A stretch of DNA of 64,000 nucleotides. Origin: Devosia lacusdianchii. Lineage in GTDB: Bacteria > Pseudomonadota > Alphaproteobacteria > Rhizobiales > Devosiaceae. Below the pieces are notes generated by a model. The model did not search any database. It saw only the letters and a list, made by a program, of their open reading frames with translations, and was not told the DNA's origin. Positions within the stretch are counted from its first letter, which is position 1. Every line of letters starts with the position of its first letter. Below, one piece after another: positions 1-64,000 of the stretch. Location of the stretch: assembly GCF_022429625.1 (NCBI RefSeq), contig NZ_CP092483.1:992001-1056000 (forward strand). The letters are read 5' to 3'. Position numbers and translations under genes: made by a program.

Positions 1-865
1 CGCACCGCTGCCGGAAGGCGCAGCCCTGTGGCAATGCGGCGAGCGCGGGTGGGGCGCCAGGAATGGCCGTGAGGCGTTCGCGATGCAGGTCGAGCCGCGG
101 CATCGAATCCAGCAGACCCCAGGTATAGGGATGCGAAGGGCGGTAAAACACGTCGCGCACGCTGCCGGTTTCGACCGCGCGCCCCGCATACATGACCGCT
201 ACGTCGTCGGCCATTTCGGCCACGACGCCGAGATCGTGGGTGATGAGGATGATAGCGGAGCCGAATTCGCGCTGCAGGTCCTTGAGCAGATCAAGGATCT
301 GGGCCTGGACGGTGACGTCGAGGGCGGTCGTTGGTTCGTCGGCGATCAGCAATTGCGGATCGCAGCTTAGTGCCATGGCGATCATGACCCGCTGCCGCAT
401 GCCACCGGACAATTCGTGCGGATAGCTGTCGAAGGTTCGCTTCGGGTCGGCCATACCCACCCGGTCGAGCAGGTCAAGGGCACGGGCGCGTGCCGCCTTG
501 CCGCCGACGCGATGATGGGCCCGATAGGCTTCGATGATCTGGTCACCGACCCGGTGATAAGGATGCATCGAGGTCAACGGATCCTGGAAGATCATGGCCA
601 TGCGGTGGCCCCGCAATTTGCGGAGCGCGGCTGGCGCGGCCCCGACAATCTGGGCGTCACCGATGCTGATCTCGCCGCTGACGCGGGCGCGCGGTCCATG
701 CAGGCCAAGCATGGCCAGGCTCGCCGCGGTCTTGCCCGAGCCGGACTCCCCGACGATGGCCAGGGTCTTGCCGCGCTCGACCGAGAATGTGAGCCCATCG
801 ACGGCCCGAACCAGCCCTTCTTCCGCCGGGAAATGCACCTTCAGGTCACGAACCGAGACGAACAT
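1..865 (-). CDS. Peptide/opine-type ABC transporter ATP-binding protein (DppD-like), 3' end outside window
   Basis: Cytoplasmic ATPase of a peptide-family (PepT) importer; it powers the two permeases encoded just upstream on the same strand. From the ATG at 865 the protein shows Walker A GESGSGKT near residue 40, a Q-loop FQDP, the ABC signature LSGGMRQR and Walker B LLIADEPT followed by the ITHDLG switch histidine. The oligopeptide C-terminal region begins (MPRLD) before the window ends, so the C-terminus is missing and a second ATPase (DppF type) may follow outside. It lies 8 bases after the decarboxylase-like gene, at the distal end of the operon. Substrate cannot be told from the ATPase. 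Confidence 0.93.
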
Positions 866-873
866 GCTGGCTC

Positions 874-1596
874 CTATAGCTTCGCAGCGGCTTCGAACAG
901 GCGGCCTTCTCCGGCAGCGCGCGGATCCAGACCGGCCCGTCGCACCGTGGCCCACAGTCCGGCCAGGGGTGAGGAGATGACCGGCTTGCCGGTTTCGGCC
1001 TCGAGGATGCGTACCGCGGCGCGGGTCGGCAGACCGCCGCATGAGATCAGCAACGCTTCGGCATTGGGCGCGGCCTGGAGGGCGCGCCGGCCCATCTCGG
1101 TCACTGCGGCCTCGGAAACCTGGTGCACCTGCTCGATCGAGGCGATCCCCAGATGCTCGAGCGAAGCCAATTCGATGCCGGCAGCCTCAAGGAACAGGCG
1201 CAAGGCGCTGTTGACGTCGCTGCGATAGGCGGTTGCGACGGCCAGCCGCCTGACTCCAAGCCGGGCCAGCGCCTCCAGCATGGCGCTGCTCATGGTGAGC
1301 GACGGCAGTTTTGACCGCGTCGCGATCTCGGTTTCGAGCGCCAGATTGAACTGGGGCCCACGATAGAAACTCAGTGAAGTACCCATGAGCGCCACGATGC
1401 TGGCACCCCGGGAAGCGAGCCGCTCAGCGGCCGCCCCAACGGAGTCCACGACGGAATCGTAGCCCTCGTTGGACATCTCGGCGAGCCCAAGGCCCTCGGC
1501 GATGAAATCGAATTGCGGGTAGACCTGTGCGGCGTCGGGGGGAACCGCACCGGCGGCTGGTGGGACAATCAAGCCCAGGGATGCGCGTTTCAGCAT
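874..1596 (-). CDS. Arylmalonate decarboxylase-like protein (Asp/Glu racemase superfamily)
   Basis: 240 aa, the usual length of arylmalonate decarboxylase (AMDase) and maleate isomerase. The key AMDase residues appear with a constant offset of two from the Bordetella enzyme: T73 and S74 in GTSLSF (dioxyanion pocket), Y124 in ATAYRSD, and the catalytic cysteine C186 in LISCGGL. Maleate isomerases and racemases carry a second cysteine where this protein has T73/S74, so a one-cysteine decarboxylase-type mechanism is favoured. AMDase decarboxylates disubstituted malonates, but natural substrates of the family are poorly known. Its place inside a peptide-type ABC operon, between permease and ATPase genes, suggests it acts on the imported compound. 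Maleate isomerase-like activity remains possible. Confidence 0.82.
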   Translation of the reverse strand: MLKRASLGLIVPPAAGAVPPDAAQVYPQFDFIAEGLGLAEMSNEGYDSVVDSVGAAAERLASRGASIVALMGTSLSFYRGPQFNLALETEIATRSKLPSLTMSSAMLEALARLGVRRLAVATAYRSDVNSALRLFLEAAGIELASLEHLGIASIEQVHQVSEAAVTEMGRRALQAAPNAEALLISCGGLPTRAAVRILEAETGKPVISSPLAGLWATVRRAGLDPRAAGEGRLFEAAAKL

Positions 1597-1664
1597 GCCG
1601 ACCCCACGGAACCGGAATGGGGGAAGACCTTGGACATGGAATACTCCGTAACAAAAAACATGGG

Positions 1665-2627
1665 TCAGCCCAGACGCACGCGCGGGTCGCGCAAGGCTTG
1701 CAGGACATCGACAAGGAGGTTGGCGAGGACGACGAACAGGGCCGCGATCAGCACCGTGCCCATGATCACGGGCAGGTCGCCAGCTTCGACGGCCTGCACG
1801 GCGAGCGAACCGACGCCGTTGAGCCCCCAGATGCGTTCGGTGATGATGGTGCCGCCTAGCAGCCCTCCGAGATCGAGGCCGACCAGGGTCATGACCGGGG
1901 TCATCGCTGGGGGCAGGGCGTGTTTATACATCACCCTGCGTTCGCTCAGCCCCTTGGCACGGGCGGTGCGGACATAGTCCTGGTTGAGGGTTTCCAGCAT
2001 CGAGCCGCGGGCAATGCGCGTATAGGTGCCGGCGCCGACCACGGCGAGCGTCGCCCAGGGCAGCAGCATGTGGCGCAGCCATTCGCCGGGGTCGCGGGTA
2101 ATCGGCACGAAGCCGCCCGACGGGAATAGCGGCAGGCCGGCATTGGTGAGCAGAAAGAAGAATACATAGAACAGCAGCGTTCCGACCACGAAGGTGGGGA
2201 ACGACATGCCGGCCAGGGCCGTCATGGTGATCAGGCGGTCGGCGGCCTGCCCGGAATGGCGGGCCGAGAAGATGCCGGCGGGAATAGCGACCAGCAGCCA
2301 GATCGCCACCGAACCCAAGGCCAGCGAGATCGTTGCGGGCATGCGGCGCAGGATGGTGGTGAGCACTTCCTCCTGGTTGACGAAGGACATGCCGAAATCG
2401 AAATGCAGCAGTGCCCACATGTATCGCAGGTATTGGATATACACGGGCTGATCGAGGCCGAGGCGGGTGCGGACCATGGCGATCTGGTCGGCGGTAGCGA
2501 ACTCACCAGCGAACATTAGCGCCGGATCGCCGGGTGTCGCCATATAGAACAGCACGAATACGGCCAGACTGATGAGCCACAGTGTCAGCAAGCCGAACAG
2601 GGTGCGGCGTAAAATGAATCTGAGCAT
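1665..2627 (-). CDS. ABC transporter permease, DppB family
   Basis: 320 aa inner-membrane protein of the peptide/nickel permease family. It begins with a membrane anchor (LFGLLTLWLISLAVFVLFY), then a periplasmic segment with FGMSFVNQEEV, and further hydrophobic segments ending at LLVDVLQALRDPRVRLG, the typical DppB C-terminus. The ATPase-coupling EAA loop is seen as ARAKGLSERRVMYKHALP. It pairs with the DppC-type permease 6 bases upstream. The gene order DppA, reductase, DppC, DppB, decarboxylase, DppD differs from the textbook A-B-C-D order. Confidence 0.93.
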   Translation of the reverse strand: MLRFILRRTLFGLLTLWLISLAVFVLFYMATPGDPALMFAGEFATADQIAMVRTRLGLDQPVYIQYLRYMWALLHFDFGMSFVNQEEVLTTILRRMPATISLALGSVAIWLLVAIPAGIFSARHSGQAADRLITMTALAGMSFPTFVVGTLLFYVFFFLLTNAGLPLFPSGGFVPITRDPGEWLRHMLLPWATLAVVGAGTYTRIARGSMLETLNQDYVRTARAKGLSERRVMYKHALPPAMTPVMTLVGLDLGGLLGGTIITERIWGLNGVGSLAVQAVEAGDLPVIMGTVLIAALFVVLANLLVDVLQALRDPRVRLG

Positions 2628-2633
2628 GGCGGT

Positions 2634-3554
2634 CTACTTCGTCCGGCGTTCAGAGGAGGGATCGAGCGCGTCACGCAGGCCGTCGCCGAGCACGTTGAAG
2701 GCCAGCGTCGCGGCCAGCAGGAACAGGGCCGGAAACAGGATGGTCCACCAGGCTACGGCGTAGTTGGTCTGGTTCTCGGCAATGATGCCGCCCCACGTGG
2801 CCGTTGGTGGCGGCACGCCGAGGCCGAGAAAGCTCAGCGAGGCCTCAAGTACGATGACCTGCGGGATCAGCAGGCTGCCGTAGACGATGACCTGGCCGGC
2901 AATATTGGGCAGGATTTCGCGCACCATGATGCGCAGGTCGCTGGCGCCCAGCATGCGGGCCGCGTCGACAAATTCGCCCTCCTTGGTGGCCACGACCAGA
3001 TTGCGCACCACGCGGGCCACCGGACCCCAGGTGAAGAAGACGATGGTGCCCATCATGATGGGAAAGCTGGCGCCATAGACCGAGACCAGCGCTACGGCGG
3101 TGATCAGCAGCGGCAGTCCCAGCACCACGTCGACGAAGCCCGACAGCATGGTGTCGATGAGCCCGCCGCGAAAGCCGGCCAGCATGCCGACGGCGATGCC
3201 GATGGCGATGGCGGTGAGGGCGCAGGTGACGGCCACGAAGATGGTGATCTGGGTGCCGACGACGAGCCGCGCCAGCAGGTCGCGTCCGACGACGTCGGTG
3301 CCGAGAAGGAAGGTGGAGCCCGGCGGCAAGGGAACGCCGCCGGGGGTCAGGCCGATGTCGCGGAACTGCTCGTTGGGGCCGTGCCCCAGCAGCATGACGA
3401 TGACCGGCGCAAACACCGCCGTCAGGATCAGCAGAACGATGACCGCCAGGGCGGCCATCGCGGCTTTGTCACGCAGCAACTGGCGCAGCACGCGTTGCCG
3501 CGTATTCAGCGCTGGGGGGGCCGGATGACCGGCACTGGCAGGGATATCGGACAT
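2634..3554 (-). CDS. ABC transporter permease, DppC family
   Basis: 306 aa inner-membrane partner of the DppB-like protein. The start is placed at the ATG at 3554, which has GGAG seven bases upstream; an upstream TTG in frame is less likely. The protein has the DppC N-terminal domain (LLRDKAAMAALAVIVLL), then HGPNEQFRDIG...FLLGTDVVGRDLLARLVVG, a hallmark of this family, and an EAA loop at AARMLGASDLRIMVREILPN. The C-terminus LGDGLRDALDPSS is typical. It is transcribed in an operon with the aldo/keto reductase, whose stop lies about 20 bases upstream. Confidence 0.93.
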   Translation of the reverse strand: MSDIPASAGHPAPPALNTRQRVLRQLLRDKAAMAALAVIVLLILTAVFAPVIVMLLGHGPNEQFRDIGLTPGGVPLPPGSTFLLGTDVVGRDLLARLVVGTQITIFVAVTCALTAIAIGIAVGMLAGFRGGLIDTMLSGFVDVVLGLPLLITAVALVSVYGASFPIMMGTIVFFTWGPVARVVRNLVVATKEGEFVDAARMLGASDLRIMVREILPNIAGQVIVYGSLLIPQVIVLEASLSFLGLGVPPPTATWGGIIAENQTNYAVAWWTILFPALFLLAATLAFNVLGDGLRDALDPSSERRTK

Positions 3555-3575
3555 CGGTTCGCTCCGGCAGGCCAA

Positions 3576-4535
3576 TCAGCTCGTGGTGAGCGGGGTGGCG
3601 TGGTTGGGCGGCAGGTCGAAGGCATGGCCGGCAACGCCGAAATCAGCGAGCGCAGCGCGGATGGCGGCACCATGCTTTTCAGCAACGGCGACGGCGCCGA
3701 CATTGTCTTCGAGCTGGCTGATGCGGCTGGCGCCAAACAGCAGTGAAGCCGTCTGCGGGTTGGCGATGCAGAAGGCGATCGCCAGCTGTGCCATCGAGCA
3801 ATCGAACTGCTTAGCGACTTCGGCGAGACGCGGAACCAGGTCGATGATCTCTTCGCGCACATTGCCGGGATCGCGACCGAGCACGCGCTCGCGCACCAGA
3901 TTGCCGGCCAGAATGCCGCCCTCAAGGCTATCGGACGCATGGATCGAGATGCCGGTTTCGGCCCGCAGGGCCGTGTAGTCCTCGGCCTCGACGATGTGGC
4001 GGCGGGCAATATTGTATTTGATCTGCACGATCTGCGGCGTCGGCAGGCCCTCGGCCTTGCAGGTGTCGTAGGCGATGCGCAGGTCCTTGGCCGACCAGTT
4101 CAGGCCACCCCAGGCGCGGGCCTTGCCCGACGTGACAAAGCCGGCATTGATGCGTGCGGTTTCGGCCGGATCATCGCGGCCGGGGCGCATGCCGTAGCAC
4201 ATGATGACATCGAGATAGTCGGTATCGAGCCGGAACAGCAATTCATTGAGCTGGTGCGCCAGCGTCGGGTCGTCGCCGTCATACCACCAGACCTTGTCCA
4301 TGATCATGATGTCCTGGCGCTTGAGGCCGGCATCGCGCAGGGCGCGGGACAGCACCACTTCGGTGTGCGGGGCGGTGCGGTAATGGGCGACGTCGAACAT
4401 GTTGATGCCGAGATCGGCAGCGCGGCGCACTAGGTTGACGACGTCCCGGTATTCCATGCGCGAATAGGTCTGGTACGAACCCAGTGATACGACCGAGGTG
4501 TTGAGCCCCGAAGTTCCGATCTGGCGGTATTGCAC
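3576..4535 (-). CDS. Aldo/keto reductase with altered catalytic tetrad
   Basis: 319 aa, length and fold signature of NADPH-dependent aldo/keto reductases resembling the Kv-beta/YghZ branch. It starts at GTG 4535, backed by GGAG six bases upstream. Recognisable are MQYRQIGTSGLNTSVVSLGS at the N-terminus, the strand-2 Asp in MFDVAHY, the Lys in IMIMDKVWW and a C-terminal cofactor segment LLFGASRISQLEDNV. The histidine of the classical Asp-Tyr-Lys-His tetrad is replaced: the strand reads DVIMCYGMRP where DLYQIHRPD is usual. Kv-beta proteins also lack this histidine, having Asn. It sits between the binding-protein and permease genes, so it probably reduces a carbonyl of the imported compound. Confidence 0.85.
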   Translation of the reverse strand: MQYRQIGTSGLNTSVVSLGSYQTYSRMEYRDVVNLVRRAADLGINMFDVAHYRTAPHTEVVLSRALRDAGLKRQDIMIMDKVWWYDGDDPTLAHQLNELLFRLDTDYLDVIMCYGMRPGRDDPAETARINAGFVTSGKARAWGGLNWSAKDLRIAYDTCKAEGLPTPQIVQIKYNIARRHIVEAEDYTALRAETGISIHASDSLEGGILAGNLVRERVLGRDPGNVREEIIDLVPRLAEVAKQFDCSMAQLAIAFCIANPQTASLLFGASRISQLEDNVGAVAVAEKHGAAIRAALADFGVAGHAFDLPPNHATPLTTS

Positions 4536-4592
4536 GTTAGTCTCCGAAATTGGGAAGGGGTGCGCGGGCGAGGGGCCCGCCCGCGCCGTGAG

Positions 4593-6347
4593 TTACTCGG
4601 CGATCCAGACCAGGGTCGGATCGACATTGTTAAACAGCAGGTTGACCGTGGTGCCGCGCATACGCTCGGAGGCGTAGAGCGAGATCTTGCCGGTGATGAG
4701 CGGCACGATGGGCGCATCGGTCATGATCGCCTTGTCGGCGGCCGCCCAGGCTGCGGCCGCAGCGGCCTCGTCGTTGGCGGTCAGGGCGGTATCGATCAGC
4801 GTATTGACCTCTGGATTGTTGTAGCAGGTCCAGTTGCTGGTGCTGGACTCGCAGGCCTCGCCATCGAACATCGGCACGATCATGGTGCGGGCGGAATCGC
4901 CTACCCAGTCGGCGCGGATCGAGGTCATGCCCACGTCCCACGCTCCGGCATTGGTGGCCTGGCGGTTCTGGTACATTTGCGACATGACCGTCCGCGACGG
5001 TGCCGGCTGCATGATCAGCTTGATGCCGGCTTTGGCCAGGTCTGCCTCAAGGGCGGCCGAATAGAGGTCGTAGCGACCGCCCGAGGCGTAGCTGAACTTG
5101 AGTTCGATACCGTCGGGGAAACCCGCCTCGGCCAGCAGCGCCTTGGCCTTTTCCGGGTCGCCTTCGTTGTTCGGCGTCGGATAGAGGCTATAGGGCTCGT
5201 AGCCGATAACATTGGCGGTCAGGATTTGATCGACGGCCTGCTTGACGGCCGGTCCACCGCCCACCTGGACGATAGCGGCCTTGTTGACGGCGTAATTGAT
5301 CGCCTGGCGAACGCGGATATCGGCCAGCGCAGCATTGTTGTTGGGCGAGGCGATATTAAGCACCAGGATCGGATTGACCGCGCCATCCGCGAATTGCAGC
5401 AACTGCGGATCGTCAGGGTTTTCCATGATGCGGGTCAGGTCGGCCGTGGCGATCGACAGGTCGAAATAGCCATCTATGTCGCCCGCTTCGATCATGCGCT
5501 GGGTCTTGCCGGCGTCGGGGGTGCCGAAGGCGACTTCGATGCGGTCGACATAGGCCTTGCGCAGCGGATCGGCGTCGGCATTCCACGTCGTGCTGCGCAC
5601 GAGGTTGAGCTGTTCGTTGAGGATGTAGTCCTCGATCACATAGGGGCCCGAGCCGACATAGTTGCGGCGCAGTTCGGGGGAGTTTGGCAGGTAGTCGAGC
5701 ATCTCGACAGCGATCGGGGCTGAGGAAATCAGCGCCAGGATCGAGGTGAAGTCGGCGGTCGGACGTTCGAGCGTAATCTTGAGCGTGCGTTCGTCTTCGG
5801 CGGTGAGGCCGGCGACCTGGGTGCCTTCGACATAGCTGCGGATCGACTCGACATCCGCCGGGACCTGCGCAAAGCCATCGCAGAACTCGGCAAAGCCCTT
5901 GATGATGCCGATGTAATAGGTGGGCGTACCGGTGGGCTGCACGGGATTGCACAGACGCTTGAAGCCGCGAATGGCATCCTCAGCCGTGATCTGGCGGGGC
6001 TCATCGGTGTTCCACATCGCGCCTTCGCGGATCGTGAACCGATAGACCAGGCCACCCTCCTCCGGGGACGGCACGGCTTCGGCCAGATCAGGCACCGGCT
6101 GGGCCGCGACCTTGGGATCGGCGTCGGTGGGGAATGCGACCAGCGTGCGGGTCAGGGCGCGGTGGAGAAACACTGACGCCGAGCGTGCCGATACTGGATC
6201 GAAGCCGGCGACGTCGCCCGAGCCGACCAGCTTGAAGGTACCGCCCGCCTTGGGCTCTTCGGCAAAAGCAGGTTGCGCCATCAGCGCGAGCGCAACGAGG
6301 CCGACGCCAGCCATGAGCTGACGCGCCGACAGGATACTCGATTTCAT
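4593..6347 (-). CDS. ABC transporter substrate-binding protein, family 5 (DppA/OppA)
   Basis: 584 aa periplasmic binding protein of the peptide/opine family. An N-terminal signal peptide ends near AQPAFAEEPKAGG. The mature part has the SBP_bac_5 pattern: VGSGDVAGFDPVSA at the start, YRFTIREGAMWNTDEP (the W-x-dG strand), the VGSGPYVIEDY stretch and the C-terminal APIVPLITGKISLYA. AGGAG lies seven bases before the ATG at 6347. It is first in the minus-strand operon, as usual for the most abundant component, and divergent from the IclR regulator. Ligand not predictable; opines, peptides and modified sugars are all bound by this family. Confidence 0.94.
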   Translation of the reverse strand: MKSSILSARQLMAGVGLVALALMAQPAFAEEPKAGGTFKLVGSGDVAGFDPVSARSASVFLHRALTRTLVAFPTDADPKVAAQPVPDLAEAVPSPEEGGLVYRFTIREGAMWNTDEPRQITAEDAIRGFKRLCNPVQPTGTPTYYIGIIKGFAEFCDGFAQVPADVESIRSYVEGTQVAGLTAEDERTLKITLERPTADFTSILALISSAPIAVEMLDYLPNSPELRRNYVGSGPYVIEDYILNEQLNLVRSTTWNADADPLRKAYVDRIEVAFGTPDAGKTQRMIEAGDIDGYFDLSIATADLTRIMENPDDPQLLQFADGAVNPILVLNIASPNNNAALADIRVRQAINYAVNKAAIVQVGGGPAVKQAVDQILTANVIGYEPYSLYPTPNNEGDPEKAKALLAEAGFPDGIELKFSYASGGRYDLYSAALEADLAKAGIKLIMQPAPSRTVMSQMYQNRQATNAGAWDVGMTSIRADWVGDSARTMIVPMFDGEACESSTSNWTCYNNPEVNTLIDTALTANDEAAAAAAWAAADKAIMTDAPIVPLITGKISLYASERMRGTTVNLLFNNVDPTLVWIAE

Positions 6348-6410
6348 TTCCCTCTCCTTTGAAATCGCCCCTAATGCACTTGCTGCAAGTGAGGCGGTAG
6401 CGACTTGTAT

Positions 6411-6453
6411 TTCGTTCCGTATATTGGTACGTTGTGCCGAATTACGGAACGAA
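6411..6453. promoter_or_regulatory. Inverted repeat, candidate IclR-family operator
   Basis: TTCGTTCCGTA at 6411-6421 is repeated exactly as its reverse complement TACGGAACGAA at 6443-6453, with a 21-base spacer. The arms lie between the divergent binding-protein gene (start 6347) and the IclR gene (start 6485), where a regulator of both would bind. IclR-family operators commonly contain TTCC/GGAA half-sites. Assignment to this IclR protein is inference. Confidence 0.6.
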
Positions 6454-6484
6454 GTTACGCCGACATGGGGGAATTAGTCAAGAC

Positions 6485-7231
6485 ATGAACAGCGTCCGAA
6501 AAGCGTTAGTGGTTCTGGAAACGGTTGCCGACCTGCAACCGGTGGGCGTGAGCGAGCTTGCCGCCCATCTCAAGCAACCCAAAACCTCGGTGCAGCGGGC
6601 CCTGGAGACCCTGCATGAAGCGGCCTGGATACGGCCCACGGGCGGGGAGCGCACGAAGTGGGAGCTGACCTTCCGTGCCAGCCGGTTAGCGCGCAAGGCC
6701 GGCAGCCACTTTGGCCTGCGGGAGGCGGCACTGCCCATCATGGAGAAACTTCGGCGCGAGACGAATGAGACCGTTCACCTGGCGGTGCTCGATGATTTCG
6801 AGATCGTGCTGATCGAGCGCCTGGAAAGCCCCCATGCGGTGCGCCATGTCGAGCCGCTCGGCGGGCGCGCGCCTGTTCTTTCAACTGCGACCGGCAAGGC
6901 CATACTGTCTTGCCTGGGCGAAGACGAGGTCGCGCGCATCTATCGCGAGGCGGTCAAGGCCGAGAGCCAGTCTGTGGCCATCGCGCCGCCGCCACCAATC
7001 GACGAACTCATGCGCGAGCTCGCCGAGATTGCGGCGCGCGGCTATGCCACGACGACATCATGGCGTCAGGATGTATTTGCGACCGGCGCGGTGATTGCTG
7101 CCACCGATCGCCGGCCGATCGCCGCGGTCAGCGTTTCGACGCCGGCCGGGCGGGCGACTGTGGAAAACCGCGCACTACATGCCCAGCTTTTGCCGATCGC
7201 GGCGCTGCAGATATCGGAGCACCTTATCTAA
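6485..7231 (+). CDS. IclR-family transcriptional regulator
   Basis: 248 aa from the ATG at 6485. An upstream in-frame ATG at 6434 falls inside the inverted repeat and is less likely. The N-terminal winged HTH covers roughly residues 1-65 (VRKALVVLETVADLQPVGVSELAAHLKQ, then PKTSVQRALETL). The C-terminal IclR effector domain has ETVHLAVLDDFEIVLIERLES and APVLSTATGKAILSCL. IclR proteins repress or activate adjacent catabolic operons in response to small acids or aromatics. It is divergent from the peptide-type ABC operon and is probably its regulator, binding the repeat at 6411-6453. Confidence 0.92.
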   Translation: MNSVRKALVVLETVADLQPVGVSELAAHLKQPKTSVQRALETLHEAAWIRPTGGERTKWELTFRASRLARKAGSHFGLREAALPIMEKLRRETNETVHLAVLDDFEIVLIERLESPHAVRHVEPLGGRAPVLSTATGKAILSCLGEDEVARIYREAVKAESQSVAIAPPPPIDELMRELAEIAARGYATTTSWRQDVFATGAVIAATDRRPIAAVSVSTPAGRATVENRALHAQLLPIAALQISEHLI

Positions 7232-7241
7232 CTAGGCGGGG

Positions 7242-8843
7242 TCAGGCGTCCGCGTTGGCGGCCTGCTGCAATCGCGTGAATGTCCGGAATCGACTCTCGT
7301 GCAGCGCGACGATCTGACTGGCGGGCTCGAAGACGGTCGTCGCGCGCGTCATGGCCGACATGGCTTCTGGCATGCTCGGGTAGAGGCCTGCCGCCAAGGC
7401 GCCCAGTATTGCCGCCCCCAGTAGCACCGGCTCCGCCGCCTCGCTGGCGACGACCGACAGACCGGATGTGTCCGCCAAGATCTGTCGCACCAGGTCGTCC
7501 TGGCCCGCGCCGCCGCTGATAACGATCCGGCGCACCGGCGCGCCATGCCCGGCCTGGACTTCGATGATCTGCCGCAGCCCGTAGCCGATCCCGCTCAGGC
7601 CAGCGACATAGAGCGCGACTAGGCTGCTTTCAGACTGATCCATCCCCAGTCCGGCGATGACTGCGCGCGCGTCGGGATTGGCGAAGGGGGCACGGTTGCC
7701 GAGGAACTCCGGCACGACATGGACGCCGTCGGCCAAGCGAATCGCATGAGAAGCGGATGTCGATTGGCGAACCGCGCTCTGGGATAGGTAGGCGAGCAGC
7801 GAAAGGCCCAGCTCGGAGGCTTTCTTTTTTGCCTCGCCGCTGGCGGGGTGCAAACCGACAAGGCGGTCGATGGCGGCGCCCGCAGCAGACTGCCCGCCCT
7901 CGTTGAGCCAGAGCTCCGGCATCATGGCATCGAAATATGGCCCCCAGACTCCCGGCACGAAGGCAGGGCTTTTCGTCGTCGTCATGGTGCAGGAAGAGGT
8001 GCCAAAGACGTAGGCCATGTTCTCTTCGGCCGTACCTATAGCGCCGACCGTTCCGACCCCGCCGGCATGCGCATCGATGAGCCCTGCGCCGACGGGCGTG
8101 CCGGCCGGAAGTCCCATCTCGCGAGCGGCTTCGACCGTCAGGCCGCCGATCCTGGTGCCTGGTGGAACGACCTCCGTTCCGATACGGACAAATCCCTCAT
8201 CAGCCAATTCGCCGAGACCGATGGCCTGAAAATAGGTCGGGTCCCAGCGCTTCTCATGCGCGAGATAGGTCCATTTGCACGTCACCGTACACGAGGATCG
8301 CGCCAGGCTGCCGCTGGCCCGCCAGGTGACGTAGTCGGCAAGGTCGAAGAAGTGTTCGGCGGCACGAAACGTCTCCGGCTGATTCTCCTTAAGCCACAGG
8401 ATTTTCGGCGTTTCCATCTCGGGTGAGATCGTGCCGCCCACATACCGCAGCACATCGTGACCCTGGCGCGTAATGCGCCGGGCCTGCTCGACTGCCCGGT
8501 GGTCCATCCAGACGATGATGTTGCGCTCTGGGTCCCCGGAGGGTCCGACAGGCAACGGCTTGCCGCCCTCGCCGATGACGACCAGCGAGCATGTCGCATC
8601 GACACCGATGCCGCCGATGGCGGTCGGAGAAATGCCGCTAGAGGTCAGGGCCTCGCGGACAGACTCGCATATAGCGCGCCAGATATCGTTGCTGCATTGC
8701 TCGACGATCTCGCCGTCCTCGAAGAAGATGGCGATGTCCCGCTTGGCCGAGGCCAGCATCTGTCCATCGGCTGTGAATATGCCGGCGCGGGCGCTGCCGG
8801 TGCCGACGTCGATGCCGATGAAATGCTGCGCCTCAGTCGTCAT
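7242..8843 (-). CDS. FGGY-family pentulose kinase (D-ribulokinase type)
   Basis: 533 aa ATP-dependent carbohydrate kinase of the FGGY pentulose-kinase branch (YDR109C/FGGY human D-ribulokinase group). N-terminal phosphate loop GIDVGTGSARAGIF, sugar-proximal WMDHRA, the catalytic aspartate in GLIDAHAGG, and the C-terminal adenosine motif SGGAGQDDLVRQILAD are all visible. The last gene of the ribitol-type operon, 9 bases after the dehydrogenase. Expected reaction: phosphorylation of D-ribulose (from ribitol) at C5, feeding the pentose-phosphate pathway. Substrate follows from the neighbouring ribitol-dehydrogenase-like SDR; other pentuloses are possible. Confidence 0.9.
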   Translation of the reverse strand: MTTEAQHFIGIDVGTGSARAGIFTADGQMLASAKRDIAIFFEDGEIVEQCSNDIWRAICESVREALTSSGISPTAIGGIGVDATCSLVVIGEGGKPLPVGPSGDPERNIIVWMDHRAVEQARRITRQGHDVLRYVGGTISPEMETPKILWLKENQPETFRAAEHFFDLADYVTWRASGSLARSSCTVTCKWTYLAHEKRWDPTYFQAIGLGELADEGFVRIGTEVVPPGTRIGGLTVEAAREMGLPAGTPVGAGLIDAHAGGVGTVGAIGTAEENMAYVFGTSSCTMTTTKSPAFVPGVWGPYFDAMMPELWLNEGGQSAAGAAIDRLVGLHPASGEAKKKASELGLSLLAYLSQSAVRQSTSASHAIRLADGVHVVPEFLGNRAPFANPDARAVIAGLGMDQSESSLVALYVAGLSGIGYGLRQIIEVQAGHGAPVRRIVISGGAGQDDLVRQILADTSGLSVVASEAAEPVLLGAAILGALAAGLYPSMPEAMSAMTRATTVFEPASQIVALHESRFRTFTRLQQAANADA

Positions 8844-8852
8844 GGGATGCCC

Positions 8853-9581
8853 TCAGAGGTCGACCGTTGTGGGAAGGATGACCAGGTCGCGGACCGTAAC
8901 ACCTCTGGCGCGTGTCACCATAAATAGCACGGCCTCGGCCACCTCCTTGGGTTGCATGAGGCTGCCATTGGCCAGGGCCTCATCCATCTTGGCCTTCGGC
9001 CAGTCCTTGAGCAGGGCGGTGACCACCGGACCTGGTGCAACCGCGCCGACGCGAACGCCATCATTGGCGACCTGGCGACGCAGCGTATGAACGAACGCCT
9101 GAACGGCGAATTTGGAGGCCGTATAGATCGGCTCCCAGACGACCGGGACCAGGCCGGCAATCGAGCTGGTGAGGATCACATCGCCCGACTTCTGGGCAAC
9201 CAGATGCGGTAGGACGGATCGAACCGCGCGGAAGGTGGAGTTGATGTTGAGGTTCAGCATCCTCTCCCATTCATCAGGATCGCCGTCGACGACTGGCCCG
9301 CCGACATAAGAGCCGGCATTGGCGTGGAAAATATCGAGCCCGCCGGCGACGGCGAGGATACTGTCCTTCAGGCCATCGACCTGGGTACGGTCGAACAGAT
9401 CCGCCTTCACCGCAAAAGCGCCGTCGCCGATCTCGGCCACAAGTTCGTCCAGCCGGGCCGCGTCACGGTCGATCAGAACCACCCGGGCGCCCGCCGCATG
9501 CAGGGTGCGGGCACATTCGAGGCCTATGCCAGAGGCGGCACCAGTCACAGCGGCAACCTTGCCGCTCAGTTGCTGGGTCAT
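8853..9581 (-). CDS. SDR oxidoreductase, ribitol 2-dehydrogenase-like
   Basis: 242 aa short-chain dehydrogenase with TGAASGIG (residues 13-20), catalytic S140, Y153 and K157, and NAG at 88-90. The segments [20 protein letters not shown] and the C-terminus [15 protein letters not shown] are those I associate with rhizobial ribitol dehydrogenases. It would oxidise ribitol to D-ribulose with NAD+, supplying the adjacent ribulokinase-type enzyme. It is collinear with the SDR at 49486-50214, with identical length and catalytic spacing, so the two are paralogues. It lies 18 bases downstream of the permease gene in the same operon. Confidence 0.85.
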
Positions 9582-9599
9582 TTGCTATACTCCAAGAGA

Positions 9600-10850
9600 T
9601 CAGGCGCGACCGTGCGAGACGCGGCTACGACGAGCCAACGAGTCCACGATGACGGCAATTGCGAGCACCGCCCCGGTAATCATGTAACGCAGCGACGATG
9701 AGAGGTTGAGCAGCGTCAGTCCGTTGGAAATCGCCTGGATGACGATGATCCCAAGCACGGCCGACCACGCGCTGCCACGGCCGCCGAAGAGGCTCGTGCC
9801 GCCGATCACCGCCGCAGCGATGGCGTTGAGGTTGACGTCGCCGGTGCCGGCCTGCTGGCTGGATGACGCCAGGCGCGAGGCCCCCAGGATGCCGCCTGCG
9901 GCGGCGAGGGTCGAGCACAGGATGAAGGCGGACATGTAGATGCGCTTGACGTTGATACCCGCGCGGCGGGCGGCTTCGCGGTTGCCGCCAACGGCAAACA
10001 TCGAGCGGCCCCACTTGGTCCGCGTCAGGCCGTAATTGAGAACGACGGCGATCAGCACGAACAGGGCGAACATCCAGGGGAGACCGCGACCGAGGTTGAG
10101 ATACCAGACCGCGATACCCAGGCCGACAGTTAGGGCGACGGCCTTGGCGATCACCAGCCGCATCGCAAGGGGAGCCAGGCCGGCCTGGACCCGACGCTGA
10201 CTGGTGCGCCAACCGGTGATTGCCAGAACCGCGCCGGGCAAGACCGCCAATGGATAGGACATCCAATCCGGCATGATCATGACCTGGCCGAAGCGGACGA
10301 GATCGGACTGGAACGGCAGGTTGATCGAGCCGGTCGAGCCGAGCAGGTAGAGTTGCATACCAAGCAAGGCCAATAGGCCCGCAAGCGTGGCGACGAAGCT
10401 GGGCATGCCCAGGCGTGTGTAAAAGATTGCGTAGACGAAGCCCACCAGCGCGCCGGTGCCCAAGGCCGCGACGATCGCCAATGCCAGCGGCATGCCTGAA
10501 TTCACCCAGAGCACGCCGATAATGGCGGAAGCCAACCCGCTCATGGAGCCGACCGAAAGGTCGATTTCGCCCAGCATGAGGACGCAGACGATGCCGAGGG
10601 AAATGACGCCGACGGTCGCACAGTCGAACAGTAGGTTGACGAGATTGTTCGGCGCCAGGAAAACCGGATTGAGGGCCGTGAACACCACGGAGATGAGCAC
10701 CAGGCCCACCATGACCGGCAGCATGCCCAGGTCGCCCGAGCGGATACGATCGACGAAGCCGCGGAACGCGCCGGCAAAGCTGTCGTCATTACGGACGCGG
10801 CTATCGGCGCGGTCCAGGGTAGCAGAGCTGTTCGGGTCGGGAGTGGTCAT
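9600..10850 (-). CDS. Sugar ABC transporter permease (CUT2, XylH-like)
   Basis: 416 aa multispanning inner-membrane protein. Length and ten or more hydrophobic segments match XylH/RbsC-type permeases of the CUT2 class, including GEIDLSVGSMSGLASAIIGV, GNREAARRAGINVKRIYMSAF (coupling loop) and NAIAAAVIGGTSLFGGRGSAWSAVLG. The first ~30 residues are polar and cytoplasmic. Its ATG overlaps the stop of the ATPase gene by four bases (ATGA), giving translational coupling. With the neighbouring ATPase and binding protein it forms an importer, probably for ribitol or a related pentitol. Confidence 0.93.
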   Translation of the reverse strand: MTTPDPNSSATLDRADSRVRNDDSFAGAFRGFVDRIRSGDLGMLPVMVGLVLISVVFTALNPVFLAPNNLVNLLFDCATVGVISLGIVCVLMLGEIDLSVGSMSGLASAIIGVLWVNSGMPLALAIVAALGTGALVGFVYAIFYTRLGMPSFVATLAGLLALLGMQLYLLGSTGSINLPFQSDLVRFGQVMIMPDWMSYPLAVLPGAVLAITGWRTSQRRVQAGLAPLAMRLVIAKAVALTVGLGIAVWYLNLGRGLPWMFALFVLIAVVLNYGLTRTKWGRSMFAVGGNREAARRAGINVKRIYMSAFILCSTLAAAGGILGASRLASSSQQAGTGDVNLNAIAAAVIGGTSLFGGRGSAWSAVLGIIVIQAISNGLTLLNLSSSLRYMITGAVLAIAVIVDSLARRSRVSHGRA

Positions 10851-11659
10851 AGTCCGGCCTCACGAGTGGCGGCCTGTTCGGCACGCGATTGCTGACGGCG
10901 GGTTACGGAGTTTTCGGCGGCGCCGGTAATGGCGGCCACAAGTTCGTGGTGGGACGTTTCGGCGGTGAACACACCATTGTTCCGGCCGAGGCGCAGCACG
11001 ACGATCCGATCGGCGACGGCCCGCACGTCCTCCATGTTGTGACTGATGATGATCACCCCGAGTCCCCGGTCGCGGACGCGTTCGATAAGATTGAGCACCT
11101 CCGCCGTCTGGGCCACGCCCAGTGCCGCGGTGGGCTCGTCTAGCATGATGATCTTGGGTTCGAGCAGCAGCGAACGAGCGATGGCGACGGTTTGGCGCTG
11201 GCCGCCAGACAGTGACGCGATCGGTTGGCGAACTGACGGAATGCGTGCGGCAAGCTCGCGCAACAGCGACCATGCCCGCAATTCCATACTGACCTCGTCG
11301 AGCTGCCAGGGCGCCAGTTCGTGCCCGAGAAACAGGTTGGCGACGACATCGAGGTTCTCGCACAGGGCGAGGTCCTGAAAGACGGTGGCTATGCCCAGTT
11401 CGAGCGCCTTGCCCGGCCCGCTCAGATTGACCGGCGAACCGAGATACTCGATCGTTCCGGCGCTGGGCTGGAACACCCCGGCCAGGATTTTGACCAGCGT
11501 GGACTTTCCCGCGCCATTGTCACCAACCAGGGCCACGACCTCGCCGGGATGCACGTCGAGCTCGATATCGGCCAGGGCCGAGACGGCGCCGAAATTCTTG
11601 GAAATGCCGCGCAGTCTGAGGATGGGCTCGGTTGTGGTCGGCTGCGTCGATGCGCTCAT
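10847..11659 (-). CDS. Sugar ABC transporter ATP-binding protein (single-domain CUT2)
   Basis: 270 aa with one nucleotide-binding domain: Walker A GDNGAGKST, Q-loop VFQDLAL, signature LSGGQRQTV, Walker B IIMLDEPTAALG and switch SHNMED. Many CUT2 importers use a double-domain ATPase of about 500 aa (see 21782-23299); this is the short form found in rhizobial fructose-type systems, which works as a homodimer. The C-terminal ~25 residues are charged and not part of the fold. Located 61 bases after the binding-protein gene and overlapping the permease gene by ATGA. Confidence 0.93.
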   Translation of the reverse strand: MSASTQPTTTEPILRLRGISKNFGAVSALADIELDVHPGEVVALVGDNGAGKSTLVKILAGVFQPSAGTIEYLGSPVNLSGPGKALELGIATVFQDLALCENLDVVANLFLGHELAPWQLDEVSMELRAWSLLRELAARIPSVRQPIASLSGGQRQTVAIARSLLLEPKIIMLDEPTAALGVAQTAEVLNLIERVRDRGLGVIIISHNMEDVRAVADRIVVLRLGRNNGVFTAETSHHELVAAITGAAENSVTRRQQSRAEQAATREAGL

Positions 11660-11720
11660 GATGCTGCTTCCTCAAGAGATTGGCTCCGCCCGTCGAAAGG
11701 GGCGGAGCCTAGATGGGCGC

Positions 11721-12761
11721 TTACTGGATGCCCAGTTCGCCACAGGCGGCGGCATACTCGCCAGTGCAGATCTCGGCGGCGGTCTGGATGCCGGAGTCGA
11801 AGATCAGTTCCTTGATGTTCTCGGCAGTGACGACGGCCGGAGTGAACAACTGGGACGGCGTTTCGTAGAGCGTATGGGTCGCTTCTGGCGTCTCCCCGTT
11901 CATCAGGGCGACGGCAACTTCGGCGGCGGCCTTGGCCACGATCTCGGACGGCTTGGAGATCGTGTTGTACTGGTCGCCGGCGATGATCAGCTGTAGGGCT
12001 GCGATCGTCGCATCATTGCCGGAAACCGGCGGAACGGGATCGACACCAGCCGCCTTGAGAGCGGCTATCGTGCCGCCCGCGGTGCCGTCATTGGCGGCCA
12101 CCACGCCGACGATCTGGTCGCCGAACCGGGTGATCTGACCGGCAACCCATTCCTGGGCAGCGGGCGGGGCCCAGTCGGGCGTATCGAACTCGGCCAGCGT
12201 TTCGTAGCCGGAAGCGTCGAGAGCGCGGTCGATGCCGTCGCGGATCAGCCCGGCAGCCGCATCGGTCGGCGAACCGTTGACCTGGAGCACGCCCGAACCG
12301 GCGGCAACGCCTTCGGCCTTGAGGTGCTCGACCAGCGACTGGGCGATGGCGTAGCCGATGCCCTCATTGTCGAACGAGACATAGTAGTCCGCCGGCAGAT
12401 CCGGGATGGGACGGTCATAGGCAATGACCTTCACGTCCTGCGAGTGGGCTATCTCAACCAGAGCGGCAGCTGCCGCCGAGTCGACCGGATCGAGCACGAC
12501 AATGGTTGCGCCCTGCGCGATGACGGAATTGAACTGCTGCTGCTGCAGAGCGGCGTCCGCATTCGCATTCTGATAGATCAGCGTGCAATCGGCGCACAGC
12601 TCGGCCATGGCGGCCTGGAAGCCCGGCCAATCGTGTTCCTCATAGCGGGTCGATGCCTGGTCGGGCATCAGGAAGGCGACGGTGGTCGCGGCATTTGCGG
12701 CAACAGCGCCGGCTAGCGAGATCGCCAGCGCGGCGGCAGTTCTGATAGCGGTGTTGTTCAT
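11721..12761 (-). CDS. Sugar ABC transporter substrate-binding protein (XylF-like)
   Basis: 346 aa periplasmic binding protein. Start chosen at the second of two adjacent ATGs (12761) because GGAGGAG ends a few bases upstream; in-frame codons further upstream carry no signal peptide. Signal peptide: NNTAIRTAAALAISLAGAVAANA. The mature protein has the periplasmic-binding-protein-like fold with QQQFNSVIAQGATIVVLDPVDS, IAYDRPIPDLPADYYVSFDN and VVAANDGTAGGTIAALKAAG, matching the xylose/multisugar group. It follows the AraC regulator gene and precedes its ATPase and permease genes. Given the downstream enzymes, ribitol or another pentitol is the likely ligand. Confidence 0.93.
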   Translation of the reverse strand: MNNTAIRTAAALAISLAGAVAANAATTVAFLMPDQASTRYEEHDWPGFQAAMAELCADCTLIYQNANADAALQQQQFNSVIAQGATIVVLDPVDSAAAAALVEIAHSQDVKVIAYDRPIPDLPADYYVSFDNEGIGYAIAQSLVEHLKAEGVAAGSGVLQVNGSPTDAAAGLIRDGIDRALDASGYETLAEFDTPDWAPPAAQEWVAGQITRFGDQIVGVVAANDGTAGGTIAALKAAGVDPVPPVSGNDATIAALQLIIAGDQYNTISKPSEIVAKAAAEVAVALMNGETPEATHTLYETPSQLFTPAVVTAENIKELIFDSGIQTAAEICTGEYAAACGELGIQ

Positions 12762-12964
12762 CATTTCTCCTCCAAGACATTCTTGTTCCGACGCCATTGT
12801 CGGGGTTCGCGCCATCCGCCTGGCAACAACCGTCCCTTGCGATCGAGACACAGGGTCTCGATCCGCCGGTCAGTGCGGTCGCGGATGATTTTAGTGCCGC
12901 CTTTCGGGCGGGTCGTCAGTCCGGCGCGGGCCTCAACCCTTCTGCGCCGTCTTCGGGGGCGTCT

Positions 12965-13921
12965 TCATGCCGCCTCCTCAAAGCTCTTGTTTTCCAGCAG
13001 GAGGCGCCGGAACTGGGTGGGCGTCACGCCACGCAGCGCCAGGAACTGCCGGTTGAAATTGGACACGTTGTTAAAGCCCGACGCGTAGCAGACATCCGTC
13101 ACCGAACCGAACTCGGAGGACATCAGAAGCTGGCAGGCCAGCGTCACCCGCAGGCGGTTGACATACTTCGTCAGCGATTGGCCGGTATGCCGCTTGAAGC
13201 TCCGCGACAGCGTCGATGGGGTAACGCCGGCAAGCCGCGCCAAGGTGGTTTCGTCGAGCTCCTCGGTGAGGTTGTCATTGATGTGGCTCAGGACCTCGTT
13301 GATCCCGGTCGACATGAATCCGGATGGATCAGGCAGATAGTGTTGGCTGGTTAGGGTCTGGGCATCGCGGTCCTTCTCGAGTTCCGCGACAATGCCCAGG
13401 AACAGCGCTACACGCTCTGCGCCGCTCGCATGGATGACCTTGCGCATGGAGTCCGACACGCGGCCCGCCGTCTCGGCGCTGAACAAGACGCCGGCGCGGC
13501 TGCGCTCGAACAATTGACGGGTGCCCGCGAGTTCCGGAAAGCATTGGATGGTGCGTCCAATGAAGTCCTCGGTAAACTGCATCACGCGGCTGCGCAGAGG
13601 CACGCTGGCCTCGTCCGCGACTTCGCTGATCCAGTTATGGGGCAGGTTGGGCCCGACCAGGATGAGATTGCCGGGTGTGAACTGACCGATGAAGTCGCCG
13701 ATGAAATATCGGCCGGACGTCGCGCAGACCAGGTGCAGTTCGTACTCGGGGTGGAAGTGCCAGCGGACCGTGTGAAACGGATAGCCGTGCTCCCACGCCT
13801 TGAAGGACTCTGTCTCGCCGATACGGACGAGTTCTAGATCCGGTTGCACGCCAATCCTCCCGTGAGACCACCGCCTCGAAGCTATGGTTTCGACATGGGC
13901 CAAGTTGTTCCCGGCTTCCAC
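12965..13921 (-). CDS. AraC-family transcriptional regulator
   Basis: 318 aa. The N-terminal half is a cupin sensor domain (WHFHPEYELHLVCATSGRYFIGDF, then PGNLILVGPNLPHNWIS). The C-terminal ~100 residues form the double HTH: LDETTLARLAGVTPSTLSRS and VTDVCYASGFNNVSNFNRQF, ending GVTPTQFRR. The first codon used is GTG at 13921 without a clear Shine-Dalgarno, so the exact start is uncertain by a few codons. It lies about 200 bases upstream of the ribitol-type transport operon on the same strand and is probably its activator, responding to the imported pentitol. Confidence 0.9.
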   Translation of the reverse strand: MEAGNNLAHVETIASRRWSHGRIGVQPDLELVRIGETESFKAWEHGYPFHTVRWHFHPEYELHLVCATSGRYFIGDFIGQFTPGNLILVGPNLPHNWISEVADEASVPLRSRVMQFTEDFIGRTIQCFPELAGTRQLFERSRAGVLFSAETAGRVSDSMRKVIHASGAERVALFLGIVAELEKDRDAQTLTSQHYLPDPSGFMSTGINEVLSHINDNLTEELDETTLARLAGVTPSTLSRSFKRHTGQSLTKYVNRLRVTLACQLLMSSEFGSVTDVCYASGFNNVSNFNRQFLALRGVTPTQFRRLLLENKSFEEAA

Positions 13922-14221
13922 GCTCAGAAGGCTAGTGCTTTACGACATACGAACGCTACCACGGGCTTGTCCGTGGAATGGTATTTTTTTGTCGCTTTTT
14001 GGCTGGATGGCGCTGTTTTGTATCGAGAGGTGATACGTAGTGGGGCCTGGTCCGTCAGGGTGTTGCGGGTTTGAGCGTGCCTGGGCCGAAGAACAGCTTG
14101 GTAGTGGACCCGTCGTCCCTCTAAGGCCCGGATGAGGTCCCCCATTTCTCCGCGTTCATCACGTCAGTGCAGAATTGACGCGGCTTCCATGGACGTTCAG
14201 TGGAAATCGCTGATCGCGAGG
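13922..14221. other. Gene-free intergenic region between the AraC and RND genes
   Basis: 300 bases between the start of the AraC gene and the end of the RND pump gene. No convincing coding sequence on either strand. It holds a short hairpin (CCACGG at 13959-13964 pairing with CCGTGG at 13971-13976) followed by a T-run at 13984-13990, terminator-like for the plus strand although no plus-strand gene precedes it. The promoter of the AraC gene should lie here. Confidence 0.5.
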
Positions 14222-17200
14222 TCAGGCTTCGTGGACTGGAAGGTCACCGCCAGCATCGTGATCGACGGGACGCTTCGGCATGAAGCGCGCCATGATGCGG
14301 GCGAAACTGTCGAGATAGGTCAGGATGACCGGCACGACGACGAGGGTTAGCAGCGTCGAACTGATCAGCCCGCCGATCACGGCATGGGCCATCGGTGCGT
14401 TCTGACTGCTGCCGTGGTGCAGGTTCAAGGCCAGCGGCAGCATGCCAAGAATCATGGCGAGCGTCGTCATCACGATCGGCCTGAAGCGAACCGCGCCGGC
14501 GGTGACGAGGGCGTCGAACAGGTTGATGCCGTCCTTGACCTGCTGGTTGGCATTGTCGACCAGCAGGATTGCGTTCTTCACCACCAGACCCATGAGCATG
14601 ATGAAACCGATCATCGACATCATGTTGAGCGTCGAGCCGCCGATCAGCAGGCCGGCGATGACACCCACGAGCGAGAGCGGCAGTGAAACCATGATGGCGA
14701 GCGGCTGCAGGAAGCTGCCGAACTGCGATGCCAGCACCAGATAGATGAAGATCACCGCCAGCAGCAGCGCCGAAACGGTCGAAGCGCCGGTTTCCGCCAG
14801 GTTTTCTGCGTCACCCCCGGTTCCCAGGCGATAGCCCTCGGGAAGATCGAGGCTCGCCGTCAGCGCCGAGATCTGTGCGAAGACGTCCGGCGGTGCGGTA
14901 CTGGAGAGGTTCGCGTCGATGGTGACGCGCCGATCCAGCCCCTGCCGCAGAATTTCCGCTGGCCCCTCGATGCGGGTGATGTCGGCGACCTGGTTGAGAT
15001 GAATCAGGCCCCCGGCATTGCCAGGGCCCGGTGCTATCGGAAGACTGTTGAGCGAGGCGACCCGATCGCGCGCCGTTTCATCGACCCGCACGATCATGTC
15101 GAAGGTCTTGCCGTCGGGCGCAGTCCACTTGGTGACGGTCTCGCCATTCAGCATGGGCGCGAGGGCGGCGCTGATCTGCTGCGCCGTGACACCAAGGGCG
15201 CTGGCGCGCTCGGGATCAATTCTGATGCCGACTATCGGTTGTGCGGGTCGCAGGGAGGATGCCACGTCCACGGCGCCGTCAATGGCCGCAAGGCGCACAG
15301 CTACGTCCTCTCCGATCTCTTGCAGGACCGCCAGATCCTGTCCCTGCACGATGATCTGAATGGGCTTGCCGCCGGCGCCAAAGCCGTCGCCCGAGCTGAT
15401 CACGGCGCTAAGTCCCGGCACCTGCGCCAGCAGCGAACGCACGCTGTCGGTCACGTCCTTGGCGGATGCGGTACGATGGTCCTGCGGCACCAATCGAACC
15501 TCGATGCTGGCACTGTTGGCGCCCGCGGCGGCCGCCCCGGCGCTGAGCGTCGTGTAGGTGCGCTCCACTTCCGGCAATTTGCGGATCATGGCCTCCACCT
15601 GGGTGGCCTTGGCGGCGGTGTAGTCGAGCGACGAGCCGATCGCGGTCTTCAGCTCCACCCGGAGCGTGCCATTGTCCTGGCTTGGCAGGAACTCGACGCC
15701 GACCCGGGGGACGAGCAGGAAGCTGGCGGCAAAAAGCGCCACGGTGGCCACGAGCGTCGCGACGCGGTGCCTGAGGCACCAGCGCAAAACCGCCGTGTAT
15801 CCGCTAGCGACCCATTCGAAGAACCGGTCGAACTGCTGCACCGTCCGGCCTATCGGACCGCGCTTCGCATTGGGCTCGGCATCTGGGTCGTACCAGACGC
15901 TCGACATCATGGGGTCCAGCGTGAAGGCAACGAACAGCGACAGCATCACCGCCACGGAGACGGTGACGCCGAACTGCAGGAAAAACCGTCCCATCATGCC
16001 GTCCATAAAGGCGACCGGGAGGAAGACTGCGACGATGGAGAGCGTCGTTGCCAGCACGGCCAGGCCGATCTCCTTGGTGCCTTCCAAGGCCGCCCGACGG
16101 TGCCCTTTGCCCATATGGAGGTGTCGGGTGATGTTCTCGCGCACCACGATGGCGTCGTCGATGAGGATGCCCACCGATAGCGACAGGGCCATAAGCGTCA
16201 TGATGTTGAGGGTGTAGCCCAGGAAATTGAGCGCAACCATGGTTCCGATCAGGGCGATCGGCAGGGTGAGCCCGGTGATGACGGTGGAGCGCCATGAGTT
16301 CAGGAACAAGAAGACGATCACCACCGAGAGGATAGCGCCTTCCAACAGCATGTTCTGTACGGCCGACAGAGACTCCTCCACCGGCGTCGCGTCATTGGCG
16401 ATGACATCCACGCTGACGTCTTGGGGGAGAACGTCACCCGATAGATTGGCCACGATCTGCTGGATATCGCGCGCCACCTGCACCGTATTGGCGCCCTGCA
16501 CCTTGAGAACGTCTATGGCCAATGCCCGCTCGCCGTTGAGATACGCCAGGCTGATAGGCTCCGAAACGCCTTCGGACACGCGGGCGACGTCTGCCAGATA
16601 AACCGGCTGCCCACCTTGCCGGGTCACGATGATACGGGAAAACCCTTCGATACTCTCGATCTTGCCCTGGACCTGGATGGACTGCACCGTCGTGCCTTCC
16701 TTGATCGAGCCGGCCGGCAAATCGGCGTTGTTCGCCGCTATGGCGCTCATGACGTCGCTCATGCCGACGGCATAGGCTTCCATGCGCTGGGGATCGACGG
16801 TGACCTGGATTTGGCTCGGCACGCCGCCCACCATGGTCACAGCGCCCACGCCGGCGACGTTTCGCAGCCGGTTGACCATGCGGTCCCGCGCCATGGTGGT
16901 GAGCTCTTGCAATGACCGGCTCGACGAGCTTACGGCCAGCGAGATGATCGGTGTGGACGAAGGGTCGTAGCTGAACACTTCAGGCTTGCGTGCTGCCTTG
17001 GGCAGGCTCCCCTCGATGCCGGCCAGGCGGTCGCGTACACCTTGCATGGCGGTGGCGGAGTTCACCTGCAACTTGAATTGGATGAGGACCATGGCCGAGC
17101 CCGGTTGGGCCGTCGACTGGATCTTATCGAGACCACTGATGGTCGACATCGCATCTTCGATGGGCTTGACGATGTCGGTCTCGACGGCCTGCGGCGACGT

Positions 17201-17359
17201 ACCCGGATAGCTGACGACCACGGCGACGATCGGAATATCGGTATTGGGCATCTGCTCGATGGGCAGGCGCTGGAAGGAGTAAATGCCGAAAACGACCAAC
17301 GCCACCATGAGCATGGTGGCAAAGACCGGATGGTTGACGCTGATGCGGGTGAGAAACAT
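14222..17359 (-). CDS. RND efflux transporter permease (HAE1 family)
   Basis: 1045 aa inner-membrane drug/proton antiporter of the AcrB/MexB family, full length. TM1 at residues 10-28, two large periplasmic loops, and the proton-relay pair in TM4 seen as [15 protein letters not shown]. Other marks are [19 protein letters not shown] in the first loop and the second-half repeat [40 protein letters not shown]. It sits two bases after the adaptor gene in one operon. No TolC-type outer-membrane channel gene is next to it, so the pump must borrow one. Substrate unknown; likely drugs, bile-like or lipophilic compounds. Confidence 0.95.
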
Positions 17360-17361
17360 GC

Positions 17362-18627
17362 CTATATCTCCGCCACGCTGACCGGGGCGCCGGGAGCGAG
17401 GTCCTTGAGGGGTGCCGAAACGATCCGGTCACCGGCGCGGAGGCCGTCGAGCACCTGGACCATGCTGTTCGCCTGCCAGGTGCGTCCCGGGGCTACGGCC
17501 TGCCGCTCCAGCCGCCCCTCGACAATCTTGAGGACGAAAGCGCCTGCCTGGTCCTCGCGGATCGCTGCGGTGGGCACCGCCAGCGCCGCCTCGGCCGACT
17601 CCAATACGATCTGGCCGGTGGCGAACATGCCGCCGCGCAAATCGCCTTCGGGATTCTCGACGACGATAGAGATGGGCGTATTGCGGGTTCCGGCTGATGT
17701 CGTCGGGCTCACGCCCTCGACATGTCCCGAAAATCGACTATTTGCCGACATTCCATCGATGGTGAAGGTTACGGTTTGGCCGGACGCCACCAGCCTGCTG
17801 CTGCTGACCGGAACGACGGCTGCCATGGACATGGTAGCCAGATCTACGATCTGGATCAGGTTGGCGCCGTTGGCAACGATCTGGCCGGGCTCCACGTCGC
17901 GCGAAGCCACGATACCGTCGAATGGCGCAACGACTGTGGCGTTGCGCACCGCAATCTCCGCCGCCGCCACGGAGGCTTCTTGCGCGGCCAGGTTCGCGCG
18001 CTGGACTTCGAGATTGCGACGGTCGGTCTCCAGGGTAGCCGCCGTTGCGATCCCGCGCTCTGCCAGACGGGTGGAACGATCGAGCTGGCTCTCGGCCAAG
18101 GCCAACTGCGCCCGATTGGCGGCGAGCGTGCCGCGCTGCTGTTCGAGCTGGGCCCGCAACGTCTCGATATCGATCTGCACCAGAACATCGCCCTGCCGCA
18201 CGCGATCGCCGAGCCGCACATTCACAACCTTCAGGGTGCCGGCCACGCCCGCGGTGAGCTGCACCTGCCGGCGCGGAGACAGCGGGCCGCTGACGCGCAG
18301 CGTCTCCTGCAAGGTCTTGGGTACGATGGTCGTCACATCGAGCGGATGTATCAGCATCGTGGTCGGCGCCGTCTGGTCGGTGGAAACAGTCACTCCCGCC
18401 GCTTCCAGCAGCGGTTCGTCACCCGTGAGCACAACAGCGCCGACCGCTAGTGCTCCGGCGGCGATGATAAGGAACCAGAGCCATTTTCGCGGACGAGACT
18501 CCAGGCCGGCGGCCTTGAGTACGGCCCGGCGCCTTTCCCGCGTTGTCAGGGCCCAGTCCGGTTTGGCGGATGGTTCGCGCCCGCCGTGCTCGCTGACGGC
18601 CGGTAGTGGTGTCGGTTTGCCGGACAT
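17362..18627 (-). CDS. RND efflux periplasmic adaptor (membrane fusion protein)
   Basis: 421 aa from the ATG at 18627, which has GGGAG upstream; in-frame codons before it lack a ribosome site. A cytoplasmic arginine-rich N-terminus is followed by one membrane anchor (WLWFLIIAAGALAVGAVVL). Then come the lipoyl-like half (LRVSGPLSPRRQVQLTAGVAG), an alpha-hairpin coiled coil (LRAQLEQQRGTLAANRAQLA...LEVQRANLAAQEASVAAAE), the second lipoyl half (NATVVAPFDGIVASRDVEPGQ) and beta-barrel domains. It bridges the RND pump to an outer-membrane channel. The long N-terminal tail of about 70 residues before the anchor is unusual for this family. Confidence 0.93.
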   Translation of the reverse strand: MSGKPTPLPAVSEHGGREPSAKPDWALTTRERRRAVLKAAGLESRPRKWLWFLIIAAGALAVGAVVLTGDEPLLEAAGVTVSTDQTAPTTMLIHPLDVTTIVPKTLQETLRVSGPLSPRRQVQLTAGVAGTLKVVNVRLGDRVRQGDVLVQIDIETLRAQLEQQRGTLAANRAQLALAESQLDRSTRLAERGIATAATLETDRRNLEVQRANLAAQEASVAAAEIAVRNATVVAPFDGIVASRDVEPGQIVANGANLIQIVDLATMSMAAVVPVSSSRLVASGQTVTFTIDGMSANSRFSGHVEGVSPTTSAGTRNTPISIVVENPEGDLRGGMFATGQIVLESAEAALAVPTAAIREDQAGAFVLKIVEGRLERQAVAPGRTWQANSMVQVLDGLRAGDRIVSAPLKDLAPGAPVSVAEI

Positions 18628-18686
18628 ATGGCGCTCCCAAGATAATGGGCGCTTCTTGCCGTAGCTTTGTCGACGCTTCATCCAGA

Positions 18687-18707
18687 GTTTGTGCAGGTTT
18701 CGTGCAG
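18687..18707. promoter_or_regulatory. Tandem direct repeat, candidate response-regulator site
   Basis: GTTTGTGCAG (18687-18696) is followed at once by GTTTCGTGCAG (18697-18707). OmpR/PhoB-type regulators bind tandem direct repeats spaced about one helical turn. The repeat lies between the efflux genes (start 18627, minus) and the regulator gene (start 18783, plus), so it could control both. Assignment is inference. Confidence 0.4.
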
Positions 18708-18782
18708 ACCCGGCGCGAGCCATTTACGCAGTGAGCGGAGATGCTATGTCATGCCGCAAACGCATGGATTGGAGGGACAAGC

Positions 18783-19478
18783 ATGCAGAATGCCCTGGTC
18801 CTCATAGTCGAGGACGAGATGGAGATCGCCGAAATCCTCCAGGCCTATCTGTCCAAGGAAGGGTTCCGCACGATCAGTGCAGGCGACGGCAGCATTGGGT
18901 TGGCGCATTTCCAGCGGGTGAAACCGGATTTGGTGATCCTCGACGTGAAGCTGCCTGGCGCCGATGGGTTCGAAATCCTGAACTGGATACGCCAGCGCGG
19001 CGATACGCCGGTGATCATGATCACCGCCCTGGGCGAGGACCTGGACAAGCTCCATGCCCTGCGGCTCGGTGCCGATGACTATGTGGTCAAACCCTTCAAC
19101 CCGCTGGAAGTCGTGGCGCGCGCCAAGGCTGTGCTGCGCCGCACCATGGGCCAGACACAGGAACCGGTTCTTCGCGTGGGGACGCTGGTCGTGGATCCCT
19201 CGGCGTATCAGGCCTATCTGTCCCTCCCGGACGGCACCGTCATGTTGCAACTTACGCGCACCGAGTTTCGGCTACTGGAGCATATGGCCCGCTCGCCGCG
19301 CCGCGCCTTCGAACGCAGTGAACTCGTGGATGCCTGTCTGCCCGAGGGCGATGCGCTCGATCGAACCGTGGACAGTCACATGAGCAATTTGCGTCGCAAG
19401 CTGGCGGCGGCTGGCGCGCCTGAACTGCTGACGGGAGTGAGGGGCATCGGATATCGGTTGGGGCTCGGCAATGGGTAA
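18783..19478 (+). CDS. Two-component response regulator, OmpR/PhoB family
   Basis: 231 aa from the ATG at 18783, preceded by GGAGGGA. Receiver domain: acidic pair E10/D11, phospho-acceptor D54 in VILDVKLPG, conserved Thr in MITA and K103 in VVKPFNPLEV. C-terminal winged helix: LTRTEFRLLEHMARSPRRAFER and DRTVDSHMSNLRRKL...VRGIGYRLG. It overlaps the histidine kinase gene by eight bases and is divergent from the RND pump operon, the classic layout of a BaeSR/CpxAR-like system that induces the pump under envelope or drug stress. Confidence 0.94.
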   Translation: MQNALVLIVEDEMEIAEILQAYLSKEGFRTISAGDGSIGLAHFQRVKPDLVILDVKLPGADGFEILNWIRQRGDTPVIMITALGEDLDKLHALRLGADDYVVKPFNPLEVVARAKAVLRRTMGQTQEPVLRVGTLVVDPSAYQAYLSLPDGTVMLQLTRTEFRLLEHMARSPRRAFERSELVDACLPEGDALDRTVDSHMSNLRRKLAAAGAPELLTGVRGIGYRLGLGNG

Positions 19479-20559
19479 GGCTGCTGGGCTGAACCGTCAG
19501 GTCATCGTCATCATGGGGCTGGTCCTGGTCGGGTCCTTCATCGTCACGATGGGCGGGTCATACGCCATCTACGAGATCGTCTGGCGACTATGGCCCTGGG
19601 CCATCGACATGGACGGTTTGGGCACGCTGGACTATCTCGTCTTGGCTGTGCTGCTCGCCATCGGCTTGTTGATCGCGTGCCTAGCCGGATGGCGGTTGGC
19701 ACAGCGCCTCAGCCGACCGCTTGAGGCTGTCGCCGTGGCGGCCCGCGCCGTCTCCTCGGGCGATCTGGGCGCCAGGGCTGTTTGGCATGGCAAGGGCTTC
19801 GGAGAAACCGACACGCTCATTGCCGACTTCAACCTGATGGCCGACCAGCTAGAACGGTCCGAGGCAGAATTGCAGTATTCCAATTCGGCCATAGCCCATG
19901 AGCTTCGGACGCCACTGACCGTGCTGCGTGGCCGGCTGCAGGGTTTGGCGGACGGCGTGTTTGAGCCCAGTCCGGAACTCTATCGTAGCTTGACCAGTCA
20001 GGTGGAAGACCTCTCGCGCCTGGTCGACGACCTGCGAACGCTGGGGCTGTTTTCCGCCGGCCACCTCGATCTGCATCTCGTGCGCACCGACCTTGCCGTC
20101 GAGGCCGCCAGGGTCGTCGACATGATCGCCCCGGACCTTATCGATGCGGGATTTCAGATCGAGTGCAAGCTGGCGCCTGTCATGGTCCGGATCGATGCGG
20201 CACGCGTGCGCCAGGCCCTTTTGGCGGTTCTCGACAATGCGCGCCGTTACGGCGGCCGGGGCATCGTCGTCATTGAAACCAGTGCGATGAACGCGCAGGC
20301 GGTGCTGAGTTGCACGGATTTCGGCTCCGGGCTGCCACGCGGGCAGGAGCATCGCGTGTTCGAACGCTTCTGGCGCGGCGACGATTCACGCTCGCGCGCC
20401 GGCGGTGGCTCTGGCCTGGGGCTTGCCGTCGTTCGTGCCATAGCGCGTGCTCACGGCGGCGAGGCCCGTGCCTGGTCCCGCCCTGGGCAAGGCACGCGAA
20501 TTGAGATCGTGCTTCCTGAAGCGGAGGACGACGAAGCCAAGGTTGGGTGCGGCCAATAG
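19471..20559 (+). CDS. Sensor histidine kinase
   Basis: 362 aa inner-membrane kinase, partner of the response regulator. Two membrane segments (about residues 12-35 and 53-76) enclose a very short periplasmic loop of under 20 residues. A HAMP-type linker with SRPLEAVAVAARAVSSGDLGAR follows, then the H-box SNSAIAHELRTPLT with H143, the N-box LLAVLDNARRYG and G-boxes near GGGSGLGLAVV. The short extracytoplasmic loop suggests it senses a membrane or intramembrane signal, not a soluble ligand. The gene starts within the end of the regulator gene (ATGGGTAA). Confidence 0.93.
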   Translation: MGKAAGLNRQVIVIMGLVLVGSFIVTMGGSYAIYEIVWRLWPWAIDMDGLGTLDYLVLAVLLAIGLLIACLAGWRLAQRLSRPLEAVAVAARAVSSGDLGARAVWHGKGFGETDTLIADFNLMADQLERSEAELQYSNSAIAHELRTPLTVLRGRLQGLADGVFEPSPELYRSLTSQVEDLSRLVDDLRTLGLFSAGHLDLHLVRTDLAVEAARVVDMIAPDLIDAGFQIECKLAPVMVRIDAARVRQALLAVLDNARRYGGRGIVVIETSAMNAQAVLSCTDFGSGLPRGQEHRVFERFWRGDDSRSRAGGGSGLGLAVVRAIARAHGGEARAWSRPGQGTRIEIVLPEAEDDEAKVGCGQ

Positions 20560-20632
20560 AAACTTGCGCTGCACAGTGGCCCAGCAGCGCGGACATGGCC
20601 ACCAAACGGTCAATTCAGCGCCGCTCCATTCC

Positions 20633-20659
20633 TACTTTACATATAATAGTACTTTATGT
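20633..20659 (+). promoter_or_regulatory. AT-rich promoter with direct repeat upstream of ytfQ-like gene
   Basis: An AT-rich island in GC-rich DNA contains TATAAT at 20642-20647, a perfect -10 box. Flanking it is a direct repeat, TACTTTACAT (20633-20642) and TACTTTATGT (20650-20659), 17 bases apart. It is about 60-80 bases upstream of the GTG start at 20717. The repeat is a candidate operator, possibly for the FCD GntR protein at the end of this operon. A -35 box is not clear. Confidence 0.5.
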
Positions 20660-20716
20660 AGCGTCCCCTCATCGTCGCAGGTGAACACGCCGCGACGGCC
20701 ACATTGGGAGGACATC

Positions 20717-21691
20717 GTGACCATTATTTCCAAGCTCGCCATCGCGGCGAGCCTCGCTACCGCTTTGACTTCCGTCAGCATGGCGCAGGAAAACCTGCAG
20801 GGGCTGACCATAGGCTTCAGCCAGATCGGTTCTGAATCGGGCTGGCGTGCTGCGGAGACGTCGGTGACCAAGCAGCAGGCCGAAGCTCTGGGCATCGACC
20901 TCAAATTCGCCGACGCGCAGCAGAAGCAGGAGAACCAGATCAAGGCCATTCGCGGTTTCATCGCGCAGGGTGTCGACGCGATCCTGGTCGCGCCGGTGGT
21001 CGCCACCGGTTGGGAGGACGTGCTGACCGAAGCCAAGGAAGCCGAAATCCCGGTCATGCTGCTCGACCGCGGCGTCGATGCGCCAGAGGACCTTTACTTG
21101 ACGTCCGTTGCATCGGACCAGGTACTCGAAGGCCGCGTTGCTGGCGAGTGGCTCGTCGCCGAGGTTGGTGATGCTGACTGCAAGATCGTCGAGCTGCAGG
21201 GCACGGTCGGCTCGACGCCGGCGATCAACCGCAAGCAGGGCTTTGAAGAGGCGATTGCCGGCCACGCCAACCTCGTCATCGCCCGCAGCCAGACCGGCGA
21301 CTTCACCCGCGCTAAGGGCAAGGAAGTAATGGAGGGCTTCATCAAGGCTGAAAACGGCGGCGCCGATATTTGCGCCGTCTATGCTCATAATGACGACATG
21401 GCCGTCGGCGCTATCCAAGCAATCAAGGATGCGGGCCTCAAGCCTGGTGTCGACATCAAGGTTGTGTCGATCGACGGCGTTCCGGACATTTTCGCAGCCA
21501 TGGTCGCCGGGGAAGCAAATGCTACCGTCGAGCTGACGCCGAACATGGCCGGCCCCGCCTTCCAGGCGCTCTCGGCATTTCTCGCTGATGGCACCGAGCC
21601 GGAGAAGTTCATCATCACCGAGTCCAAGCTCTATACGCCCGCTGACAACCCGCAGGGCGAATATGACACTCGCAAGGCTCTGGGCTACTAG
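20717..21691 (+). CDS. ytfQ: Galactofuranose-type ABC transporter substrate-binding protein YtfQ
   Basis: 324 aa periplasmic binding protein. It starts at GTG 20717 with GGGAGGA five bases upstream; the open frame runs further back but without a signal peptide or ribosome site. Signal peptide ends at SVSMAQE. The stretch QKQENQIKAIRGFIAQGVDA and then ILVAPVVATGWEDVL is nearly that of E. coli YtfQ, which binds galactofuranose. Further matches are DVKLYTPADNP-like SKLYTPADNPQGEYD at the end. First gene of a complete ytfQ-ytfR-ytfT-yjfF operon. Relatives in rhizobia also carry other sugars such as arabinose or galactose, so exact ligand is less certain than family. Confidence 0.93.
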   Translation: MTIISKLAIAASLATALTSVSMAQENLQGLTIGFSQIGSESGWRAAETSVTKQQAEALGIDLKFADAQQKQENQIKAIRGFIAQGVDAILVAPVVATGWEDVLTEAKEAEIPVMLLDRGVDAPEDLYLTSVASDQVLEGRVAGEWLVAEVGDADCKIVELQGTVGSTPAINRKQGFEEAIAGHANLVIARSQTGDFTRAKGKEVMEGFIKAENGGADICAVYAHNDDMAVGAIQAIKDAGLKPGVDIKVVSIDGVPDIFAAMVAGEANATVELTPNMAGPAFQALSAFLADGTEPEKFIITESKLYTPADNPQGEYDTRKALGY

Positions 21692-21716
21692 TTAGCGGGA
21701 CCCATACCAGCCATGG

Positions 21717-21743
21717 TGTCATCCTGGCGAAGCCGGGGTGACA
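21717..21743. repeat. Intergenic palindromic repeat between ytfQ and ytfR
   Basis: TGTCATCCTGGC (21717-21728) pairs with GCCGGGGTGACA (21732-21743) around a GAA loop, a 12-base-pair stem with two G-T pairs. The core GTCATnCnGGCGAAG recurs at 39186-39250 and resembles palindromic intergenic repeats common in alphaproteobacteria. Placed just after the binding-protein gene, it could stabilise the upstream mRNA and lower expression of the transport genes. Confidence 0.6.
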
Positions 21744-21781
21744 TCGCTGGCGGGGTTGCGACGGCTTAGGGGGAGGCTGGC

Positions 21782-23299
21782 ATGCAGGACAATCAATATG
21801 TGCTCGAAGCGCGCGGCGTCACCAAGATCTTTGGCAACCACGTTGCGCTCGACAATGTCGACTTCGGCCTCGGGGCGGGTGAAGTACACGCTCTTCTCGG
21901 CGAAAACGGCGCCGGCAAATCCACGCTCATCAAGATTCTGACCGGTGCTTACCAGCCCGATGGCGGCGGCGTCTACGCTAATGGCGTGCAGATCTCGCTG
22001 GATAATCCCCTCCACGCGCAGGCTTTCGGCATCGGCACCGTCTATCAGGAGGTCAACCTCCTGCCCAATCGATCGGTGGCAGAAAACCTCTTCCTCGGCC
22101 ACCAGCCGCTACGCTTTGGCTTCGTCGACGTGCGCAAGATGGAAGCGGACGCGAAAGTGCTGCTGGCCAATTATGACCTCAAAATCGATCCGTCGAGCGA
22201 GTTGGGCAGCCACTCTGTGGCCGTTCAGCAGATTGTCGCCATCGCCCGCGCCGTGCAATTGTCAGGCAAGGTGCTGATCCTTGACGAGCCAACTGCGAGC
22301 CTCGACCGCAACGAGGTCGAGCGTCTGTTCGAGGTAATTCGCGGCCTCAAGGCCAAAGGCCTCGCCATCATCTTTATCACCCATTTCCTCGATCAGGTCT
22401 TCGCCATTTCCGACCGCGTCACCGTGCTGCGCAATGGTCGCCTGATTGAGACCCGTACGCTTGATGCCCTCACCCGTACCGACGTGGTGCGGCTGATGCT
22501 GGGCAAGGACATTGCCTTCTCTGGCGCGACCGACATCGAGCCGAGCGATGCGCCCAGCGATGTCCTGCTCGAATTTCGCGGTTATGGCCGCAAACGCAGC
22601 GTGTTGCCATTCGATCTAACGATCCACAAGGGCGAGGTCGTCGGCGTTGCCGGCCTGCTCGGCTCGGGCCGTACCGAGGTCGCTCGGATCATGTTTGGCG
22701 CAGACCCCTCCGATCAGGGGACAGTCAGCGTGAGAGGCCAACCCTCCGCTATCCGCCGCACCACCGACGCCATCAAGCATGGATTTGGCTTTTGCCCCGA
22801 GGATCGCAAGGCCGAGGGCATTCTGGGCGACCTAAGCGTGCGCGAAAACATCGTCATTGCCCTGCAGGGCAAGCTCGGCTGGTTCAAGGCGCTCAACCGC
22901 GACGAACAACTCGAGATTGCGGGCGAATTCGGGGAGGCCATGGATATCCGGGCCGCCTCGCTCGATATGCCCGTCAAACTGCTGTCAGGCGGCAACCAAC
23001 AAAAGGTCATCCTGTCGCGCTGGCTCGCGACCGATCCGGCCTTTCTCATTCTCGATGAGCCGACGCGCGGCATCGATGTCGGCGCCCACGCCGAGATCGT
23101 GCGCACCATCAATCGCCTGCGCGACGAAGGCATGGCCATGCTGGTCATTTCCTCCGAGCTCGACGAGGTCGTCGCCTACAGCTCGCGCATCGTGGTGATG
23201 CGCGACCGCGAAATGGTTGCCGAGCTGCGTGGCAAGAACATCAATCCCGGCATCATCGTCCAGGCGATCGCCAATAACCCAGACGAGGCCGTCGCATGA
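21782..23299 (+). CDS. ytfR: Galactofuranose-type ABC transporter ATP-binding protein YtfR
   Basis: 505 aa with two fused nucleotide-binding domains, the usual form of CUT2 ATPases. First domain: Walker A GENGAGKST, Walker B VLILDEPTASLD; its signature is degenerate (LGSHSVAVQQI instead of LSGGQ), as in YtfR relatives. Second domain: P-loop LLGSGRTEVAR without the lysine, signature LLSGGNQQKV and Walker B FLILDEPTRGID. One ATP site is thus expected to dominate, as in other CUT2 proteins. GGGGGAGGCTGGC lies just before the ATG. It follows ytfQ after a 90-base spacer holding a hairpin repeat and overlaps ytfT by ATGA. Confidence 0.93.
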   Translation: MQDNQYVLEARGVTKIFGNHVALDNVDFGLGAGEVHALLGENGAGKSTLIKILTGAYQPDGGGVYANGVQISLDNPLHAQAFGIGTVYQEVNLLPNRSVAENLFLGHQPLRFGFVDVRKMEADAKVLLANYDLKIDPSSELGSHSVAVQQIVAIARAVQLSGKVLILDEPTASLDRNEVERLFEVIRGLKAKGLAIIFITHFLDQVFAISDRVTVLRNGRLIETRTLDALTRTDVVRLMLGKDIAFSGATDIEPSDAPSDVLLEFRGYGRKRSVLPFDLTIHKGEVVGVAGLLGSGRTEVARIMFGADPSDQGTVSVRGQPSAIRRTTDAIKHGFGFCPEDRKAEGILGDLSVRENIVIALQGKLGWFKALNRDEQLEIAGEFGEAMDIRAASLDMPVKLLSGGNQQKVILSRWLATDPAFLILDEPTRGIDVGAHAEIVRTINRLRDEGMAMLVISSELDEVVAYSSRIVVMRDREMVAELRGKNINPGIIVQAIANNPDEAVA

Positions 23300-24300
23300 A
23301 GCGGCTCCATCTCGAGCGGCTCGCCAATCCGCAATTGCTAGCGCTGGTCGCCGTTCTGCTGATCAACTGGGCCCTTTTTCCGAACTTCTTCCGCATCTCC
23401 TGGCAGGATGGGCGGCTCTTCGGCAGCGCCATCGACGTCATCAATCGCGGCGCTCCGGTGGCAATCCTCGCCATCGGCATGACCGGCGTCATTGCAACGA
23501 AAGGCGTCGACCTGTCGGTGGGCGCCATCATGGCGGTTTGTGGCGCGGTGGCCGCGACCATGGTCGTGGCGGGTTACCCAACCCCCATTGCGGTGGTCGC
23601 GGCACTGCTGGTCGGCTTGACCTGCGGGCTTTGGAACGGCTTCCTCGTCGCCGTGCTAGACATCCAGCCCATCGTCGCCACGCTGGTGCTGATGGTGGCC
23701 GGGCGCGGCATCGCCCAACTCATCACCGAAGGCTCGATCGTCACCTTCAACGATCCCGCCCTGATCTTCATCGGCACCGGCTCGTTCCTGGGCTTTCCCA
23801 TGGCCGCGGTGATCGCGCTGGTGCTGATGATCCTTGTGACGCTCCTGGTGCGGCGCACGGCCATCGGCCTTTTTATCCAGGCAATCGGCGTCAACCGCTC
23901 GGCCGCTTCGCTGGCTGGAATTCACAGCCGCATGCTGCTGATGCTGGTCTATGCGCTTTCCGGGTTCTGCGCGGCCATAGCCGGCATCGTCGTGGCAGCC
24001 GACATTCGCGGCGCCGATGCCAACAATTCGGGCCTGTGGCTCGAACTCGACGCCATCCTCGCGGTGGTTATCGGCGGCACGTCGCTGCTGGGCGGCAAAT
24101 TCTCGATCCCACTGGCCGTCGTCGGCGCGTTGATCATTCAGGCAATGAATACCGGCATTCTGGTCTCCGGTTTCCGGCCGGAATTCAACCTCATCGTCAA
24201 GGCTGGCATGATCATCCTAATCCTGATGCTGCAATCGCCGCTGGTCGGCAACGCGGCCGGCTTCTTCAAGCGCGATACGAGGCGGGCAGCACCGAAATGA
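23296..24300 (+). CDS. ytfT: Galactofuranose-type ABC transporter permease YtfT
   Basis: 334 aa inner-membrane permease of the CUT2 class. Features: KGVDLSVGAIMAVCGAVAATMV, VRRTAIGLFIQAIGVNRSAASLAGI (coupling loop) and ELDAILAVVIGGTSLLGGKFSIPLAVVGAL. The N-terminus LHLERLANPQLLALVAVLLINW matches YtfT. Together with YjfF it makes the heterodimeric channel; most CUT2 importers use a single permease, and the paired permeases are characteristic of the YtfQRT-YjfF system. It overlaps both neighbours by four bases. Confidence 0.93.
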   Translation: MKRLHLERLANPQLLALVAVLLINWALFPNFFRISWQDGRLFGSAIDVINRGAPVAILAIGMTGVIATKGVDLSVGAIMAVCGAVAATMVVAGYPTPIAVVAALLVGLTCGLWNGFLVAVLDIQPIVATLVLMVAGRGIAQLITEGSIVTFNDPALIFIGTGSFLGFPMAAVIALVLMILVTLLVRRTAIGLFIQAIGVNRSAASLAGIHSRMLLMLVYALSGFCAAIAGIVVAADIRGADANNSGLWLELDAILAVVIGGTSLLGGKFSIPLAVVGALIIQAMNTGILVSGFRPEFNLIVKAGMIILILMLQSPLVGNAAGFFKRDTRRAAPK

Positions 24301-25274
24301 AACGCAGTCTTCGCCCGCTCGCTGCCACCGCCGTCATTTTCATCATCGCCTATGCCCTCAGCGTCATGCAATTCCCGGGCATGCTTTCGACCAGGGTGCT
24401 GGGCAATTTTCTGACCGACAACGCCTTTCTGGGTATTGCCGCAGTCGGGATGACCTTCGTCATCATTTCCGGTGGTATCGACCTGTCGGTCGGCGCTGTC
24501 ATCGGCTTTACCGGCGTGCTGGTGGCGGTTCTTATCTCTTGGCTGGGTTTTCACCCGCTGGCCGCCTTCGCGATCGCATTGGGTGTCGCGGCCATATTCG
24601 GCGCAGCCATGGGCGCTGCCATTCACTATCTCCAGGTGCCTAGTTTCATTGTCACCCTTGCCGGTATGTTCCTCGCTCGCGGCGGCGCGTCGGTCATCAC
24701 TCAGGATTCGGTGCCAATCAACCACGACTTCTACAGCGCCATTTCCGATCTCATCATCCGGCTGCCCGGGGGCGGGCGGCTGAGCTTTATCGGCTTGTTG
24801 ATGGTGGCCATCTTTCTGCTGGGGGCCTTGTTGGCGCATCGCACCCGCTTTGGCTCATACGTCTACGCGCTGGGGGGTAACCCTGTTTCCGCATCGCTGA
24901 TGGGCGTGCCGGTGGCGCGTACCACGGTACAGATTTACACGCTGTCGAGCGTGCTGGCCGCCCTGGCCGGCATCGTCTTTTCGCTCTACACCTCGGCGGG
25001 CTATCCGCTTGCGGCGGTGGGCGTGGAACTAGACGCAATCAGCGCCGTCGTCATCGGAGGCACGCTGCTCACCGGCGGCTACGGCTTCGTCCTGGGCACT
25101 TTTGTCGGCGTCATGCTGCTTGGTCTCGTCCAGACCTACATCATCTTTGATGGTACGCTATCGAGTTGGTGGACCAAGATCGTGATTGGCATACTGCTAT
25201 TCTTGTTCATCGTCTTGCAGCGCATCATATTCGCGGCCTCCGCTTCCGGAGAAGAATCGCCCGAGAAAGCTTAG
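24297..25274 (+). CDS. yjfF: Galactofuranose-type ABC transporter permease YjfF
   Basis: 325 aa second permease of the importer. The ATG at 24297 overlaps the ytfT stop (ATGA); the open frame extends upstream to about 23217, but that part is antisense-like shadow over ytfT. It shows ISGGIDLSVGAVIGFTGVLVAVL, HYLQVPSFIVTLAGMFLARG and ELDAISAVVIGGTLLTGGYGFVLGT, all typical of YjfF. The stop is one base before the GntR gene start, so the regulator is cotranscribed. Confidence 0.93.
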   Translation: MKRSLRPLAATAVIFIIAYALSVMQFPGMLSTRVLGNFLTDNAFLGIAAVGMTFVIISGGIDLSVGAVIGFTGVLVAVLISWLGFHPLAAFAIALGVAAIFGAAMGAAIHYLQVPSFIVTLAGMFLARGGASVITQDSVPINHDFYSAISDLIIRLPGGGRLSFIGLLMVAIFLLGALLAHRTRFGSYVYALGGNPVSASLMGVPVARTTVQIYTLSSVLAALAGIVFSLYTSAGYPLAAVGVELDAISAVVIGGTLLTGGYGFVLGTFVGVMLLGLVQTYIIFDGTLSSWWTKIVIGILLFLFIVLQRIIFAASASGEESPEKA

Positions 25275-25275
25275 T

Positions 25276-26013
25276 ATGATCGAAGCAGGCAGCCTCATTC
25301 GCTCACTCTCCGGGCGACCCGCTGCACGGAATTTCCATACCTTCGTCATCAACGAAATCGGCCTTGGCATCGTCACGGGCCGATTTCCCGTTGGCTCCAT
25401 TCTCGCCAGCGACGCCGTCATGATGGAAACATATGGCGTATCGCGCACCGTGCTGCGCGAGGCGCTCAAGACGCTTGAGTCCAAGGGGATGGTCGAGGCG
25501 CGGCCAAAAGTCGGTACGCGCGTTTCGCCCGTCAGCCGCTGGAATTTCTTCGATCCGCAGGTTCTGTCCTGGCACTTTTATGCCAAGCCGGATCGCCGTT
25601 TTTACGAAAGCCTGTTCGATACGCGGCGGGCCTTGGAGCTTCGCGCCGTCGACCTGGCAAGTCAGCGCCGCACGGCCGAACATGTTCGCGCAATGAAGTA
25701 CTGGCTGCACCAGATGGACATTGCCCAGCACAGTCCGGAAGGTCATGGCCTGGCAAGCCTGGAAATCCATCGCGCCATCGCCGAAAGTTCCGGCAACAGC
25801 TTGCTACGATCGGTGACCGGCATCGTCGAACTAACCCTGGCCTTGGCGCTCAAGTCGCTGGGCGGCGCTGGAGAGCATGACTATTTCCGGCAATCACTTC
25901 GGGCTCACACCTCGCTCCTGACCGCCATCGAGGGCAGTGCCGCGACGGACGCCGAAAGTGCCGTCACGAGCATCATCAGCCTGGACTACACCTTGGCCAT
26001 GCAACTGGTTTGA
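25276..26013 (+). CDS. GntR-family regulator, FadR/FCD subfamily
   Basis: 245 aa from the ATG at 25276, one base after the yjfF stop. N-terminal winged HTH: VTGRFPVGSILASDAVMMETYGVSRT followed by VLREALKTLESKGMVEARPKVGTRV. C-terminal all-helical FCD domain with DTRRALELRAVDLASQRR and FRQSLRAHTSLLTAIEG. FCD regulators usually bind sugar acids or related metabolites through a His-rich metal site. Being last in the ytfQRT-yjfF operon, it probably feeds back on the AT-rich promoter before ytfQ. Confidence 0.9.
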   Translation: MIEAGSLIRSLSGRPAARNFHTFVINEIGLGIVTGRFPVGSILASDAVMMETYGVSRTVLREALKTLESKGMVEARPKVGTRVSPVSRWNFFDPQVLSWHFYAKPDRRFYESLFDTRRALELRAVDLASQRRTAEHVRAMKYWLHQMDIAQHSPEGHGLASLEIHRAIAESSGNSLLRSVTGIVELTLALALKSLGGAGEHDYFRQSLRAHTSLLTAIEGSAATDAESAVTSIISLDYTLAMQLV

Positions 26014-26016
26014 GCA

Positions 26017-26131
26017 TGAACGACCAGCGAAATAAAGCCGATGGGCCCCGAGGCGGCCGTCACCGTTGCGGTCAGTGCCACGCCCACCACGGCAAGGCCG
26101 AGGCGCGGCGTCTGGGCCCCGAAGAGTCAAT
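26017..26131 (-). pseudogene. Fragment of a FecCD-type iron-siderophore ABC permease
   Basis: Read on the minus strand from about 26131, the sequence encodes LGLAVVGVALTATVTAASG and then GPIGFISLVVH. This is the well-conserved FecCD permease stretch (usually alavalaGpigFvGLvvPH) that leads to the ATPase-coupling loop. Nothing before or after it continues the family: on the minus strand it runs into the 3' end of the GntR gene, and upstream there is no start. It is therefore the remnant of a deleted or rearranged iron-transport gene. Identification rests on about 35 residues by eye. Confidence 0.55.
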
Positions 26132-26441
26132 GACTTTGTCAATCATGTTTGCTATTTGTCGCTAGCAATCGGGACGGCCGTCGATCGTCTCGCCGGATAG
26201 GTTGCACGGAGATAGGCTACTAGAAACGACCTTGGCCACGGTTTCCAATTCGACAAGTTCGAGCGTTGCTATTCTTCGACCGGCCCTTGCTGAATCGAAA
26301 GTACTTTTTTTCATTGAATGCGGTATCTTCCTCGCAGGTCCGGGTGGACGTGCTCGGAACGCCAGAGCCCCCGGCCGAGAAGAACTGCACCATTGCTGGC
26401 GCTGCTATAAAGCGCCGCATCCCCATTATGTTGAGATGATG
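26132..26441. other. Leader region upstream of acnB
   Basis: About 300 bases without a convincing gene, between the FecCD fragment and acnB. The acnB reading frame is open back to 26202 but this part shows no aconitase similarity. A small hairpin (GGCGCT at 26398-26403 with AGCGCC at 26411-26416) lies 20 bases before the start. The acnB promoter should be here; I could not pick a convincing -35/-10 pair. Confidence 0.45.
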
Positions 26442-29234
26442 ATGACCCTCTACTCCGATTACCTGGCCGAAATCAAAAGCAGAGAAAATCAAGGGCTCGC
26501 ACCCAAGCCCATCGATGCCGGCGGCCTCACCGGAGAGATCATTGCGATCATCCGCGATGCGAGCAATCCGCAGCGCGCCGATGCGCTCAAGTTCTTCATC
26601 TACAACACGCTGCCCGGCACCACGCCCGCCGCTTCGGTCAAGGCGGCCTTCCTCAAGCAGATCGTCGAAGGCGAGACCGTGGTTCCCGAGATCACGCCGG
26701 CCTTTGCCCTCGAATTGCTGTCGCATATGAAGGGCGGTCCGTCGGTGGAGGTGTTGCTCGATATCGCCCTCGGCGAGGACGCCGCGGTTGCCTCACAGGC
26801 AGGCGAGGTGCTCAAGACCCAGGTCTTCCTCTACGACGCCGACATGTTCCGGCTGCGCGATGCCTATAAGGCCGGCAATGCCGTGGCTAAGGGCGTGCTC
26901 GAAAGCTACGCCAAGGCCGAGTTCTTCACCAAGCTTCCCGATGTCGAGGACGAGATCAAGGTTGTGACCTATATCGCCGCCGAAGGCGATATCTCGACCG
27001 ACCTGCTGTCGCCCGGCAATCAGGCGCATTCCCGCTCGGATCGTGAACTGCACGGCCAGTGCATGATGACACCCGAGGCACAGCGGGAAATCGTGGCACT
27101 GCAGAAGCAGCACCCCGACAAGCGCGTCATGATGATCGCCGAAAAAGGCACGATGGGCGTGGGCTCCTCGCGCATGTCCGGTGTCAACAACGTGGCGCTG
27201 TGGACCGGCAAGCGGTCCAGCCCTTATGTACCCTTCGTCAACTACGCCCCTGTTGTCGCCGGCACCAACGGCATTTCGCCAATCTTTGCCACGACGGTCG
27301 ACGTGACCGGCGGCATCGGCCTCAATCTCAAGAACTGGGTCAAGAAGCTCGGGGAGGACGGCAAGCCGATCCTCAACAATGAGGGCAACCCTGTTCTCGA
27401 GCAGAAATACTCGGTGGAGACCGGCACGGTCCTCAAGATCGACACCAAGACCAAGAAGCTGCGCGACGCTGACGGCAAGGAGCTCGTGGATATCGCCTCG
27501 GCCTTCACGCCGCAGAAGGCCGAATTCATGAAGGCGGGTAGCTCCTACGCCATCGTCTTCGGCAAGAAGCTGCAGACCTTTGCCGCCCAAACCCTGGGCG
27601 TCGAACCGACCCCGGTTTTCGCCCCGAACAAGGAAATTACCGTCGAGGGCCAAGGCCTGACGGCGGTCGAGAAGATATTCAACCGAAATGCGGTCGGCGT
27701 TACGCCGGGCAAGGTGCTGCATGCCGGCTCGGACGTCCGCGTCACCGTGAATATCGTCGGTTCGCAGGATACGACAGGCCTGATGACGGCGCAGGAGCTC
27801 GAGGCGATGGCGGCCACCGTCATCTCGCCACTCGTCGACGGCGCTTATCAGTCGGGCTGCCACACAGCCTCGGTCTGGGACAAAAAGGCCCAGGCCAATA
27901 TCCCGAAGCTCATGGCCTTCATGAACAATTTCGGCGTCATCACCGCCCGCGACCCGGTGGGCCAGTATCACGCGATGACCGACGTGATCCACAAGGTGCT
28001 CAACGACATCACCGTGGATGATTGGGACATCATCATCGGTGGTGACTCGCACACCCGCATGTCCAAGGGCGTGGCCTTTGGCGCCGATAGCGGCACCGTG
28101 GCGCTGGCGCTGGCGACCGGCGAAGCCACCATGCCGATCCCGCAATCGGTCAAGGTGACCTTCAAAGGCAAGATGCAGCCGCATATGGACTTCCGCGACG
28201 TGGTCCACGCCACCCAGGCGCAAATGCTGCAGCAGCACGGCGACAACGTCTTCCAGGGCCGCATCATCGAGGTCCATATCGGCACTTTGCTCGCCGACCA
28301 GGCCTTCACCTTCACCGACTGGACGGCCGAAATGAAAGCCAAGGCGTCGATCTGTATCTCGGAAGACGAGACGCTGATCGAATCCCTCGAAATCGCCAAG
28401 TCGCGCATGCAGATCATGATCGATAAGGGCATGGACAACGCCGCCCAGACGCTGAAAGGCCTGATCGCGAAGGCCGACCGCCGCATCGCTGAAATCCGCT
28501 CGGGCGAAAAGCCGGCGCTGACGCCCGACGCCAATGCGAAGTACTTCGCCGAGGTGGTGGTCGATCTCGACGTCATCGATGAGCCGATGATCGCTGACCC
28601 CGACGTCAACAATTCCGACGTCTCCAGGCGCTACACGCACGATACGATCCGCCCGGTCTCCTATTACGGCGGCGCCAAGAAGGTGGACCTCGGCTTCGTC
28701 GGCTCCTGCATGGTGCACAAGGGCGACATGAAGATCGTCGCGCAAATGCTCAAGAATATCGAGAAGGCCGAGGGCAAGGTCGAGTTTAAGGCGCCATTGG
28801 TGGTCGCCGCGCCGACCTACAACATCATCGATGAGCTGAAGGCCGAAGGTGATTGGGAAATCCTGCAGAAATATTCGGGGTTCGAGTTCGATGACCTGAA
28901 ACCCAAGACCACCACCCGCACCGAATACGAGAACATCCTGTACCTGGAGCGCCCAGGCTGCAATCTTTGCATGGGCAACCAGGAGAAGGCAGAGAAGGGC
29001 GACACCGTTCTGGCGACCTCGACCCGTCTCTTTCAGGGCCGTGTTGTTGAGGATACCCCGGAAAAGAAAGGCGAGTCCTTGCTGGCCTCGACCCCGGTCG
29101 TTGTGCTGTCGGCTATCCTCGGTCGTACGCCGAGCGCTCAGGAATACAAGGACGCGGTCATCGGGATAGACCTGACCAAGTTCGCTCCGCCGACCTCGTC
29201 GAACCCGATCGACTCAAAGTCGGTCCACTTTTAG
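26442..29234 (+). CDS. acnB: Aconitate hydratase B (bifunctional with 2-methylisocitrate dehydratase)
   Basis: 930 aa cytosolic iron-sulfur enzyme interconverting citrate and isocitrate in the TCA cycle. Three consecutive ATGs (26436, 26439, 26442) can start it and no strong ribosome site decides; I chose the last, giving MTLYSDYLAEI. N-terminal HEAT-like domain (residues 1-160), swivel domain, then aconitase core with VGSQDTTGLMT and IIGGDSHTRMSKGV. The 4Fe-4S ligands are C756 in VGSCMVHKGD and C840/C843 in GCNLCMGNQ. It is longer than E. coli AcnB (865 aa), the extra length lying in the middle. A housekeeping gene placed among accessory sugar operons. Confidence 0.95.
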   Translation: MTLYSDYLAEIKSRENQGLAPKPIDAGGLTGEIIAIIRDASNPQRADALKFFIYNTLPGTTPAASVKAAFLKQIVEGETVVPEITPAFALELLSHMKGGPSVEVLLDIALGEDAAVASQAGEVLKTQVFLYDADMFRLRDAYKAGNAVAKGVLESYAKAEFFTKLPDVEDEIKVVTYIAAEGDISTDLLSPGNQAHSRSDRELHGQCMMTPEAQREIVALQKQHPDKRVMMIAEKGTMGVGSSRMSGVNNVALWTGKRSSPYVPFVNYAPVVAGTNGISPIFATTVDVTGGIGLNLKNWVKKLGEDGKPILNNEGNPVLEQKYSVETGTVLKIDTKTKKLRDADGKELVDIASAFTPQKAEFMKAGSSYAIVFGKKLQTFAAQTLGVEPTPVFAPNKEITVEGQGLTAVEKIFNRNAVGVTPGKVLHAGSDVRVTVNIVGSQDTTGLMTAQELEAMAATVISPLVDGAYQSGCHTASVWDKKAQANIPKLMAFMNNFGVITARDPVGQYHAMTDVIHKVLNDITVDDWDIIIGGDSHTRMSKGVAFGADSGTVALALATGEATMPIPQSVKVTFKGKMQPHMDFRDVVHATQAQMLQQHGDNVFQGRIIEVHIGTLLADQAFTFTDWTAEMKAKASICISEDETLIESLEIAKSRMQIMIDKGMDNAAQTLKGLIAKADRRIAEIRSGEKPALTPDANAKYFAEVVVDLDVIDEPMIADPDVNNSDVSRRYTHDTIRPVSYYGGAKKVDLGFVGSCMVHKGDMKIVAQMLKNIEKAEGKVEFKAPLVVAAPTYNIIDELKAEGDWEILQKYSGFEFDDLKPKTTTRTEYENILYLERPGCNLCMGNQEKAEKGDTVLATSTRLFQGRVVEDTPEKKGESLLASTPVVVLSAILGRTPSAQEYKDAVIGIDLTKFAPPTSSNPIDSKSVHF

Positions 29235-29434
29235 CGCCGCGCCTCGCTGGCAGCGGGCGGCGCCGACGACACGCGGACGATTAATTGCTGGTGGCGGCGC
29301 TCTGCGGCCACCAGTCTCGGGTCGCCTATCTTCTTGCCAATGCGGTTGGCGACTGAGTCAGACTTTTGCCGATTGGAGTTTCGATGCACAATCCTGTCGG
29401 CGACATCAAGGTCGCATGTCCTGATGACGGATCG

Positions 29435-29893
29435 TCAGCTCTGCTGGCTGTGCTGAGAGGAAATCCTGTCGACCACAGCTGACAGCACGCTGCACGCTAC
29501 CGCGGCAACCAACCCGGCAAGGCCGACTGAAAGTGGCAGGAAGCCGCGTATCGTGCCCGAGGCGTAAAATCCAAACACTGGGAGCAACGTCAAAAGCGCG
29601 GCCAAGCAGCCGGTTGAGAGTGCACGCAGCAGCGGCGCGAGTGGCGTCCGCGCGAGCTTGGCGTCCAGACCGCCGCAGAGCAATGCCGGCAGCGCGCCGA
29701 CGACCCAGAAGGGAGGCAGCAGGATCAAGAGGGGCAGGCCTGCCGGATCGGCATAGGCCTCACCCATATCGAGGTTCATGGCCAGCGGCAGGGCGAGCAG
29801 GAGTAGCATACTGCCCAGCGGCACGCCGAGCAGAAGGAAGATCAGCAGGCGGCGCCCGAGATAGGGCGGCCCCTTCTTGGTCTCAGCCGGCAT
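29435..29893 (-). CDS. Small integral membrane protein of unknown function
   Basis: 152 aa, no family recognised. Four hydrophobic segments are visible: LLIFLLLGVPLGSMLLLLALPL, LLILLPPFWVVGALPALLCGG, ALSTGCLAALLTLLPVFGFYA and SVGLAGLVAAVACSVLSAVV. Short polar ends; a basic KKGPPYLGRR N-terminus places it inside. Its ATG overlaps the stop of the secreted coiled-coil gene (ATGA), so it is the last gene of the minus-strand envelope operon. It might anchor or export its neighbours, but that is only context. Confidence 0.75.
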   Translation of the reverse strand: MPAETKKGPPYLGRRLLIFLLLGVPLGSMLLLLALPLAMNLDMGEAYADPAGLPLLILLPPFWVVGALPALLCGGLDAKLARTPLAPLLRALSTGCLAALLTLLPVFGFYASGTIRGFLPLSVGLAGLVAAVACSVLSAVVDRISSQHSQQS

Positions 29894-31242
29894 CAGAAGG
29901 TCCCGATTCCCATGCCCGGCGCGCCGATGCCCAGGCAGAATACATTCTGCCGTTTGGCGCGGTAGACGCAGGCATCGCCGCCGGTCACCGCGCTGTTATA
30001 GCCGGCGCGAAAGATGCCATCGCCGGCCGGGTCACGCGCGGTGACATTGCCGCCTTCCGAGTTCTCGGACTTGCCGATCGTCACCACTGCGTTGCCTGCC
30101 GCATTATAGGCCGCAACCATGCGGTCTCCGCCGATCAGCCCCGAACCGACCGTGCCATCGGTGGCGAAGGCATGGACGATGCCAGAGCCATCCTGGGCGA
30201 CGGCGAGTGCTGCCGCGTTCTGCGTGCCATTGCCGACATAGGCAATGCCGGTGCCGGGCGCGCCCGGATTTTCACCCATGGCGCCGACAACCATGCCGCT
30301 GGCGGCAAAGACCCGCAGCGCAATGCCGCGACCGTCGAACGTGCCGAGGCCCGCTGCTGGCTGATCGCCCTTTTTGACCATGATGCCGACAAGGCCCGGG
30401 CCCGAACCCAGCTCCACCGAGCCTTCGGTGGTCGTTGCGGTCATCATGACGCCCTGGCCGGCATCCTGCTTGAGTTCGAACACGGCGCTATCGCCGCTGA
30501 CAATGCTGATGCGGTTGGTCTCGCCGGCTTCAATCGAGACGCCGCTCGCCTGGTCGCCCAGATAGATCTGGGGATGACTGCCCTGCTTGAGGGCAATATT
30601 GGTCGAACCGCCGCCGACGATAGAGAAGGTGGCACCGTTTTCATCGATCAGCACCATCGGGAAACCCGACGAATCCAAGACCTTGAACGGCGCGGTGATC
30701 GTTCCCTTGGTGCGTTCGAGTTCGGCGATCCTAGCCTGCAGGCTTCCTGCCTGCTGTTCCATAGCGCCCAGTGCGGCGGCCATTTCGCTCTGCATGGACT
30801 GCACCTGCTGGGTCAAGGTGGCGATCTGGGTTGCCTGCTGGTCAACCAGGGCGCGGGCGTGCTGGAGGTCGACGGCGCGCTTGGTATTGTCGGCCTCGAG
30901 CGTCGTCACCCGCTCCTTGAGCTTGCCATGTTCAAGGACGACTTCGAGCAGCTTGCTCTCAAGTCCGCCCAGCACGGCCCCGACCACCGCGCCGACCGGA
31001 TCGGCCGAGGCGGCGATGTCGACCAGAGCCTTGGCTGCATCACCCGAGCCGGGAACGATCGTGTTGGCCAGGCCCTGCGCCGTGGTTGGGGCGTTCTGAA
31101 CGGCCGTGTTGACTTCATTGCCCAATGTATCGACCGGCTCGATCCCGGTCTGCGGCACGACGGGTGCGGGCTGGGCCAGGGCCGGACCGGCACCATAGGC
31201 AAGCGCAACGCCGACAGTCAAAACCATCAATAGCCTGATCAT
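29893..31242 (-). CDS. Secreted coiled-coil protein with glycine-rich beta-repeat region, unknown function
   Basis: 449 aa, GGGAG before the ATG. A signal peptide (MIRLLMVLTVGVALAYGAGP, ending ALAQPAP) directs export. Residues about 40-95 are mixed, 95-165 form a coiled coil (VDQQATQIATLTQQVQSMQS, then EMAAALGAMEQQAGSLQARI), and the rest is a Gly/Ala/Val-rich run of short beta segments such as FSIVGGGSTNIALKQGSHPQ and VELGSGPGLVGIMVKKGDQP, ending with two cysteines in DACVYRAKRQNVFCLGIG. Coiled coil plus beta repeats recalls trimeric surface fibres or tail-fibre-like proteins, but there is no YadA-type membrane anchor. Cotranscribed with the VWA protein (24 bases upstream). Confidence 0.8.
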   Translation of the reverse strand: MIRLLMVLTVGVALAYGAGPALAQPAPVVPQTGIEPVDTLGNEVNTAVQNAPTTAQGLANTIVPGSGDAAKALVDIAASADPVGAVVGAVLGGLESKLLEVVLEHGKLKERVTTLEADNTKRAVDLQHARALVDQQATQIATLTQQVQSMQSEMAAALGAMEQQAGSLQARIAELERTKGTITAPFKVLDSSGFPMVLIDENGATFSIVGGGSTNIALKQGSHPQIYLGDQASGVSIEAGETNRISIVSGDSAVFELKQDAGQGVMMTATTTEGSVELGSGPGLVGIMVKKGDQPAAGLGTFDGRGIALRVFAASGMVVGAMGENPGAPGTGIAYVGNGTQNAAALAVAQDGSGIVHAFATDGTVGSGLIGGDRMVAAYNAAGNAVVTIGKSENSEGGNVTARDPAGDGIFRAGYNSAVTGGDACVYRAKRQNVFCLGIGAPGMGIGTF

Positions 31243-31266
31243 GTTCGATTCTCCCGAGGGCGGTGG

Positions 31267-33483
31267 CTAATTCCATGTCATGTCGATTTGCTGCGTCTCG
31301 CCCGGCGCCAGCTCGAACGGCGCGCTGGCGTAACGCCCGTCGATGCTGGTGGCTTCGAGCAGGTATTGGCCGGCGGGCAGCACGGTGGCGAAGTTTGGCG
31401 CGGCTGTTCCGGACAGCATGGGTTCGAGCGGATTGCCGCCGGCGTCGAGCGGGCTGATGGTCAGTGTTGCGATACTGCCATCGGGCAGTTTGGCGCTCAG
31501 CCGTCCGGCCTCGAGCGCCGCGTCGAGCGACTGGTCGTCGCCGGCCACAATGGTCACCCGCTGTTCGAGGCGTGCGCCTCCGGACACCAGCGTCACCAGC
31601 CAATCGCCCTCGGGCACGACGAGGACGGGGGCCAGGTCCGGGCTGCTGTCGAGCAGGGTCGTAGCGCCATCGGCAGACCGGACCGTCCAGAGAACGTCGC
31701 GCCAGTCCGAGAAGGGCTCGCTGCCGCTGGTCAGCCGGCCGCTGAGCCGCAGCCGGCCGGCGGCCTGCGCGATGCGGATGGTCTGCTCGATGCCCGGCTG
31801 GACGGTGAAACGCTGCGTCGTTGTAGCAGCGCCAGATTTGAGCATGGCTTCCCATTCGCCGGGGACGAGGGTCACCACCGGACGCGCTTCGGCATGGTCG
31901 GTCAATGCCGACCCCACATCCTGCCCGCCAGAAGGCGACACGGTCCACACCACGTCGCGCCAATCGTCGAGCACCGGTCCGCCGGGGCCGAGTGTAGCTT
32001 CGAGCGTTACCGTTCCGGCAGCATTGCTGAGGGTCAGCACGGTGGCTGCGCCGTCGGCGACCACGACCTCGCCGGTAACGGTGGCTCCATCCAGCCTGGC
32101 GGATACGACGTAGCTGCCGGCCGGCAGCATGAGCGTGGGACGCGCGGTTCCGGCCACCGCGACGGGATCGCCACCGGTGGCGGGCGCAATGGTCCAGTCA
32201 AGCCCGGAGCCGCTGGTCACCGGGCCGTCATCCAGCATCAGTTCCAGCGTCAGACGCCCAAGGGCAAGACTGAGCGTGATCTCGGTGGTTTCGCCCTCAC
32301 CGACCATCACTTCGGCCTCTGCGACGTGGTCCGCGAGGGTCGAGGTGACGCGATAGCGGCCGGGCGCCAGCACGGCATTGGCATCAAGGCCGGTCATTAG
32401 TGCCGTTTGTGGCTGAGCATCAAGCGGGGCAATGGTCCAGGCGATCTGGTCGCCCAGTTCCGCCTGGGCCAGGGTCAGGCCATTGCCGGCCGTCAGATGG
32501 ACCAGCAGGTGACCCGCCGCGATCGGTACCGGCATGGGCGTATCGCTCGGGCCGGTGATCTCCAGTTCGGCGCCGCCGCTGACATTGTTGCCCGCCAAGG
32601 CAATGTCATAGCGGCCCGGGGGCAGATCGAGAGCGATGCCAATGCCGCCACCTTCATAGACGGGCTGGTCCGCGCCAGCCGGCTTCACCGTCCACTGTAC
32701 CGGCGCGGGCATGCGCCCAAGAGCAGTGACCGCCTCGAAGTCGACGGGAACCGGTGTCGGTGGGGCCGGCGTGGCGGGGGCCGGTTCGGGCTCGGCTGGC
32801 ATGGGTTTGGCGACAACCGGCTGCGGCGGCGGTTCTGTCGGCGGGGGCGGCGGGCTGGCGGCAGCCTCGCCGACCGTGGACAAGGTCTCGCTCAAGGACT
32901 GGGCGCTATCGGCAGGCAGGAGCAGGCCGCCACCATTCTCGGCGATGCAGCCCAGTGTATCCAGCTCCGGCCTGGTCAGGCCGAAGCCGATCACGAAGAT
33001 GCGCAGGTCGACATTGGCTTGGCGCAGGCTGGCAGCGACGGCGCAGGGATCGGCGTCGCAGGTTTCGAGTCCATCGCTGACCAGCACGATGGAACCACCG
33101 TCCGGCAGCAACCCGGATGCAGCGACCAGCGCGGCCGAGAGCGGTGTCTTGCCCCGGGCCCGCAGCTGGTCCAGCGCATTGCCGAGCGTCGCCATGTCGA
33201 GCGGGCCGACCGGCAGCATGGTCTCGATATCGGCGCAGTCGCCTTTGCGGCGATGGCCATAGGCGACCAGGCCCAGTTCGGCACCGTTGGCCCAATGCGC
33301 CGCCTCGTCGTGGATGACTCTGCGGGCGATATCGAGCCGTGGTTCGCCGTCGAGTTCGGCGGCCATTGAACCCGAAGCATCTATGATCAGGACAAGCGGC
33401 GGGGTGGCACTGGCCGGCGTGGTTGCGCCCAGTGCCAGCAGCCAGGCTGCCCCCAGCACCGCACGGATAAGAGTAGCGATCAT
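31267..33483 (-). CDS. Secreted von Willebrand factor A protein with six tandem beta modules
   Basis: 738 aa. Signal peptide to about residue 26 (TTPASATPP). VWA domain, residues 28-205, with a complete MIDAS start D35-A-S37-G-S39, the TPLSAAL threonine and the VSDGLETC aspartate. A proline-rich linker follows (PPPPPTEPPPQPVV, about 210-250). The remainder is six tandem modules of 70-95 residues, each with W-T-[IV]-x-P, then L-x-P-G-x-[YW], then a strand ending near A-x-G-x-L: starts near QWTVKPAG, AWTIAPLD, DWTIAPAT, VWTVSPSG, LWTVRSAD and TLTISPLD. Probably a periplasmic or surface binding protein. It overlaps the preceding small gene by ATGA. No member of known function recognised. Confidence 0.85.
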   Translation of the reverse strand: MIATLIRAVLGAAWLLALGATTPASATPPLVLIIDASGSMAAELDGEPRLDIARRVIHDEAAHWANGAELGLVAYGHRRKGDCADIETMLPVGPLDMATLGNALDQLRARGKTPLSAALVAASGLLPDGGSIVLVSDGLETCDADPCAVAASLRQANVDLRIFVIGFGLTRPELDTLGCIAENGGGLLLPADSAQSLSETLSTVGEAAASPPPPPTEPPPQPVVAKPMPAEPEPAPATPAPPTPVPVDFEAVTALGRMPAPVQWTVKPAGADQPVYEGGGIGIALDLPPGRYDIALAGNNVSGGAELEITGPSDTPMPVPIAAGHLLVHLTAGNGLTLAQAELGDQIAWTIAPLDAQPQTALMTGLDANAVLAPGRYRVTSTLADHVAEAEVMVGEGETTEITLSLALGRLTLELMLDDGPVTSGSGLDWTIAPATGGDPVAVAGTARPTLMLPAGSYVVSARLDGATVTGEVVVADGAATVLTLSNAAGTVTLEATLGPGGPVLDDWRDVVWTVSPSGGQDVGSALTDHAEARPVVTLVPGEWEAMLKSGAATTTQRFTVQPGIEQTIRIAQAAGRLRLSGRLTSGSEPFSDWRDVLWTVRSADGATTLLDSSPDLAPVLVVPEGDWLVTLVSGGARLEQRVTIVAGDDQSLDAALEAGRLSAKLPDGSIATLTISPLDAGGNPLEPMLSGTAAPNFATVLPAGQYLLEATSIDGRYASAPFELAPGETQQIDMTWN

Positions 33484-33977
33484 GGCGTCGGCGCCACGAC
33501 GCCTTCATAGGTGATGGTGACGCTGCCTGCAGGATTGGTCGCGAGGTAGGGAAGACCGTCGTCGATCCCGATCCACACGCGCTGCTCGATCGCCTCGGGG
33601 ATCAGTCCGCCATCGGGCGGCAGCACATAGGAGAAGACTTTCAATGCGCGGCCATCAATGGTCTCGTCGGGCAAAGCCGCGCAGTCCGTCACCGTAAATG
33701 CGTCGAACAGCCCGGCAAACAACTGCGCTCGGCCGCCGGCCTGCAAAGGCAGCTCGGTCGTCTCGCCGCCCATCACCATATAGAGCTTGTCTCCGACGGC
33801 GATGGCCTCCAGGCTGGTGCCATCCTGCTCGATCGTTTCGTGAAAGGCCGGGACGGTGCCCATCCTGGCAAAGGCGTCGCCGATGGCGGCGCAATCCTCC
33901 GGCGTTGCGCTGGCGGGCGCGGCTGCGCCGAAGATCATGACGACGGCAAAGCAGCCGGATGTTGGGGTAACGTTCAC
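33480..33977 (-). CDS. Secreted protein of unknown function
   Basis: 165 aa, starting at GTG 33977 with a strong GGAGG seven bases upstream; the open frame extends upstream but in antisense-like, arginine/proline-rich sequence. Signal peptide: CFAVVMIFGAAAPASATPED. The mature part of about 135 residues has VPAFHETIEQDGTSLEAIAV, GDKLYMVMGG, FSYVLPPDGGLIPEAIEQRVWIG and ends GSVTITYEGV; alternating strands suggest a beta-sandwich or lipocalin-like fold binding something in the periplasm. Two cysteines (EDC, TDC) could form a disulfide. First of four overlapping genes on the minus strand (with VWA, coiled-coil and membrane proteins). Confidence 0.78.
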   Translation of the reverse strand: MNVTPTSGCFAVVMIFGAAAPASATPEDCAAIGDAFARMGTVPAFHETIEQDGTSLEAIAVGDKLYMVMGGETTELPLQAGGRAQLFAGLFDAFTVTDCAALPDETIDGRALKVFSYVLPPDGGLIPEAIEQRVWIGIDDGLPYLATNPAGSVTITYEGVVAPTP

Positions 33978-34038
33978 AGCAGGGCCTCCGCGCAGATCGC
34001 GCCTAGCATTGCCAGCGTCTTGCCGCAGCGCAATTGCC

Positions 34039-35034
34039 CTAAAAGGGTGTAGCCGCGTGCGGTCGTAATTCCTGCGGGTGGTCGCGCAGATAGGCGAGCA
34101 GGTGGCGCCGTTTCTCCTGGCCCCGGACTCCGTCGAGCGACGACTGGCCCGCCGCGGCCAGCGCCAGGGGGACCCTGCGCTGCGTACGATCATATATCGA
34201 GCGCCAGGTTTGCTTGATCGTATTGCCGGACACATCCAGTTCCGAGGCGATTTCGCTATCGGTAAGCCCGTCAACGGCCAGGTCGAGCAGCCGCCGCTCG
34301 GCATTGCTATAGAGCACCTGCGGCGCTGAACAGTTGAACAGCATGGAAATGGTGGAGGATGGAAAGATATGCGCCGCCGGGCTTGGCTCAGCGATCAGCA
34401 CCTTGCGGCCGATGTCGGCGAAGTCATGCGCAATCGTCATGCCGGAAGCCACCAGCACATCGGCGATCGGATAGGGGTCTTCGCGCAGCATGCGACGTAG
34501 CCGGTAGCCGCGATGGGCATAGACGAAATGCTCTATGGCGCGTGCCAGCAAGGGGCGCAGGATGGGCGGCTCCTCGGCGCCGTAGCGATGGGTGAAGCCG
34601 AGCACAAAGAGGTTGAGCCCGTCGCCGGCATTGCCAAGGGCAATCTGCCTGGTGTTGAGGACGACGTCCGGTTCGCCCGACAGCACCTGACGCATCAGCT
34701 GCGCTGCGAAGAACGGGGTCGGCGATGCCAGATAGGCCTGGGCCGCCGCGTCAGACAGGAACACCGAGGCTCCTGTCGCCGAAACCTCCCAGTCGCCGTC
34801 GGTTATCGCTTCTTCGACGCAGCCTCCGCGCAACTGCTCATGCTCGATGAGCCTGGCCATTGCAGGGCCGACATCGGAGCCCAATGCAGCCAGTGCCGGA
34901 TCCCAGCGGGAGAGGCCGGCGGCCAAAACAGCCCCATCGGTCCGGCGAGCAAGTCGAGCCCTCAACAGAACCGGATTGTCGTCCATCGCTACCGCCCAGA
35001 AGAAGTCGCCCCAGGCACTGTCGACTGCAAACAA
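34039..35034 (-). CDS. LuxR-family (GerE HTH) transcriptional regulator
   Basis: 331 aa if it starts at TTG 35034, 315 aa if at ATG 34986; neither has a clear Shine-Dalgarno. The C-terminal HTH is a LuxR/GerE type: LYSNAERRLLDLAVDGLTDS then EIASELDVSGNTIKQTWRSI. The N-terminal ~230 residues are a sensor region without a recognised domain, starting with a helix-rich stretch (DPALAALGSDVGPAMARLIE). No receiver-domain aspartate motif is present, so it is not a classical response regulator. It lies 61 bases upstream of the secreted-protein/VWA operon on the same strand and is its probable regulator. Confidence 0.8.
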   Translation of the reverse strand: MFAVDSAWGDFFWAVAMDDNPVLLRARLARRTDGAVLAAGLSRWDPALAALGSDVGPAMARLIEHEQLRGGCVEEAITDGDWEVSATGASVFLSDAAAQAYLASPTPFFAAQLMRQVLSGEPDVVLNTRQIALGNAGDGLNLFVLGFTHRYGAEEPPILRPLLARAIEHFVYAHRGYRLRRMLREDPYPIADVLVASGMTIAHDFADIGRKVLIAEPSPAAHIFPSSTISMLFNCSAPQVLYSNAERRLLDLAVDGLTDSEIASELDVSGNTIKQTWRSIYDRTQRRVPLALAAAGQSSLDGVRGQEKRRHLLAYLRDHPQELRPHAATPF

Positions 35035-35336
35035 CGGGCTGGCAACGCAAATGCGTATTGCCCGGGCAAAGACGTGGAGCGGTGTTGGTTGGTTCGGGGT
35101 AAGGTTGCGATATGGTCGAGCGCAGCGTCGCCATCTAACTTTTCGATTTAACGCTCGCGCATCTTTCCCTTTCCGCCAATGCCGGCATCCCTCGTAGGAA
35201 GCGCTGAGGTGTGTTCAGCGACCGGAATGGGGCGCAAAACCGTCGTGGCTTTGCCCGCAGGCGGGATAGGTCGCCCGCTTTCGCCGAGACCCTGTCGGTG
35301 TAAAAAACCCCGACCTCGCGAGAGGCCGGGGTTGAT
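35035..35336. other. Intergenic region containing the end of the tRNA-Pro transcription unit
   Basis: About 300 bases between the LuxR-type gene and tRNA-Pro. Apart from the terminator at 35302-35333 I find no gene, repeat or RNA. Short open frames here have no ribosome site or recognisable protein. Confidence 0.5.
35302..35333 (-). terminator. Rho-independent terminator of tRNA-Pro
   Basis: On the minus strand, directly after the tRNA: AACCCCGGCCT pairs with AGGTCGGGGTT around a CTCGCG loop, followed by TTTTTT (35302-35307 on the plus strand read as A). One G-U pair; otherwise a perfect 11-base-pair stem. Confidence 0.85.
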
Positions 35337-35413
35337 TGGTCGGAGTAGAGTGATTCGAACACTCGACCCCCTGCTCCCGAAGCAGGTGCGCTACCAGGCT
35401 GCGCTATACTCCG
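35337..35413 (-). tRNA. tRNA-Pro (anticodon CGG)
   Basis: 77 bases on the minus strand including an encoded CCA end. Acceptor stem CGGAGTA/TACTCCG, D-arm with GCGCAGCCTGGTAGCGC, anticodon stem CCTGC/GCAGG around TTCGGGA (anticodon CGG), variable loop, T-arm with GTTCGAATC. Discriminator A. Followed by a rho-independent terminator. Confidence 0.96.
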
Positions 35414-35589
35414 GCAGATGCGCGACACGGGATTGGATGGCTGCGCCGCTTTTCAGCAGTTTAGGCCAGTCGCGATGGGGCGGGTTATAGCTGCGCTCGT
35501 CATCGCGTTCAAGCGTCAAGAACAGGGTTTTTGAGGCCGGTTCACCCATGTTGCGCACCATAGGCAAACCGTGTAGGAACCGCGCCAGT

Positions 35590-35664
35590 TGGGGTGTCGC
35601 CAAGTGGTAAGGCACCGGTTTTTGGTACCGGCATTCCTAGGTTCGAATCCTAGCACCCCAGCCA
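35590..35664 (+). tRNA. tRNA-Gln (anticodon TTG)
   Basis: 75 bases including CCA. Acceptor stem TGGGGTG/CACCCCA, D-arm with GCCAAGTGGTAAGGC, anticodon loop TTTTGGT (anticodon TTG) on a CCGGT/ACCGG stem, and T-arm with GGTTCGAATCC. Discriminator G. It faces away from tRNA-Pro; the 35414-35589 spacer holds nothing I recognise. Confidence 0.97.
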
Positions 35665-35699
35665 GCCTCCCATTCATCCATACCGCTTGAACGCCAGCC

Positions 35700-37118
35700 T
35701 TACGGCATTCCCGGCCAGTGTTCGGAGATCCACTGCGCCATTGCACCAATGTCGGTCGGCTCGGTTGTGTCCACCGCGAAGAGGGGGCCGCGGCCCAGCG
35801 GCTCGGCCCGCGCCACCAGTTCCGCCAATTCGGGCAGATAGGCGGCGCCCGGATGACCCGGCAGCCGCTCTCCGAGGCGGCTGGCATAGCGCTCGACGAC
35901 CACGTCGGCTGGCGCCTGGCACCAGATTTCCAGGGTCTCGTTCACGCCGGCCATGGCAAGGTGGCTCTCCAGCAGCTCAGGCGGCTGGAAGCCGAACCAG
36001 GCATCCACGATTACGGTGGTTCCTGCTGGCGCATCCGCCACCAGCGACCAGATCACCTTGTAGCTTGCCTTGCCCAATGTCCGGTTGAACGCCCGGTCCA
36101 CCCCCTCGATGACCTCGAGAAATGGATTCTTGACCGCGTCGAGTGTCAACAGCGGCCATCCCGTCTGCGCCGACAAGGCGTGCGCCACCTGGCTTTTGCC
36201 GCTGGCCGGCACGCCATTGACTAGCACGGCACGCTTGCGCCCGCGCGCCGCAAATCGGTCCATGGCGCAGCGCGCAGCGCCGATCATCCCGGCATCGTCG
36301 CCCAGTTGTGCCGAGACGACCGGGCACTGGTACCAGCAATTCTCGGCGGGAAGTCCTGCCAGCGCCGCAGCCGCTCGGGTGCCCATGCCGCCGCCCAGAA
36401 GCACCAGATCTGGATCAAGCGTGGCCACTAGCCCATCGATGGCCCGGCGCAATGGTCCTGCCCAGGCAGTCAGCACCGCCGCAGCCTGCATATCGCCCTG
36501 ATTCCGACGCTCCAGCAAAGTGTCGGCATTGGTACCCGGCGGCAAGCCTGCCTCGCCGACATGGCGGGCAAATGCCGTGCCCGAACTCAGGGTTTCGACG
36601 CAGCCATGCCGGCCGCAGGCGCAGAGCAGGCCATCGGGCGCCACCACGACATGCCCGAACTGCCCGGCTGTGCTCCGTCCGCGCAGCAGGTGCCCATGGT
36701 CCAGCGCCGCCCCGCCAATCCCGGTGCCGATCGTCAGCATGACAAGGTTCTGCTTGCCCCGTCCGGCGCCAAAGGCCGCCTCGCCGAGCAGCGCCATGCT
36801 GCAATCGTTTTCTAGCACCACGAATTGACCGGTCGCCTCGCGAAGCAATTGGGCAATGGGCAGCTTGGAGAGGTCGACATAGCCGCCCGAAAACACAACG
36901 CCCGTGCTGCCGTCGACCCGTCCCGGCACGCCGACGCCAATGCCGGCAATACCATCGACCATCAGTTGGCCGATCAGATCGATCGTGGTCGCCAGCACCT
37001 GCTCGGGGTCTGCCGAACTCGGCGCCCGCACGCTGGCCAATACCTGTCCGTCATTGCTGACCCGGGCGGCGCGGATATGTGTGCCCCCGATATCGACTCC
37101 GATAGCCGTCTGCCCCAT
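35700..37118 (-). CDS. ROK-family sugar kinase fused to a P-loop kinase domain
   Basis: 472 aa from the ATG at 37118 (GGGAGCGCC just upstream). Residues 1-288 are a complete ROK sugar kinase: phosphate loop GVDIGGTHIRAA, catalytic D105 in LENDCSMALLGE, GTGIGG at 131-136, and the zinc site C166-A-C168-GRHG-C173. Residues 296-472 are a separate P-loop domain with Walker A GVPASGKS (302-309), a VDAWFGFQP strand and an AAA_33/gluconate-kinase-like lid rich in arginine. ROK kinases are normally about 300 aa and end where the second domain begins. It lies 16 bases after the LacD-like aldolase gene; the two could act in sequence on one sugar. Substrates unknown. Confidence 0.88.
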   Translation of the reverse strand: MGQTAIGVDIGGTHIRAARVSNDGQVLASVRAPSSADPEQVLATTIDLIGQLMVDGIAGIGVGVPGRVDGSTGVVFSGGYVDLSKLPIAQLLREATGQFVVLENDCSMALLGEAAFGAGRGKQNLVMLTIGTGIGGAALDHGHLLRGRSTAGQFGHVVVAPDGLLCACGRHGCVETLSSGTAFARHVGEAGLPPGTNADTLLERRNQGDMQAAAVLTAWAGPLRRAIDGLVATLDPDLVLLGGGMGTRAAAALAGLPAENCWYQCPVVSAQLGDDAGMIGAARCAMDRFAARGRKRAVLVNGVPASGKSQVAHALSAQTGWPLLTLDAVKNPFLEVIEGVDRAFNRTLGKASYKVIWSLVADAPAGTTVIVDAWFGFQPPELLESHLAMAGVNETLEIWCQAPADVVVERYASRLGERLPGHPGAAYLPELAELVARAEPLGRGPLFAVDTTEPTDIGAMAQWISEHWPGMP

Positions 37119-37134
37119 GGCGCGCTCCCAACGC

Positions 37135-38049
37135 TCAGGCGACCCGCGTATGGTGGGCGCTATAGCGGGCAATCACCGCCTGGATTTCGCGCAGACGCGG
37201 CACGGCAATCGTCTCCAGCCGTTGCCTGGTTACGGCCCGGTCGAGCGAGATGCAGTCTTTCCACAAGGATCGCCCGGCAATCACTCCCGACGCGCCATTG
37301 TGCATGGCGATCTCGACCTGTTGCAAGAACGTAGCGTGGTCCACCCCAGCCGACAGGATCGCCCACGGTACCTCACCACAGAGCCGCGTGACCTCCGCGC
37401 AAGATTCCGGCGAACCGGGATAGGGGAGCTTCAGCACCTTGGAGCCGGCGTCGAGGCAAAGCCGCGTACCACCCTGGATCAGCTCGGGAATCTTGGTCGC
37501 ATAGGTCTCCTTGCTTTCGCCTTCGAGGGCATAGGTCAGAAATTCCACGACCAGCAGCAGGTCCTCGCTGGCAAAATCGGCAATCACCCGCTCCAGTGTC
37601 GCCATGTTCCGCGTATTGGCGGCGGGCGTGTCCGAGCGCAGATAGATCATGATCTTGCCGCCGGTGCCGCCCAGCTCGCGCACCCGGCGCGCGGTGATGC
37701 CCTCGACCATCTTGGAAATCCGGTATCCCTCAGGCGACACATCCCATCCCGATGCGTCGAGTCCGATCAGCAACGCCGTATCGCGCGACAACACGCCCTC
37801 ATCCACCACCTGCGGCACCGCGCAAATTGGGTCGACCAGCACGCAAGACGCCTGGCTGGCGAGATAGCGTGTGATATCGGCCTTGGTGTTGCCCAGCACG
37901 TCATTGCTGATCTTGGCCTGCTCTTCCGGGTCCGCTGCCAAAAGCGTCCGCATGCCGCCGCGCTGGTCGCAGGCGATCACCATCATCGCGCCATCCTGTC
38001 CACAGATCTGGTGATAGCCGCGTCTTTCGGCGGTGGTCATGCGTGCCAT
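37135..38049 (-). CDS. Class I aldolase of the LacD/YihT family
   Basis: 304 aa; GAGGAG precedes the ATG at 38049. TIM-barrel aldolase of the DeoC/FbaB/LacD superfamily. Signatures: MMVIACDQRGGMRTLL near the start (cf. LAVDQRE of YihT), the Schiff-base lysine candidate in SKVLKLPYPG, and PWAILSAGVDHATFLQQVEIAMHNGASGVIAG near the end with the phosphate-binding GVIAGRS. Known relatives cleave tagatose 1,6-bisphosphate (LacD) or 6-deoxy-6-sulfofructose 1-phosphate (YihT). It is divergent from a SorC regulator and upstream of the fused kinase. No other sulfoquinovose genes are present, so a sugar bisphosphate or ketose 1-phosphate is more likely. Confidence 0.83.
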   Translation of the reverse strand: MARMTTAERRGYHQICGQDGAMMVIACDQRGGMRTLLAADPEEQAKISNDVLGNTKADITRYLASQASCVLVDPICAVPQVVDEGVLSRDTALLIGLDASGWDVSPEGYRISKMVEGITARRVRELGGTGGKIMIYLRSDTPAANTRNMATLERVIADFASEDLLLVVEFLTYALEGESKETYATKIPELIQGGTRLCLDAGSKVLKLPYPGSPESCAEVTRLCGEVPWAILSAGVDHATFLQQVEIAMHNGASGVIAGRSLWKDCISLDRAVTRQRLETIAVPRLREIQAVIARYSAHHTRVA

Positions 38050-38142
38050 GTCGAATATGCTCCTCGTGAAATTGCGACAAAGAGGCTCCGGTCACGCAAA
38101 ACGGGTGCTTTGCGCGGCAATTGCCTAACAGCGGGGTTTGGG

Positions 38143-38168
38143 CGATAAGGATTATCGTTGCCAACGAT
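38143..38168. promoter_or_regulatory. Two overlapping palindromes, candidate SorC operator
   Basis: CGATAA-GGA-TTATCG (38143-38157) and ATCGTTG-C-CAACGAT (38154-38168) are both perfect inverted repeats and share four bases. They lie in the divergent space between the aldolase gene (start 38049) and the SorC regulator gene (about 38200-38236). SorC/DeoR regulators bind such sites; assignment is inference. Confidence 0.55.
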
Positions 38169-38235
38169 GTAACACATTGCTGAAAGGAATTTCAAGCTGT
38201 CTTCGCAGTCCGGGGATGCAGGCGTTTCCCGCTCC

Positions 38236-39135
38236 ATGATGCATGCGGTCGCCAAGCTGCATTACGAGAGCGACATGAGCCAGGTGGACATCGCCAAGCG
38301 CATGGGCGTGTCGACGGCCACGATTTCACGCCTCCTACAGCGCGCCCGCGCCGAGGGCATCGTCCGCATCGAAATTCGCGATATCGTCGCCCCCGAAGCC
38401 TTACGCGACCGGCTGATCGCCGGCCTCGGCCTCAAGCGCGCTGCCGTTATCGACGCCCCGGTCGCTGGGGTGCTCGAAGCCCTGGCCGCCCCTTTGGGTG
38501 ATCTACTCAAAGACGCGGGTCTCGGCGCCGGCTCCGTATTGGCCATCGGCTGGGGCAGGGCGGTGAGCGCGGTCATGCAGGCGGGGCTGTCCCCCTTGCC
38601 CGGCATCATCACAGTGCCCGCAACGGGCGGCATGCAGCAGCACGCCCCGCATTTTCAGGTCAACGAGTTCGTCCGCCTCGCCGCCGGGCATATGGGAGGC
38701 ACGCCGCATTTCATCCACGCGCCCTATCTGCCTTCGGCCGAGACTCGGGCCGCTTTCCTTGCCGATCCCGCCATTGCTGACAGCGTCGCCCTGTGGGATC
38801 GCATCGATGCCGCCATTGTCGGCGTTGGCTTGCCCCATGCGGTCAATGCGCCCGAGGCCAGCGCCGCCACACCCAGCGAGCAGTCGCTGAGTAATGCCGT
38901 GGGCGACGTGATCCGCCATTACTTCGACCGCGACGGCAAACTGATCCAGTGGGAAGGCGAGGGTCGGATGATCGCCGCCTCTCCCGCCCAACTCCGAGCC
39001 GCCCCTCTCGTCATCGGCGTGGCCGCCGGCGAAAACAAGGTGGGTGCCATTATCGGGGCTGCCAAAGCTGGCTTCATCAGTGCGCTAGTCACCGATGCGC
39101 GCACGGCGGAAGCGATTCTGGACACGCTCGGTTAG
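38236..39135 (+). CDS. SorC-family sugar-binding transcriptional regulator
   Basis: 299 aa from ATG 38236. N-terminal HTH: VAKLHYESDMSQVDIAKRMG then VSTATISRLLQRARAEGIV, typical of SorC. C-terminal sugar-phosphate-binding domain with LGAGSVLAIGWGRAVSAVMQ, a GHMGGTPHFIHAPYLPS stretch and the end ENKVGAIIGAAKAGFISALV. No ribosome site fits ATG 38236; the frame is open upstream and looks coding to a CTG at 38197, which follows AAAGGAA, so about 13 residues may be missing from this call. It is divergent from the aldolase/fused-kinase operon and presumably responds to a phosphorylated sugar made there. Confidence 0.87.
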   Translation: MMHAVAKLHYESDMSQVDIAKRMGVSTATISRLLQRARAEGIVRIEIRDIVAPEALRDRLIAGLGLKRAAVIDAPVAGVLEALAAPLGDLLKDAGLGAGSVLAIGWGRAVSAVMQAGLSPLPGIITVPATGGMQQHAPHFQVNEFVRLAAGHMGGTPHFIHAPYLPSAETRAAFLADPAIADSVALWDRIDAAIVGVGLPHAVNAPEASAATPSEQSLSNAVGDVIRHYFDRDGKLIQWEGEGRMIAASPAQLRAAPLVIGVAAGENKVGAIIGAAKAGFISALVTDARTAEAILDTLG

Positions 39136-39185
39136 GGCCGTCGCTCTTCACATCACAGCCCATTGGGAGAGTGTCTGCCTATGGC

Positions 39186-39250
39186 GTCACTCCCGCGGGG
39201 CCGGAGTTCAGTTCCAGTCTCAGCATGGATGCCGCCTTCGCCGGAATGAC
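39186..39250. repeat. Degenerate intergenic palindromic repeat
   Basis: The left end GTCACTCCCGCGGGGCCGGA (39186-39205) and the reverse complement of the right end (GTCATTCCGGCGAAGGCGG, ending at 39250) match with several changes, forming a long imperfect hairpin. The core GTCATnCCGGCGAAG also occurs at 21717-21743. This fits a dispersed genomic repeat family. Confidence 0.5.
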
Positions 39251-39523
39251 TCCGTGAGGGTAGCCACGCTGAGGCACGACCTCACACGCCTCCAAATCTT
39301 TCTCCGCGTAAAAATTGATGTTTGCGCGCATAAATCCTGTTGACACAGCGCCACCGTCGTGGAGTTCTAGGCGGGCGGATATCTGGAATAATCAGAACCG
39401 CGAGGAGAATACGGACAGGGGTCCGCCGGAGGTTACCGTATCGATCGGCTGCTTGACCGGCGCTGCAATATGCGGGTCTTGACGGTCGCAGTTTGTGAAG
39501 TAAGTTGCAGAAGAAAATTTCAC

Positions 39524-39552
39524 TTGACGATTTCGATGCGTCGAGTTGAGAT
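39524..39552 (+). promoter_or_regulatory. Candidate sigma-70 promoter of the third sugar importer
   Basis: TTGACG at 39524-39529 and TGAGAT at 39547-39552 are separated by 17 bases. The -35 box is near perfect, the -10 box moderate. A large inverted repeat starts eight bases downstream, where a repressor would block initiation. Confidence 0.45.
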
Positions 39553-39559
39553 ATGTTAA

Positions 39560-39585
39560 CTGGACAAACAAATTAGTTTGACCAG
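39560..39585. promoter_or_regulatory. Inverted repeat, candidate repressor operator
   Basis: CTGGACAAAC (39560-39569) and GTTTGACCAG (39576-39585) form ten-base arms with nine matches around AAATTA. It overlaps the expected transcription start of the binding-protein gene. The LacI-type repressor at 42589-43626, at the end of the same cluster, is the most likely ligand-responsive binder; the ROK or SorC proteins are alternatives. Confidence 0.55.
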
Positions 39586-39624
39586 CCGAAAGACTGTCAA
39601 TGAACAGCTCAAAGGGAGGAAACC

Positions 39625-40617
39625 ATGGAGCGTCGTTCTATTCTCAAGGCGGTGGCTGCCGCCGCATTGGTTACGACAATGGGTGTGGCGGCTGTGCCGT
39701 CTTATGCTCAGGATACCAAGCTGACGATCGCACTGATCCCCGGCCTGACCACTGATGGCTTCTACATCACCATGCGCAAAGGCGCTCAGGCTGCTGCCGA
39801 TGCGCTCGGCGTAGAGCTGGTGTTCCAGGGCGCCCCCGAGTTCAATCCGGTCGTTCAGGTGCCGGTGCTCGACGCCATGATCGCTCGCGCACCAGACGCC
39901 ATCCTGATCGCGCCGACCGATACCACCCAGCTTATCGAGCCGCTGCGCAAGGCCAACGACGCCGGTATTCCGGTGATCACCGTCGATACTTTCATAGGCA
40001 CCGGTTCGTATCAGACCGGCGCTGGCGATGCTGACTTCCCGCTGGCCTACATTGCCTCCGACAACGTGCTCGGCGGCCGCATCGCGGCGCGCGCCCTGGC
40101 CAATGCTATCGGCGGTGAAGGCAAGGTCTTCGTGTCCAACGTCAATCCGGGCATCTCGACCACCGATCAGCGCGAAGAAGGCTTCAAGCTAGAAATGAGC
40201 GAGAACTTCCCGAATGTGGAAGTGCTCGAAACCCAGTTCAACGAAAACGACGCCAACAACGCCGCCAGCCAGTTGCAGGCCGTGTTCGCCCGCAACGCCG
40301 ATCTCAAGGGCGTCTTCGGCGCCAACCTGTTCTCCGCCCTCGGCTCTGCCAATGGCGTACAGCAGGCTGGCCAGACTGGCGCCATCAAGGTGGTGGCCTT
40401 TGATGCCCCGGTATCGATCGTGGACAACATCAATACTGGCCTCGTCGACGTCGCTATTGCCCAGCATCCCGCTGAAATTGGCTATTACGGCGTGGTTTCC
40501 GCCTATGCCCACCTGACGGGCCAGTCCATCCCGGTTTCGATCGGCACCGGCTTCACCATCATGGACAAGTCCAACATCGCCGATCCGGAAATCGCCAAGT
40601 ACCTCTACAACGAGTAA
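39625..40617 (+). CDS. Sugar ABC transporter substrate-binding protein (ribose/CUT2 type)
   Basis: 330 aa, AAAGGGAGG before the ATG. Signal peptide MERRSILKAVAAAALVTTMG, cleavage after PSYAQ. Periplasmic-binding fold with LVFQGAPEFNPVVQVPVLDA, PDAILIAPTDTTQLIEPLRK, YIASDNVLGGRIAARALANA and VVAFDAPVSIVDNINTGLVD, the last typical of the ribose-binding group (DAP and Q-x-P positions for sugar contact). First gene of a three-gene importer. Ligand unknown; adjacent enzymes point to a hexose or its derivative. Confidence 0.92.
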   Translation: MERRSILKAVAAAALVTTMGVAAVPSYAQDTKLTIALIPGLTTDGFYITMRKGAQAAADALGVELVFQGAPEFNPVVQVPVLDAMIARAPDAILIAPTDTTQLIEPLRKANDAGIPVITVDTFIGTGSYQTGAGDADFPLAYIASDNVLGGRIAARALANAIGGEGKVFVSNVNPGISTTDQREEGFKLEMSENFPNVEVLETQFNENDANNAASQLQAVFARNADLKGVFGANLFSALGSANGVQQAGQTGAIKVVAFDAPVSIVDNINTGLVDVAIAQHPAEIGYYGVVSAYAHLTGQSIPVSIGTGFTIMDKSNIADPEIAKYLYNE

Positions 40618-40632
40618 CGGCTCCTCCCGGAG

Positions 40633-40658
40633 TGGCCCCGCCTGATATGGTGGGGCCA
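40633..40658 (+). repeat. Intercistronic hairpin after the binding-protein gene
   Basis: TGGCCCCGCC (40633-40642) pairs with GGTGGGGCCA (40649-40658) around TGATAT, followed by a weakly U-rich stretch (TCTCTGTTCTTG). In importer operons such a hairpin protects the binding-protein mRNA and reduces read-through into the permease gene at 40720. It is not a strong terminator. Confidence 0.6.
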
Positions 40659-40719
40659 TCTCTGTTCTTGCACAGCCCGCAGGGCAAAAGCCCGCGTCGA
40701 CGCCGGATCAGGTGAACCC

Positions 40720-41778
40720 ATGACCGTTTCAGAACCGCAGGCCCAGCCTGCCCATGTGGCGCCGCAGGCGGACCATTCGGAGCGCGCCCTCAGCTGGATA
40801 CAGCGCGTTGCCAGCATGCGCGCCTGGCTCTTCCTCGCCGCGCTTATTCTCGGCTTCGAAGCCTGGGCCCGCATCGGATTCGGCGGCACCTTCATCCTCA
40901 ATCCATTCAATATCCAGTCGATCGCCATCTTCGCGGTAGCGCCGCTGCTGCTCGCCACCGGGCAGACCTTCGTCATCATCTCCGGTGGTATCGACCTGTC
41001 GCTGGGTTTCATCATGGGCCTGGCGGCGGTGGTCGCTGCCCACGTCATCAACTGGGCGACGCCCAGCATGGGGTTCCCTATTGCAGTGCTGTTCGGTGCC
41101 CTGGTCGCCGTGCTTGTTGCCGGACTGCCGGGCGTGGTCAATGGCCTGCTCGTCTCCCGCCTGCGGGTGCCGCCTTTCATCGGTACCCTCGGCATGTTCG
41201 GCGTGGCGCGCGGCGTGGCCTTCCTCATGGCCGGCGGCACCACGGTGCCGGTGCGCAATGAATTCTTCGCGGCCATGGGCAATGGCCGTCTCTTCAACGT
41301 GCCTTACATCGTCATCATCACCGCGGTCTTCGTCATCGCCATGCACTATGTGCTGAGCCAGACGCGCTTCGGTCAGCACAATTATGCCATCGGTGCCAAT
41401 GCGCAGGCCGCCCGCCGCGCCGGCATCGACATCAAGTGGCATCTGCTGCGGCTCTATATTCTCTCTGCCATGTGCGCCGGCCTCGCGGGCGTGCTCTATT
41501 CCGCCCGCTTCAGCGCCGGTGCCGCGCAGGCCGGCGAGCCGCTGCTGCTCGATTGCGTGGCGGCCGTGGTCATTGGTGGCGCCAGCCTCTTCGGCGGCTC
41601 GGGCACGATCTTCGGCACAGTGGCCGGGGCACTGGTGATTGCGGTCATCCAGTACGGTCTGGTCTTCGTCAATGTCGAGCCGTTCTGGCAGTTTATCAGC
41701 GTCGGCGTCGTCATCATCATCTCGGTTCTGATCGACCAGGCGCAACGCCGGTTCACCGGAGGACGCATCGATGAATAA
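40720..41778 (+). CDS. Sugar ABC transporter permease (RbsC-like, CUT2)
   Basis: 352 aa inner-membrane permease. About 40 polar residues, then hydrophobic segments including VIISGGIDLSLGFIMGLAAV, RVPPFIGTLGMFGVARGVAF, the coupling loop ANAQAARRAGIDIKWHLLRL and LDCVAAVVIGGASLFGGSGT. Eight-base overlap with the ATPase gene (ATGAATAA). It follows the binding-protein gene after a 102-base spacer with a hairpin. Single permease, so it forms a homodimer. Confidence 0.92.
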   Translation: MTVSEPQAQPAHVAPQADHSERALSWIQRVASMRAWLFLAALILGFEAWARIGFGGTFILNPFNIQSIAIFAVAPLLLATGQTFVIISGGIDLSLGFIMGLAAVVAAHVINWATPSMGFPIAVLFGALVAVLVAGLPGVVNGLLVSRLRVPPFIGTLGMFGVARGVAFLMAGGTTVPVRNEFFAAMGNGRLFNVPYIVIITAVFVIAMHYVLSQTRFGQHNYAIGANAQAARRAGIDIKWHLLRLYILSAMCAGLAGVLYSARFSAGAAQAGEPLLLDCVAAVVIGGASLFGGSGTIFGTVAGALVIAVIQYGLVFVNVEPFWQFISVGVVIIISVLIDQAQRRFTGGRIDE

Positions 41779-42520
41779 TCAAGCCGAAGCGCTGCTCGAC
41801 GTCCGCAATCTGTCCAAGAATTTCGGCGCCGTGCAGGCCCTCAAGGACTTCTCGATGGTCGTCCGTCCCGGCGAAGTCGTGGCCCTGGCCGGTGACAACG
41901 GCGCTGGCAAGACGACGCTGATCAAGGCCATATCGGGCGTCTATAAGCCATCCTCAGGCGAAATCCGGCTGCGTGGCGAGCCCGTGAGCTTCTCCACCCC
42001 GCAAGAAGCCCGCGAAAAGGGCATCGAGACCATCTACCAGGATCTGGCGCTGGCCGATAACCTCTCCATCGGCGCCAATATCTTCCTCGGTCGCGAGCCG
42101 ATGCGTCGGGCGTTTGGCTTCCTGCCGGTGCTCGATCGCAAGAAGATGGCTGACGCCGCCAAGTCCACCATGGCTTTGCTCGATTTCCACGTGAATCGGC
42201 TGGAGGCTCCGGTGAGCAACTTCTCGGGCGGTCAGCGGCAGGCCGTTGCCATCGGTCGCGCCGTCTATTGGGACGCGCAAATCCTCATCATGGACGAGCC
42301 CACCGCCGCCCTCGGCGTCCCCGAGCAACGCAAGGTCATCTCGCTGATCCACCAGCTCAAAGCTCAGGGCAGGGGGGTGATCTTCATCTCCCACAACCTG
42401 CAAGACATCTTCGCCGTCTCCGACCGCATCGTCGTCCTGAGGCGCGGCGTCCAAGCCGGCGAACGCAAGATCTCCGAAACAACCCACGATGAAGTGGTCA
42501 AGCTGATGGTGGGGGGCTGA
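41771..42520 (+). CDS. Sugar ABC transporter ATP-binding protein (single-domain CUT2)
   Basis: 249 aa, one nucleotide-binding domain: Walker A GDNGAGKTT, Q-loop IYQDLALADN, signature FSGGQRQAVA, Walker B ILIMDEPTAALG, switch SHNLQD. Same short architecture as the ATPase at 10847-11659. Final gene of the importer; a hairpin lies between it and the convergent LacI gene. Confidence 0.93.
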   Translation: MNNQAEALLDVRNLSKNFGAVQALKDFSMVVRPGEVVALAGDNGAGKTTLIKAISGVYKPSSGEIRLRGEPVSFSTPQEAREKGIETIYQDLALADNLSIGANIFLGREPMRRAFGFLPVLDRKKMADAAKSTMALLDFHVNRLEAPVSNFSGGQRQAVAIGRAVYWDAQILIMDEPTAALGVPEQRKVISLIHQLKAQGRGVIFISHNLQDIFAVSDRIVVLRRGVQAGERKISETTHDEVVKLMVGG

Positions 42521-42548
42521 ACCAGTCCAGCCCGGATGTTCCAGGCTG

Positions 42549-42573
42549 TTTCCCTTCCCGCAGGGAAGAGAAA
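42549..42573. terminator. Hairpin between convergent genes, possible bidirectional terminator
   Basis: TTTCCCTTCCC (42549-42559) and GGGAAGAGAAA (42563-42573) form an 11-base stem with one mismatch and a three-base loop. It lies between the end of the importer (42520) and the end of the LacI gene (42589). No long T-run on either side, so termination is plausible but unproven. Confidence 0.45.
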
Positions 42574-42588
42574 TGAAGACGCACTCCG

Positions 42589-43626
42589 TCACGCCGAGGC
42601 GCGCAGCACCAATTCAGCGTTGAGCAGGATGTGATGCCCCTTCATCCGCGGGTCCTCGAACACGCGCGAACTATCCAGCTTGGACAGCAGCAGGTTGATG
42701 GCCAGCCGGCCCATTTCCGTGGTGTTCTGCGACACTGTCGTCAGAGGCGGCCAGATATATTCACTGAACGGCTGGTTGTCGTGCCCGGCTACGCGAAAGT
42801 CGCAATCCGGGCCAATGCCGATCTTGAGCCCGGCCTGGTTTAGCGCAGCCATGACGCCGAAGGCGATACGGTCATTGGCACAGAGGATGATCTTGCTGGG
42901 AAAGCCACCGCGCGCCAGGTTCCGGTTGGCCTGCTCGAACGCATGGCTTTCGAATTCCCAGGTTTCGGCCTTGTCGACGTCGATGAAAAGCGGCTCGAGC
43001 CCGCGGCGTTCCATGGTGGTTGCATAGGCAACGCGACGCTCATAGCCGTTGGTTGTAACCCAGGGCATGTCAAAATAGGCCGGCCGGTCGCCGAAGCGGG
43101 TCAGGTAATCGGTGATGAGGGTCATGCTCTGGGCATTGTTGGTGCCCACGAACGCTTCTTCTTCGTCAAACGGGGCGTCGATGAAGACAATGGGTATGTT
43201 GCCTGCCAGGGCTTTGATCTTATCGTGATGGGCGTTCTGCAAGCCGACCGGCGCCATGATGATGCCGGCAACGTTGAGCGCCGTCAGGCTCTCGATGGCT
43301 TCGGCTTCGAGCTCCGCTTTGCCGTCGGAGCTGAAGACGAAGGGCAGATAGCCGGCCGCGCTGGCCACCAGCTCGATCTGCCGTCGCAGGCCCATGAAAA
43401 ACGGATCGAGTGAACTTGGGAAGATCAGGCCGATGATCTTGGAACGGCGGCGATTGAGATTGATGGCGAAAAGGTTGGGTCGGAACCCGGTCTCAGCGAG
43501 TCCTGCCTCGATTTTTTCGCGCACCTTGACGCGCACCGAGCCGGCATCTTGGAAATATTTGGAGACCGTAGGCCGCGACAGGCCAATGGCTTTGGCGAAC
43601 TGCTCCATCGTCCTGATCCGTGCCAT
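42589..43626 (-). CDS. LacI-family transcriptional regulator
   Basis: 345 aa from ATG 43626. N-terminal LacI HTH: RTMEQFAKAIGLSRPTVSKY then a hinge region with VREKIEAGLAETGFRPN and LNRRRSKIIGLIFPSSLDPF. C-terminal periplasmic-binding-like effector domain with GIIMAPVGLQNAHHDKIKAL, NIPIVFIDAPFDEEEAFVGT and SKIILCANDRIAFGVMAALN. It senses a free or phosphorylated sugar. Position convergent with the 39625-42520 importer suggests control of that operon, possibly through the inverted repeat at 39560-39585. Confidence 0.92.
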   Translation of the reverse strand: MARIRTMEQFAKAIGLSRPTVSKYFQDAGSVRVKVREKIEAGLAETGFRPNLFAINLNRRRSKIIGLIFPSSLDPFFMGLRRQIELVASAAGYLPFVFSSDGKAELEAEAIESLTALNVAGIIMAPVGLQNAHHDKIKALAGNIPIVFIDAPFDEEEAFVGTNNAQSMTLITDYLTRFGDRPAYFDMPWVTTNGYERRVAYATTMERRGLEPLFIDVDKAETWEFESHAFEQANRNLARGGFPSKIILCANDRIAFGVMAALNQAGLKIGIGPDCDFRVAGHDNQPFSEYIWPPLTTVSQNTTEMGRLAINLLLSKLDSSRVFEDPRMKGHHILLNAELVLRASA

Positions 43627-43746
43627 ACGCGCTCTTCCCCAGCGCGGCGAACACGCCGACGCTATGCTCCTTGCTGCCACATGAATTTACATGCGGCAAT
43701 TAGAATTTTGACACAGAAGATTTTCATTCTGCTGGGGTCGTGTGGG

Positions 43747-44934
43747 TCAGGTGCGTAAGTCGAGGTTGGACAGATCAAACTCCTCATGATGAGCCAGGGC
43801 GGCTGCACCGATCGCACATTCAAAGGCCCCGATCCTCGACACGGTCAGCAATGGCAGGCTCATCCCCGGCACCATGCGCCGCCTCAGCGGCCCGGTAATC
43901 CGCTCAACCACCGCATCGAGTACCGGCAGCATGGCCCCACCGAACACCACCTCATCGGGGTCGAAAATATTGGTGATATCGACCAGCCCTTCGGTCAAAT
44001 GGCCTGCCAGAGTGGCTACTGCCCGCTCAGCATCGGGGTCACCCTTCGCCAGCCCCGCCGCTACCTGTTCCGGCAGTTGGGGATCGGTCGCCGCCTCATC
44101 GACATCCCGATTGGTCGCGTAGCGCTGCAGTGCCTTCAGGTTCACAAAGGTTTCCATGCATCCGCGCTGCCCGCAACTGCACAGCGGCCCGTCAGCCGCT
44201 ATCCGCAAATGCCCGAACTCCGTGCCCAGCCCATTGCCCCCGCGCAGCAGTTTGTCATCGATGATGACAGCGCCACCGCAGCCAGTTCCGATCTTGAGGT
44301 AAACCACCACGCCGTGGTGCTGTCGTGGATCGGAATAAATGTGCCCAAACGCCGCCGCATTGGCGTTGTTCTCGACGTGGCAGGGCAGCTCGATCCGCGC
44401 CGCGATCAGCGCACTGAGGTTCACATCCTTCCACCCCAGAATTGGCAGGTTGATCACGTGCCCATCCCGCCGCACCAGCCCTGGCACGGTTACTCCAAGC
44501 GCCCTGATATTGTCGCGATAAGGGGGGCGCTGCCGTAACCCGGCGAGCTTGTCGGCTACCATCCCCACCACAGCTTCCGGCACCAGTCCTCGGTCGAACG
44601 GCATCTCGTCTGTCTCGGCCACACCTGCCGCCAGATCGAGCAGGGCAAAGCGCAGCACGCCCACCCCGATCTCCACGCCCAGAAAATAGGCTCCATTCGG
44701 CTCCAGCGCGATATCGATCCCCGGTCGCCCCACATCGCGCCGCTCAGCATTGCTTTCGCGCGCCTTCTCGCTGACCATGCCGCGCGCCAAAAGGTCGTCG
44801 ATCATCCCGGTAATCGAGGCCCGCGTCAGCGACAGCCGCCGCGCCAGTTCCGCCCGCGGCACGGGCCCGCTGACCCGCAAAATCCCCAGCAGCCGCCGCT
44901 CATTAATGTGCCGCACCAGCGACTGATTGGCCAT
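43747..44934 (-). CDS. ROK-family transcriptional repressor (NagC/XylR/Mlc type)
   Basis: 395 aa. N-terminal winged HTH (NQSLVRHINERRLLGILRVS then GPVPRAELARRLSLTRASIT) followed by a full ROK domain: GVEIGVGVLRFALLDLAAGV, VENNANAAAFGH, KIGTGCGGAVI and the zinc motif CSCGQRGCMET. The kinase aspartate position reads NNANA, so it is not expected to phosphorylate sugar. Divergent from the eight-gene operon starting at 45086 and probably its repressor; the shared intergenic region holds a good promoter. A truncated paralogue of its HTH is at 55022-55126. Confidence 0.92.
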   Translation of the reverse strand: MANQSLVRHINERRLLGILRVSGPVPRAELARRLSLTRASITGMIDDLLARGMVSEKARESNAERRDVGRPGIDIALEPNGAYFLGVEIGVGVLRFALLDLAAGVAETDEMPFDRGLVPEAVVGMVADKLAGLRQRPPYRDNIRALGVTVPGLVRRDGHVINLPILGWKDVNLSALIAARIELPCHVENNANAAAFGHIYSDPRQHHGVVVYLKIGTGCGGAVIIDDKLLRGGNGLGTEFGHLRIAADGPLCSCGQRGCMETFVNLKALQRYATNRDVDEAATDPQLPEQVAAGLAKGDPDAERAVATLAGHLTEGLVDITNIFDPDEVVFGGAMLPVLDAVVERITGPLRRRMVPGMSLPLLTVSRIGAFECAIGAAALAHHEEFDLSNLDLRT

Positions 44935-44988
44935 GTTTCCAGCTTCCGTGCCCGGCGAAAAATCACGTCAAGGTCTAGCCGCCGCATG

Positions 44989-45017
44989 TTGACAGCACAA
45001 CTCCGCAGCCATTATGT
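44989..45017 (+). promoter_or_regulatory. Sigma-70 promoter of the eight-gene sugar operon
   Basis: TTGACA at 44989-44994, exactly 17 bases, then TTATGT at 45012-45017: a consensus -35 and a good -10 box. About 70 bases before the ATG at 45086. AT-rich sequence right after the -10 (AAGTTAACAAATTAT) is a candidate binding place for the divergent ROK repressor. Confidence 0.65.
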
Positions 45018-45085
45018 TTCCTAAGTTAACAAATTATCGAGCCGCCCGGCAATGGCGTCTTCGACCAGCGGCGGGAGCACGTCGA

Positions 45086-46162
45086 ATGCCCAAAAAGCAG
45101 GAGCGGTTGTTACGCGTGGGCGTATTGGGCTGCGGAGCCATCGCACAGGCGGCGCATTTCGAAAGCTGCACCAAGGCCGCCAATGCCGACCTCTACGCCA
45201 TCTGCGACGTCGCCGACGATCTGCGCCACCGCATGGCGGCAACCCACGCCCCGCAAAAAGACTTCGCCGACTACGACGCCATGCTGGCCGATCCAGACCT
45301 AGAAGCCGTCATCATCGCCACCTCCGACGCCTTCCACGTCCCCGCCGCCATCAAGGCGCTCGAAGCCGGCAAGCACGTACTCTGCGAAAAGCCGCTGGCG
45401 ACCAGCGTCGAGGAAGCTGAGAGCCTGCGAACCGCCGTCGCCACCAGTGGCAAGTTGGTTCAGGTCGGCCATATGAAGCGGTTCGATCCCGGCCTCGAAG
45501 CCGCGAAATCCTTCATCACCGATCGCATGGGCGAGATGGTGGCTCTCAAGGCCTGGTATTGCGACAGCACTCATCGCTACCCCATGACCGACGCCGTCCA
45601 ACCTCTGATCGTCGCCAGCACCGCCGCCCGCAAGCCGCCCGAAAATCCCAAGGCCGATCTCGACCGCTATTACATGCTCGCCCATGGCAGTCATCTGGTC
45701 GACACGGCCCGCTATTTCGCCGGCGATATCGTCGCCGTCGATGCCCGCCTCTCCAACCGCGCCGGCATGCGCTGCTGGTTCGTCGATGTCGAATTCGCCA
45801 ATGGTGTCCTTGGCCACCTCGATCTCACCGTCGCCGTCCGCATGGATTGGCACGAGGGCTTCCAGATCTATGGCCAGAACGGCTCCATCCTCGGCAAGAC
45901 CTATAACCCCTGGTACTACAAGAGCAGCGAGGTCGACATCTTCGACGAAGCCACCGGCGCCAGTTCGCGCGTCCTTGGTGCTGACGGCCATTTCTATCGC
46001 CGGCAGCTCGAAGGCTTCGCCGCCGCCATCCTCGATGGCGCGCCGATGACCGGCGCCGATGTGGAAGACGGCATCGCCTCCGTCCGCGCCATGGTCGCCA
46101 TTGCCCACTCGGCCCGAACCGGAAAACCCGTCCGCCTCGCCGACGTATCGGGCGCCCTCTGA
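45086..46162 (+). CDS. Gfo/Idh/MocA-family oxidoreductase
   Basis: 358 aa from ATG 45086, which has GGGAG eight bases upstream. N-terminal Rossmann fold RVGVLGCGAIAQAAHFE, the EKP motif E101-K102-P103 (HVLCEKPLATSVEEAE) holding the catalytic-region lysine, then the C-terminal alpha/beta domain (GHMKRFDPGLEAAKSFITDR; WYCDSTHRYPMTDAV). Family members oxidise or reduce a hydroxyl of sugars, inositols or sugar acids with NAD(P). First gene of the operon; its stop overlaps the start of the next (TGATG). Substrate unknown. Confidence 0.92.
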   Translation: MPKKQERLLRVGVLGCGAIAQAAHFESCTKAANADLYAICDVADDLRHRMAATHAPQKDFADYDAMLADPDLEAVIIATSDAFHVPAAIKALEAGKHVLCEKPLATSVEEAESLRTAVATSGKLVQVGHMKRFDPGLEAAKSFITDRMGEMVALKAWYCDSTHRYPMTDAVQPLIVASTAARKPPENPKADLDRYYMLAHGSHLVDTARYFAGDIVAVDARLSNRAGMRCWFVDVEFANGVLGHLDLTVAVRMDWHEGFQIYGQNGSILGKTYNPWYYKSSEVDIFDEATGASSRVLGADGHFYRRQLEGFAAAILDGAPMTGADVEDGIASVRAMVAIAHSARTGKPVRLADVSGAL

Positions 46163-46983
46163 TGCGGCTCGGTATCTTCGCCAAGACCTTCCCCGGTAGC
46201 GATCCGGCCACCGTTCTCGCCCAGGCACAGGCTGCCGGCTTCGATGCGGTGCAATACAACATGGCCTGCTCCGGCCTGCCATCGCTGCCCGACACCATCA
46301 GCCCTGCCCAGGCGGCGGCTGTGCGCGACGCCGCGGCCCAGACGGGCCTCGCTATCGCCGCCGTTTCCGGCACCTACAACATGATCCACCCCGATCCGGC
46401 CGTTCGCGCCACCGGCCTCGTCCATCTCGAAGTGCTGGCCGCCGCAGCAGCCACCATGGGCAGCCGCCTCATCACCCTCTGCACCGGCACGCGCGATCCC
46501 GACGATCAATGGCGCGGCCACCCCGACAATACCTCGCCCGATGCCTGGAGCGACCTACTGGCCGAAATGGGCAAGGCCGTCGCTATCGCCGAGCGCTACG
46601 ACATACGCCTGGGCATCGAGCCCGAACTCTCCAATGTCGTCGATTCCGCCGTCCGCGCCCGCCAATTGCTCGATACGATCGCCAGCCCCAGGCTCGCCAT
46701 CGTGCTGGACCCGGCCAATCTCTTTGAGCATTCCAGCCTCGCCGAACAGCGCGATACCATCTCTCGCGCCATCGACCTCCTCGCCGACCGCATCGTCATG
46801 GTCCACGCCAAGGACCGCACCGTCGATGGCGCCTTCACCGCCGCCGGCACCGGCGTCCTCGACTATCGCCACTATATCGGCCGCCTGCGCGCCATCGGTT
46901 TTGCCGGCGACGTCGTCACCCACGGCCTCACGGCTGCCGAGGCGCCCGCCGTCGCCCGCTTCCTGCGCCAAGCCCTGCAATGA
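46162..46983 (+). CDS. TIM-barrel sugar isomerase/epimerase (xylose-isomerase-like)
   Basis: 273 aa of the AP-endonuclease-2/xylose-isomerase-like TIM barrel. Metal-site residues are seen in LGIEPELSNVVDSAVRA (Glu), LAIVLDPANLFE (Asp) and RIVMVHAKDR (His), ending with TGVLDYRHYIGRLRAIGFAG. Such enzymes epimerise or isomerise ketoses or keto-inositols, often together with a Gfo/Idh/MocA enzyme in a keto-sugar route. Start overlaps the preceding stop; its stop overlaps the hydrolase start by ATGA. Confidence 0.88.
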   Translation: MRLGIFAKTFPGSDPATVLAQAQAAGFDAVQYNMACSGLPSLPDTISPAQAAAVRDAAAQTGLAIAAVSGTYNMIHPDPAVRATGLVHLEVLAAAAATMGSRLITLCTGTRDPDDQWRGHPDNTSPDAWSDLLAEMGKAVAIAERYDIRLGIEPELSNVVDSAVRARQLLDTIASPRLAIVLDPANLFEHSSLAEQRDTISRAIDLLADRIVMVHAKDRTVDGAFTAAGTGVLDYRHYIGRLRAIGFAGDVVTHGLTAAEAPAVARFLRQALQ

Positions 46984-47786
46984 GCCTGCAGCGCCACACC
47001 ATGCAGCGCGATGGCCTGGATCTGGCTTGGTACGACACCGGCGGTCCGGGTGTGCCTGTTGTCTTCCAGCACGGCCTTTGCGGTGATGCCCGCCAGACTG
47101 CCGAAGCCTGTCCCTTGGGCCACCGCCTCATCACCCTCGAATGCCGCGGCCATGGCGCGTCCCAGCCGGGCAATCCCGATCAGTTCAGCATCAAGACCTT
47201 CGCCGACGACATTGCCGCCCTGATCGAACAGCTCACCCTCGGTCCTCTGATCGTCGGCGGCATTTCCATGGGCGCGGCCATCGCCACGCGGCTGGCTGTC
47301 ACTCGCCCCGAACTGGTTCGCGCCCTTGCTCTGGTCCGCCCGGCCTGGGTCACCGAGGCCGCCCCGCCCAATCTGCAGCCCAATGCAGAAGTAGGCGCAC
47401 TGCTCTCCCGTCTGCCGCCTGATGCGGCACGCGAGGCCTTTGCGGCCAGTTCGACCCACGCACGTCTGGCAGCCGACGCGCCTGATAATCTCGTGTCGCT
47501 CCTCAGCTTCTTCCAGCGCGAGCCCATCGCTATCACCGCCGCTTTGCTGCAAGCCATTGCCGCAGACGGCCCCGGCGTCACCGAAGCCGATCTCGCTCGC
47601 CTGAATATCCCGGCCCTGGTCATCGGCACCGGTCAGGATGCCATCCACCCATGGACGATGGCCGAGCAACTGGCTGCGCTCATCCCCGGCGCAAATCTGC
47701 GTCAGGCCACGCCCAAAGCTATCGACAAATCCCGCTATCTCGCGGACCTTCATTCGGCGCTCGGCGCCTTCTTCGAGGATATCTGA
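46980..47786 (+). CDS. Alpha/beta-fold hydrolase
   Basis: 268 aa. Oxyanion HG motif in VVFQHGLCGD, nucleophile elbow G-I-S96-M-G, likely acid D220 in GTGQDAIHP and likely base H258 near the C-terminus (ADLHSALGAF). It could open a lactone or cleave an ester of the sugar substrate. No signal peptide, so it acts in the cytoplasm. Translationally coupled to both neighbours. Confidence 0.85.
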   Translation: MSLQRHTMQRDGLDLAWYDTGGPGVPVVFQHGLCGDARQTAEACPLGHRLITLECRGHGASQPGNPDQFSIKTFADDIAALIEQLTLGPLIVGGISMGAAIATRLAVTRPELVRALALVRPAWVTEAAPPNLQPNAEVGALLSRLPPDAAREAFAASSTHARLAADAPDNLVSLLSFFQREPIAITAALLQAIAADGPGVTEADLARLNIPALVIGTGQDAIHPWTMAEQLAALIPGANLRQATPKAIDKSRYLADLHSALGAFFEDI

Positions 47787-47787
47787 A

Positions 47788-48477
47788 ATGCCCAGCACCA
47801 CCTGGCTCGCCGATCTGCCGCGCCATCGCCTGCTTGCCGAATATTCCATGTGGTCGGCCGATCTCATTCGCCTCGCCGATGATCTCGCTCGTATCGAACC
47901 ACATGCCGATATCCTCCACATCGACGTGGCCGACGGGCATTTCGCCCCGGCTTTGCTGTTCTTCCCCGATCTCGTGATGCGCATCCGCAGTGCCACCGAG
48001 AAGCCCATCCACGTCCACCTGATGGCCGCCGATGCCATTCTGCTCGACCAGATCGCCCAATTTGCCGATGCCGGCGCTGACCTCATCAGCATCCATGTGG
48101 AAAACGCCAAGGTAGCCGACGACGCCCTGGCCATGCTCGACGAGCGCGACGTCGCCGCCGGCATGGTCGCCCGCATCGAAACGCCAGTTGCCGAGTTGGC
48201 GCCCTATCTCGACCGCCTCGATTTCGTCACCCTGCTGGGCACCGCCATTGGCGTCAAAGGGCAGGGGCTCGATCCCACTGCTGGCGACCGCCTGCGCGAG
48301 GCCAGGCGGCTGATCGCTGCAAGCGGCCGCTCGATCGTGCTGGCCGCCGATGGTGGCATTCGCGACACCACAGTGCCCATCCTGCGCGCCGCCGGTGCTG
48401 AGACTGTCGTCATGGGCTCACTGGCCTTCGGCGCCCCCGACCTGCCGGCCCGCATGGCCTGGCTGCACGCGCTTTGA
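47788..48477 (+). CDS. Ribulose-phosphate 3-epimerase family protein (Rpe/AlsE-like)
   Basis: 229 aa from ATG 47788, one base after the hydrolase stop; the frame is open upstream but only as shadow. TIM barrel with the Rpe signature HIDVADGHFAPALLF, IHVHLMAADAI, metal-site histidines and aspartates, and LAADGGIRDTTVPILRAAGA then ETVVMGS for phosphate binding. Residues around the active site diverge from housekeeping Rpe, and the neighbouring ROK kinase recalls the allose pathway (AlsK kinase, AlsE allulose-6-phosphate 3-epimerase). It probably epimerises a ketose 6-phosphate at C3. Confidence 0.87.
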   Translation: MPSTTWLADLPRHRLLAEYSMWSADLIRLADDLARIEPHADILHIDVADGHFAPALLFFPDLVMRIRSATEKPIHVHLMAADAILLDQIAQFADAGADLISIHVENAKVADDALAMLDERDVAAGMVARIETPVAELAPYLDRLDFVTLLGTAIGVKGQGLDPTAGDRLREARRLIAASGRSIVLAADGGIRDTTVPILRAAGAETVVMGSLAFGAPDLPARMAWLHAL

Positions 48478-48478
48478 A

Positions 48479-49387
<909 letters not shown>

Positions 49388-49485
49388 TTTTACGCGAGCA
49401 AACTTATTTATTGACGAACCGAAGCTTCATGGCCTAGCGTCCACTGACCCAGAAGCACATGAACGTGCCGGGCAGGAGGACATTC

Positions 49486-50214
49486 ATGAGCGAAAATCTT
49501 GCTGGCAAAGTCGTGCTGGTCACCGGCGCCAGCTCGGGTATCGGCCGCGCCCTGGCGCTGACTCTGGCCGATGCAGGCGCCAAACTCGCCCTCGTTGGCC
49601 GCTCACAGGCGCGCCTGCAAGAGGTCGCGGACCAGGTCGGTAGCGACGCCCTGGTCATTCCCGCCGACCTGTCCAACCCGGCAGCGGTGGACGATGCGGC
49701 CGCCACGACACTGGCCCATTTCGGTCGTGTCGACATCCTCCTCGCCAACGCCGGCCTCTATATTCCCGGCGACGTCGTCGATGGCGATGCCGGCGCCTGG
49801 GACGCCATGCTGCAGGTCAACGTCAACAGCGTCTTCCGCCTCGTCCGCGCCCTGCTGCCGCAGATGGTCGAACGGCAGTCGGGCCACATCGTCGTCACCA
49901 GCTCGATTTCCGGCCATCAAGCCATCCAATGGGAGCCAATCTATTCGGCCTCCAAACACGCTATTCAGTCCTTCGTCCACGGTCTGCGCCGGCAGGTGGC
50001 GCCGCACAATGTCCGCGTCGGGGAGGTGTCTCCGGGCATCGTGCTCAACGAACTCTGGGGTTATGACGATCCTGCTGCCATCGCCAGCAAGGTCGCCGCC
50101 CGCGAAGGCCTGCGCTCCGAAGATGTGGCCGACGCCGTGCTTTACATGCTGACCCGCCCGGCCCACGTCACCATTCGCGATCTCGTTATCCTGCCGCAGA
50201 ACCAGGATATCTGA
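49486..50214 (+). CDS. SDR oxidoreductase, ribitol-dehydrogenase-like
   Basis: 242 aa from ATG 49486 with AGGAGG six bases upstream; an ATG at 49459 is also in frame but has no such site. TGASSGIG, NAG, and catalytic S140, Y153, K157 at the same positions as in the SDR at 8853-9581. Shared blocks: WEPIYSASKHAIQSFVHGLR and a C-terminus VTIRDLVILPQNQDI. It is thus a paralogue of the ribitol dehydrogenase-like enzyme, probably oxidising a polyol or ketose. Its C-terminal part is also matched by a fragment at 55320-55405. Confidence 0.88.
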   Translation: MSENLAGKVVLVTGASSGIGRALALTLADAGAKLALVGRSQARLQEVADQVGSDALVIPADLSNPAAVDDAAATTLAHFGRVDILLANAGLYIPGDVVDGDAGAWDAMLQVNVNSVFRLVRALLPQMVERQSGHIVVTSSISGHQAIQWEPIYSASKHAIQSFVHGLRRQVAPHNVRVGEVSPGIVLNELWGYDDPAAIASKVAAREGLRSEDVADAVLYMLTRPAHVTIRDLVILPQNQDI

Positions 50215-50217
50215 CCC

Positions 50218-51915
50218 ATGGACCGCTACGACTACGTCATTGTCGGCGGTGGCGCCGCCGGCTGCGTTCTCGCCAACCGGCTCTCCGAAGATCCCGACAT
50301 CCAGGTCGCCCTGGTCGAAGCTGGTCCGGATCGCAATGCTCGCAAGGCCATCGTCCGCATTCCGCTTGCCATGGTCACTTTCATGGCTCCGGCGCTGGCC
50401 TTTCTTGGTGGGCCCAAATTCATGTCGTGGTTCGAGACCGAGCCCGAACCCGGCCTGCAGGGCCGGCAGATCGCGCTGCCCCGCGGTCGGGGCATGGGCG
50501 GCAGCACCAATGTCAACGGCCAGATCTATATCCGTGGCCAACGCGAGGATTTCGACCACTGGCGCGACCTCGGCAATACCGGCTGGGGATATGATGATCT
50601 GCTGCCCTATTTCCGCAAGCTCGAACGCTTCGAAGCGCTGGTCGATCCCACGACAGGCAAAATGGATTTCGCCGGCAGGCCGCTGGCTGACCAGATCGAT
50701 CCCCAGTTTCACGGCATCGATGGTCCGCTCAACATTGCACCTCTGCGAAGCGTCAATCCCCTGGCCCGCCTCTACCTCGAAGCTGCCCGATTGGCCGGCC
50801 TGAAACTCAACCCTGATTTCAATGGCGCCACCCAGGCCGGCGCCGGTCTCTATACCTTCACCCAGCGCAACGGTCAGCGCGTCACCGCCGAAGGCGCCTA
50901 TCTCGATCCGGTGCGTCATAGGCCCAATCTGCATGTCCTGAGCGATCGCAAGGTCACCAGAATCCTGATGGACGGCAAACGCGCCACCGGCATTGCCTGG
51001 ACCAGCGCGACAGGGCAGGGCACCATCGCCGCCGGCGAAGTCATCCTCTCGGCCGGCTCCTTCGTCTCGCCGCATCTGCTCATGCTTTCGGGCATCGGCG
51101 ACGCGGCGCAATTGCGACGCCACGGCATCGAAATGGTCCAGCACCTGCCCGGTGTCGGCGAGAACCTGCAGGACCATCTCGACGTCACGCTGGAATACCG
51201 CGCCAAATCGACGGCGCCCTACGGCATTTCCTGGCGCGCTTTGCCGCGCAATGTCCTCCACGTCCTCGATTGGCTATTCCGCCGTCGCGGCCTCTTCGCT
51301 TCCACCACTGGCGAAGGCGGCGCCTTCGTCTCCACCGTCCCCGGCCAAAGTCGTCCCGACATCCAGCTGTTCTTCTGCACCGCCATTGGCAATACCCAAA
51401 ATGCTGGCGGTTTCACCGGCCACGGCTTTCTCATGCATGTCTGCCAGCTTCGCCCCGGCAGCGTCGGGCGCCTGCAACTGAAAAGTGCTGATCCCGCCGA
51501 AAAGCCGTCCATACTCTACAACTTCTTTCGCGGCGACAGCACCATGGACGCCCTACGCGCCGGCGTCCGCATCGCCCGCAACATTATTGCGCAGTCGCCG
51601 TTCCGGCCGCATCTCGATCGCGAAGTCGATCCGGGCCCCGACGAGCAAAGTGATGGCGCGCTCGATGCCTTCATCCGCCGCACTGTCGGCACGCTCTTCC
51701 ACCCGGTCGGCACCTGCGCCATGGGCACCGGTCCCGACGCGGTCGTCGACCCCGCCACACTTCGGGTGCATGGTGTAGAGGGCCTGCGAGTCATCGACGC
51801 CTCGATTATGCCCACCATTGTCTCGGCCAATACCGTGGCCGCCACTTACTGCATCGCTGAAAAGGGCGCTGACCTGATCCGCGCCGGAACTACCAAGGGA
51901 GCATCACATGGCTGA
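50218..51915 (+). CDS. GMC-family FAD oxidoreductase
   Basis: 565 aa flavoenzyme of the choline/glucose dehydrogenase family. FAD dinucleotide motif DYVIVGGGAAGCVLANRL, second signature GMGGSTNVNGQIYIRG, PROSITE-like GAGEVILSAGSFVSPHLLMLSG and the catalytic histidine H495 in FHPVGTCAMG, with NTVAATYCIAEKGADL at the end. No Tat or Sec signal, so cytoplasmic or peripheral. It would oxidise an alcohol group with electrons passed to quinone or oxygen. Starts three bases after the SDR stop and overlaps the next SDR gene by eight bases. Confidence 0.92.
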   Translation: MDRYDYVIVGGGAAGCVLANRLSEDPDIQVALVEAGPDRNARKAIVRIPLAMVTFMAPALAFLGGPKFMSWFETEPEPGLQGRQIALPRGRGMGGSTNVNGQIYIRGQREDFDHWRDLGNTGWGYDDLLPYFRKLERFEALVDPTTGKMDFAGRPLADQIDPQFHGIDGPLNIAPLRSVNPLARLYLEAARLAGLKLNPDFNGATQAGAGLYTFTQRNGQRVTAEGAYLDPVRHRPNLHVLSDRKVTRILMDGKRATGIAWTSATGQGTIAAGEVILSAGSFVSPHLLMLSGIGDAAQLRRHGIEMVQHLPGVGENLQDHLDVTLEYRAKSTAPYGISWRALPRNVLHVLDWLFRRRGLFASTTGEGGAFVSTVPGQSRPDIQLFFCTAIGNTQNAGGFTGHGFLMHVCQLRPGSVGRLQLKSADPAEKPSILYNFFRGDSTMDALRAGVRIARNIIAQSPFRPHLDREVDPGPDEQSDGALDAFIRRTVGTLFHPVGTCAMGTGPDAVVDPATLRVHGVEGLRVIDASIMPTIVSANTVAATYCIAEKGADLIRAGTTKGASHG

Positions 51916-52675
51916 CTTCGCTGGCAAGGTCGCATTGGTCACCGGCACCACCGGCATCGGTCGCGCCATCGCCCTCAAGCTCGCCGCTGAGGGCGCAAAA
52001 GTCATGGCTCTGGGGATCGACATCGCGGGTAATGCCGCCCTGACCGCCGATGGCTATATCGCCGTGCGCCTCACCGACGTATCGGTCCCTGATGACGTCG
52101 AAGCGGCCATCGCCGACACCGTCGCCCGCTTCGGCGGCCTCGACGTTATTATCAATTCCGCTGCCGTTCATCCGTATGGTGACTGTGTGACCACCGACCC
52201 CGCCACCTTTGCCCATTGCCTCGCCGTCAACGTGGGTTCGATCCATCTCACCGCCCATTTCGGCGTGCCCCATCTACGCCAGCGCGGCGGCGGCAGCATC
52301 GTCAATATCTCAAGCGTTCAAGGCCATGCCTGCCAGCAAAACGTGGCGGCCTACGTGGCATCCAAAGGCGCCATCCATGCGATGACCCGCGCCATGGCCC
52401 TCGATTTCGCTGGCGACCACATCCGCGTCAATTCCATCAGCCCCGGCTCGATCCGCACGCCGATCCTCGCTCGGGCCGCCAGGCTCAACGACCCCGACGC
52501 CGATATAGACGCCGCTTTCGCCCGCTACGGGGCAGCCCATCCCCTGGGCCGCATTGGCGAGCCCGAGGAAGTGGCCGAACTGGCCGCCTTCCTCGCGTCC
52601 CATCGCGCCGCTTTCATCACCGGGGCAGATCACCGCATCGATGGTGGCCTGACATCAGGAATTGCCGTGCGCTAA
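51908..52675 (+). CDS. SDR oxidoreductase with a shortened cofactor loop
   Basis: 255 aa. Catalytic S136, Y149 and K153 are intact (NISSVQG; YVASKGAI), and the C-terminus FITGADHRIDGGLTSG is a classical SDR end. The cofactor loop reads V-T-G-T-T-G-I-G, one residue shorter than the usual TGxxxGxG, and the NNAG motif is NSAA. It may still bind NAD(P) but with altered geometry. Last gene of the plus-strand operon. Its 3' end overlaps the 3' end of the convergent GatZ-like gene by 21 bases. Confidence 0.88.
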   Translation: MADFAGKVALVTGTTGIGRAIALKLAAEGAKVMALGIDIAGNAALTADGYIAVRLTDVSVPDDVEAAIADTVARFGGLDVIINSAAVHPYGDCVTTDPATFAHCLAVNVGSIHLTAHFGVPHLRQRGGGSIVNISSVQGHACQQNVAAYVASKGAIHAMTRAMALDFAGDHIRVNSISPGSIRTPILARAARLNDPDADIDAAFARYGAAHPLGRIGEPEEVAELAAFLASHRAAFITGADHRIDGGLTSGIAVR

Positions 52676-53950
52676 GGTCCTGGCAGATCGGGCGTACAAG
52701 TCGATTTGCTGCCGGATCGCCAGCAGCAGCAGTGACCGCGCATCGGTCGCGTGACCATCGATTGCTACGGCGCTGTGCAGGTTGCCGAGGAACTGGCTGA
52801 TCAGCGGCATTGGAATGGTGCTGCTCCCCAAGGCTGCCATCAGACGGTTGACGGCAGAAACGGCATCCGGATGCGGCCAATAATATCTGATGCGGTCCGA
52901 ATAACTGAAATGGCGCTGCACCCGCAGAGCAGCATCACCGCCGTGGTAATATTTCTGCCAATGCTGCGGTTCGCGCAGCATCAGCTCCTCCATGGCCAGA
53001 GCCACCGTCTGTCGCGGGGATAGCACGCCCAGCGCGACTGCAACCTGATCGAGCCCATAAATTGCTTCGCGTAGGGCGAAAGTGAGGGCCGGGCCGACCT
53101 TGAGGATGGAAAAGCCATCTGCAACCAGGGCCGAGAGCGCGGTTTCGGGCTGGTAGTCGGTTGAATGGGCCTCGAAGACGAACTGTGGTGCCTGCTGCAA
53201 GACGTCGCTCAGGGCTCGCGCCTTGGCGGGTTCATAGACCACCACATCCTCATTGCCGAATTCGACGCCCGGCTGCACCACAACGCCGACCACGCGGGAG
53301 AATGGATCACTAAGCCCGCGTGCTGCGAACGCCCTGCGGTGCACTTCGATCGTATCCAAGGCAGCGGCGGGCTTGGTGACCTGCAGGTGATCGAGAGCTT
53401 CCAGCGCACCACCGGGAACGGGCACTTCGGTGCCGATGATATAGACCGGCTTTTCACCGCCGGCGGGCAAGGCACTTTCGGCGGCTTGCGCCAGAAACGC
53501 CGCCCGTTCGGCCGTCACGTCATCCGGCAAGGCGACAGGCTCCGCCGCGCAGCCCATGCTGGTATCGAGATGCAGCTTGGTGAAGCCGGCCGCAGCAAAA
53601 GCTGCGATCATCACCCGCGATTTTTCCATCGCCTCGTCGGCTGGCAAATGCTTCCAGGGATTGGGACCGAGATGGTCGCCGCCCAGGATCAGCTTGCCGG
53701 TATCGAAACCGACCTTCGCCGCGATTGCCTCCACGAATTGGCGAAAGTCGAGCGGGGTCATCCCGGTATAGCCACCATCCTGGTTGACCTGATTGCAGGT
53801 CGCCTCGATGAGCACAGCATGCCGGTTCTCGCGACCGGCGAGCAGCGCGCTCTCGACTACCAGAGGATGCGCCGAACAGATTGAGACGATGCCGACACGC
53901 TCGCCTGCACGGTGTTGCCGGGGCAGGTCCAATAGCATGGCGGTGCTCAT
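52655..53950 (-). CDS. GatZ/KbaZ-family protein, probable tagatose-6-phosphate 4-epimerase
   Basis: 431 aa from ATG 53950, overlapping the PfkB stop (ATGA). Family-typical stretches: GERVGIVSICSAHPLVVESA, LIEATCNQVNQDGGYTGMTP, ILGGDHLGPNPWKHLP, FTKLHLDTSMGCAAEP, YIIGTEVPVPGGA and RIRYYWPHPDA. Classical GatZ/KbaZ is a non-catalytic helper of the GatY/KbaY aldolase, but no GatY/KbaY gene is in the window. In Agrobacterium a GatZ homologue paired with a PfkB tagatose kinase was shown to be a D-tagatose-6-phosphate 4-epimerase giving fructose 6-phosphate; this gene pair has the same composition. Assignment by analogy. Confidence 0.85.
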   Translation of the reverse strand: MSTAMLLDLPRQHRAGERVGIVSICSAHPLVVESALLAGRENRHAVLIEATCNQVNQDGGYTGMTPLDFRQFVEAIAAKVGFDTGKLILGGDHLGPNPWKHLPADEAMEKSRVMIAAFAAAGFTKLHLDTSMGCAAEPVALPDDVTAERAAFLAQAAESALPAGGEKPVYIIGTEVPVPGGALEALDHLQVTKPAAALDTIEVHRRAFAARGLSDPFSRVVGVVVQPGVEFGNEDVVVYEPAKARALSDVLQQAPQFVFEAHSTDYQPETALSALVADGFSILKVGPALTFALREAIYGLDQVAVALGVLSPRQTVALAMEELMLREPQHWQKYYHGGDAALRVQRHFSYSDRIRYYWPHPDAVSAVNRLMAALGSSTIPMPLISQFLGNLHSAVAIDGHATDARSLLLLAIRQQIDLYARSARTLAHGNS

Positions 53951-54891
53951 GCTTGCACCTGGCGGGCAAGAAATGCATCGAGTTCGGCGCGAGTTGAGGT
54001 CCCCTCCATCGGTCCCTTGCGGCCTACCGCCAAAGCCCCGGCGCCGTTGGCGCGGCGCAGGTTTGTCTCTGCGTCCAGTCCGGCCAGCCACCCCGCAAGG
54101 AATGTTGCGCCAAAGGCATCCCCGGCCCCGGTCGGGTCGATCTCTTCGACCGAGAAGGCTGGTACCGAGAGGTCTTTCGTGCCGTCAACATAGCGTGCAC
54201 CGGCCGCGCCCTGCTTGAGCACGACAGCACGAACCCCCCGGGCCAGAATGTCCCTGGCGGCGGTTTCTTCGGTGATTGCGTCGGAGAAAAGCAGCACCTC
54301 TGCCCCGCTCGGCATGAACAGGTCCGTTTGCGCCAGCACCTTATGCAGCGCCGCGCGTAACCCAGTAAACTCCAGCATTTCCTTGCGAATATTGGGGTCG
54401 AACGACACTGTGCCGCCGCGCGCCTTGACTTCGCCGAGTGCGAACAGCACGGCCTCGATAATACCCGCTGACACGAGTGACGATCCCATGACATGCAGAT
54501 GCCCCGCCGAAGCGATGACCGCTCTCGCCTCAGAGGTCAGACCGATCTGTCCATTGGCGCTGTGCTTGATGTTGAACACGAAGTCGCGCTGTCCATCCCC
54601 ACGGTAGCGTACGAACGCGCTGCCGGTCACCGCATCCTCATGGACCCGGATCGCCGAGACATCGACGCCGTCCTGCTTGAGCCGCTCGATATTGAGCCAG
54701 CCGAAATCGTCATTGCCTACACAACTGATCATGGCGCAGGGCTGACCTTGTTTGGCCATCTGGTCGATAAAAATGGCCGGGGCGCCCGAAGGGTAGGGCC
54801 CAACCAACGCGATGGCTTCGCGAAAGCCGTTGCCCGGCGCGACGGCCATGATCTCGACGACGATCTCGCCAATGGTCACAACTTTGATCAA
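53947..54891 (-). CDS. PfkB-family sugar kinase, probable tagatose kinase
   Basis: 314 aa when started at TTG 54891 (IKVVTIGEIVVEIMAV); AAAGG lies 12 bases upstream, so the start is tentative. Ribokinase-fold marks: GPYPSGAPAIFIDQMAKQGQ, SCVGNDDFGWLNIERLKQDG, and the anion-hole/catalytic motif DPTGAGDAFGATFLAGWLAG. The GatZ-like protein is encoded directly behind it with ATGA overlap. The pair matches the D-tagatose kinase plus 4-epimerase module used for galactitol/altritol/tagatose in Agrobacterium. The remnant of a ROK repressor lies just upstream, so the operon may have lost its regulator. Confidence 0.85.
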   Translation of the reverse strand: MIKVVTIGEIVVEIMAVAPGNGFREAIALVGPYPSGAPAIFIDQMAKQGQPCAMISCVGNDDFGWLNIERLKQDGVDVSAIRVHEDAVTGSAFVRYRGDGQRDFVFNIKHSANGQIGLTSEARAVIASAGHLHVMGSSLVSAGIIEAVLFALGEVKARGGTVSFDPNIRKEMLEFTGLRAALHKVLAQTDLFMPSGAEVLLFSDAITEETAARDILARGVRAVVLKQGAAGARYVDGTKDLSVPAFSVEEIDPTGAGDAFGATFLAGWLAGLDAETNLRRANGAGALAVGRKGPMEGTSTRAELDAFLARQVQA

Positions 54892-55021
54892 AGCGGTTGC
54901 TGCCTTTCGGAAAAGAGGATGACAGGGTTCGCGTACCGGTCGCTCCGGCAACGCCCTGTTCGCCGGGGTGAAGGACTTTATCGTCGACCGAGAGCATGCG
55001 TTGGTGCATCAAAACCGCCCC

Positions 55022-55126
55022 GCCCAGCGCGCGTGCCAGGTCGGCCCGGCTCATGCCGCCGCCGCGGGACAGCACGTTGAGAGCCCGCAATGCATTGAGG
55101 TATCGGATGGATTGAGGGGTTGCCAT
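55022..55126 (-). pseudogene. Truncated ROK-family repressor (HTH remnant)
   Basis: From ATG 55126 the minus strand encodes QSIRYLNALRALNVLSRGGG and then MSRADLARALG, the N-terminal winged HTH of a ROK repressor (compare the intact gene at 43747-44934). After about 35 residues similarity stops and the frame continues with unrelated sequence. No ROK domain follows before the PfkB gene. It was probably the regulator of the PfkB-GatZ operon before deletion. Confidence 0.6.
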
Positions 55127-55221
55127 GACTTGCCGCCGGTCTCGGACGTGAAACTACATTACTAGCCGGACTTCTCTTCCTGCACAGGACCCGTCCATCG
55201 GGACTGAACAGCTAATTGCAA

Positions 55222-55252
55222 AGTGCAGGGGCAGCCAGGTCGCCCCTGCACT
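55222..55252. terminator. Perfect hairpin, probable terminator of a lost gene
   Basis: AGTGCAGGGGC (55222-55232) and GCCCCTGCACT (55242-55252) form a perfect 11-base stem with a nine-base loop. It lies 17 bases after the stop of the minus-strand gene end at 55269. The run after the stem on that strand is only TTTGCAATT, so termination would be weak. Confidence 0.45.
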
Positions 55253-55268
55253 GCCGCGAGGGAGAGTA

Positions 55269-55316
55269 TTACGTGCTCTCGCGCAGATCGAGCAGGGCTT
55301 CCACGTTATCGGCGGT
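55269..55316 (-). pseudogene. 3' end of an unidentified lost gene
   Basis: On the minus strand 15 codons reading TADNVEALLDLREST end in TAA at 55269-55271 and are followed by a strong hairpin. This looks like the natural end of a protein gene whose body is gone; upstream it abuts the SDR fragment on the other strand. Family not recognised. Could be chance. Confidence 0.25.
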
Positions 55317-55319
55317 GCG

Positions 55320-55405
55320 AGGTCCTGCTGTTCATGCTCACCCGCCCGGCCAACGCCACCGTACCCGCCCTGATGCTCCTGCCGCAGAACCCCAGGACAT
55401 TTTGA
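55320..55405 (+). pseudogene. 3' fragment of a ribitol-dehydrogenase-like SDR gene
   Basis: The plus strand encodes LLFMLTRPANATVPALMLLP then QNPRTF and a stop, matching the last ~28 residues of the SDR at 49486-50214 (VLYMLTRPAHVTIRDLVILP). The nucleotide match is also clear, with shared CTGCCGCAGAACC and ACCCGCCCGGCC. No SDR body precedes it. It is a degenerate end left by duplication or recombination between related operons. Confidence 0.6.
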
Positions 55406-55544
55406 GCCACCGTCAGCCTTGTGACCTGGTAGACGATCGCGGAACCAACGCGCAGTCCATCACCGTCACACCCGTCACCGTTTCGCCGCCAAGCGGGGCT
55501 AACCCAAGCACAGATTGACGTCGACATTCTGCAGGCGAGATCGC
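55406..55544. other. Remainder of the fragment-rich intergenic region
   Basis: Nothing recognised here. Together with the fragments at 55022-55405 it separates the PfkB/GatZ operon from the SDR at the end of the next operon. The whole stretch 55127-55544 has no intact gene. Confidence 0.5.
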
Positions 55545-56312
55545 TTAGTTCCGCACCGGGAGATCGGTTGTGATGCGGTCCAGCAGGCCGGCTTGGCGGA
55601 TGTCGACAAACGTTCCTGAGAACTCGTCGCCAAAGCCGGCAGCGAGCCAGGCCACCGCATTGGCTGGTACCGAGGGGGGCAGTAGGTCGGCTTGTGGTAC
55701 GTCGGATACTTGATTGACCTTGGCCGTACGTATGGCCGCTTGCATATTGGTGTCGACCAGTCCGGGTGCGAAGGCGAATGCTTTGAGATTCTGGCTCGCT
55801 CCTTCGAGCGCGGTGGATTGGGTCAGCATCAGCAGTGCCGCCTTGGACGCGCAGTAGGCGGCCCAGCCGGGCAAGGGGCGAAGGGCTGCTCCGCTAACAA
55901 CGTTGATGACGCGGCCATGCGAGAGGTGGGGCCATAGCGCCGCCGTCAGCGCTGCGGGACCGGTGACATTGACGCGCATCGCTTGATCGAAGGCGATGGG
56001 GTCAATGCCTGGAATTGGTCCCATCGGCTCGATGGTTGCCGCGTTGTTGACGAGGACATCCAACCGCCCAAAGGCAGAGATGGCGGCGGCCGCTCGATCG
56101 TGCAGAGCGGGCAGGTCCGATACATCGAGTGCCAGTCCTGTGGCCGTTCCGCCAGCCTTTGTGATTGTCGCAATTGTCTGCGCGCAATCCTCGATGCGTC
56201 GCCCCGCGACGATGACCTTCGCACCGAAGCTTGCCGCAGCTTCGGCGATGGCAGCACCCAGTCCAGCCCTCGCGCCTGTGACGAGAACGATCTTGCCGGC
56301 AAGTGCGCTCAT
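55545..56312 (-). CDS. SDR oxidoreductase
   Basis: 255 aa. Cofactor motif TGARAGLG (12-19), NNAA, catalytic S140, Y153, K157 (NVVSGAALRPLPGWAAYCAS). The C-terminal part (FAPGLVDTNMQAAIRTAKVN; AWLAAGFGDEFSGTFVDIRQ) is longer than in classical SDRs and recalls sepiapterin-reductase-like members. Last gene of the seven-gene minus-strand operon; its ATG overlaps the preceding SDR stop by four bases. Likely oxidises an intermediate of the pathway; substrate unknown. Confidence 0.9.
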   Translation of the reverse strand: MSALAGKIVLVTGARAGLGAAIAEAAASFGAKVIVAGRRIEDCAQTIATITKAGGTATGLALDVSDLPALHDRAAAAISAFGRLDVLVNNAATIEPMGPIPGIDPIAFDQAMRVNVTGPAALTAALWPHLSHGRVINVVSGAALRPLPGWAAYCASKAALLMLTQSTALEGASQNLKAFAFAPGLVDTNMQAAIRTAKVNQVSDVPQADLLPPSVPANAVAWLAAGFGDEFSGTFVDIRQAGLLDRITTDLPVRN

Positions 56313-57115
56313 TTCGTTGGTCCGCGCTGGGCGGCTTCGCGGACGGTTTCGGCGGCAGGTGTTGCAGCATAGGCCTGGAAGCCGCCCGTGATGTTGATCA
56401 GTTCACCGGTGATAAAGCCGGTATCCGGCCCCATTAGCCAGGAGACCCCATTGGCGACATCGTCGGGGGTGCACCAACGGTGCAGCGGGATGGTGGAAAC
56501 CACTTCGGCCTCGAACTCCGACCATTCCTTGCCCAGCTTTTCGGCCTTGCGGCGGAAGGCAGCTTCCATGCCGGTGCCCGGGCCGACATGGCCGGGGGCG
56601 ATGCCGTTCACGCGGACGCCGCTGGTGGCCATTTCGATGGCAAGGCATTGAGTGAGGCCCCAGATGGCATTCTTGGAAGCGATATAGACCGACGAGAATG
56701 GGTTGCCGAAGCCGAGCTTGGTGATGATGTTGACGATGCGTCCGTCACCCTGCATCGCCATGATGCGCGCGGCTTCGCGGCACATGAGGAAGGTGCCGCG
56801 GCTATTGACGCGGTGGATGCGATCCCAGTCGTCGGCGCTGGTTTCGACCACCAGCGATTGCATGTGGATGCCGGCATTGTTGACGAGGCCATAGAGGCCG
56901 CCGTGCCGGTCGGCGATAGCGCGCACGCCGGCGGTGACCGAGGCTTCGTCGCCGATATCGAGCATCTGCGCGTCGCAGCCGATGTCGGTGGCGGCGGCCC
57001 GGGCGGCCGCATCGTCGCGATCGGCGACGACGACGGTGTGCCCATCGGCATGGAGACGACGGGCAATGGCGCGGCCGATGCCGCCGGCGCCGCCGGTGAC
57101 GATGATCGCGCTCAT
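56309..57115 (-). CDS. SDR oxidoreductase with Thr in place of catalytic Ser
   Basis: 268 aa. Cofactor motif TGGAGGIG (7-14), NNAG at 79-82, Y144 and K148 intact. Where the catalytic serine is expected (NISS), the sequence is N129-I-I-T132, so Thr replaces Ser and the loop to the Tyr is one shorter. C-terminal end FITGELINITGGFQAYAATP is typical of sugar-acid and polyol dehydrogenases. Coupled by ATGA overlaps to both neighbours. Thr can substitute in catalysis but this is rare. Confidence 0.9.
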   Translation of the reverse strand: MSAIIVTGGAGGIGRAIARRLHADGHTVVVADRDDAAARAAATDIGCDAQMLDIGDEASVTAGVRAIADRHGGLYGLVNNAGIHMQSLVVETSADDWDRIHRVNSRGTFLMCREAARIMAMQGDGRIVNIITKLGFGNPFSSVYIASKNAIWGLTQCLAIEMATSGVRVNGIAPGHVGPGTGMEAAFRRKAEKLGKEWSEFEAEVVSTIPLHRWCTPDDVANGVSWLMGPDTGFITGELINITGGFQAYAATPAAETVREAAQRGPTK

Positions 57116-57933
57116 GCGGCGCTCCAGGCGCGGAACAGGTCACGCATCTTTACAGTCTCCGTCAGAACGTCCTGGTGCAGGGTGTCGAAATAGCCCTGGT
57201 GGACATATTCGCTGGATAGCCAGCCTTGGTAGCCAGCGTCGCGGAAGGTGGCGAACATGGCGGGGAAATTGAGTGTGCCCTCGTCGAGGCGCGTCTGCAG
57301 GGCGCCGGGCCGGGCCTGCCGCAGATGAGCGTGGCCAAACCATGGTGCCAGGGCGTCGATCTCTTCCTGTCTATAACCGGAGACGGCGAAATGGGCGTAG
57401 TCGATGGCCAGCTTGACGCCGGGCGCGCGCTGGCAGAGCTCGGCCGTGATGGAAGGGCTTTCGAGATAGGAATGGACATGCGGCTCGATGCAGACAGTAA
57501 TGCCGGCCTGCGCCGCAGCGTCCAATAGTGGCTTCAGGGATTCAACCGTTTCGGTAAGTGCCTGTGAGCGGCTTTGGGCGCCGTTGATGACGCCGGGCAG
57601 GATGAAGACGGTCGGCGACCCGGCGGCGACGCAGAATTTGAGCGCCTGACGGAAATCGACGAGGTTTTCCGCGCGATGGGCAGGATTGGCCAGGTTGCGC
57701 TCGACCGTGTCATTGCCGAACAGGTGATAGAGGTTGGAGATCTCGACCGGCAGGCGCTGGCGAATCTCGGCGGCGTAGCGGTCCGGTTCGCCCAGGAGAC
57801 GCGGCTTGTCGAGTGCCGAGCGATAGAAATAGCCGACGTCGACGCCTTCGATGCCGAGCACTTTGGCGAGGCCGCCGACTTCGTCGAGCGTCAGTTGTGG
57901 AAAGGACCACGAGGTCACCGAAAAACGGATCAT
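57112..57933 (-). CDS. TIM-barrel sugar isomerase/epimerase
   Basis: 273 aa xylose-isomerase-like TIM barrel. Metal-site candidates: CIEPHVHSYLESP (Glu, His), KLAIDYAHFAVSG (Asp, His) and WFGHAHLRQARPG (His), then GTLNFPAMFATFRDAGYQGW with LSSEYVHQGYF (Glu). It is not closely similar to the TIM-barrel protein at 46162-46983. Predicted to isomerise or epimerise a keto-sugar or sugar acid made by the Gfo/Idh/MocA enzyme encoded directly upstream (ATGA overlap). Confidence 0.87.
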   Translation of the reverse strand: MIRFSVTSWSFPQLTLDEVGGLAKVLGIEGVDVGYFYRSALDKPRLLGEPDRYAAEIRQRLPVEISNLYHLFGNDTVERNLANPAHRAENLVDFRQALKFCVAAGSPTVFILPGVINGAQSRSQALTETVESLKPLLDAAAQAGITVCIEPHVHSYLESPSITAELCQRAPGVKLAIDYAHFAVSGYRQEEIDALAPWFGHAHLRQARPGALQTRLDEGTLNFPAMFATFRDAGYQGWLSSEYVHQGYFDTLHQDVLTETVKMRDLFRAWSAA

Positions 57934-58979
57934 CGCACGTCCTCCATCCGCCCCGAATGGGCCGAGCGGTACATGGCGTCGAGCAAAACCGCCGAGCGCA
58001 TGCCGACCGTGCCATCGGCCGGATTGGTCGCAGGAGCGCCGCGGCAGAGATCGACCAGCAGGGTGATCGGGGCGATCGACTCATAGCCGCCCGCGTCATC
58101 GGGCAGCGTTTCGATATGAGTCTTGCCGTCGTGACGAATGACTTCGACGCGGGCGCGCTCGATGTCGAATAGCAACATACCCTCGGTGCCAAAGACGCGG
58201 ATATCGATCTGATAACCGCGCGCCTTGGGCACGGTGGCCGAACCCGACAGGGAGACCGTGGCGCCGTTGCTGAGTTCGACCACGGCGGCGTCGTAGAAAT
58301 CGACCCCGGCGGGGGACAGGCCGGTGCGGGCAAAGACCTTGACCGGGTCGAGGTCGACAATGCGGAACAGGGCGCCGAGGCCATGGGTCAACTGGCCCCA
58401 GCCATAGCCGCCGAAATTGTTGGGATCGGCCCAGGTCGAGGCGGGCGGGCGGAACAGGTGGTCCTGCGTTTCGGCCATGGGCTGGCCGCCGAACAGGTCG
58501 GTCAGGGCCGAGGCCATCTGCGCCACCACATGGCGCACGTCGCCAATCCAGCCTTCGGCCACCAGCCGATGGGCGGTCTCGACGATGGGCTTGTAGTTCC
58601 AGCCATAAGGCATGACGATCTGGGCTTTGTGGGCGTGCGCGGTGTCGACGAGGGTGCGCGCGTCGGCGGCCGTGGTCGCCATCGGCTTTTCGATCAGCGT
58701 GTGGAGGCCGCGCGTGAGCGCCATCTGGGCATGCTGGAAGTGCAGCGTGTGGGGTGAGGCCACCACGACGCCATGCAACTGTTCGCTCTCCAGCATGGCC
58801 TGGGCATCGCGGTAGGGTTTGACGCCGGGGAAGCTGGCAGCGACCTTGTCGAGGCCTTCCTGATCGGGGCGATTGACCGCCAGCGTGCCGACATTGGGAT
58901 TGGCCAGCAGCGCCGGGATGTGGCTCAGCGTGGCCCACCAGCCGGCGCCGATGACGCCGATATTGACCTTGTCACTCAT
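57930..58979 (-). CDS. Gfo/Idh/MocA-family oxidoreductase
   Basis: 349 aa from ATG 58979, overlapping the upstream stop; the frame is open far upstream only as shadow. Rossmann motif NIGVIGAGWWATLSHIPAL, the EKP lysine K98 in LIEKPMATTAADA, and the C-terminal domain with YGWNYKPIVETAHRLVAEGW and NNFGGYGWGQLTHGLGALFR. The substrate-side His in QLTHGLG is typical of the family. NAD(P)-dependent dehydrogenase of a sugar or sugar-acid hydroxyl. Confidence 0.92.
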   Translation of the reverse strand: MSDKVNIGVIGAGWWATLSHIPALLANPNVGTLAVNRPDQEGLDKVAASFPGVKPYRDAQAMLESEQLHGVVVASPHTLHFQHAQMALTRGLHTLIEKPMATTAADARTLVDTAHAHKAQIVMPYGWNYKPIVETAHRLVAEGWIGDVRHVVAQMASALTDLFGGQPMAETQDHLFRPPASTWADPNNFGGYGWGQLTHGLGALFRIVDLDPVKVFARTGLSPAGVDFYDAAVVELSNGATVSLSGSATVPKARGYQIDIRVFGTEGMLLFDIERARVEVIRHDGKTHIETLPDDAGGYESIAPITLLVDLCRGAPATNPADGTVGMRSAVLLDAMYRSAHSGRMEDVR

Positions 58980-59959
58980 GGCTTGCCTCCCTGCGTGCCG
59001 ATGGATCCGGGGACGGGTTTGCGCAGGGGCCGTCCGGCCAGGTGCGCGGCGATATCGTCGGCCACCAATTGTTGCAATCGGGTGATGGCCTGCTCGGAAT
59101 ACCAGGCGGCGTGGGGCGTCAATGTCAGATTGGGGGCGTCGCGCAGTGGCGAATTCGACGGCAAGGGCTCGGTGCCGAACACGTCGAGGGCGGCTCCAGC
59201 GATCGTGCCGGCCTTGAGCGCGTCGGCCAGTGCGGCCTCGTCGATCAGCGCGCCGCGAGCGGTGTTGATGATGACGGCATTGGGTTTCATCCGGGCGAGA
59301 CGGTCGGCATTGATGAAGCCAGTGGTTTCGGCGGTGGCGGGAGCATGGAGGCTCAGCACGTCGGCCTGGGTGATGAGGTCGTCGGGCGAGACGCGGCGGA
59401 CGTTGAGGCTTTCGGCGGTGGCGGCGTTGAGCATCGGATCGGCGACGATGAAGCGGAAGCCTGAAGGCGCGAGGCGCTTCAGCACTGAACGGCCGATCTG
59501 GCCAAGCCCGAGAAAGCCGATCGTCGTATCGGCATAGGCGGGTAGCGGCTTGGCGATCTTGACGGCGGCCCACTCGCCCCGGCGCAGGCTGGCGTCAAGC
59601 GGCACGATCTTGCGCAGGTGCATCAGGATCAGCGCGGTGGTGTGGTCGGCGACTTCGTCGAGACAATAGTCGGGAACGTAACCGGTTGGTACGCCCTGAT
59701 CATTGGCGGCGGCGATGTCGATATTGTCGAAGCCGATGCCGTAGCGAACCACGGCGGCGCCGGGTGCTAAGGCGGCAATGGCGGCGCGGCTCATCGGCGC
59801 GAATTGCACGATGGCGACGTCGGCGCCGGCCACAGCAGCGGTCACGTCCTCAGCGGTGCGGCACTGGAAGGCGGCGAACTCGGCGCCGGCGGCGCGAGCC
59901 GCCTCAGCTTCAGCGTCGAGGCTGGGAAAGGTGTAATCGGTGACGACGACGCGCATCAT
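58976..59959 (-). CDS. D-isomer-specific 2-hydroxyacid dehydrogenase
   Basis: 327 aa from the first of two ATGs (59959). NAD-binding GLGQIG at 151-156 and the catalytic triad R235 (NTARGALID), E264 (GTEPLP) and H283 (LTPHAAWYS) are complete. N-terminal part with VQFAPMSRAAIAALAPGAAV resembles C-terminal-binding-protein-type members. It reduces a 2-keto acid to a D-2-hydroxy acid or the reverse, which fits a pathway through a 2-keto-3-deoxy sugar acid or glyoxylate/pyruvate derivative. Coupled by ATGA overlaps on both sides. Confidence 0.93.
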   Translation of the reverse strand: MMRVVVTDYTFPSLDAEAEAARAAGAEFAAFQCRTAEDVTAAVAGADVAIVQFAPMSRAAIAALAPGAAVVRYGIGFDNIDIAAANDQGVPTGYVPDYCLDEVADHTTALILMHLRKIVPLDASLRRGEWAAVKIAKPLPAYADTTIGFLGLGQIGRSVLKRLAPSGFRFIVADPMLNAATAESLNVRRVSPDDLITQADVLSLHAPATAETTGFINADRLARMKPNAVIINTARGALIDEAALADALKAGTIAGAALDVFGTEPLPSNSPLRDAPNLTLTPHAAWYSEQAITRLQQLVADDIAAHLAGRPLRKPVPGSIGTQGGKP

Positions 59960-60735
59960 TGTCCTGCCAGATAATCGTGGACGATCTCGCCGGTGACGAG
60001 GGTGAAATCGGCGCGCCAGTAGAAGGCTTCCAGCGGCTCGACCACGGGCAGGCGGAAGATCGGCGCCTGGGCATTGGGCCGCAATTCGACCGTGGCCGGG
60101 CCGCGCCAGCATTCGTGCACGACCACGTCGGTGAGCTTGCGCGAGGTGATCTGGCGGATCGCCGGCGTGCCATCGATGTGGTTGATGGCCTTTAGATTGA
60201 GATTGGTGCCGAAGTCGAAATGGGCGCGGATTTCGGCCGGGTCGGCCCGTTGCTGCTTATAGGGCGTGGTGACGGTGATGACGTCGATGCCGTTGCGCTC
60301 GACGCCGCCGACGATCAGGTCGCCGCGAAAATCGAGGAAGGGATTGGCGAGCTTCTTGGGCTGGCCATGCACCTCGCGGCCATGGGCGACGCCGCCATCG
60401 GAGGACAGGAACAGATAGGGCGAATAGGCGCCGCTGCGGCCATTGGGGAGCTTGGCGCCAAACATCACATTGGCCTCGTGATAGGGGCCGATCCAGCTCG
60501 TGTCGTTCATCTTGTAGATGTGGATGGCGACCACATCGCCGGTGGGTTCGACCGGTGGCGGCGCAAGGAAAGCGGCCGCCGCCGCATCGGTGCGCCAGAA
60601 CACCGTCAACACCTCGGCATTGCGAAAGGTGAAGGGGAAGGGCGGGATGAAGGGGGCGTCCCAGGGGGTGGAGAAGCCGCCAGCCAGAATGTCGGCTTCG
60701 GTGACCTTGTCGAGGCCCCAGCGTTTGTCGCTCAT
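59956..60735 (-). CDS. Acetoacetate decarboxylase family protein
   Basis: 259 aa, usual family length. The Schiff-base lysine pair is K127-K128 in GREVHGQPKKLANPF, and E87 in YHEANVMF corresponds to the active-site Glu of clostridial acetoacetate decarboxylase. Not all family members decarboxylate: some act as aldolase-dehydratases or hydratases on keto acids. In an operon with a 2-hydroxyacid dehydrogenase and divergent from a dehydratase, it more likely processes a keto-deoxy sugar acid than acetoacetate. Overlaps the GntR gene upstream and the dehydrogenase gene downstream by four bases each. Confidence 0.88.
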   Translation of the reverse strand: MSDKRWGLDKVTEADILAGGFSTPWDAPFIPPFPFTFRNAEVLTVFWRTDAAAAAFLAPPPVEPTGDVVAIHIYKMNDTSWIGPYHEANVMFGAKLPNGRSGAYSPYLFLSSDGGVAHGREVHGQPKKLANPFLDFRGDLIVGGVERNGIDVITVTTPYKQQRADPAEIRAHFDFGTNLNLKAINHIDGTPAIRQITSRKLTDVVVHECWRGPATVELRPNAQAPIFRLPVVEPLEAFYWRADFTLVTGEIVHDYLAGQ

Positions 60736-61484
60736 TTTGCCCTCATGGAGGCTTGGGTGGATTGGAGCACGTGGCTCATGTGGGTGGCCATGGCGAGGCG
60801 CGCGGCCTCGGCGTCACCGGCGCGCAGGGCGGCGATGATGGCGCGGTGATCTGTTATCGAGGTGGTGATCACATTGGGCGTTTCCGACGCCGTCTTGCGG
60901 AATTCCTGGCCGAGAATGTTGAGGCTCTGGGCGGCGCGGGCGAGGAAGTCGTTGCCGCTGAGTTCGGCCAGCCCGCGGTGAAAAGCGGTATCGAGCTCGC
61001 GGTATTTTGCCGGTTCCAGCTTGGCCGCGTCCTGCAGATCAACCAGGTCCGTCAGGGCGTCGAAATCGGCCGGGGTGGCCTGGGCGGCGGCCAGCGCGGC
61101 GATCTCGCCTTCGATTAACCTGCGGGCATCATAGAGTTTTTCGACTTCGCTGGCGCGCAAGGTGAGGAAGAAGGTCAAGGGACCGAGCAGGTCGCTGGCT
61201 TCGAGTTGGGAAACGAAGGCGCCGCCGCCATGGCGAACTTCCACCACGCCCAACACATCCAATGCGCGGATTGCCTCGCGCAGCGTCGGGCGGGAAACGT
61301 CGAAGGTTTCGGCGAGCTTGCGTTCGGAGGGGAGCTGGTCGCCGGGCTTGAGCTCGCCCGTGGTGACGAGGCTGAGGATGCGGGCCACCAGCAGCTCGGT
61401 CAGTCCGGCCTTCTTGAGAGGCGCTTCGCCGCTGAAATCACTCACAGGCAAGCTGGTGTTCTCCTCGCAATGCGCTGGCAGCAT
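60732..61484 (-). CDS. GntR-family regulator, FadR/FCD subfamily
   Basis: 250 aa from ATG 61484. The GTG at 61526 also opens the frame but lies inside the palindrome at 61512-61528, so it is rejected as start. Winged HTH: LSLVTTGELKPGDQLPSERK then LAETFDVSRPTLREAIRALD, followed by VVEVRHGGGAFV. FCD domain with LYDARRLIEGEIAALAAAQA, AFHRGLAELSGN and DHRAIIAALRAGDAEAARLA, metal-binding histidines included. First gene of the seven-gene operon and divergent from the dehydratase gene. It probably represses both through TGGTCTGACCA-type sites, released by a sugar acid. Confidence 0.92.
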   Translation of the reverse strand: MLPAHCEENTSLPVSDFSGEAPLKKAGLTELLVARILSLVTTGELKPGDQLPSERKLAETFDVSRPTLREAIRALDVLGVVEVRHGGGAFVSQLEASDLLGPLTFFLTLRASEVEKLYDARRLIEGEIAALAAAQATPADFDALTDLVDLQDAAKLEPAKYRELDTAFHRGLAELSGNDFLARAAQSLNILGQEFRKTASETPNVITTSITDHRAIIAALRAGDAEAARLAMATHMSHVLQSTQASMRAK

Positions 61485-61511
61485 GCTTGCTGTCTTCTTG
61501 CACAAGTGGCC

Positions 61512-61528
61512 AAGTGGTCTGACCACTT
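61512..61528. promoter_or_regulatory. GntR/FCD operator (palindrome)
   Basis: AAGTGGTC-T-GACCACTT is a perfect 17-base palindrome containing TGGTCTGACCA, the core typical of FCD-type GntR operators. It lies between the GntR gene (start 61484) and the dehydratase gene (start 61627), and a TTGACG -35-like box (61530-61535) for the plus strand touches it. Two related sites lie at 63476 and 63541. Confidence 0.75.
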
Positions 61529-61626
61529 ATTGACGTAGCAGGCGCTTCGGTGCTAGTCAATCGATCGGCACGACGAGCCCGGCCAACGGGTCCGCCCCGA
61601 AAGTGGGAATTGGAGGACAGCATACG

Positions 61627-62754
61627 ATGCGCATCGGCAGCATCCGCACGACCGTGATCCGCTACGAGGATACCAACGACAACCACAACTGGCGCTACAC
61701 GGTGCTGGTGCGGGTCGAGACCTCGGATGGCGTGGTCGGCTGGGGCGAGGGCATCGCCATGTGGCCCGAGGCCTGCAAGGCGACGCGCACGCTTGTTGAT
61801 GAAGGGTTCGGGCCGCTGCTCCTGGATGCCGGGGAAATCACCATTGCCGAAGCCTGGGACAAGATGCGGGCGCATGCCTGGTGGTATGGCGAGGGCGGGA
61901 TTGCCTGCTTTGCATACTCGGCGCTCGACATGGCGCTGTGGGATATTCAGGGCAAGATCGAAGGCAAGCCCATCTATGACCTGCTGGGTGGCAAGCGGCA
62001 CGAGAGCCTGCCGGCCTATGCCTGCAACCACGTCAACAAGGCGACGCGGGAGCTCAACGTGGCCGAGGTGGTCGGCTTCAAGGAGCAGGGGTTTACCGGC
62101 GGCAAGCTTGGCTTTGCCAAGCGCGGGCTTTCCGATATCGGCAAGGCCGGGCCGGACAATGATGTGGCTTTCGTCGCCGCTTTGCGGGCGGCAGTGGGTG
62201 ACGATTATGACATCGTCGTCGATATCGGCAACGGCATGCGCTGGGACCGGCAGATGGGCATCGATACGACACGGCGCATGGCCGAGTTCAATATCGGCTG
62301 GATCGAGGAGCCGTTCTACCCGACCCAGATCGACGATTATCGGGCGCTGAAGGCGGCGGTCGATCTGCCCATCGGCTCGGGCGAGCGCGAGTTCACCGTC
62401 AGCGGCTATCAGCGGCTGATCGACACCGGGACGGTGGATATTCTGGGCGTCGACCCATCGCGGGCCGAGGGGATTACCGGTTTTCACAAGGTCGACGCGG
62501 CGTGCGGCAAGGCGGGCATTACCATCAATGCCCATGCCTGGAGCTCTGCGATCCTGACGGCGGCAAGCCTGCATTTGTCCTTGGCCTCTCCCAATGCCCG
62601 ACTGTTCGAACTCAAGCCCTTCAAGGTTTCGGTGCAGACCGACCTGGTGGACAAGCCGATCTGGCACAAGAATGGCGTCGTTACCGCGCCGACGGGTCCC
62701 GGCCTCGGGATCGAGGTCAACGAGGCGCTGGTTGCGGAGCTTAGCCTTGATTAG
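61627..62754 (+). CDS. Mandelate racemase/enolase-superfamily sugar-acid dehydratase
   Basis: 375 aa from ATG 61627 (GGAGG ten bases upstream). Enolase-superfamily capping domain, residues 1-125, then the barrel with metal ligands D199 (VVDIGNG), E227 (WIEEP) and E253 (GSGERE), the second-strand lysine K160 (GGKLGF), and the D276/H303 dyad (GVDPSRAEG; INAHAWSS). This is the mandelate-racemase subgroup arrangement, mostly acid-sugar dehydratases that give 2-keto-3-deoxy acids. Substrate not predictable by eye. Its 3' end overlaps the convergent SGNH hydrolase gene by 14 bases. Confidence 0.9.
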   Translation: MRIGSIRTTVIRYEDTNDNHNWRYTVLVRVETSDGVVGWGEGIAMWPEACKATRTLVDEGFGPLLLDAGEITIAEAWDKMRAHAWWYGEGGIACFAYSALDMALWDIQGKIEGKPIYDLLGGKRHESLPAYACNHVNKATRELNVAEVVGFKEQGFTGGKLGFAKRGLSDIGKAGPDNDVAFVAALRAAVGDDYDIVVDIGNGMRWDRQMGIDTTRRMAEFNIGWIEEPFYPTQIDDYRALKAAVDLPIGSGEREFTVSGYQRLIDTGTVDILGVDPSRAEGITGFHKVDAACGKAGITINAHAWSSAILTAASLHLSLASPNARLFELKPFKVSVQTDLVDKPIWHKNGVVTAPTGPGLGIEVNEALVAELSLD

Positions 62755-63418
62755 CGGCAAGCCCCAACATCGTTTGGACGCGCTCGGCCAGCGCCAGACC
62801 AAGGGCGCGATGCGCCCCGGCGTCGAGGTGGATTCCGTCGTCGTCGCTGGATTGGATGAACGTACCGGCATCGAAAAAGGGAACGCCAAGGGCCTTGGCG
62901 ACGCGGGCGTATTCGGCGGCAAATTTCTGCGATTTGGCGCTGCCGCCTTCGAACATGTCCGCCAGCCATGTGAGTTTGGCGAGCGGCGCCGGGGCGACCA
63001 GCAGGACGCTTGGGCTGCCGTCACGACCGGTGCCGGAGCGCTTGACGATATCGACCAGCTTGCCGGCGCCGTCGGCGATATCGCCGGCCTGCATGCTCAG
63101 ACGGGTCTTGAGGTCGTTGGTGCCCAGCATGATGATGACAAGATCGAGCGGCATATGCGTGGTCAGGGCGATCGGCAGGTAGCGCTCGCCATTGCGGATG
63201 GGGCCCTCGATCGGGTCGTCGACGCACGTGGTGCGGCCGTTGAGGCCTTCCTCGAAGATTTCGACCTGCGGACCGAGCGCGGCGCCCATGATCCGGGTCC
63301 AGCGTTCCGTCGTGCCAAAGCGTCCGCCTGCGCCGCGATAAGGCTGCGGAATGGCGCCCCAGGTGTTGGAATCGCCGTAGGCCAAGATGTTCAGCGGCGG
63401 GTTGGTCCCGTCCTGCAT
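62741..63418 (-). CDS. SGNH/GDSL-family esterase
   Basis: 225 aa from ATG 63418, preceded by GAGGAGGA; upstream frame is not coding. Block I G15-D16-S17 in AYGDSNTWG, block II in EEGLNGRTT, block III GTND (99-102) and block V D194-G-I-H197: catalytic triad S17, D194, H197. The phrases LPIALTTHMPLDLVIIMLGT and FFDAGTFIQSSDDDGIH resemble the Mycobacterium smegmatis aryl esterase/acyltransferase (MsAcT). No signal peptide. It may deacylate the imported compound or open a lactone. Confidence 0.92.
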   Translation of the reverse strand: MQDGTNPPLNILAYGDSNTWGAIPQPYRGAGGRFGTTERWTRIMGAALGPQVEIFEEGLNGRTTCVDDPIEGPIRNGERYLPIALTTHMPLDLVIIMLGTNDLKTRLSMQAGDIADGAGKLVDIVKRSGTGRDGSPSVLLVAPAPLAKLTWLADMFEGGSAKSQKFAAEYARVAKALGVPFFDAGTFIQSSDDDGIHLDAGAHRALGLALAERVQTMLGLAANQG

Positions 63419-63475
63419 ACAGTCCTCCTCGTTTTGTACAAAGCTAGGATGGGCGGCGAAGCCGGTCAACGAAAA

Positions 63476-63488
63476 TTGGCCTGACCAA
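63476..63488. promoter_or_regulatory. GntR/FCD operator candidate
   Basis: TTGGCCTGACCAA, an imperfect palindrome (TTGGnC-n-GnCCAA) with the same half-sites as 61512-61528. It lies in the divergent region between the esterase gene (start 63418) and the binding-protein gene (start 63577). Confidence 0.6.
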
Positions 63489-63540
63489 AATACCAATTTG
63501 ATATTGCTCACGCTAAAAGAGCATGCAATTGTCCGGATAA

Positions 63541-63553
63541 TTGGACAGACCAA
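63541..63553. promoter_or_regulatory. GntR/FCD operator candidate
   Basis: TTGGACAGACCAA, second site of the same form, 24 bases before the ATG of the binding-protein gene. It is nested in a larger repeat: TTGGACA (63541-63547) pairs with TGTCCAA (63555-63561), and CAATTGTCC occurs twice (63526-63534, 63551-63559). Strong repression of the importer by the GntR protein at 60732-61484 is inferred. Confidence 0.6.
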
Positions 63554-63576
63554 TTGTCCAAAAATGGGAGAGAGAG

Positions 63577-64000
63577 ATGAAATTGAATAGCTTGCGCCTG
63601 GCAGCCCTCGCCGGGCTCACGACAGTGCTCATGTCGGGCGCTGCCTTCGCCGAAGACTTCCACGGGTTTGATCCGGCCAATTTCGATGGCAATATGGTCA
63701 GCGCCGAGCAGTTGGCCGCCATGGTGACCGATGCCATCGCCGCCAATGCGCCGCGCAATGGCGAAAAGCTGACCATCGGCTTCGCCAACCTGGCCCGCGA
63801 CGTATCGTTCTGCCTCAAAGTGGAAGAGGGCATCATTGCCAATGCCGAGGCCGCGGGTATCGACCTGCAGGTGGTGGACAACCGCCTCGACGGCGCCACA
63901 GCTTTGGCCAATGCGCAGAGTTTCCTGCAGCGCAATGTGGACTTCGTCATCGAATTCCAGACCGACGCCAATTTCGGCGCCACCATCATGCAGCAAATGG
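63577..64000 (+). CDS. Sugar ABC transporter substrate-binding protein, 3' end outside window
   Basis: First 141 codons of a periplasmic binding protein; the gene runs off the window. GGGAGAGAG precedes the ATG. Signal peptide MKLNSLRLAALAGLTTVLMS ends at AAFAEDF. The mature start has an N-terminal extension (HGFDPANFDGNMVSAEQLAA) before the usual first strand LTIGFANLARDVSFCLKVEE, then VVDNRLDGATALANAQSFLQ. The extension is unlike ribose-binding proteins and hints at a particular subgroup. With the GntR sites upstream, it should import the substrate of the 55545-62754 enzymes. Confidence 0.88.
   Translation, partial: MKLNSLRLAALAGLTTVLMSGAAFAEDFHGFDPANFDGNMVSAEQLAAMVTDAIAANAPRNGEKLTIGFANLARDVSFCLKVEEGIIANAEAAGIDLQVVDNRLDGATALANAQSFLQRNVDFVIEFQTDANFGATIMQQM

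Follow-up and report, generated by a model that had tools for sequence, protein, structure and literature searches.

Known pathways and the ADC operon

In the non-phosphorylating Route III, L-fucose, L-rhamnose and pentoses are degraded by an aldose 1-dehydrogenase, a lactonase, a dehydratase, an SDR 4-dehydrogenase and an FAH hydrolase, as set out in two accounts (PMC6336799, PMC11199699). The window analysed here, a 64,000-nucleotide stretch of Devosia lacusdianchii DNA, resembles these systems in clustering a dehydrogenase, a mandelate-racemase-type dehydratase (MR), SDRs and an ABC importer, and among 57 related loci a mutarotase is found in 39 and an FAH hydrolase in 15. However, the operon in the window has no FAH and adds an enzyme of the acetoacetate decarboxylase fold (ADC), a D-2-hydroxyacid dehydrogenase (2HADH) and a TIM barrel (TIM). 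No FAH-type 2,4-dioxo-acid hydrolase was found in the ADC operon or in the adjacent rhamnose operon, and the five matches in the same genome lie elsewhere, the best at C1:3648916.

The ADC operon consists of seven minus-strand genes, GntR-ADC-2HADH-Gfo-TIM-SDR2-SDR1, and the 4-bp stop/start overlaps at all six junctions point to a single co-transcribed unit. It encodes a FadR-type (GntR+FCD) regulator, GntR1 (60732..61526; PF00392 and PF07729), the ADC-fold enzyme (59956..60735; PF06314, 191 bits), 2HADH (58976..59959; PF02826/PF00389), a Gfo/Idh/MocA dehydrogenase, Gfo (57930..58979; PF01408), the AP_endonuc_2 isomerase/epimerase TIM (57112..57933; PF01261), SDR2 (56309..57115; PF13561) and the core short-chain dehydrogenase SDR1 (55545..56312; PF00106), where 58979 and 59959 are corrected starts. 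The gene for MR, a predicted acid-sugar dehydratase of the mandelate-racemase/enolase type (61627..62754, plus strand; PF13378 and PF02746), is divergent from this operon. A predicted GDSL/SGNH esterase or lactonase (62741..63418, minus strand; PF13472) lies outside it and is divergent from the importer genes, the first of which encodes a periplasmic sugar-binding protein (Pfam Peripla_BP_4) on the plus strand; it begins with the ATG at 63577, fills the window to 64000 and ends at 64764.

MR shares the proposed metal ligands and the Lys/His bases with the D-galactonate and L-rhamnonate dehydratases of the MR subgroup of the enolase superfamily, and K160, D199, E227, E253, D276 and H303 are invariant in a 50-row alignment. 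Despite its MR domains and likely catalytic residues, it falls below all the listed dehydratase cut-offs: the best NCBIfam model, galactonate dehydratase, gave 173.6 bits against 311 and the L-rhamnonate dehydratase model 125 against 393. L-rhamnonate dehydratase is encoded separately in this genome. Its best PDB matches are 3sjn and 3ozm. TIM is weakly related to 2-oxo-tetronate isomerase, whose step belongs to the L-threonate pathway; the idea of a beta-oxo-acid decarboxylation is a further likeness to that pathway. However, the TIM score of 43.5 bits is far below the cut-off, which is 325 (hydroxypyruvate isomerase, 37.4 against 353), and the ADC operon has no kinase gene. E150, D178, H203 and E242 of TIM, presumably its metal site, are invariant in 42 rows save for one gapped row. 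Gfo has an EKP motif with K98 kept in 42 of 43 aligned rows, and R235, E264 and H283 of 2HADH are invariant in 44.

Within the SDR1 group, W150, Y153, K157 and R195 are invariant in 50 rows. The SDR of Route III, L-KDFDH, has carboxylate ligands of the R-T-R-R type (PMC11199699). At Tyr-3 SDR1 has Trp150 instead of Arg, and the Arg pattern is absent. Its absence is compatible with a KDR-type role for SDR1, because KDR dehydrogenases use ligands other than those of L-KDFDH.

Conservation and two modules

Using the ADC protein as query, 57 other genome loci were found, mostly in Alphaproteobacteria, with some in Beta- and Gammaproteobacteria; Deinococcota, Bacteroidota and Actinomycetota are represented by one row each, with only part of the gene set. 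Near ADC there are homologues of MR in 50 loci, of the SDR1 group in 49, of 2HADH in 44, of Gfo and TIM in 42 each, of SDR2 in 12 and of the esterase in five, counts which depend on score thresholds of our choice and on contig ends, by which several loci are truncated (L041, L044, L046, L056, L061 and L095 among them). SDR2 largely alternates with 2HADH, nine of its 12 loci being without the latter. The gene set around ADC is thus real and not a chance assemblage. Indeed, all the families named in the initial annotation are present according to Pfam, the set it named recurs for the most part around ADC homologues, and the neighbourhood analysis it proposed for the ADC protein places MR there in 50 cases. 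Also supported is its view of a system for sugar or sugar-acid catabolism with an MR-type dehydratase at its head. In a mirror-tree comparison of nine genes, uncorrected for species relatedness, the pairwise identities of ADC correlate best with those of 2HADH (0.92), although GntR2-ABC (0.93) and Gfo-SDR1 (0.92) reach as high.

Among the 41 loci that have a sugar-type ABC binding protein, Gfo and TIM are present in 37 each and a RhaM-type mutarotase in 38, whereas the seven loci with only acid-type importers (TRAP or MHS) have none of the three and keep MR, SDR1 and 2HADH in six each. The Fisher test, uncorrected for relatedness, gives 4.5e-6 for Gfo, 4.5e-6 for TIM and 1.6e-6 for RhaM. Since Gfo, TIM and mutarotase follow the sugar importers while MR, SDR1 and 2HADH persist with acid importers, there is a sugar side and an acid side, and Gfo-TIM-mutarotase is a separable sugar-side module that the initial annotation did not contain. 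This swap offers a direct route to the substrate, as organisms with acid importers should grow on the acid itself. For the one type-B binding protein searched, that of L053, the nearest PDB entries are 5bq3 and 4kvf, labelled rhamnose-binding.

The initial annotation had placed all these genes under one GntR. Neither this nor a transcription unit shared by ADC, esterase and importer is supported: the esterase and importer genes are served by a different promoter with another type of site (ATTGGNCNGACCAA, as opposed to AAGTGGTCTGACCACTT at the GntR/MR promoter), and a further GntR gene, that of GntR2, belongs to the importer operon, at window-relative positions 67516-68256. The proposed GntR1 operator AAGTGGTCTGACCACTT (61512..61528), in the divergent GntR1/MR promoter, has 8-bp arms that are fully complementary, is the sole site in the genome at one mismatch or fewer, and its core recurs at this promoter in nine of nine type-A relatives. 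A GntR1 start closer to 61487 would put the operator upstream of the gene. Two proposed GntR2-type operators, ATTGGCCTGACCAA (63475..63488) and ATTGGACAGACCAAT (63540..63554, overlapped by a further inverted repeat), have comparable sites in L039, L040 and L047 among the 21 sequences searched; none was found in L055, nor in front of the importer genes in L043, L045 and L046, where importer identity is only 54-65%. At that promoter, L084 and L085 showed no GntR1-type core.

Beyond the window, the importer operon continues as a recognisable L-rhamnose pathway, with genes for the binding protein, ABC ATPase, permease, GntR2, L-rhamnose 1-dehydrogenase (442 bits against an NCBIfam cut-off of 400), RhaM (69026-69343), L-rhamnonate dehydratase (452 against 393) and a likely KDR dehydrogenase. 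For RhaM the homologue in L039, the only one scored, passes the family cut-off (108.6 against 99.6).

The ADC-fold clade

The ADC protein shares with acetoacetate decarboxylase (PF06314; PDB 3bgt and 3bh2) the fold family and a score above the PRK02265 cut-off (177.6 bits against 150). In the alignment with 3bgt, K127/K128, E87 and R48 correspond to the Schiff-base lysine pair Lys115/Lys116, Glu76 and Arg29 of acetoacetate decarboxylase. However, it forms a separate clade (split support 100), stands in a sugar-acid operon, has H72 in place of Glu61 and has H123 and Q125 in place of the hydrophobic Trp and Phe of the pocket. In a 65-row alignment, all 57 clade rows, that of the window included, have R48, H72, E87, H123, Q125, K127 and K128; the clade signature is HGQPKK. 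Seven outside rows, 34-38% identical, have E, W and F at positions 72, 123 and 125, and a Conexibacter row has N, Y and Q. This outgroup is not wholly canonical, because two of the seven deviate: L017_4 has lost the equivalents of E87 and K127 and L016_8 that of R48. PADLOC gave no match for the ADC protein.

We read this protein, from its residues and context, as a putative lysine-imine C-C lyase acting on a sugar-derived keto acid. Retro-aldol cleavage seems more likely than decarboxylation of the acetoacetate type, given the change from Glu61 to His72 and the more polar pocket, and the database label "acetoacetate decarboxylase" is probably wrong. It may be, though we would put it a little below an even chance, that the HGQPKK clade is a new enzyme, paired with a D-2-hydroxyacid dehydrogenase, whose lysine-imine cleavage of sugar-derived keto acids closes a fourth, undescribed non-phosphorylating sugar-acid route in which the sugar and acid front ends are interchangeable. 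If so, a large group of proteins is misannotated as acetoacetate decarboxylase and sugar-acid breakdown has a new reaction, chiefly among Alphaproteobacteria but also among some Beta- and Gammaproteobacteria. At E ≤ 1e-60 the ADC protein has 1375 matches in the database, a count by similarity and not by signature.

Proposed pathway and alternatives

We tentatively propose, with a little less than even confidence, that the locus serves the non-phosphorylating catabolism of a rhamnose- or fucose-type aldose and of its sugar acid in two modules, with the ADC lyase and repression by GntR1 and GntR2. In the sugar module, the ABC importer would take up the sugar, and Gfo, TIM and, in most relatives, the RhaM-type mutarotase would convert it to an aldonic-type acid. 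In the acid module, dehydration of the acid by MR would yield a 2-keto-3-deoxy acid, whose oxidation state SDR1 and 2HADH (or SDR2) would shift, and the ADC-fold enzyme would break a C-C bond via an imine at Lys127. GntR1 would repress the ADC unit from AAGTGGTCTGACCACTT and GntR2 the neighbouring importer/L-rhamnose operon. TIM is given no specific step in this scheme. The earlier suggestion of cleavage of the dehydratase product by the ADC protein fits the lyase reading. Gene content, conservation, the module swap, the types of site, the clade and its residues are observed, whereas we infer the substrate, the bond, the order of steps, the pairing of regulators with sites and the repression.

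The gene set is widely shared but apparently undescribed: every listed NCBIfam match of SDR1 and SDR2 (25 at best for each), TIM, Gfo, 2HADH and MR stays below its curated cut-off, and literature searches in an open-access library turned up no such cluster, in agreement with the initial annotation. The sugar may be neither rhamnose nor fucose, because the six type-A/C genomes checked all hold an L-rhamnonate dehydratase above cut-off and some type-B genomes carry separate L-fucose-type genes.

The alternative that survives best, although we think it unlikely, is that SDR1 produces a beta-oxo acid, such as 2-keto-3-deoxy-hexarate bearing a C4 ketone (beta to C6), ADC decarboxylates it and FAH splits the resulting 2,4-dioxo acid into pyruvate and a hydroxy acid. 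The lysine pair, E87 and R48 of true acetoacetate decarboxylases are retained, and the acylpyruvate-type FAH found near ADC in 15 of 57 loci, directly after 2HADH in L060, L072, L076, L077 and the plasmid L097, fits this route and counts against the C-C lyase reading. Of 27 genomes that bear ADC, 26 have an Lra6-type FAH match (E ≤ 1e-100), as have 48 of 142 genomes across the class, with the D. lacusdianchii genome in both sets and none of the 27 at the family cut-off. This enrichment is unmatched for genome size, and it is confounded because FAH genes outside the cluster often stand within L-fucose-type or unrelated sets. FAH as a required partner was therefore discarded, several of the 12 regions fetched around such genes being of these kinds. 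Moreover, the route leaves 2HADH without a step, the rhamnose-like features do not suggest a diacid, and E61 is replaced by His.

In a class-I keto-acid aldolase route, ADC would split the MR product directly into pyruvate and an aldehyde that 2HADH, TIM and SDR process (with an aldarate, from tartronate semialdehyde through hydroxypyruvate to glycerate). Pyruvate-aldolase activity occurs in the ADC fold. The best NCBIfam matches of TIM, although far under cut-off, are 2-oxo-tetronate and hydroxypyruvate isomerases, and the PDB matches of 2HADH include glycerate/glyoxylate dehydrogenases, although phosphoglycerate dehydrogenase and CtBP rank higher. We regard this as distinctly unlikely: TIM is absent from the seven acid-importer loci, which makes its acting after the acid improbable, and there would be competition from the FAH encoded in the same operons.

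An ordinary second L-rhamnose pathway, with MR and Gfo as non-orthologous L-rhamnonate dehydratase and L-rhamnose dehydrogenase, seems equally hard to credit. RhaM, the rhamnose-type binding protein and the shared importer region agree with it, as does the run MR-SDR4-FAH in L078, whose SDR4 is 81% like its rhamnose-operon counterpart. However, it would be redundant where L-rhamnonate dehydratase (six of six type-A/C genomes searched) or a rhizobial-type L-rhamnose isomerase (four of 19 genomes) is present, and it leaves ADC and 2HADH unexplained. A single L-rhamnose pathway is weakened by the L-rhamnose genes next door, by L-rhamnonate dehydratase in nine of 22 genomes and by the isomerase in the same four of 19. 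Very improbable, finally, is an oxidation of the aldonate at C2 by 2HADH, with TIM shifting the keto group to C3 (a shift that OtnI carries out in threonate breakdown), ADC releasing CO2 to give a ketose and MR on a parallel branch: the weak 2-oxo-tetronate isomerase match and the ADC-2HADH linkage favour it, but seven acid-importer loci keep ADC without TIM, and in type-B operons, L050 and L072 for instance, the MR and ADC genes overlap.

Returning to the lyase reading, C4 oxidation of a 6-deoxy acid followed by retro-aldol cleavage would release acetoin. A keto-transposition leading to glyoxylate and acetoin was considered because L089 has an E1-alpha/beta pair next to genes for MR-like, Gfo and ADC proteins, and was set aside; no dedicated acetoin dehydrogenase was seen in the D. 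lacusdianchii genome, which has a lone E1-alpha match, 39% like the L089 query. The PfkB and GatZ/KbaZ genes at 52655-54885 were also rejected as members of the unit, being the best match (E ≤ 1e-15) for no ORF in the 57 loci. A further SDR gene, SDR0, lies near the ADC operon at 51908-52675.

Gene order around the ADC-fold protein

The genome holding the window is a single contig of 4.36 Mb. Seven genes run from 61526 down to 55545 (-), in the order GntR1 (a regulator), the acetoacetate-decarboxylase-fold (ADC) protein, a D-2-hydroxyacid dehydrogenase (2HADH), a Gfo/Idh/MocA dehydrogenase (Gfo), a TIM-barrel isomerase (TIM) and the short-chain dehydrogenases SDR2 and SDR1, with a 4-bp overlap at every junction. 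GntR1 is divergent from the gene of a mandelate-racemase-type dehydratase (MR), whose end is overlapped by an SGNH esterase gene (-); divergent from the latter, a sugar-binding protein gene (+) extends beyond the window. On the other side, at 54710-55126 (-), an apparent N-terminal HTH end, which we take to be that of a ROK-type regulator, is followed by unrelated-reading sequence with no Pfam match, and is probably a gene remnant. A GatZ/KbaZ-like protein and a PfkB kinase (52655-54885, -, 4-bp overlap) form a separate sugar set; no ORF in the 57 ADC loci described below had either as best match.

Scanning genome contigs with the ADC protein yielded 57 loci. In a class sample of 385 genomes, 24 had a match at E <= 1e-30, and just two of these, the own genome and a second one (77%), exceeded 38% identity; in the 80 records of a plasmid scan, two matches were above 60%. 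By thresholded calls, whose misses include loci truncated by contig ends, the genes near ADC in the 57 loci were MR (50), the SDR1 group (49), 2HADH (44), ABC (43), Gfo and TIM (42 each), the mutarotase RhaM and a GntR2-type regulator (39 each), a type-B binding protein (32), a GntR1-type regulator (17), an FAH hydrolase (15), SDR2 (12), an MR2-like dehydratase (11), a type-A binding protein (10), SGNH and TRAP (5 each) and MHS (4). MR, SDR1, 2HADH and ADC were all present in 38 of the 57.

Four arrangements recur. Type A (L039-L047; Devosia, Mesorhizobium, Arsenicitalea and one Hyphomicrobiales MAG) has the window-like order, often without 2HADH. Type B (Rhodobacterales, Granulosicoccus and others) has SDR and MR with ADC-2HADH-(FAH)-binding protein-ABC-GntR-Gfo-TIM-RhaM; type C (L080, L083, L092) has MR and binding protein-ABC-GntR-Gfo-TIM-SDR2-ADC, with RhaM and SDR1 alongside; and type D (L084-L087, Alcaligenaceae) has MR and GntR-SDR-2HADH-ADC-MHS permease. 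A few loci fall outside these types, e.g. L063, L076, L078, L088-L091, L093 and L094. L089 (Methylobacteriaceae MAG; 1887-5105 and 6261-9204), labelled partly by eye, has a LacI-type regulator, Gfo, ADC and SDR on one side and, divergent from them, an E1 alpha/beta-like pair (2-oxoacid or acetoin dehydrogenase) together with an MR-like gene. One protein family lies near ADC in four of the 57 loci (L063, L078, L090, L093); its L063 member has a CxYCxHCC stretch and its L093 member, of 259 aa, has no Pfam match.

Importers and two enzyme modules

A sugar ABC binding protein is encoded at 41 loci; Gfo is present in 37 of them (absent in L046, L056, L061 and L091), TIM in 37 and RhaM in 38, while the seven TRAP- or MHS-only loci have none of the three and carry MR, SDR1 and 2HADH in six each. 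Fisher tests between the two sets gave 4.5e-6 for Gfo and TIM and 1.6e-6 for RhaM, values that overstate the evidence because the seven include four related Alcaligenaceae. Two of the 41 additionally have TRAP genes (L075, L078), and nine more loci have neither importer kind, five of them with Gfo. Gfo-TIM-RhaM thus pairs with sugar uptake and MR-SDR1-2HADH-ADC with the acid. 2HADH and SDR2 largely alternate (2HADH only in 41 of the 57 loci, SDR2 only in 9, both in 3, neither in 4); the window has both. Pairwise-identity correlation with ADC over nine genes, uncorrected for species relatedness, was highest for 2HADH (0.92) and lowest for RhaM (0.48) and MR (0.56); MR has at least two sequence types.

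Past the window end, numbered relative to the window, follow an ABC ATPase (64993-66513), a permease (66524-67516), GntR2 (67516-68256), SDR3 (68240-69016; above the L-rhamnose 1-dehydrogenase cut-off), RhaM (69026-69343), MR2 (69355-70533; above the L-rhamnonate dehydratase cut-off) and SDR4 (70548-71297). PDB L-rhamnonate dehydratases match MR2 (best E 1.9e-162), and 6d9y, a putative L-KDR dehydrogenase according to the part of PMC11199699 consulted, ranks third among SDR4's four PDB matches below 1e-45. Most of an L-rhamnose Route III pathway thus lies behind the importer. None of these genes encodes an FAH hydrolase; the genome has five matches to that family, all elsewhere. Farther on (71401-81937; L008, L010), an IclR-like regulator, a SelA-like PLP enzyme, an amidohydrolase-like protein, a peptide-type ABC importer and a LacI-like regulator, labelled by eye except SelA, look like another, unrelated catabolic set.

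Putative regulatory sites

AAGTGGTCTGACCACTT at 61512-61528 is the sole place in the genome with <=1 mismatch, and its core occurs at the same divergent promoter in all nine type-A loci. TGGCCTGTCCA is found at this promoter in two of four Alcaligenaceae loci (L086, L087), and TGGACAGGCCA at two L078 promoters. The esterase/importer promoter holds two ATTGGNCNGACCAA sites (63475 and 63540), and L039, L040 and L047 have similar pairs; a motif search of L043, L045, L046 and L055 found no sites of this type. Single ATTGGNCNGACCAA-like sites lie near importer or MR starts in L080, L083, L092, L065 and L050, where a GntR2-type regulator is present and a GntR1-type one absent. This motif is less specific than AAGTGGTCTGACCACTT, with 9 exact genome-wide matches at 8 places. 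We infer two FadR-type regulators with distinct putative sites, regulator and site being paired by correlation only. A generic promoter/terminator scan of this stretch gave nothing beyond shuffled expectation.

The proposed ADC step and the candidate substrate

Residues that we take to be catalytic are conserved in the partner enzymes when relatives are aligned. K160, D199, E227, E253, D276 and H303 of MR (50 rows), R235, E264 and H283 of 2HADH (44 rows) and W150, Y153, K157 and R195 of SDR1 (50 rows) are invariant; E150, D178, H203 and E242 of TIM are constant (42 rows, one gapped at H203 and E242), and the EKP motif of Gfo is present in 42 of 43 rows, the remaining row having R for K. The type-B, type-C and type-D counterparts of SDR1 share 33-47% identity (about 107-213 bits) with it and among themselves, and the other SDRs of the set are less similar to them.

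An alignment of 241 residues between the ADC protein and PDB 3bgt, an entry with the name acetoacetate decarboxylase, shows that K127/K128, E87 and R48 are retained. For the decarboxylase, the numbering Lys115, Glu61, Glu76 and Arg29 and the residue roles are our assumption. In a 65-row alignment, R48, H72, E87, H123, Q125, K127 and K128 occur in all 57 rows of >=58% identity (window included). In seven rows, at 34-38% identity, positions 72, 123 and 125 are Glu, Trp and Phe; among them L017_4 lacks E87 and K127 equivalents and L016_8 an R48 equivalent. A Conexibacter row (45%) is intermediate (Asn, Tyr, Gln), with Glu at 48. A quick tree separates the ADC group and Conexibacter from the seven by a long branch (support 100), with a small outgroup and a long-branch warning for L094, L093, L084_88 and L091; Devosia rows are closest to the window protein.

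The ADC protein would catalyse the last step by lysine-imine chemistry. His in place of the decarboxylases' Glu61 and a more polar pocket would suit retro-aldol cleavage with a general base on a hydroxylated substrate. Direct keto-acid aldolase action, ketone migration and decarboxylation are rivals. At E <= 1e-60 the ADC protein matches 1375 database proteins; those named among the 120 listed carry the label acetoacetate decarboxylase or family protein. Judged by their listings, searches of an open-access library, short of most subscription journals, turned up no report of an ADC-family protein in a sugar-acid cluster; we drew on parts of PMC6336799, PMC11199699 and PMC13406643.

MR probably forms a 2-keto-3-deoxy acid, given the enzyme's family and the gene run of one locus, L078, where the MR frame overlaps that of an SDR resembling KDR dehydrogenase (81% to SDR4), with FAH next. 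SDR1 lacks the Arg three residues before Tyr that L-KDFDH, the L-fucose-pathway SDR, uses (PMC11199699, in part); by our reading, the extra SDR near FAH in L051, L055, L057 and L081 is L-KDFDH-like. Rhamnose-like signs are RhaM, the L-rhamnose genes behind the importer, a type-B binding protein closest to rhamnose-binding PDB entries and an alpha-L-rhamnosidase ~20 kb away (window-relative 82004-84385). Of 22 genomes searched, 9 have an L-rhamnonate dehydratase that passes the cut-off, all six type-A/C genomes in that set included, L-rhamnose isomerase (one family, TIGR02629) occurs in 4 of 19, and KDFDH-FAH-lactonase sets lie elsewhere in at least three genomes (G394, G395, G407); these argue against plain L-rhamnose or L-fucose. 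A compact L-fucose-type set (L117, L121), with roles assigned partly by eye, comprises an MR dehydratase, mutarotase-like, RraA-like and galactarate-dehydratase-like proteins, KDFDH, FAH and a fuconolactonase-like protein.
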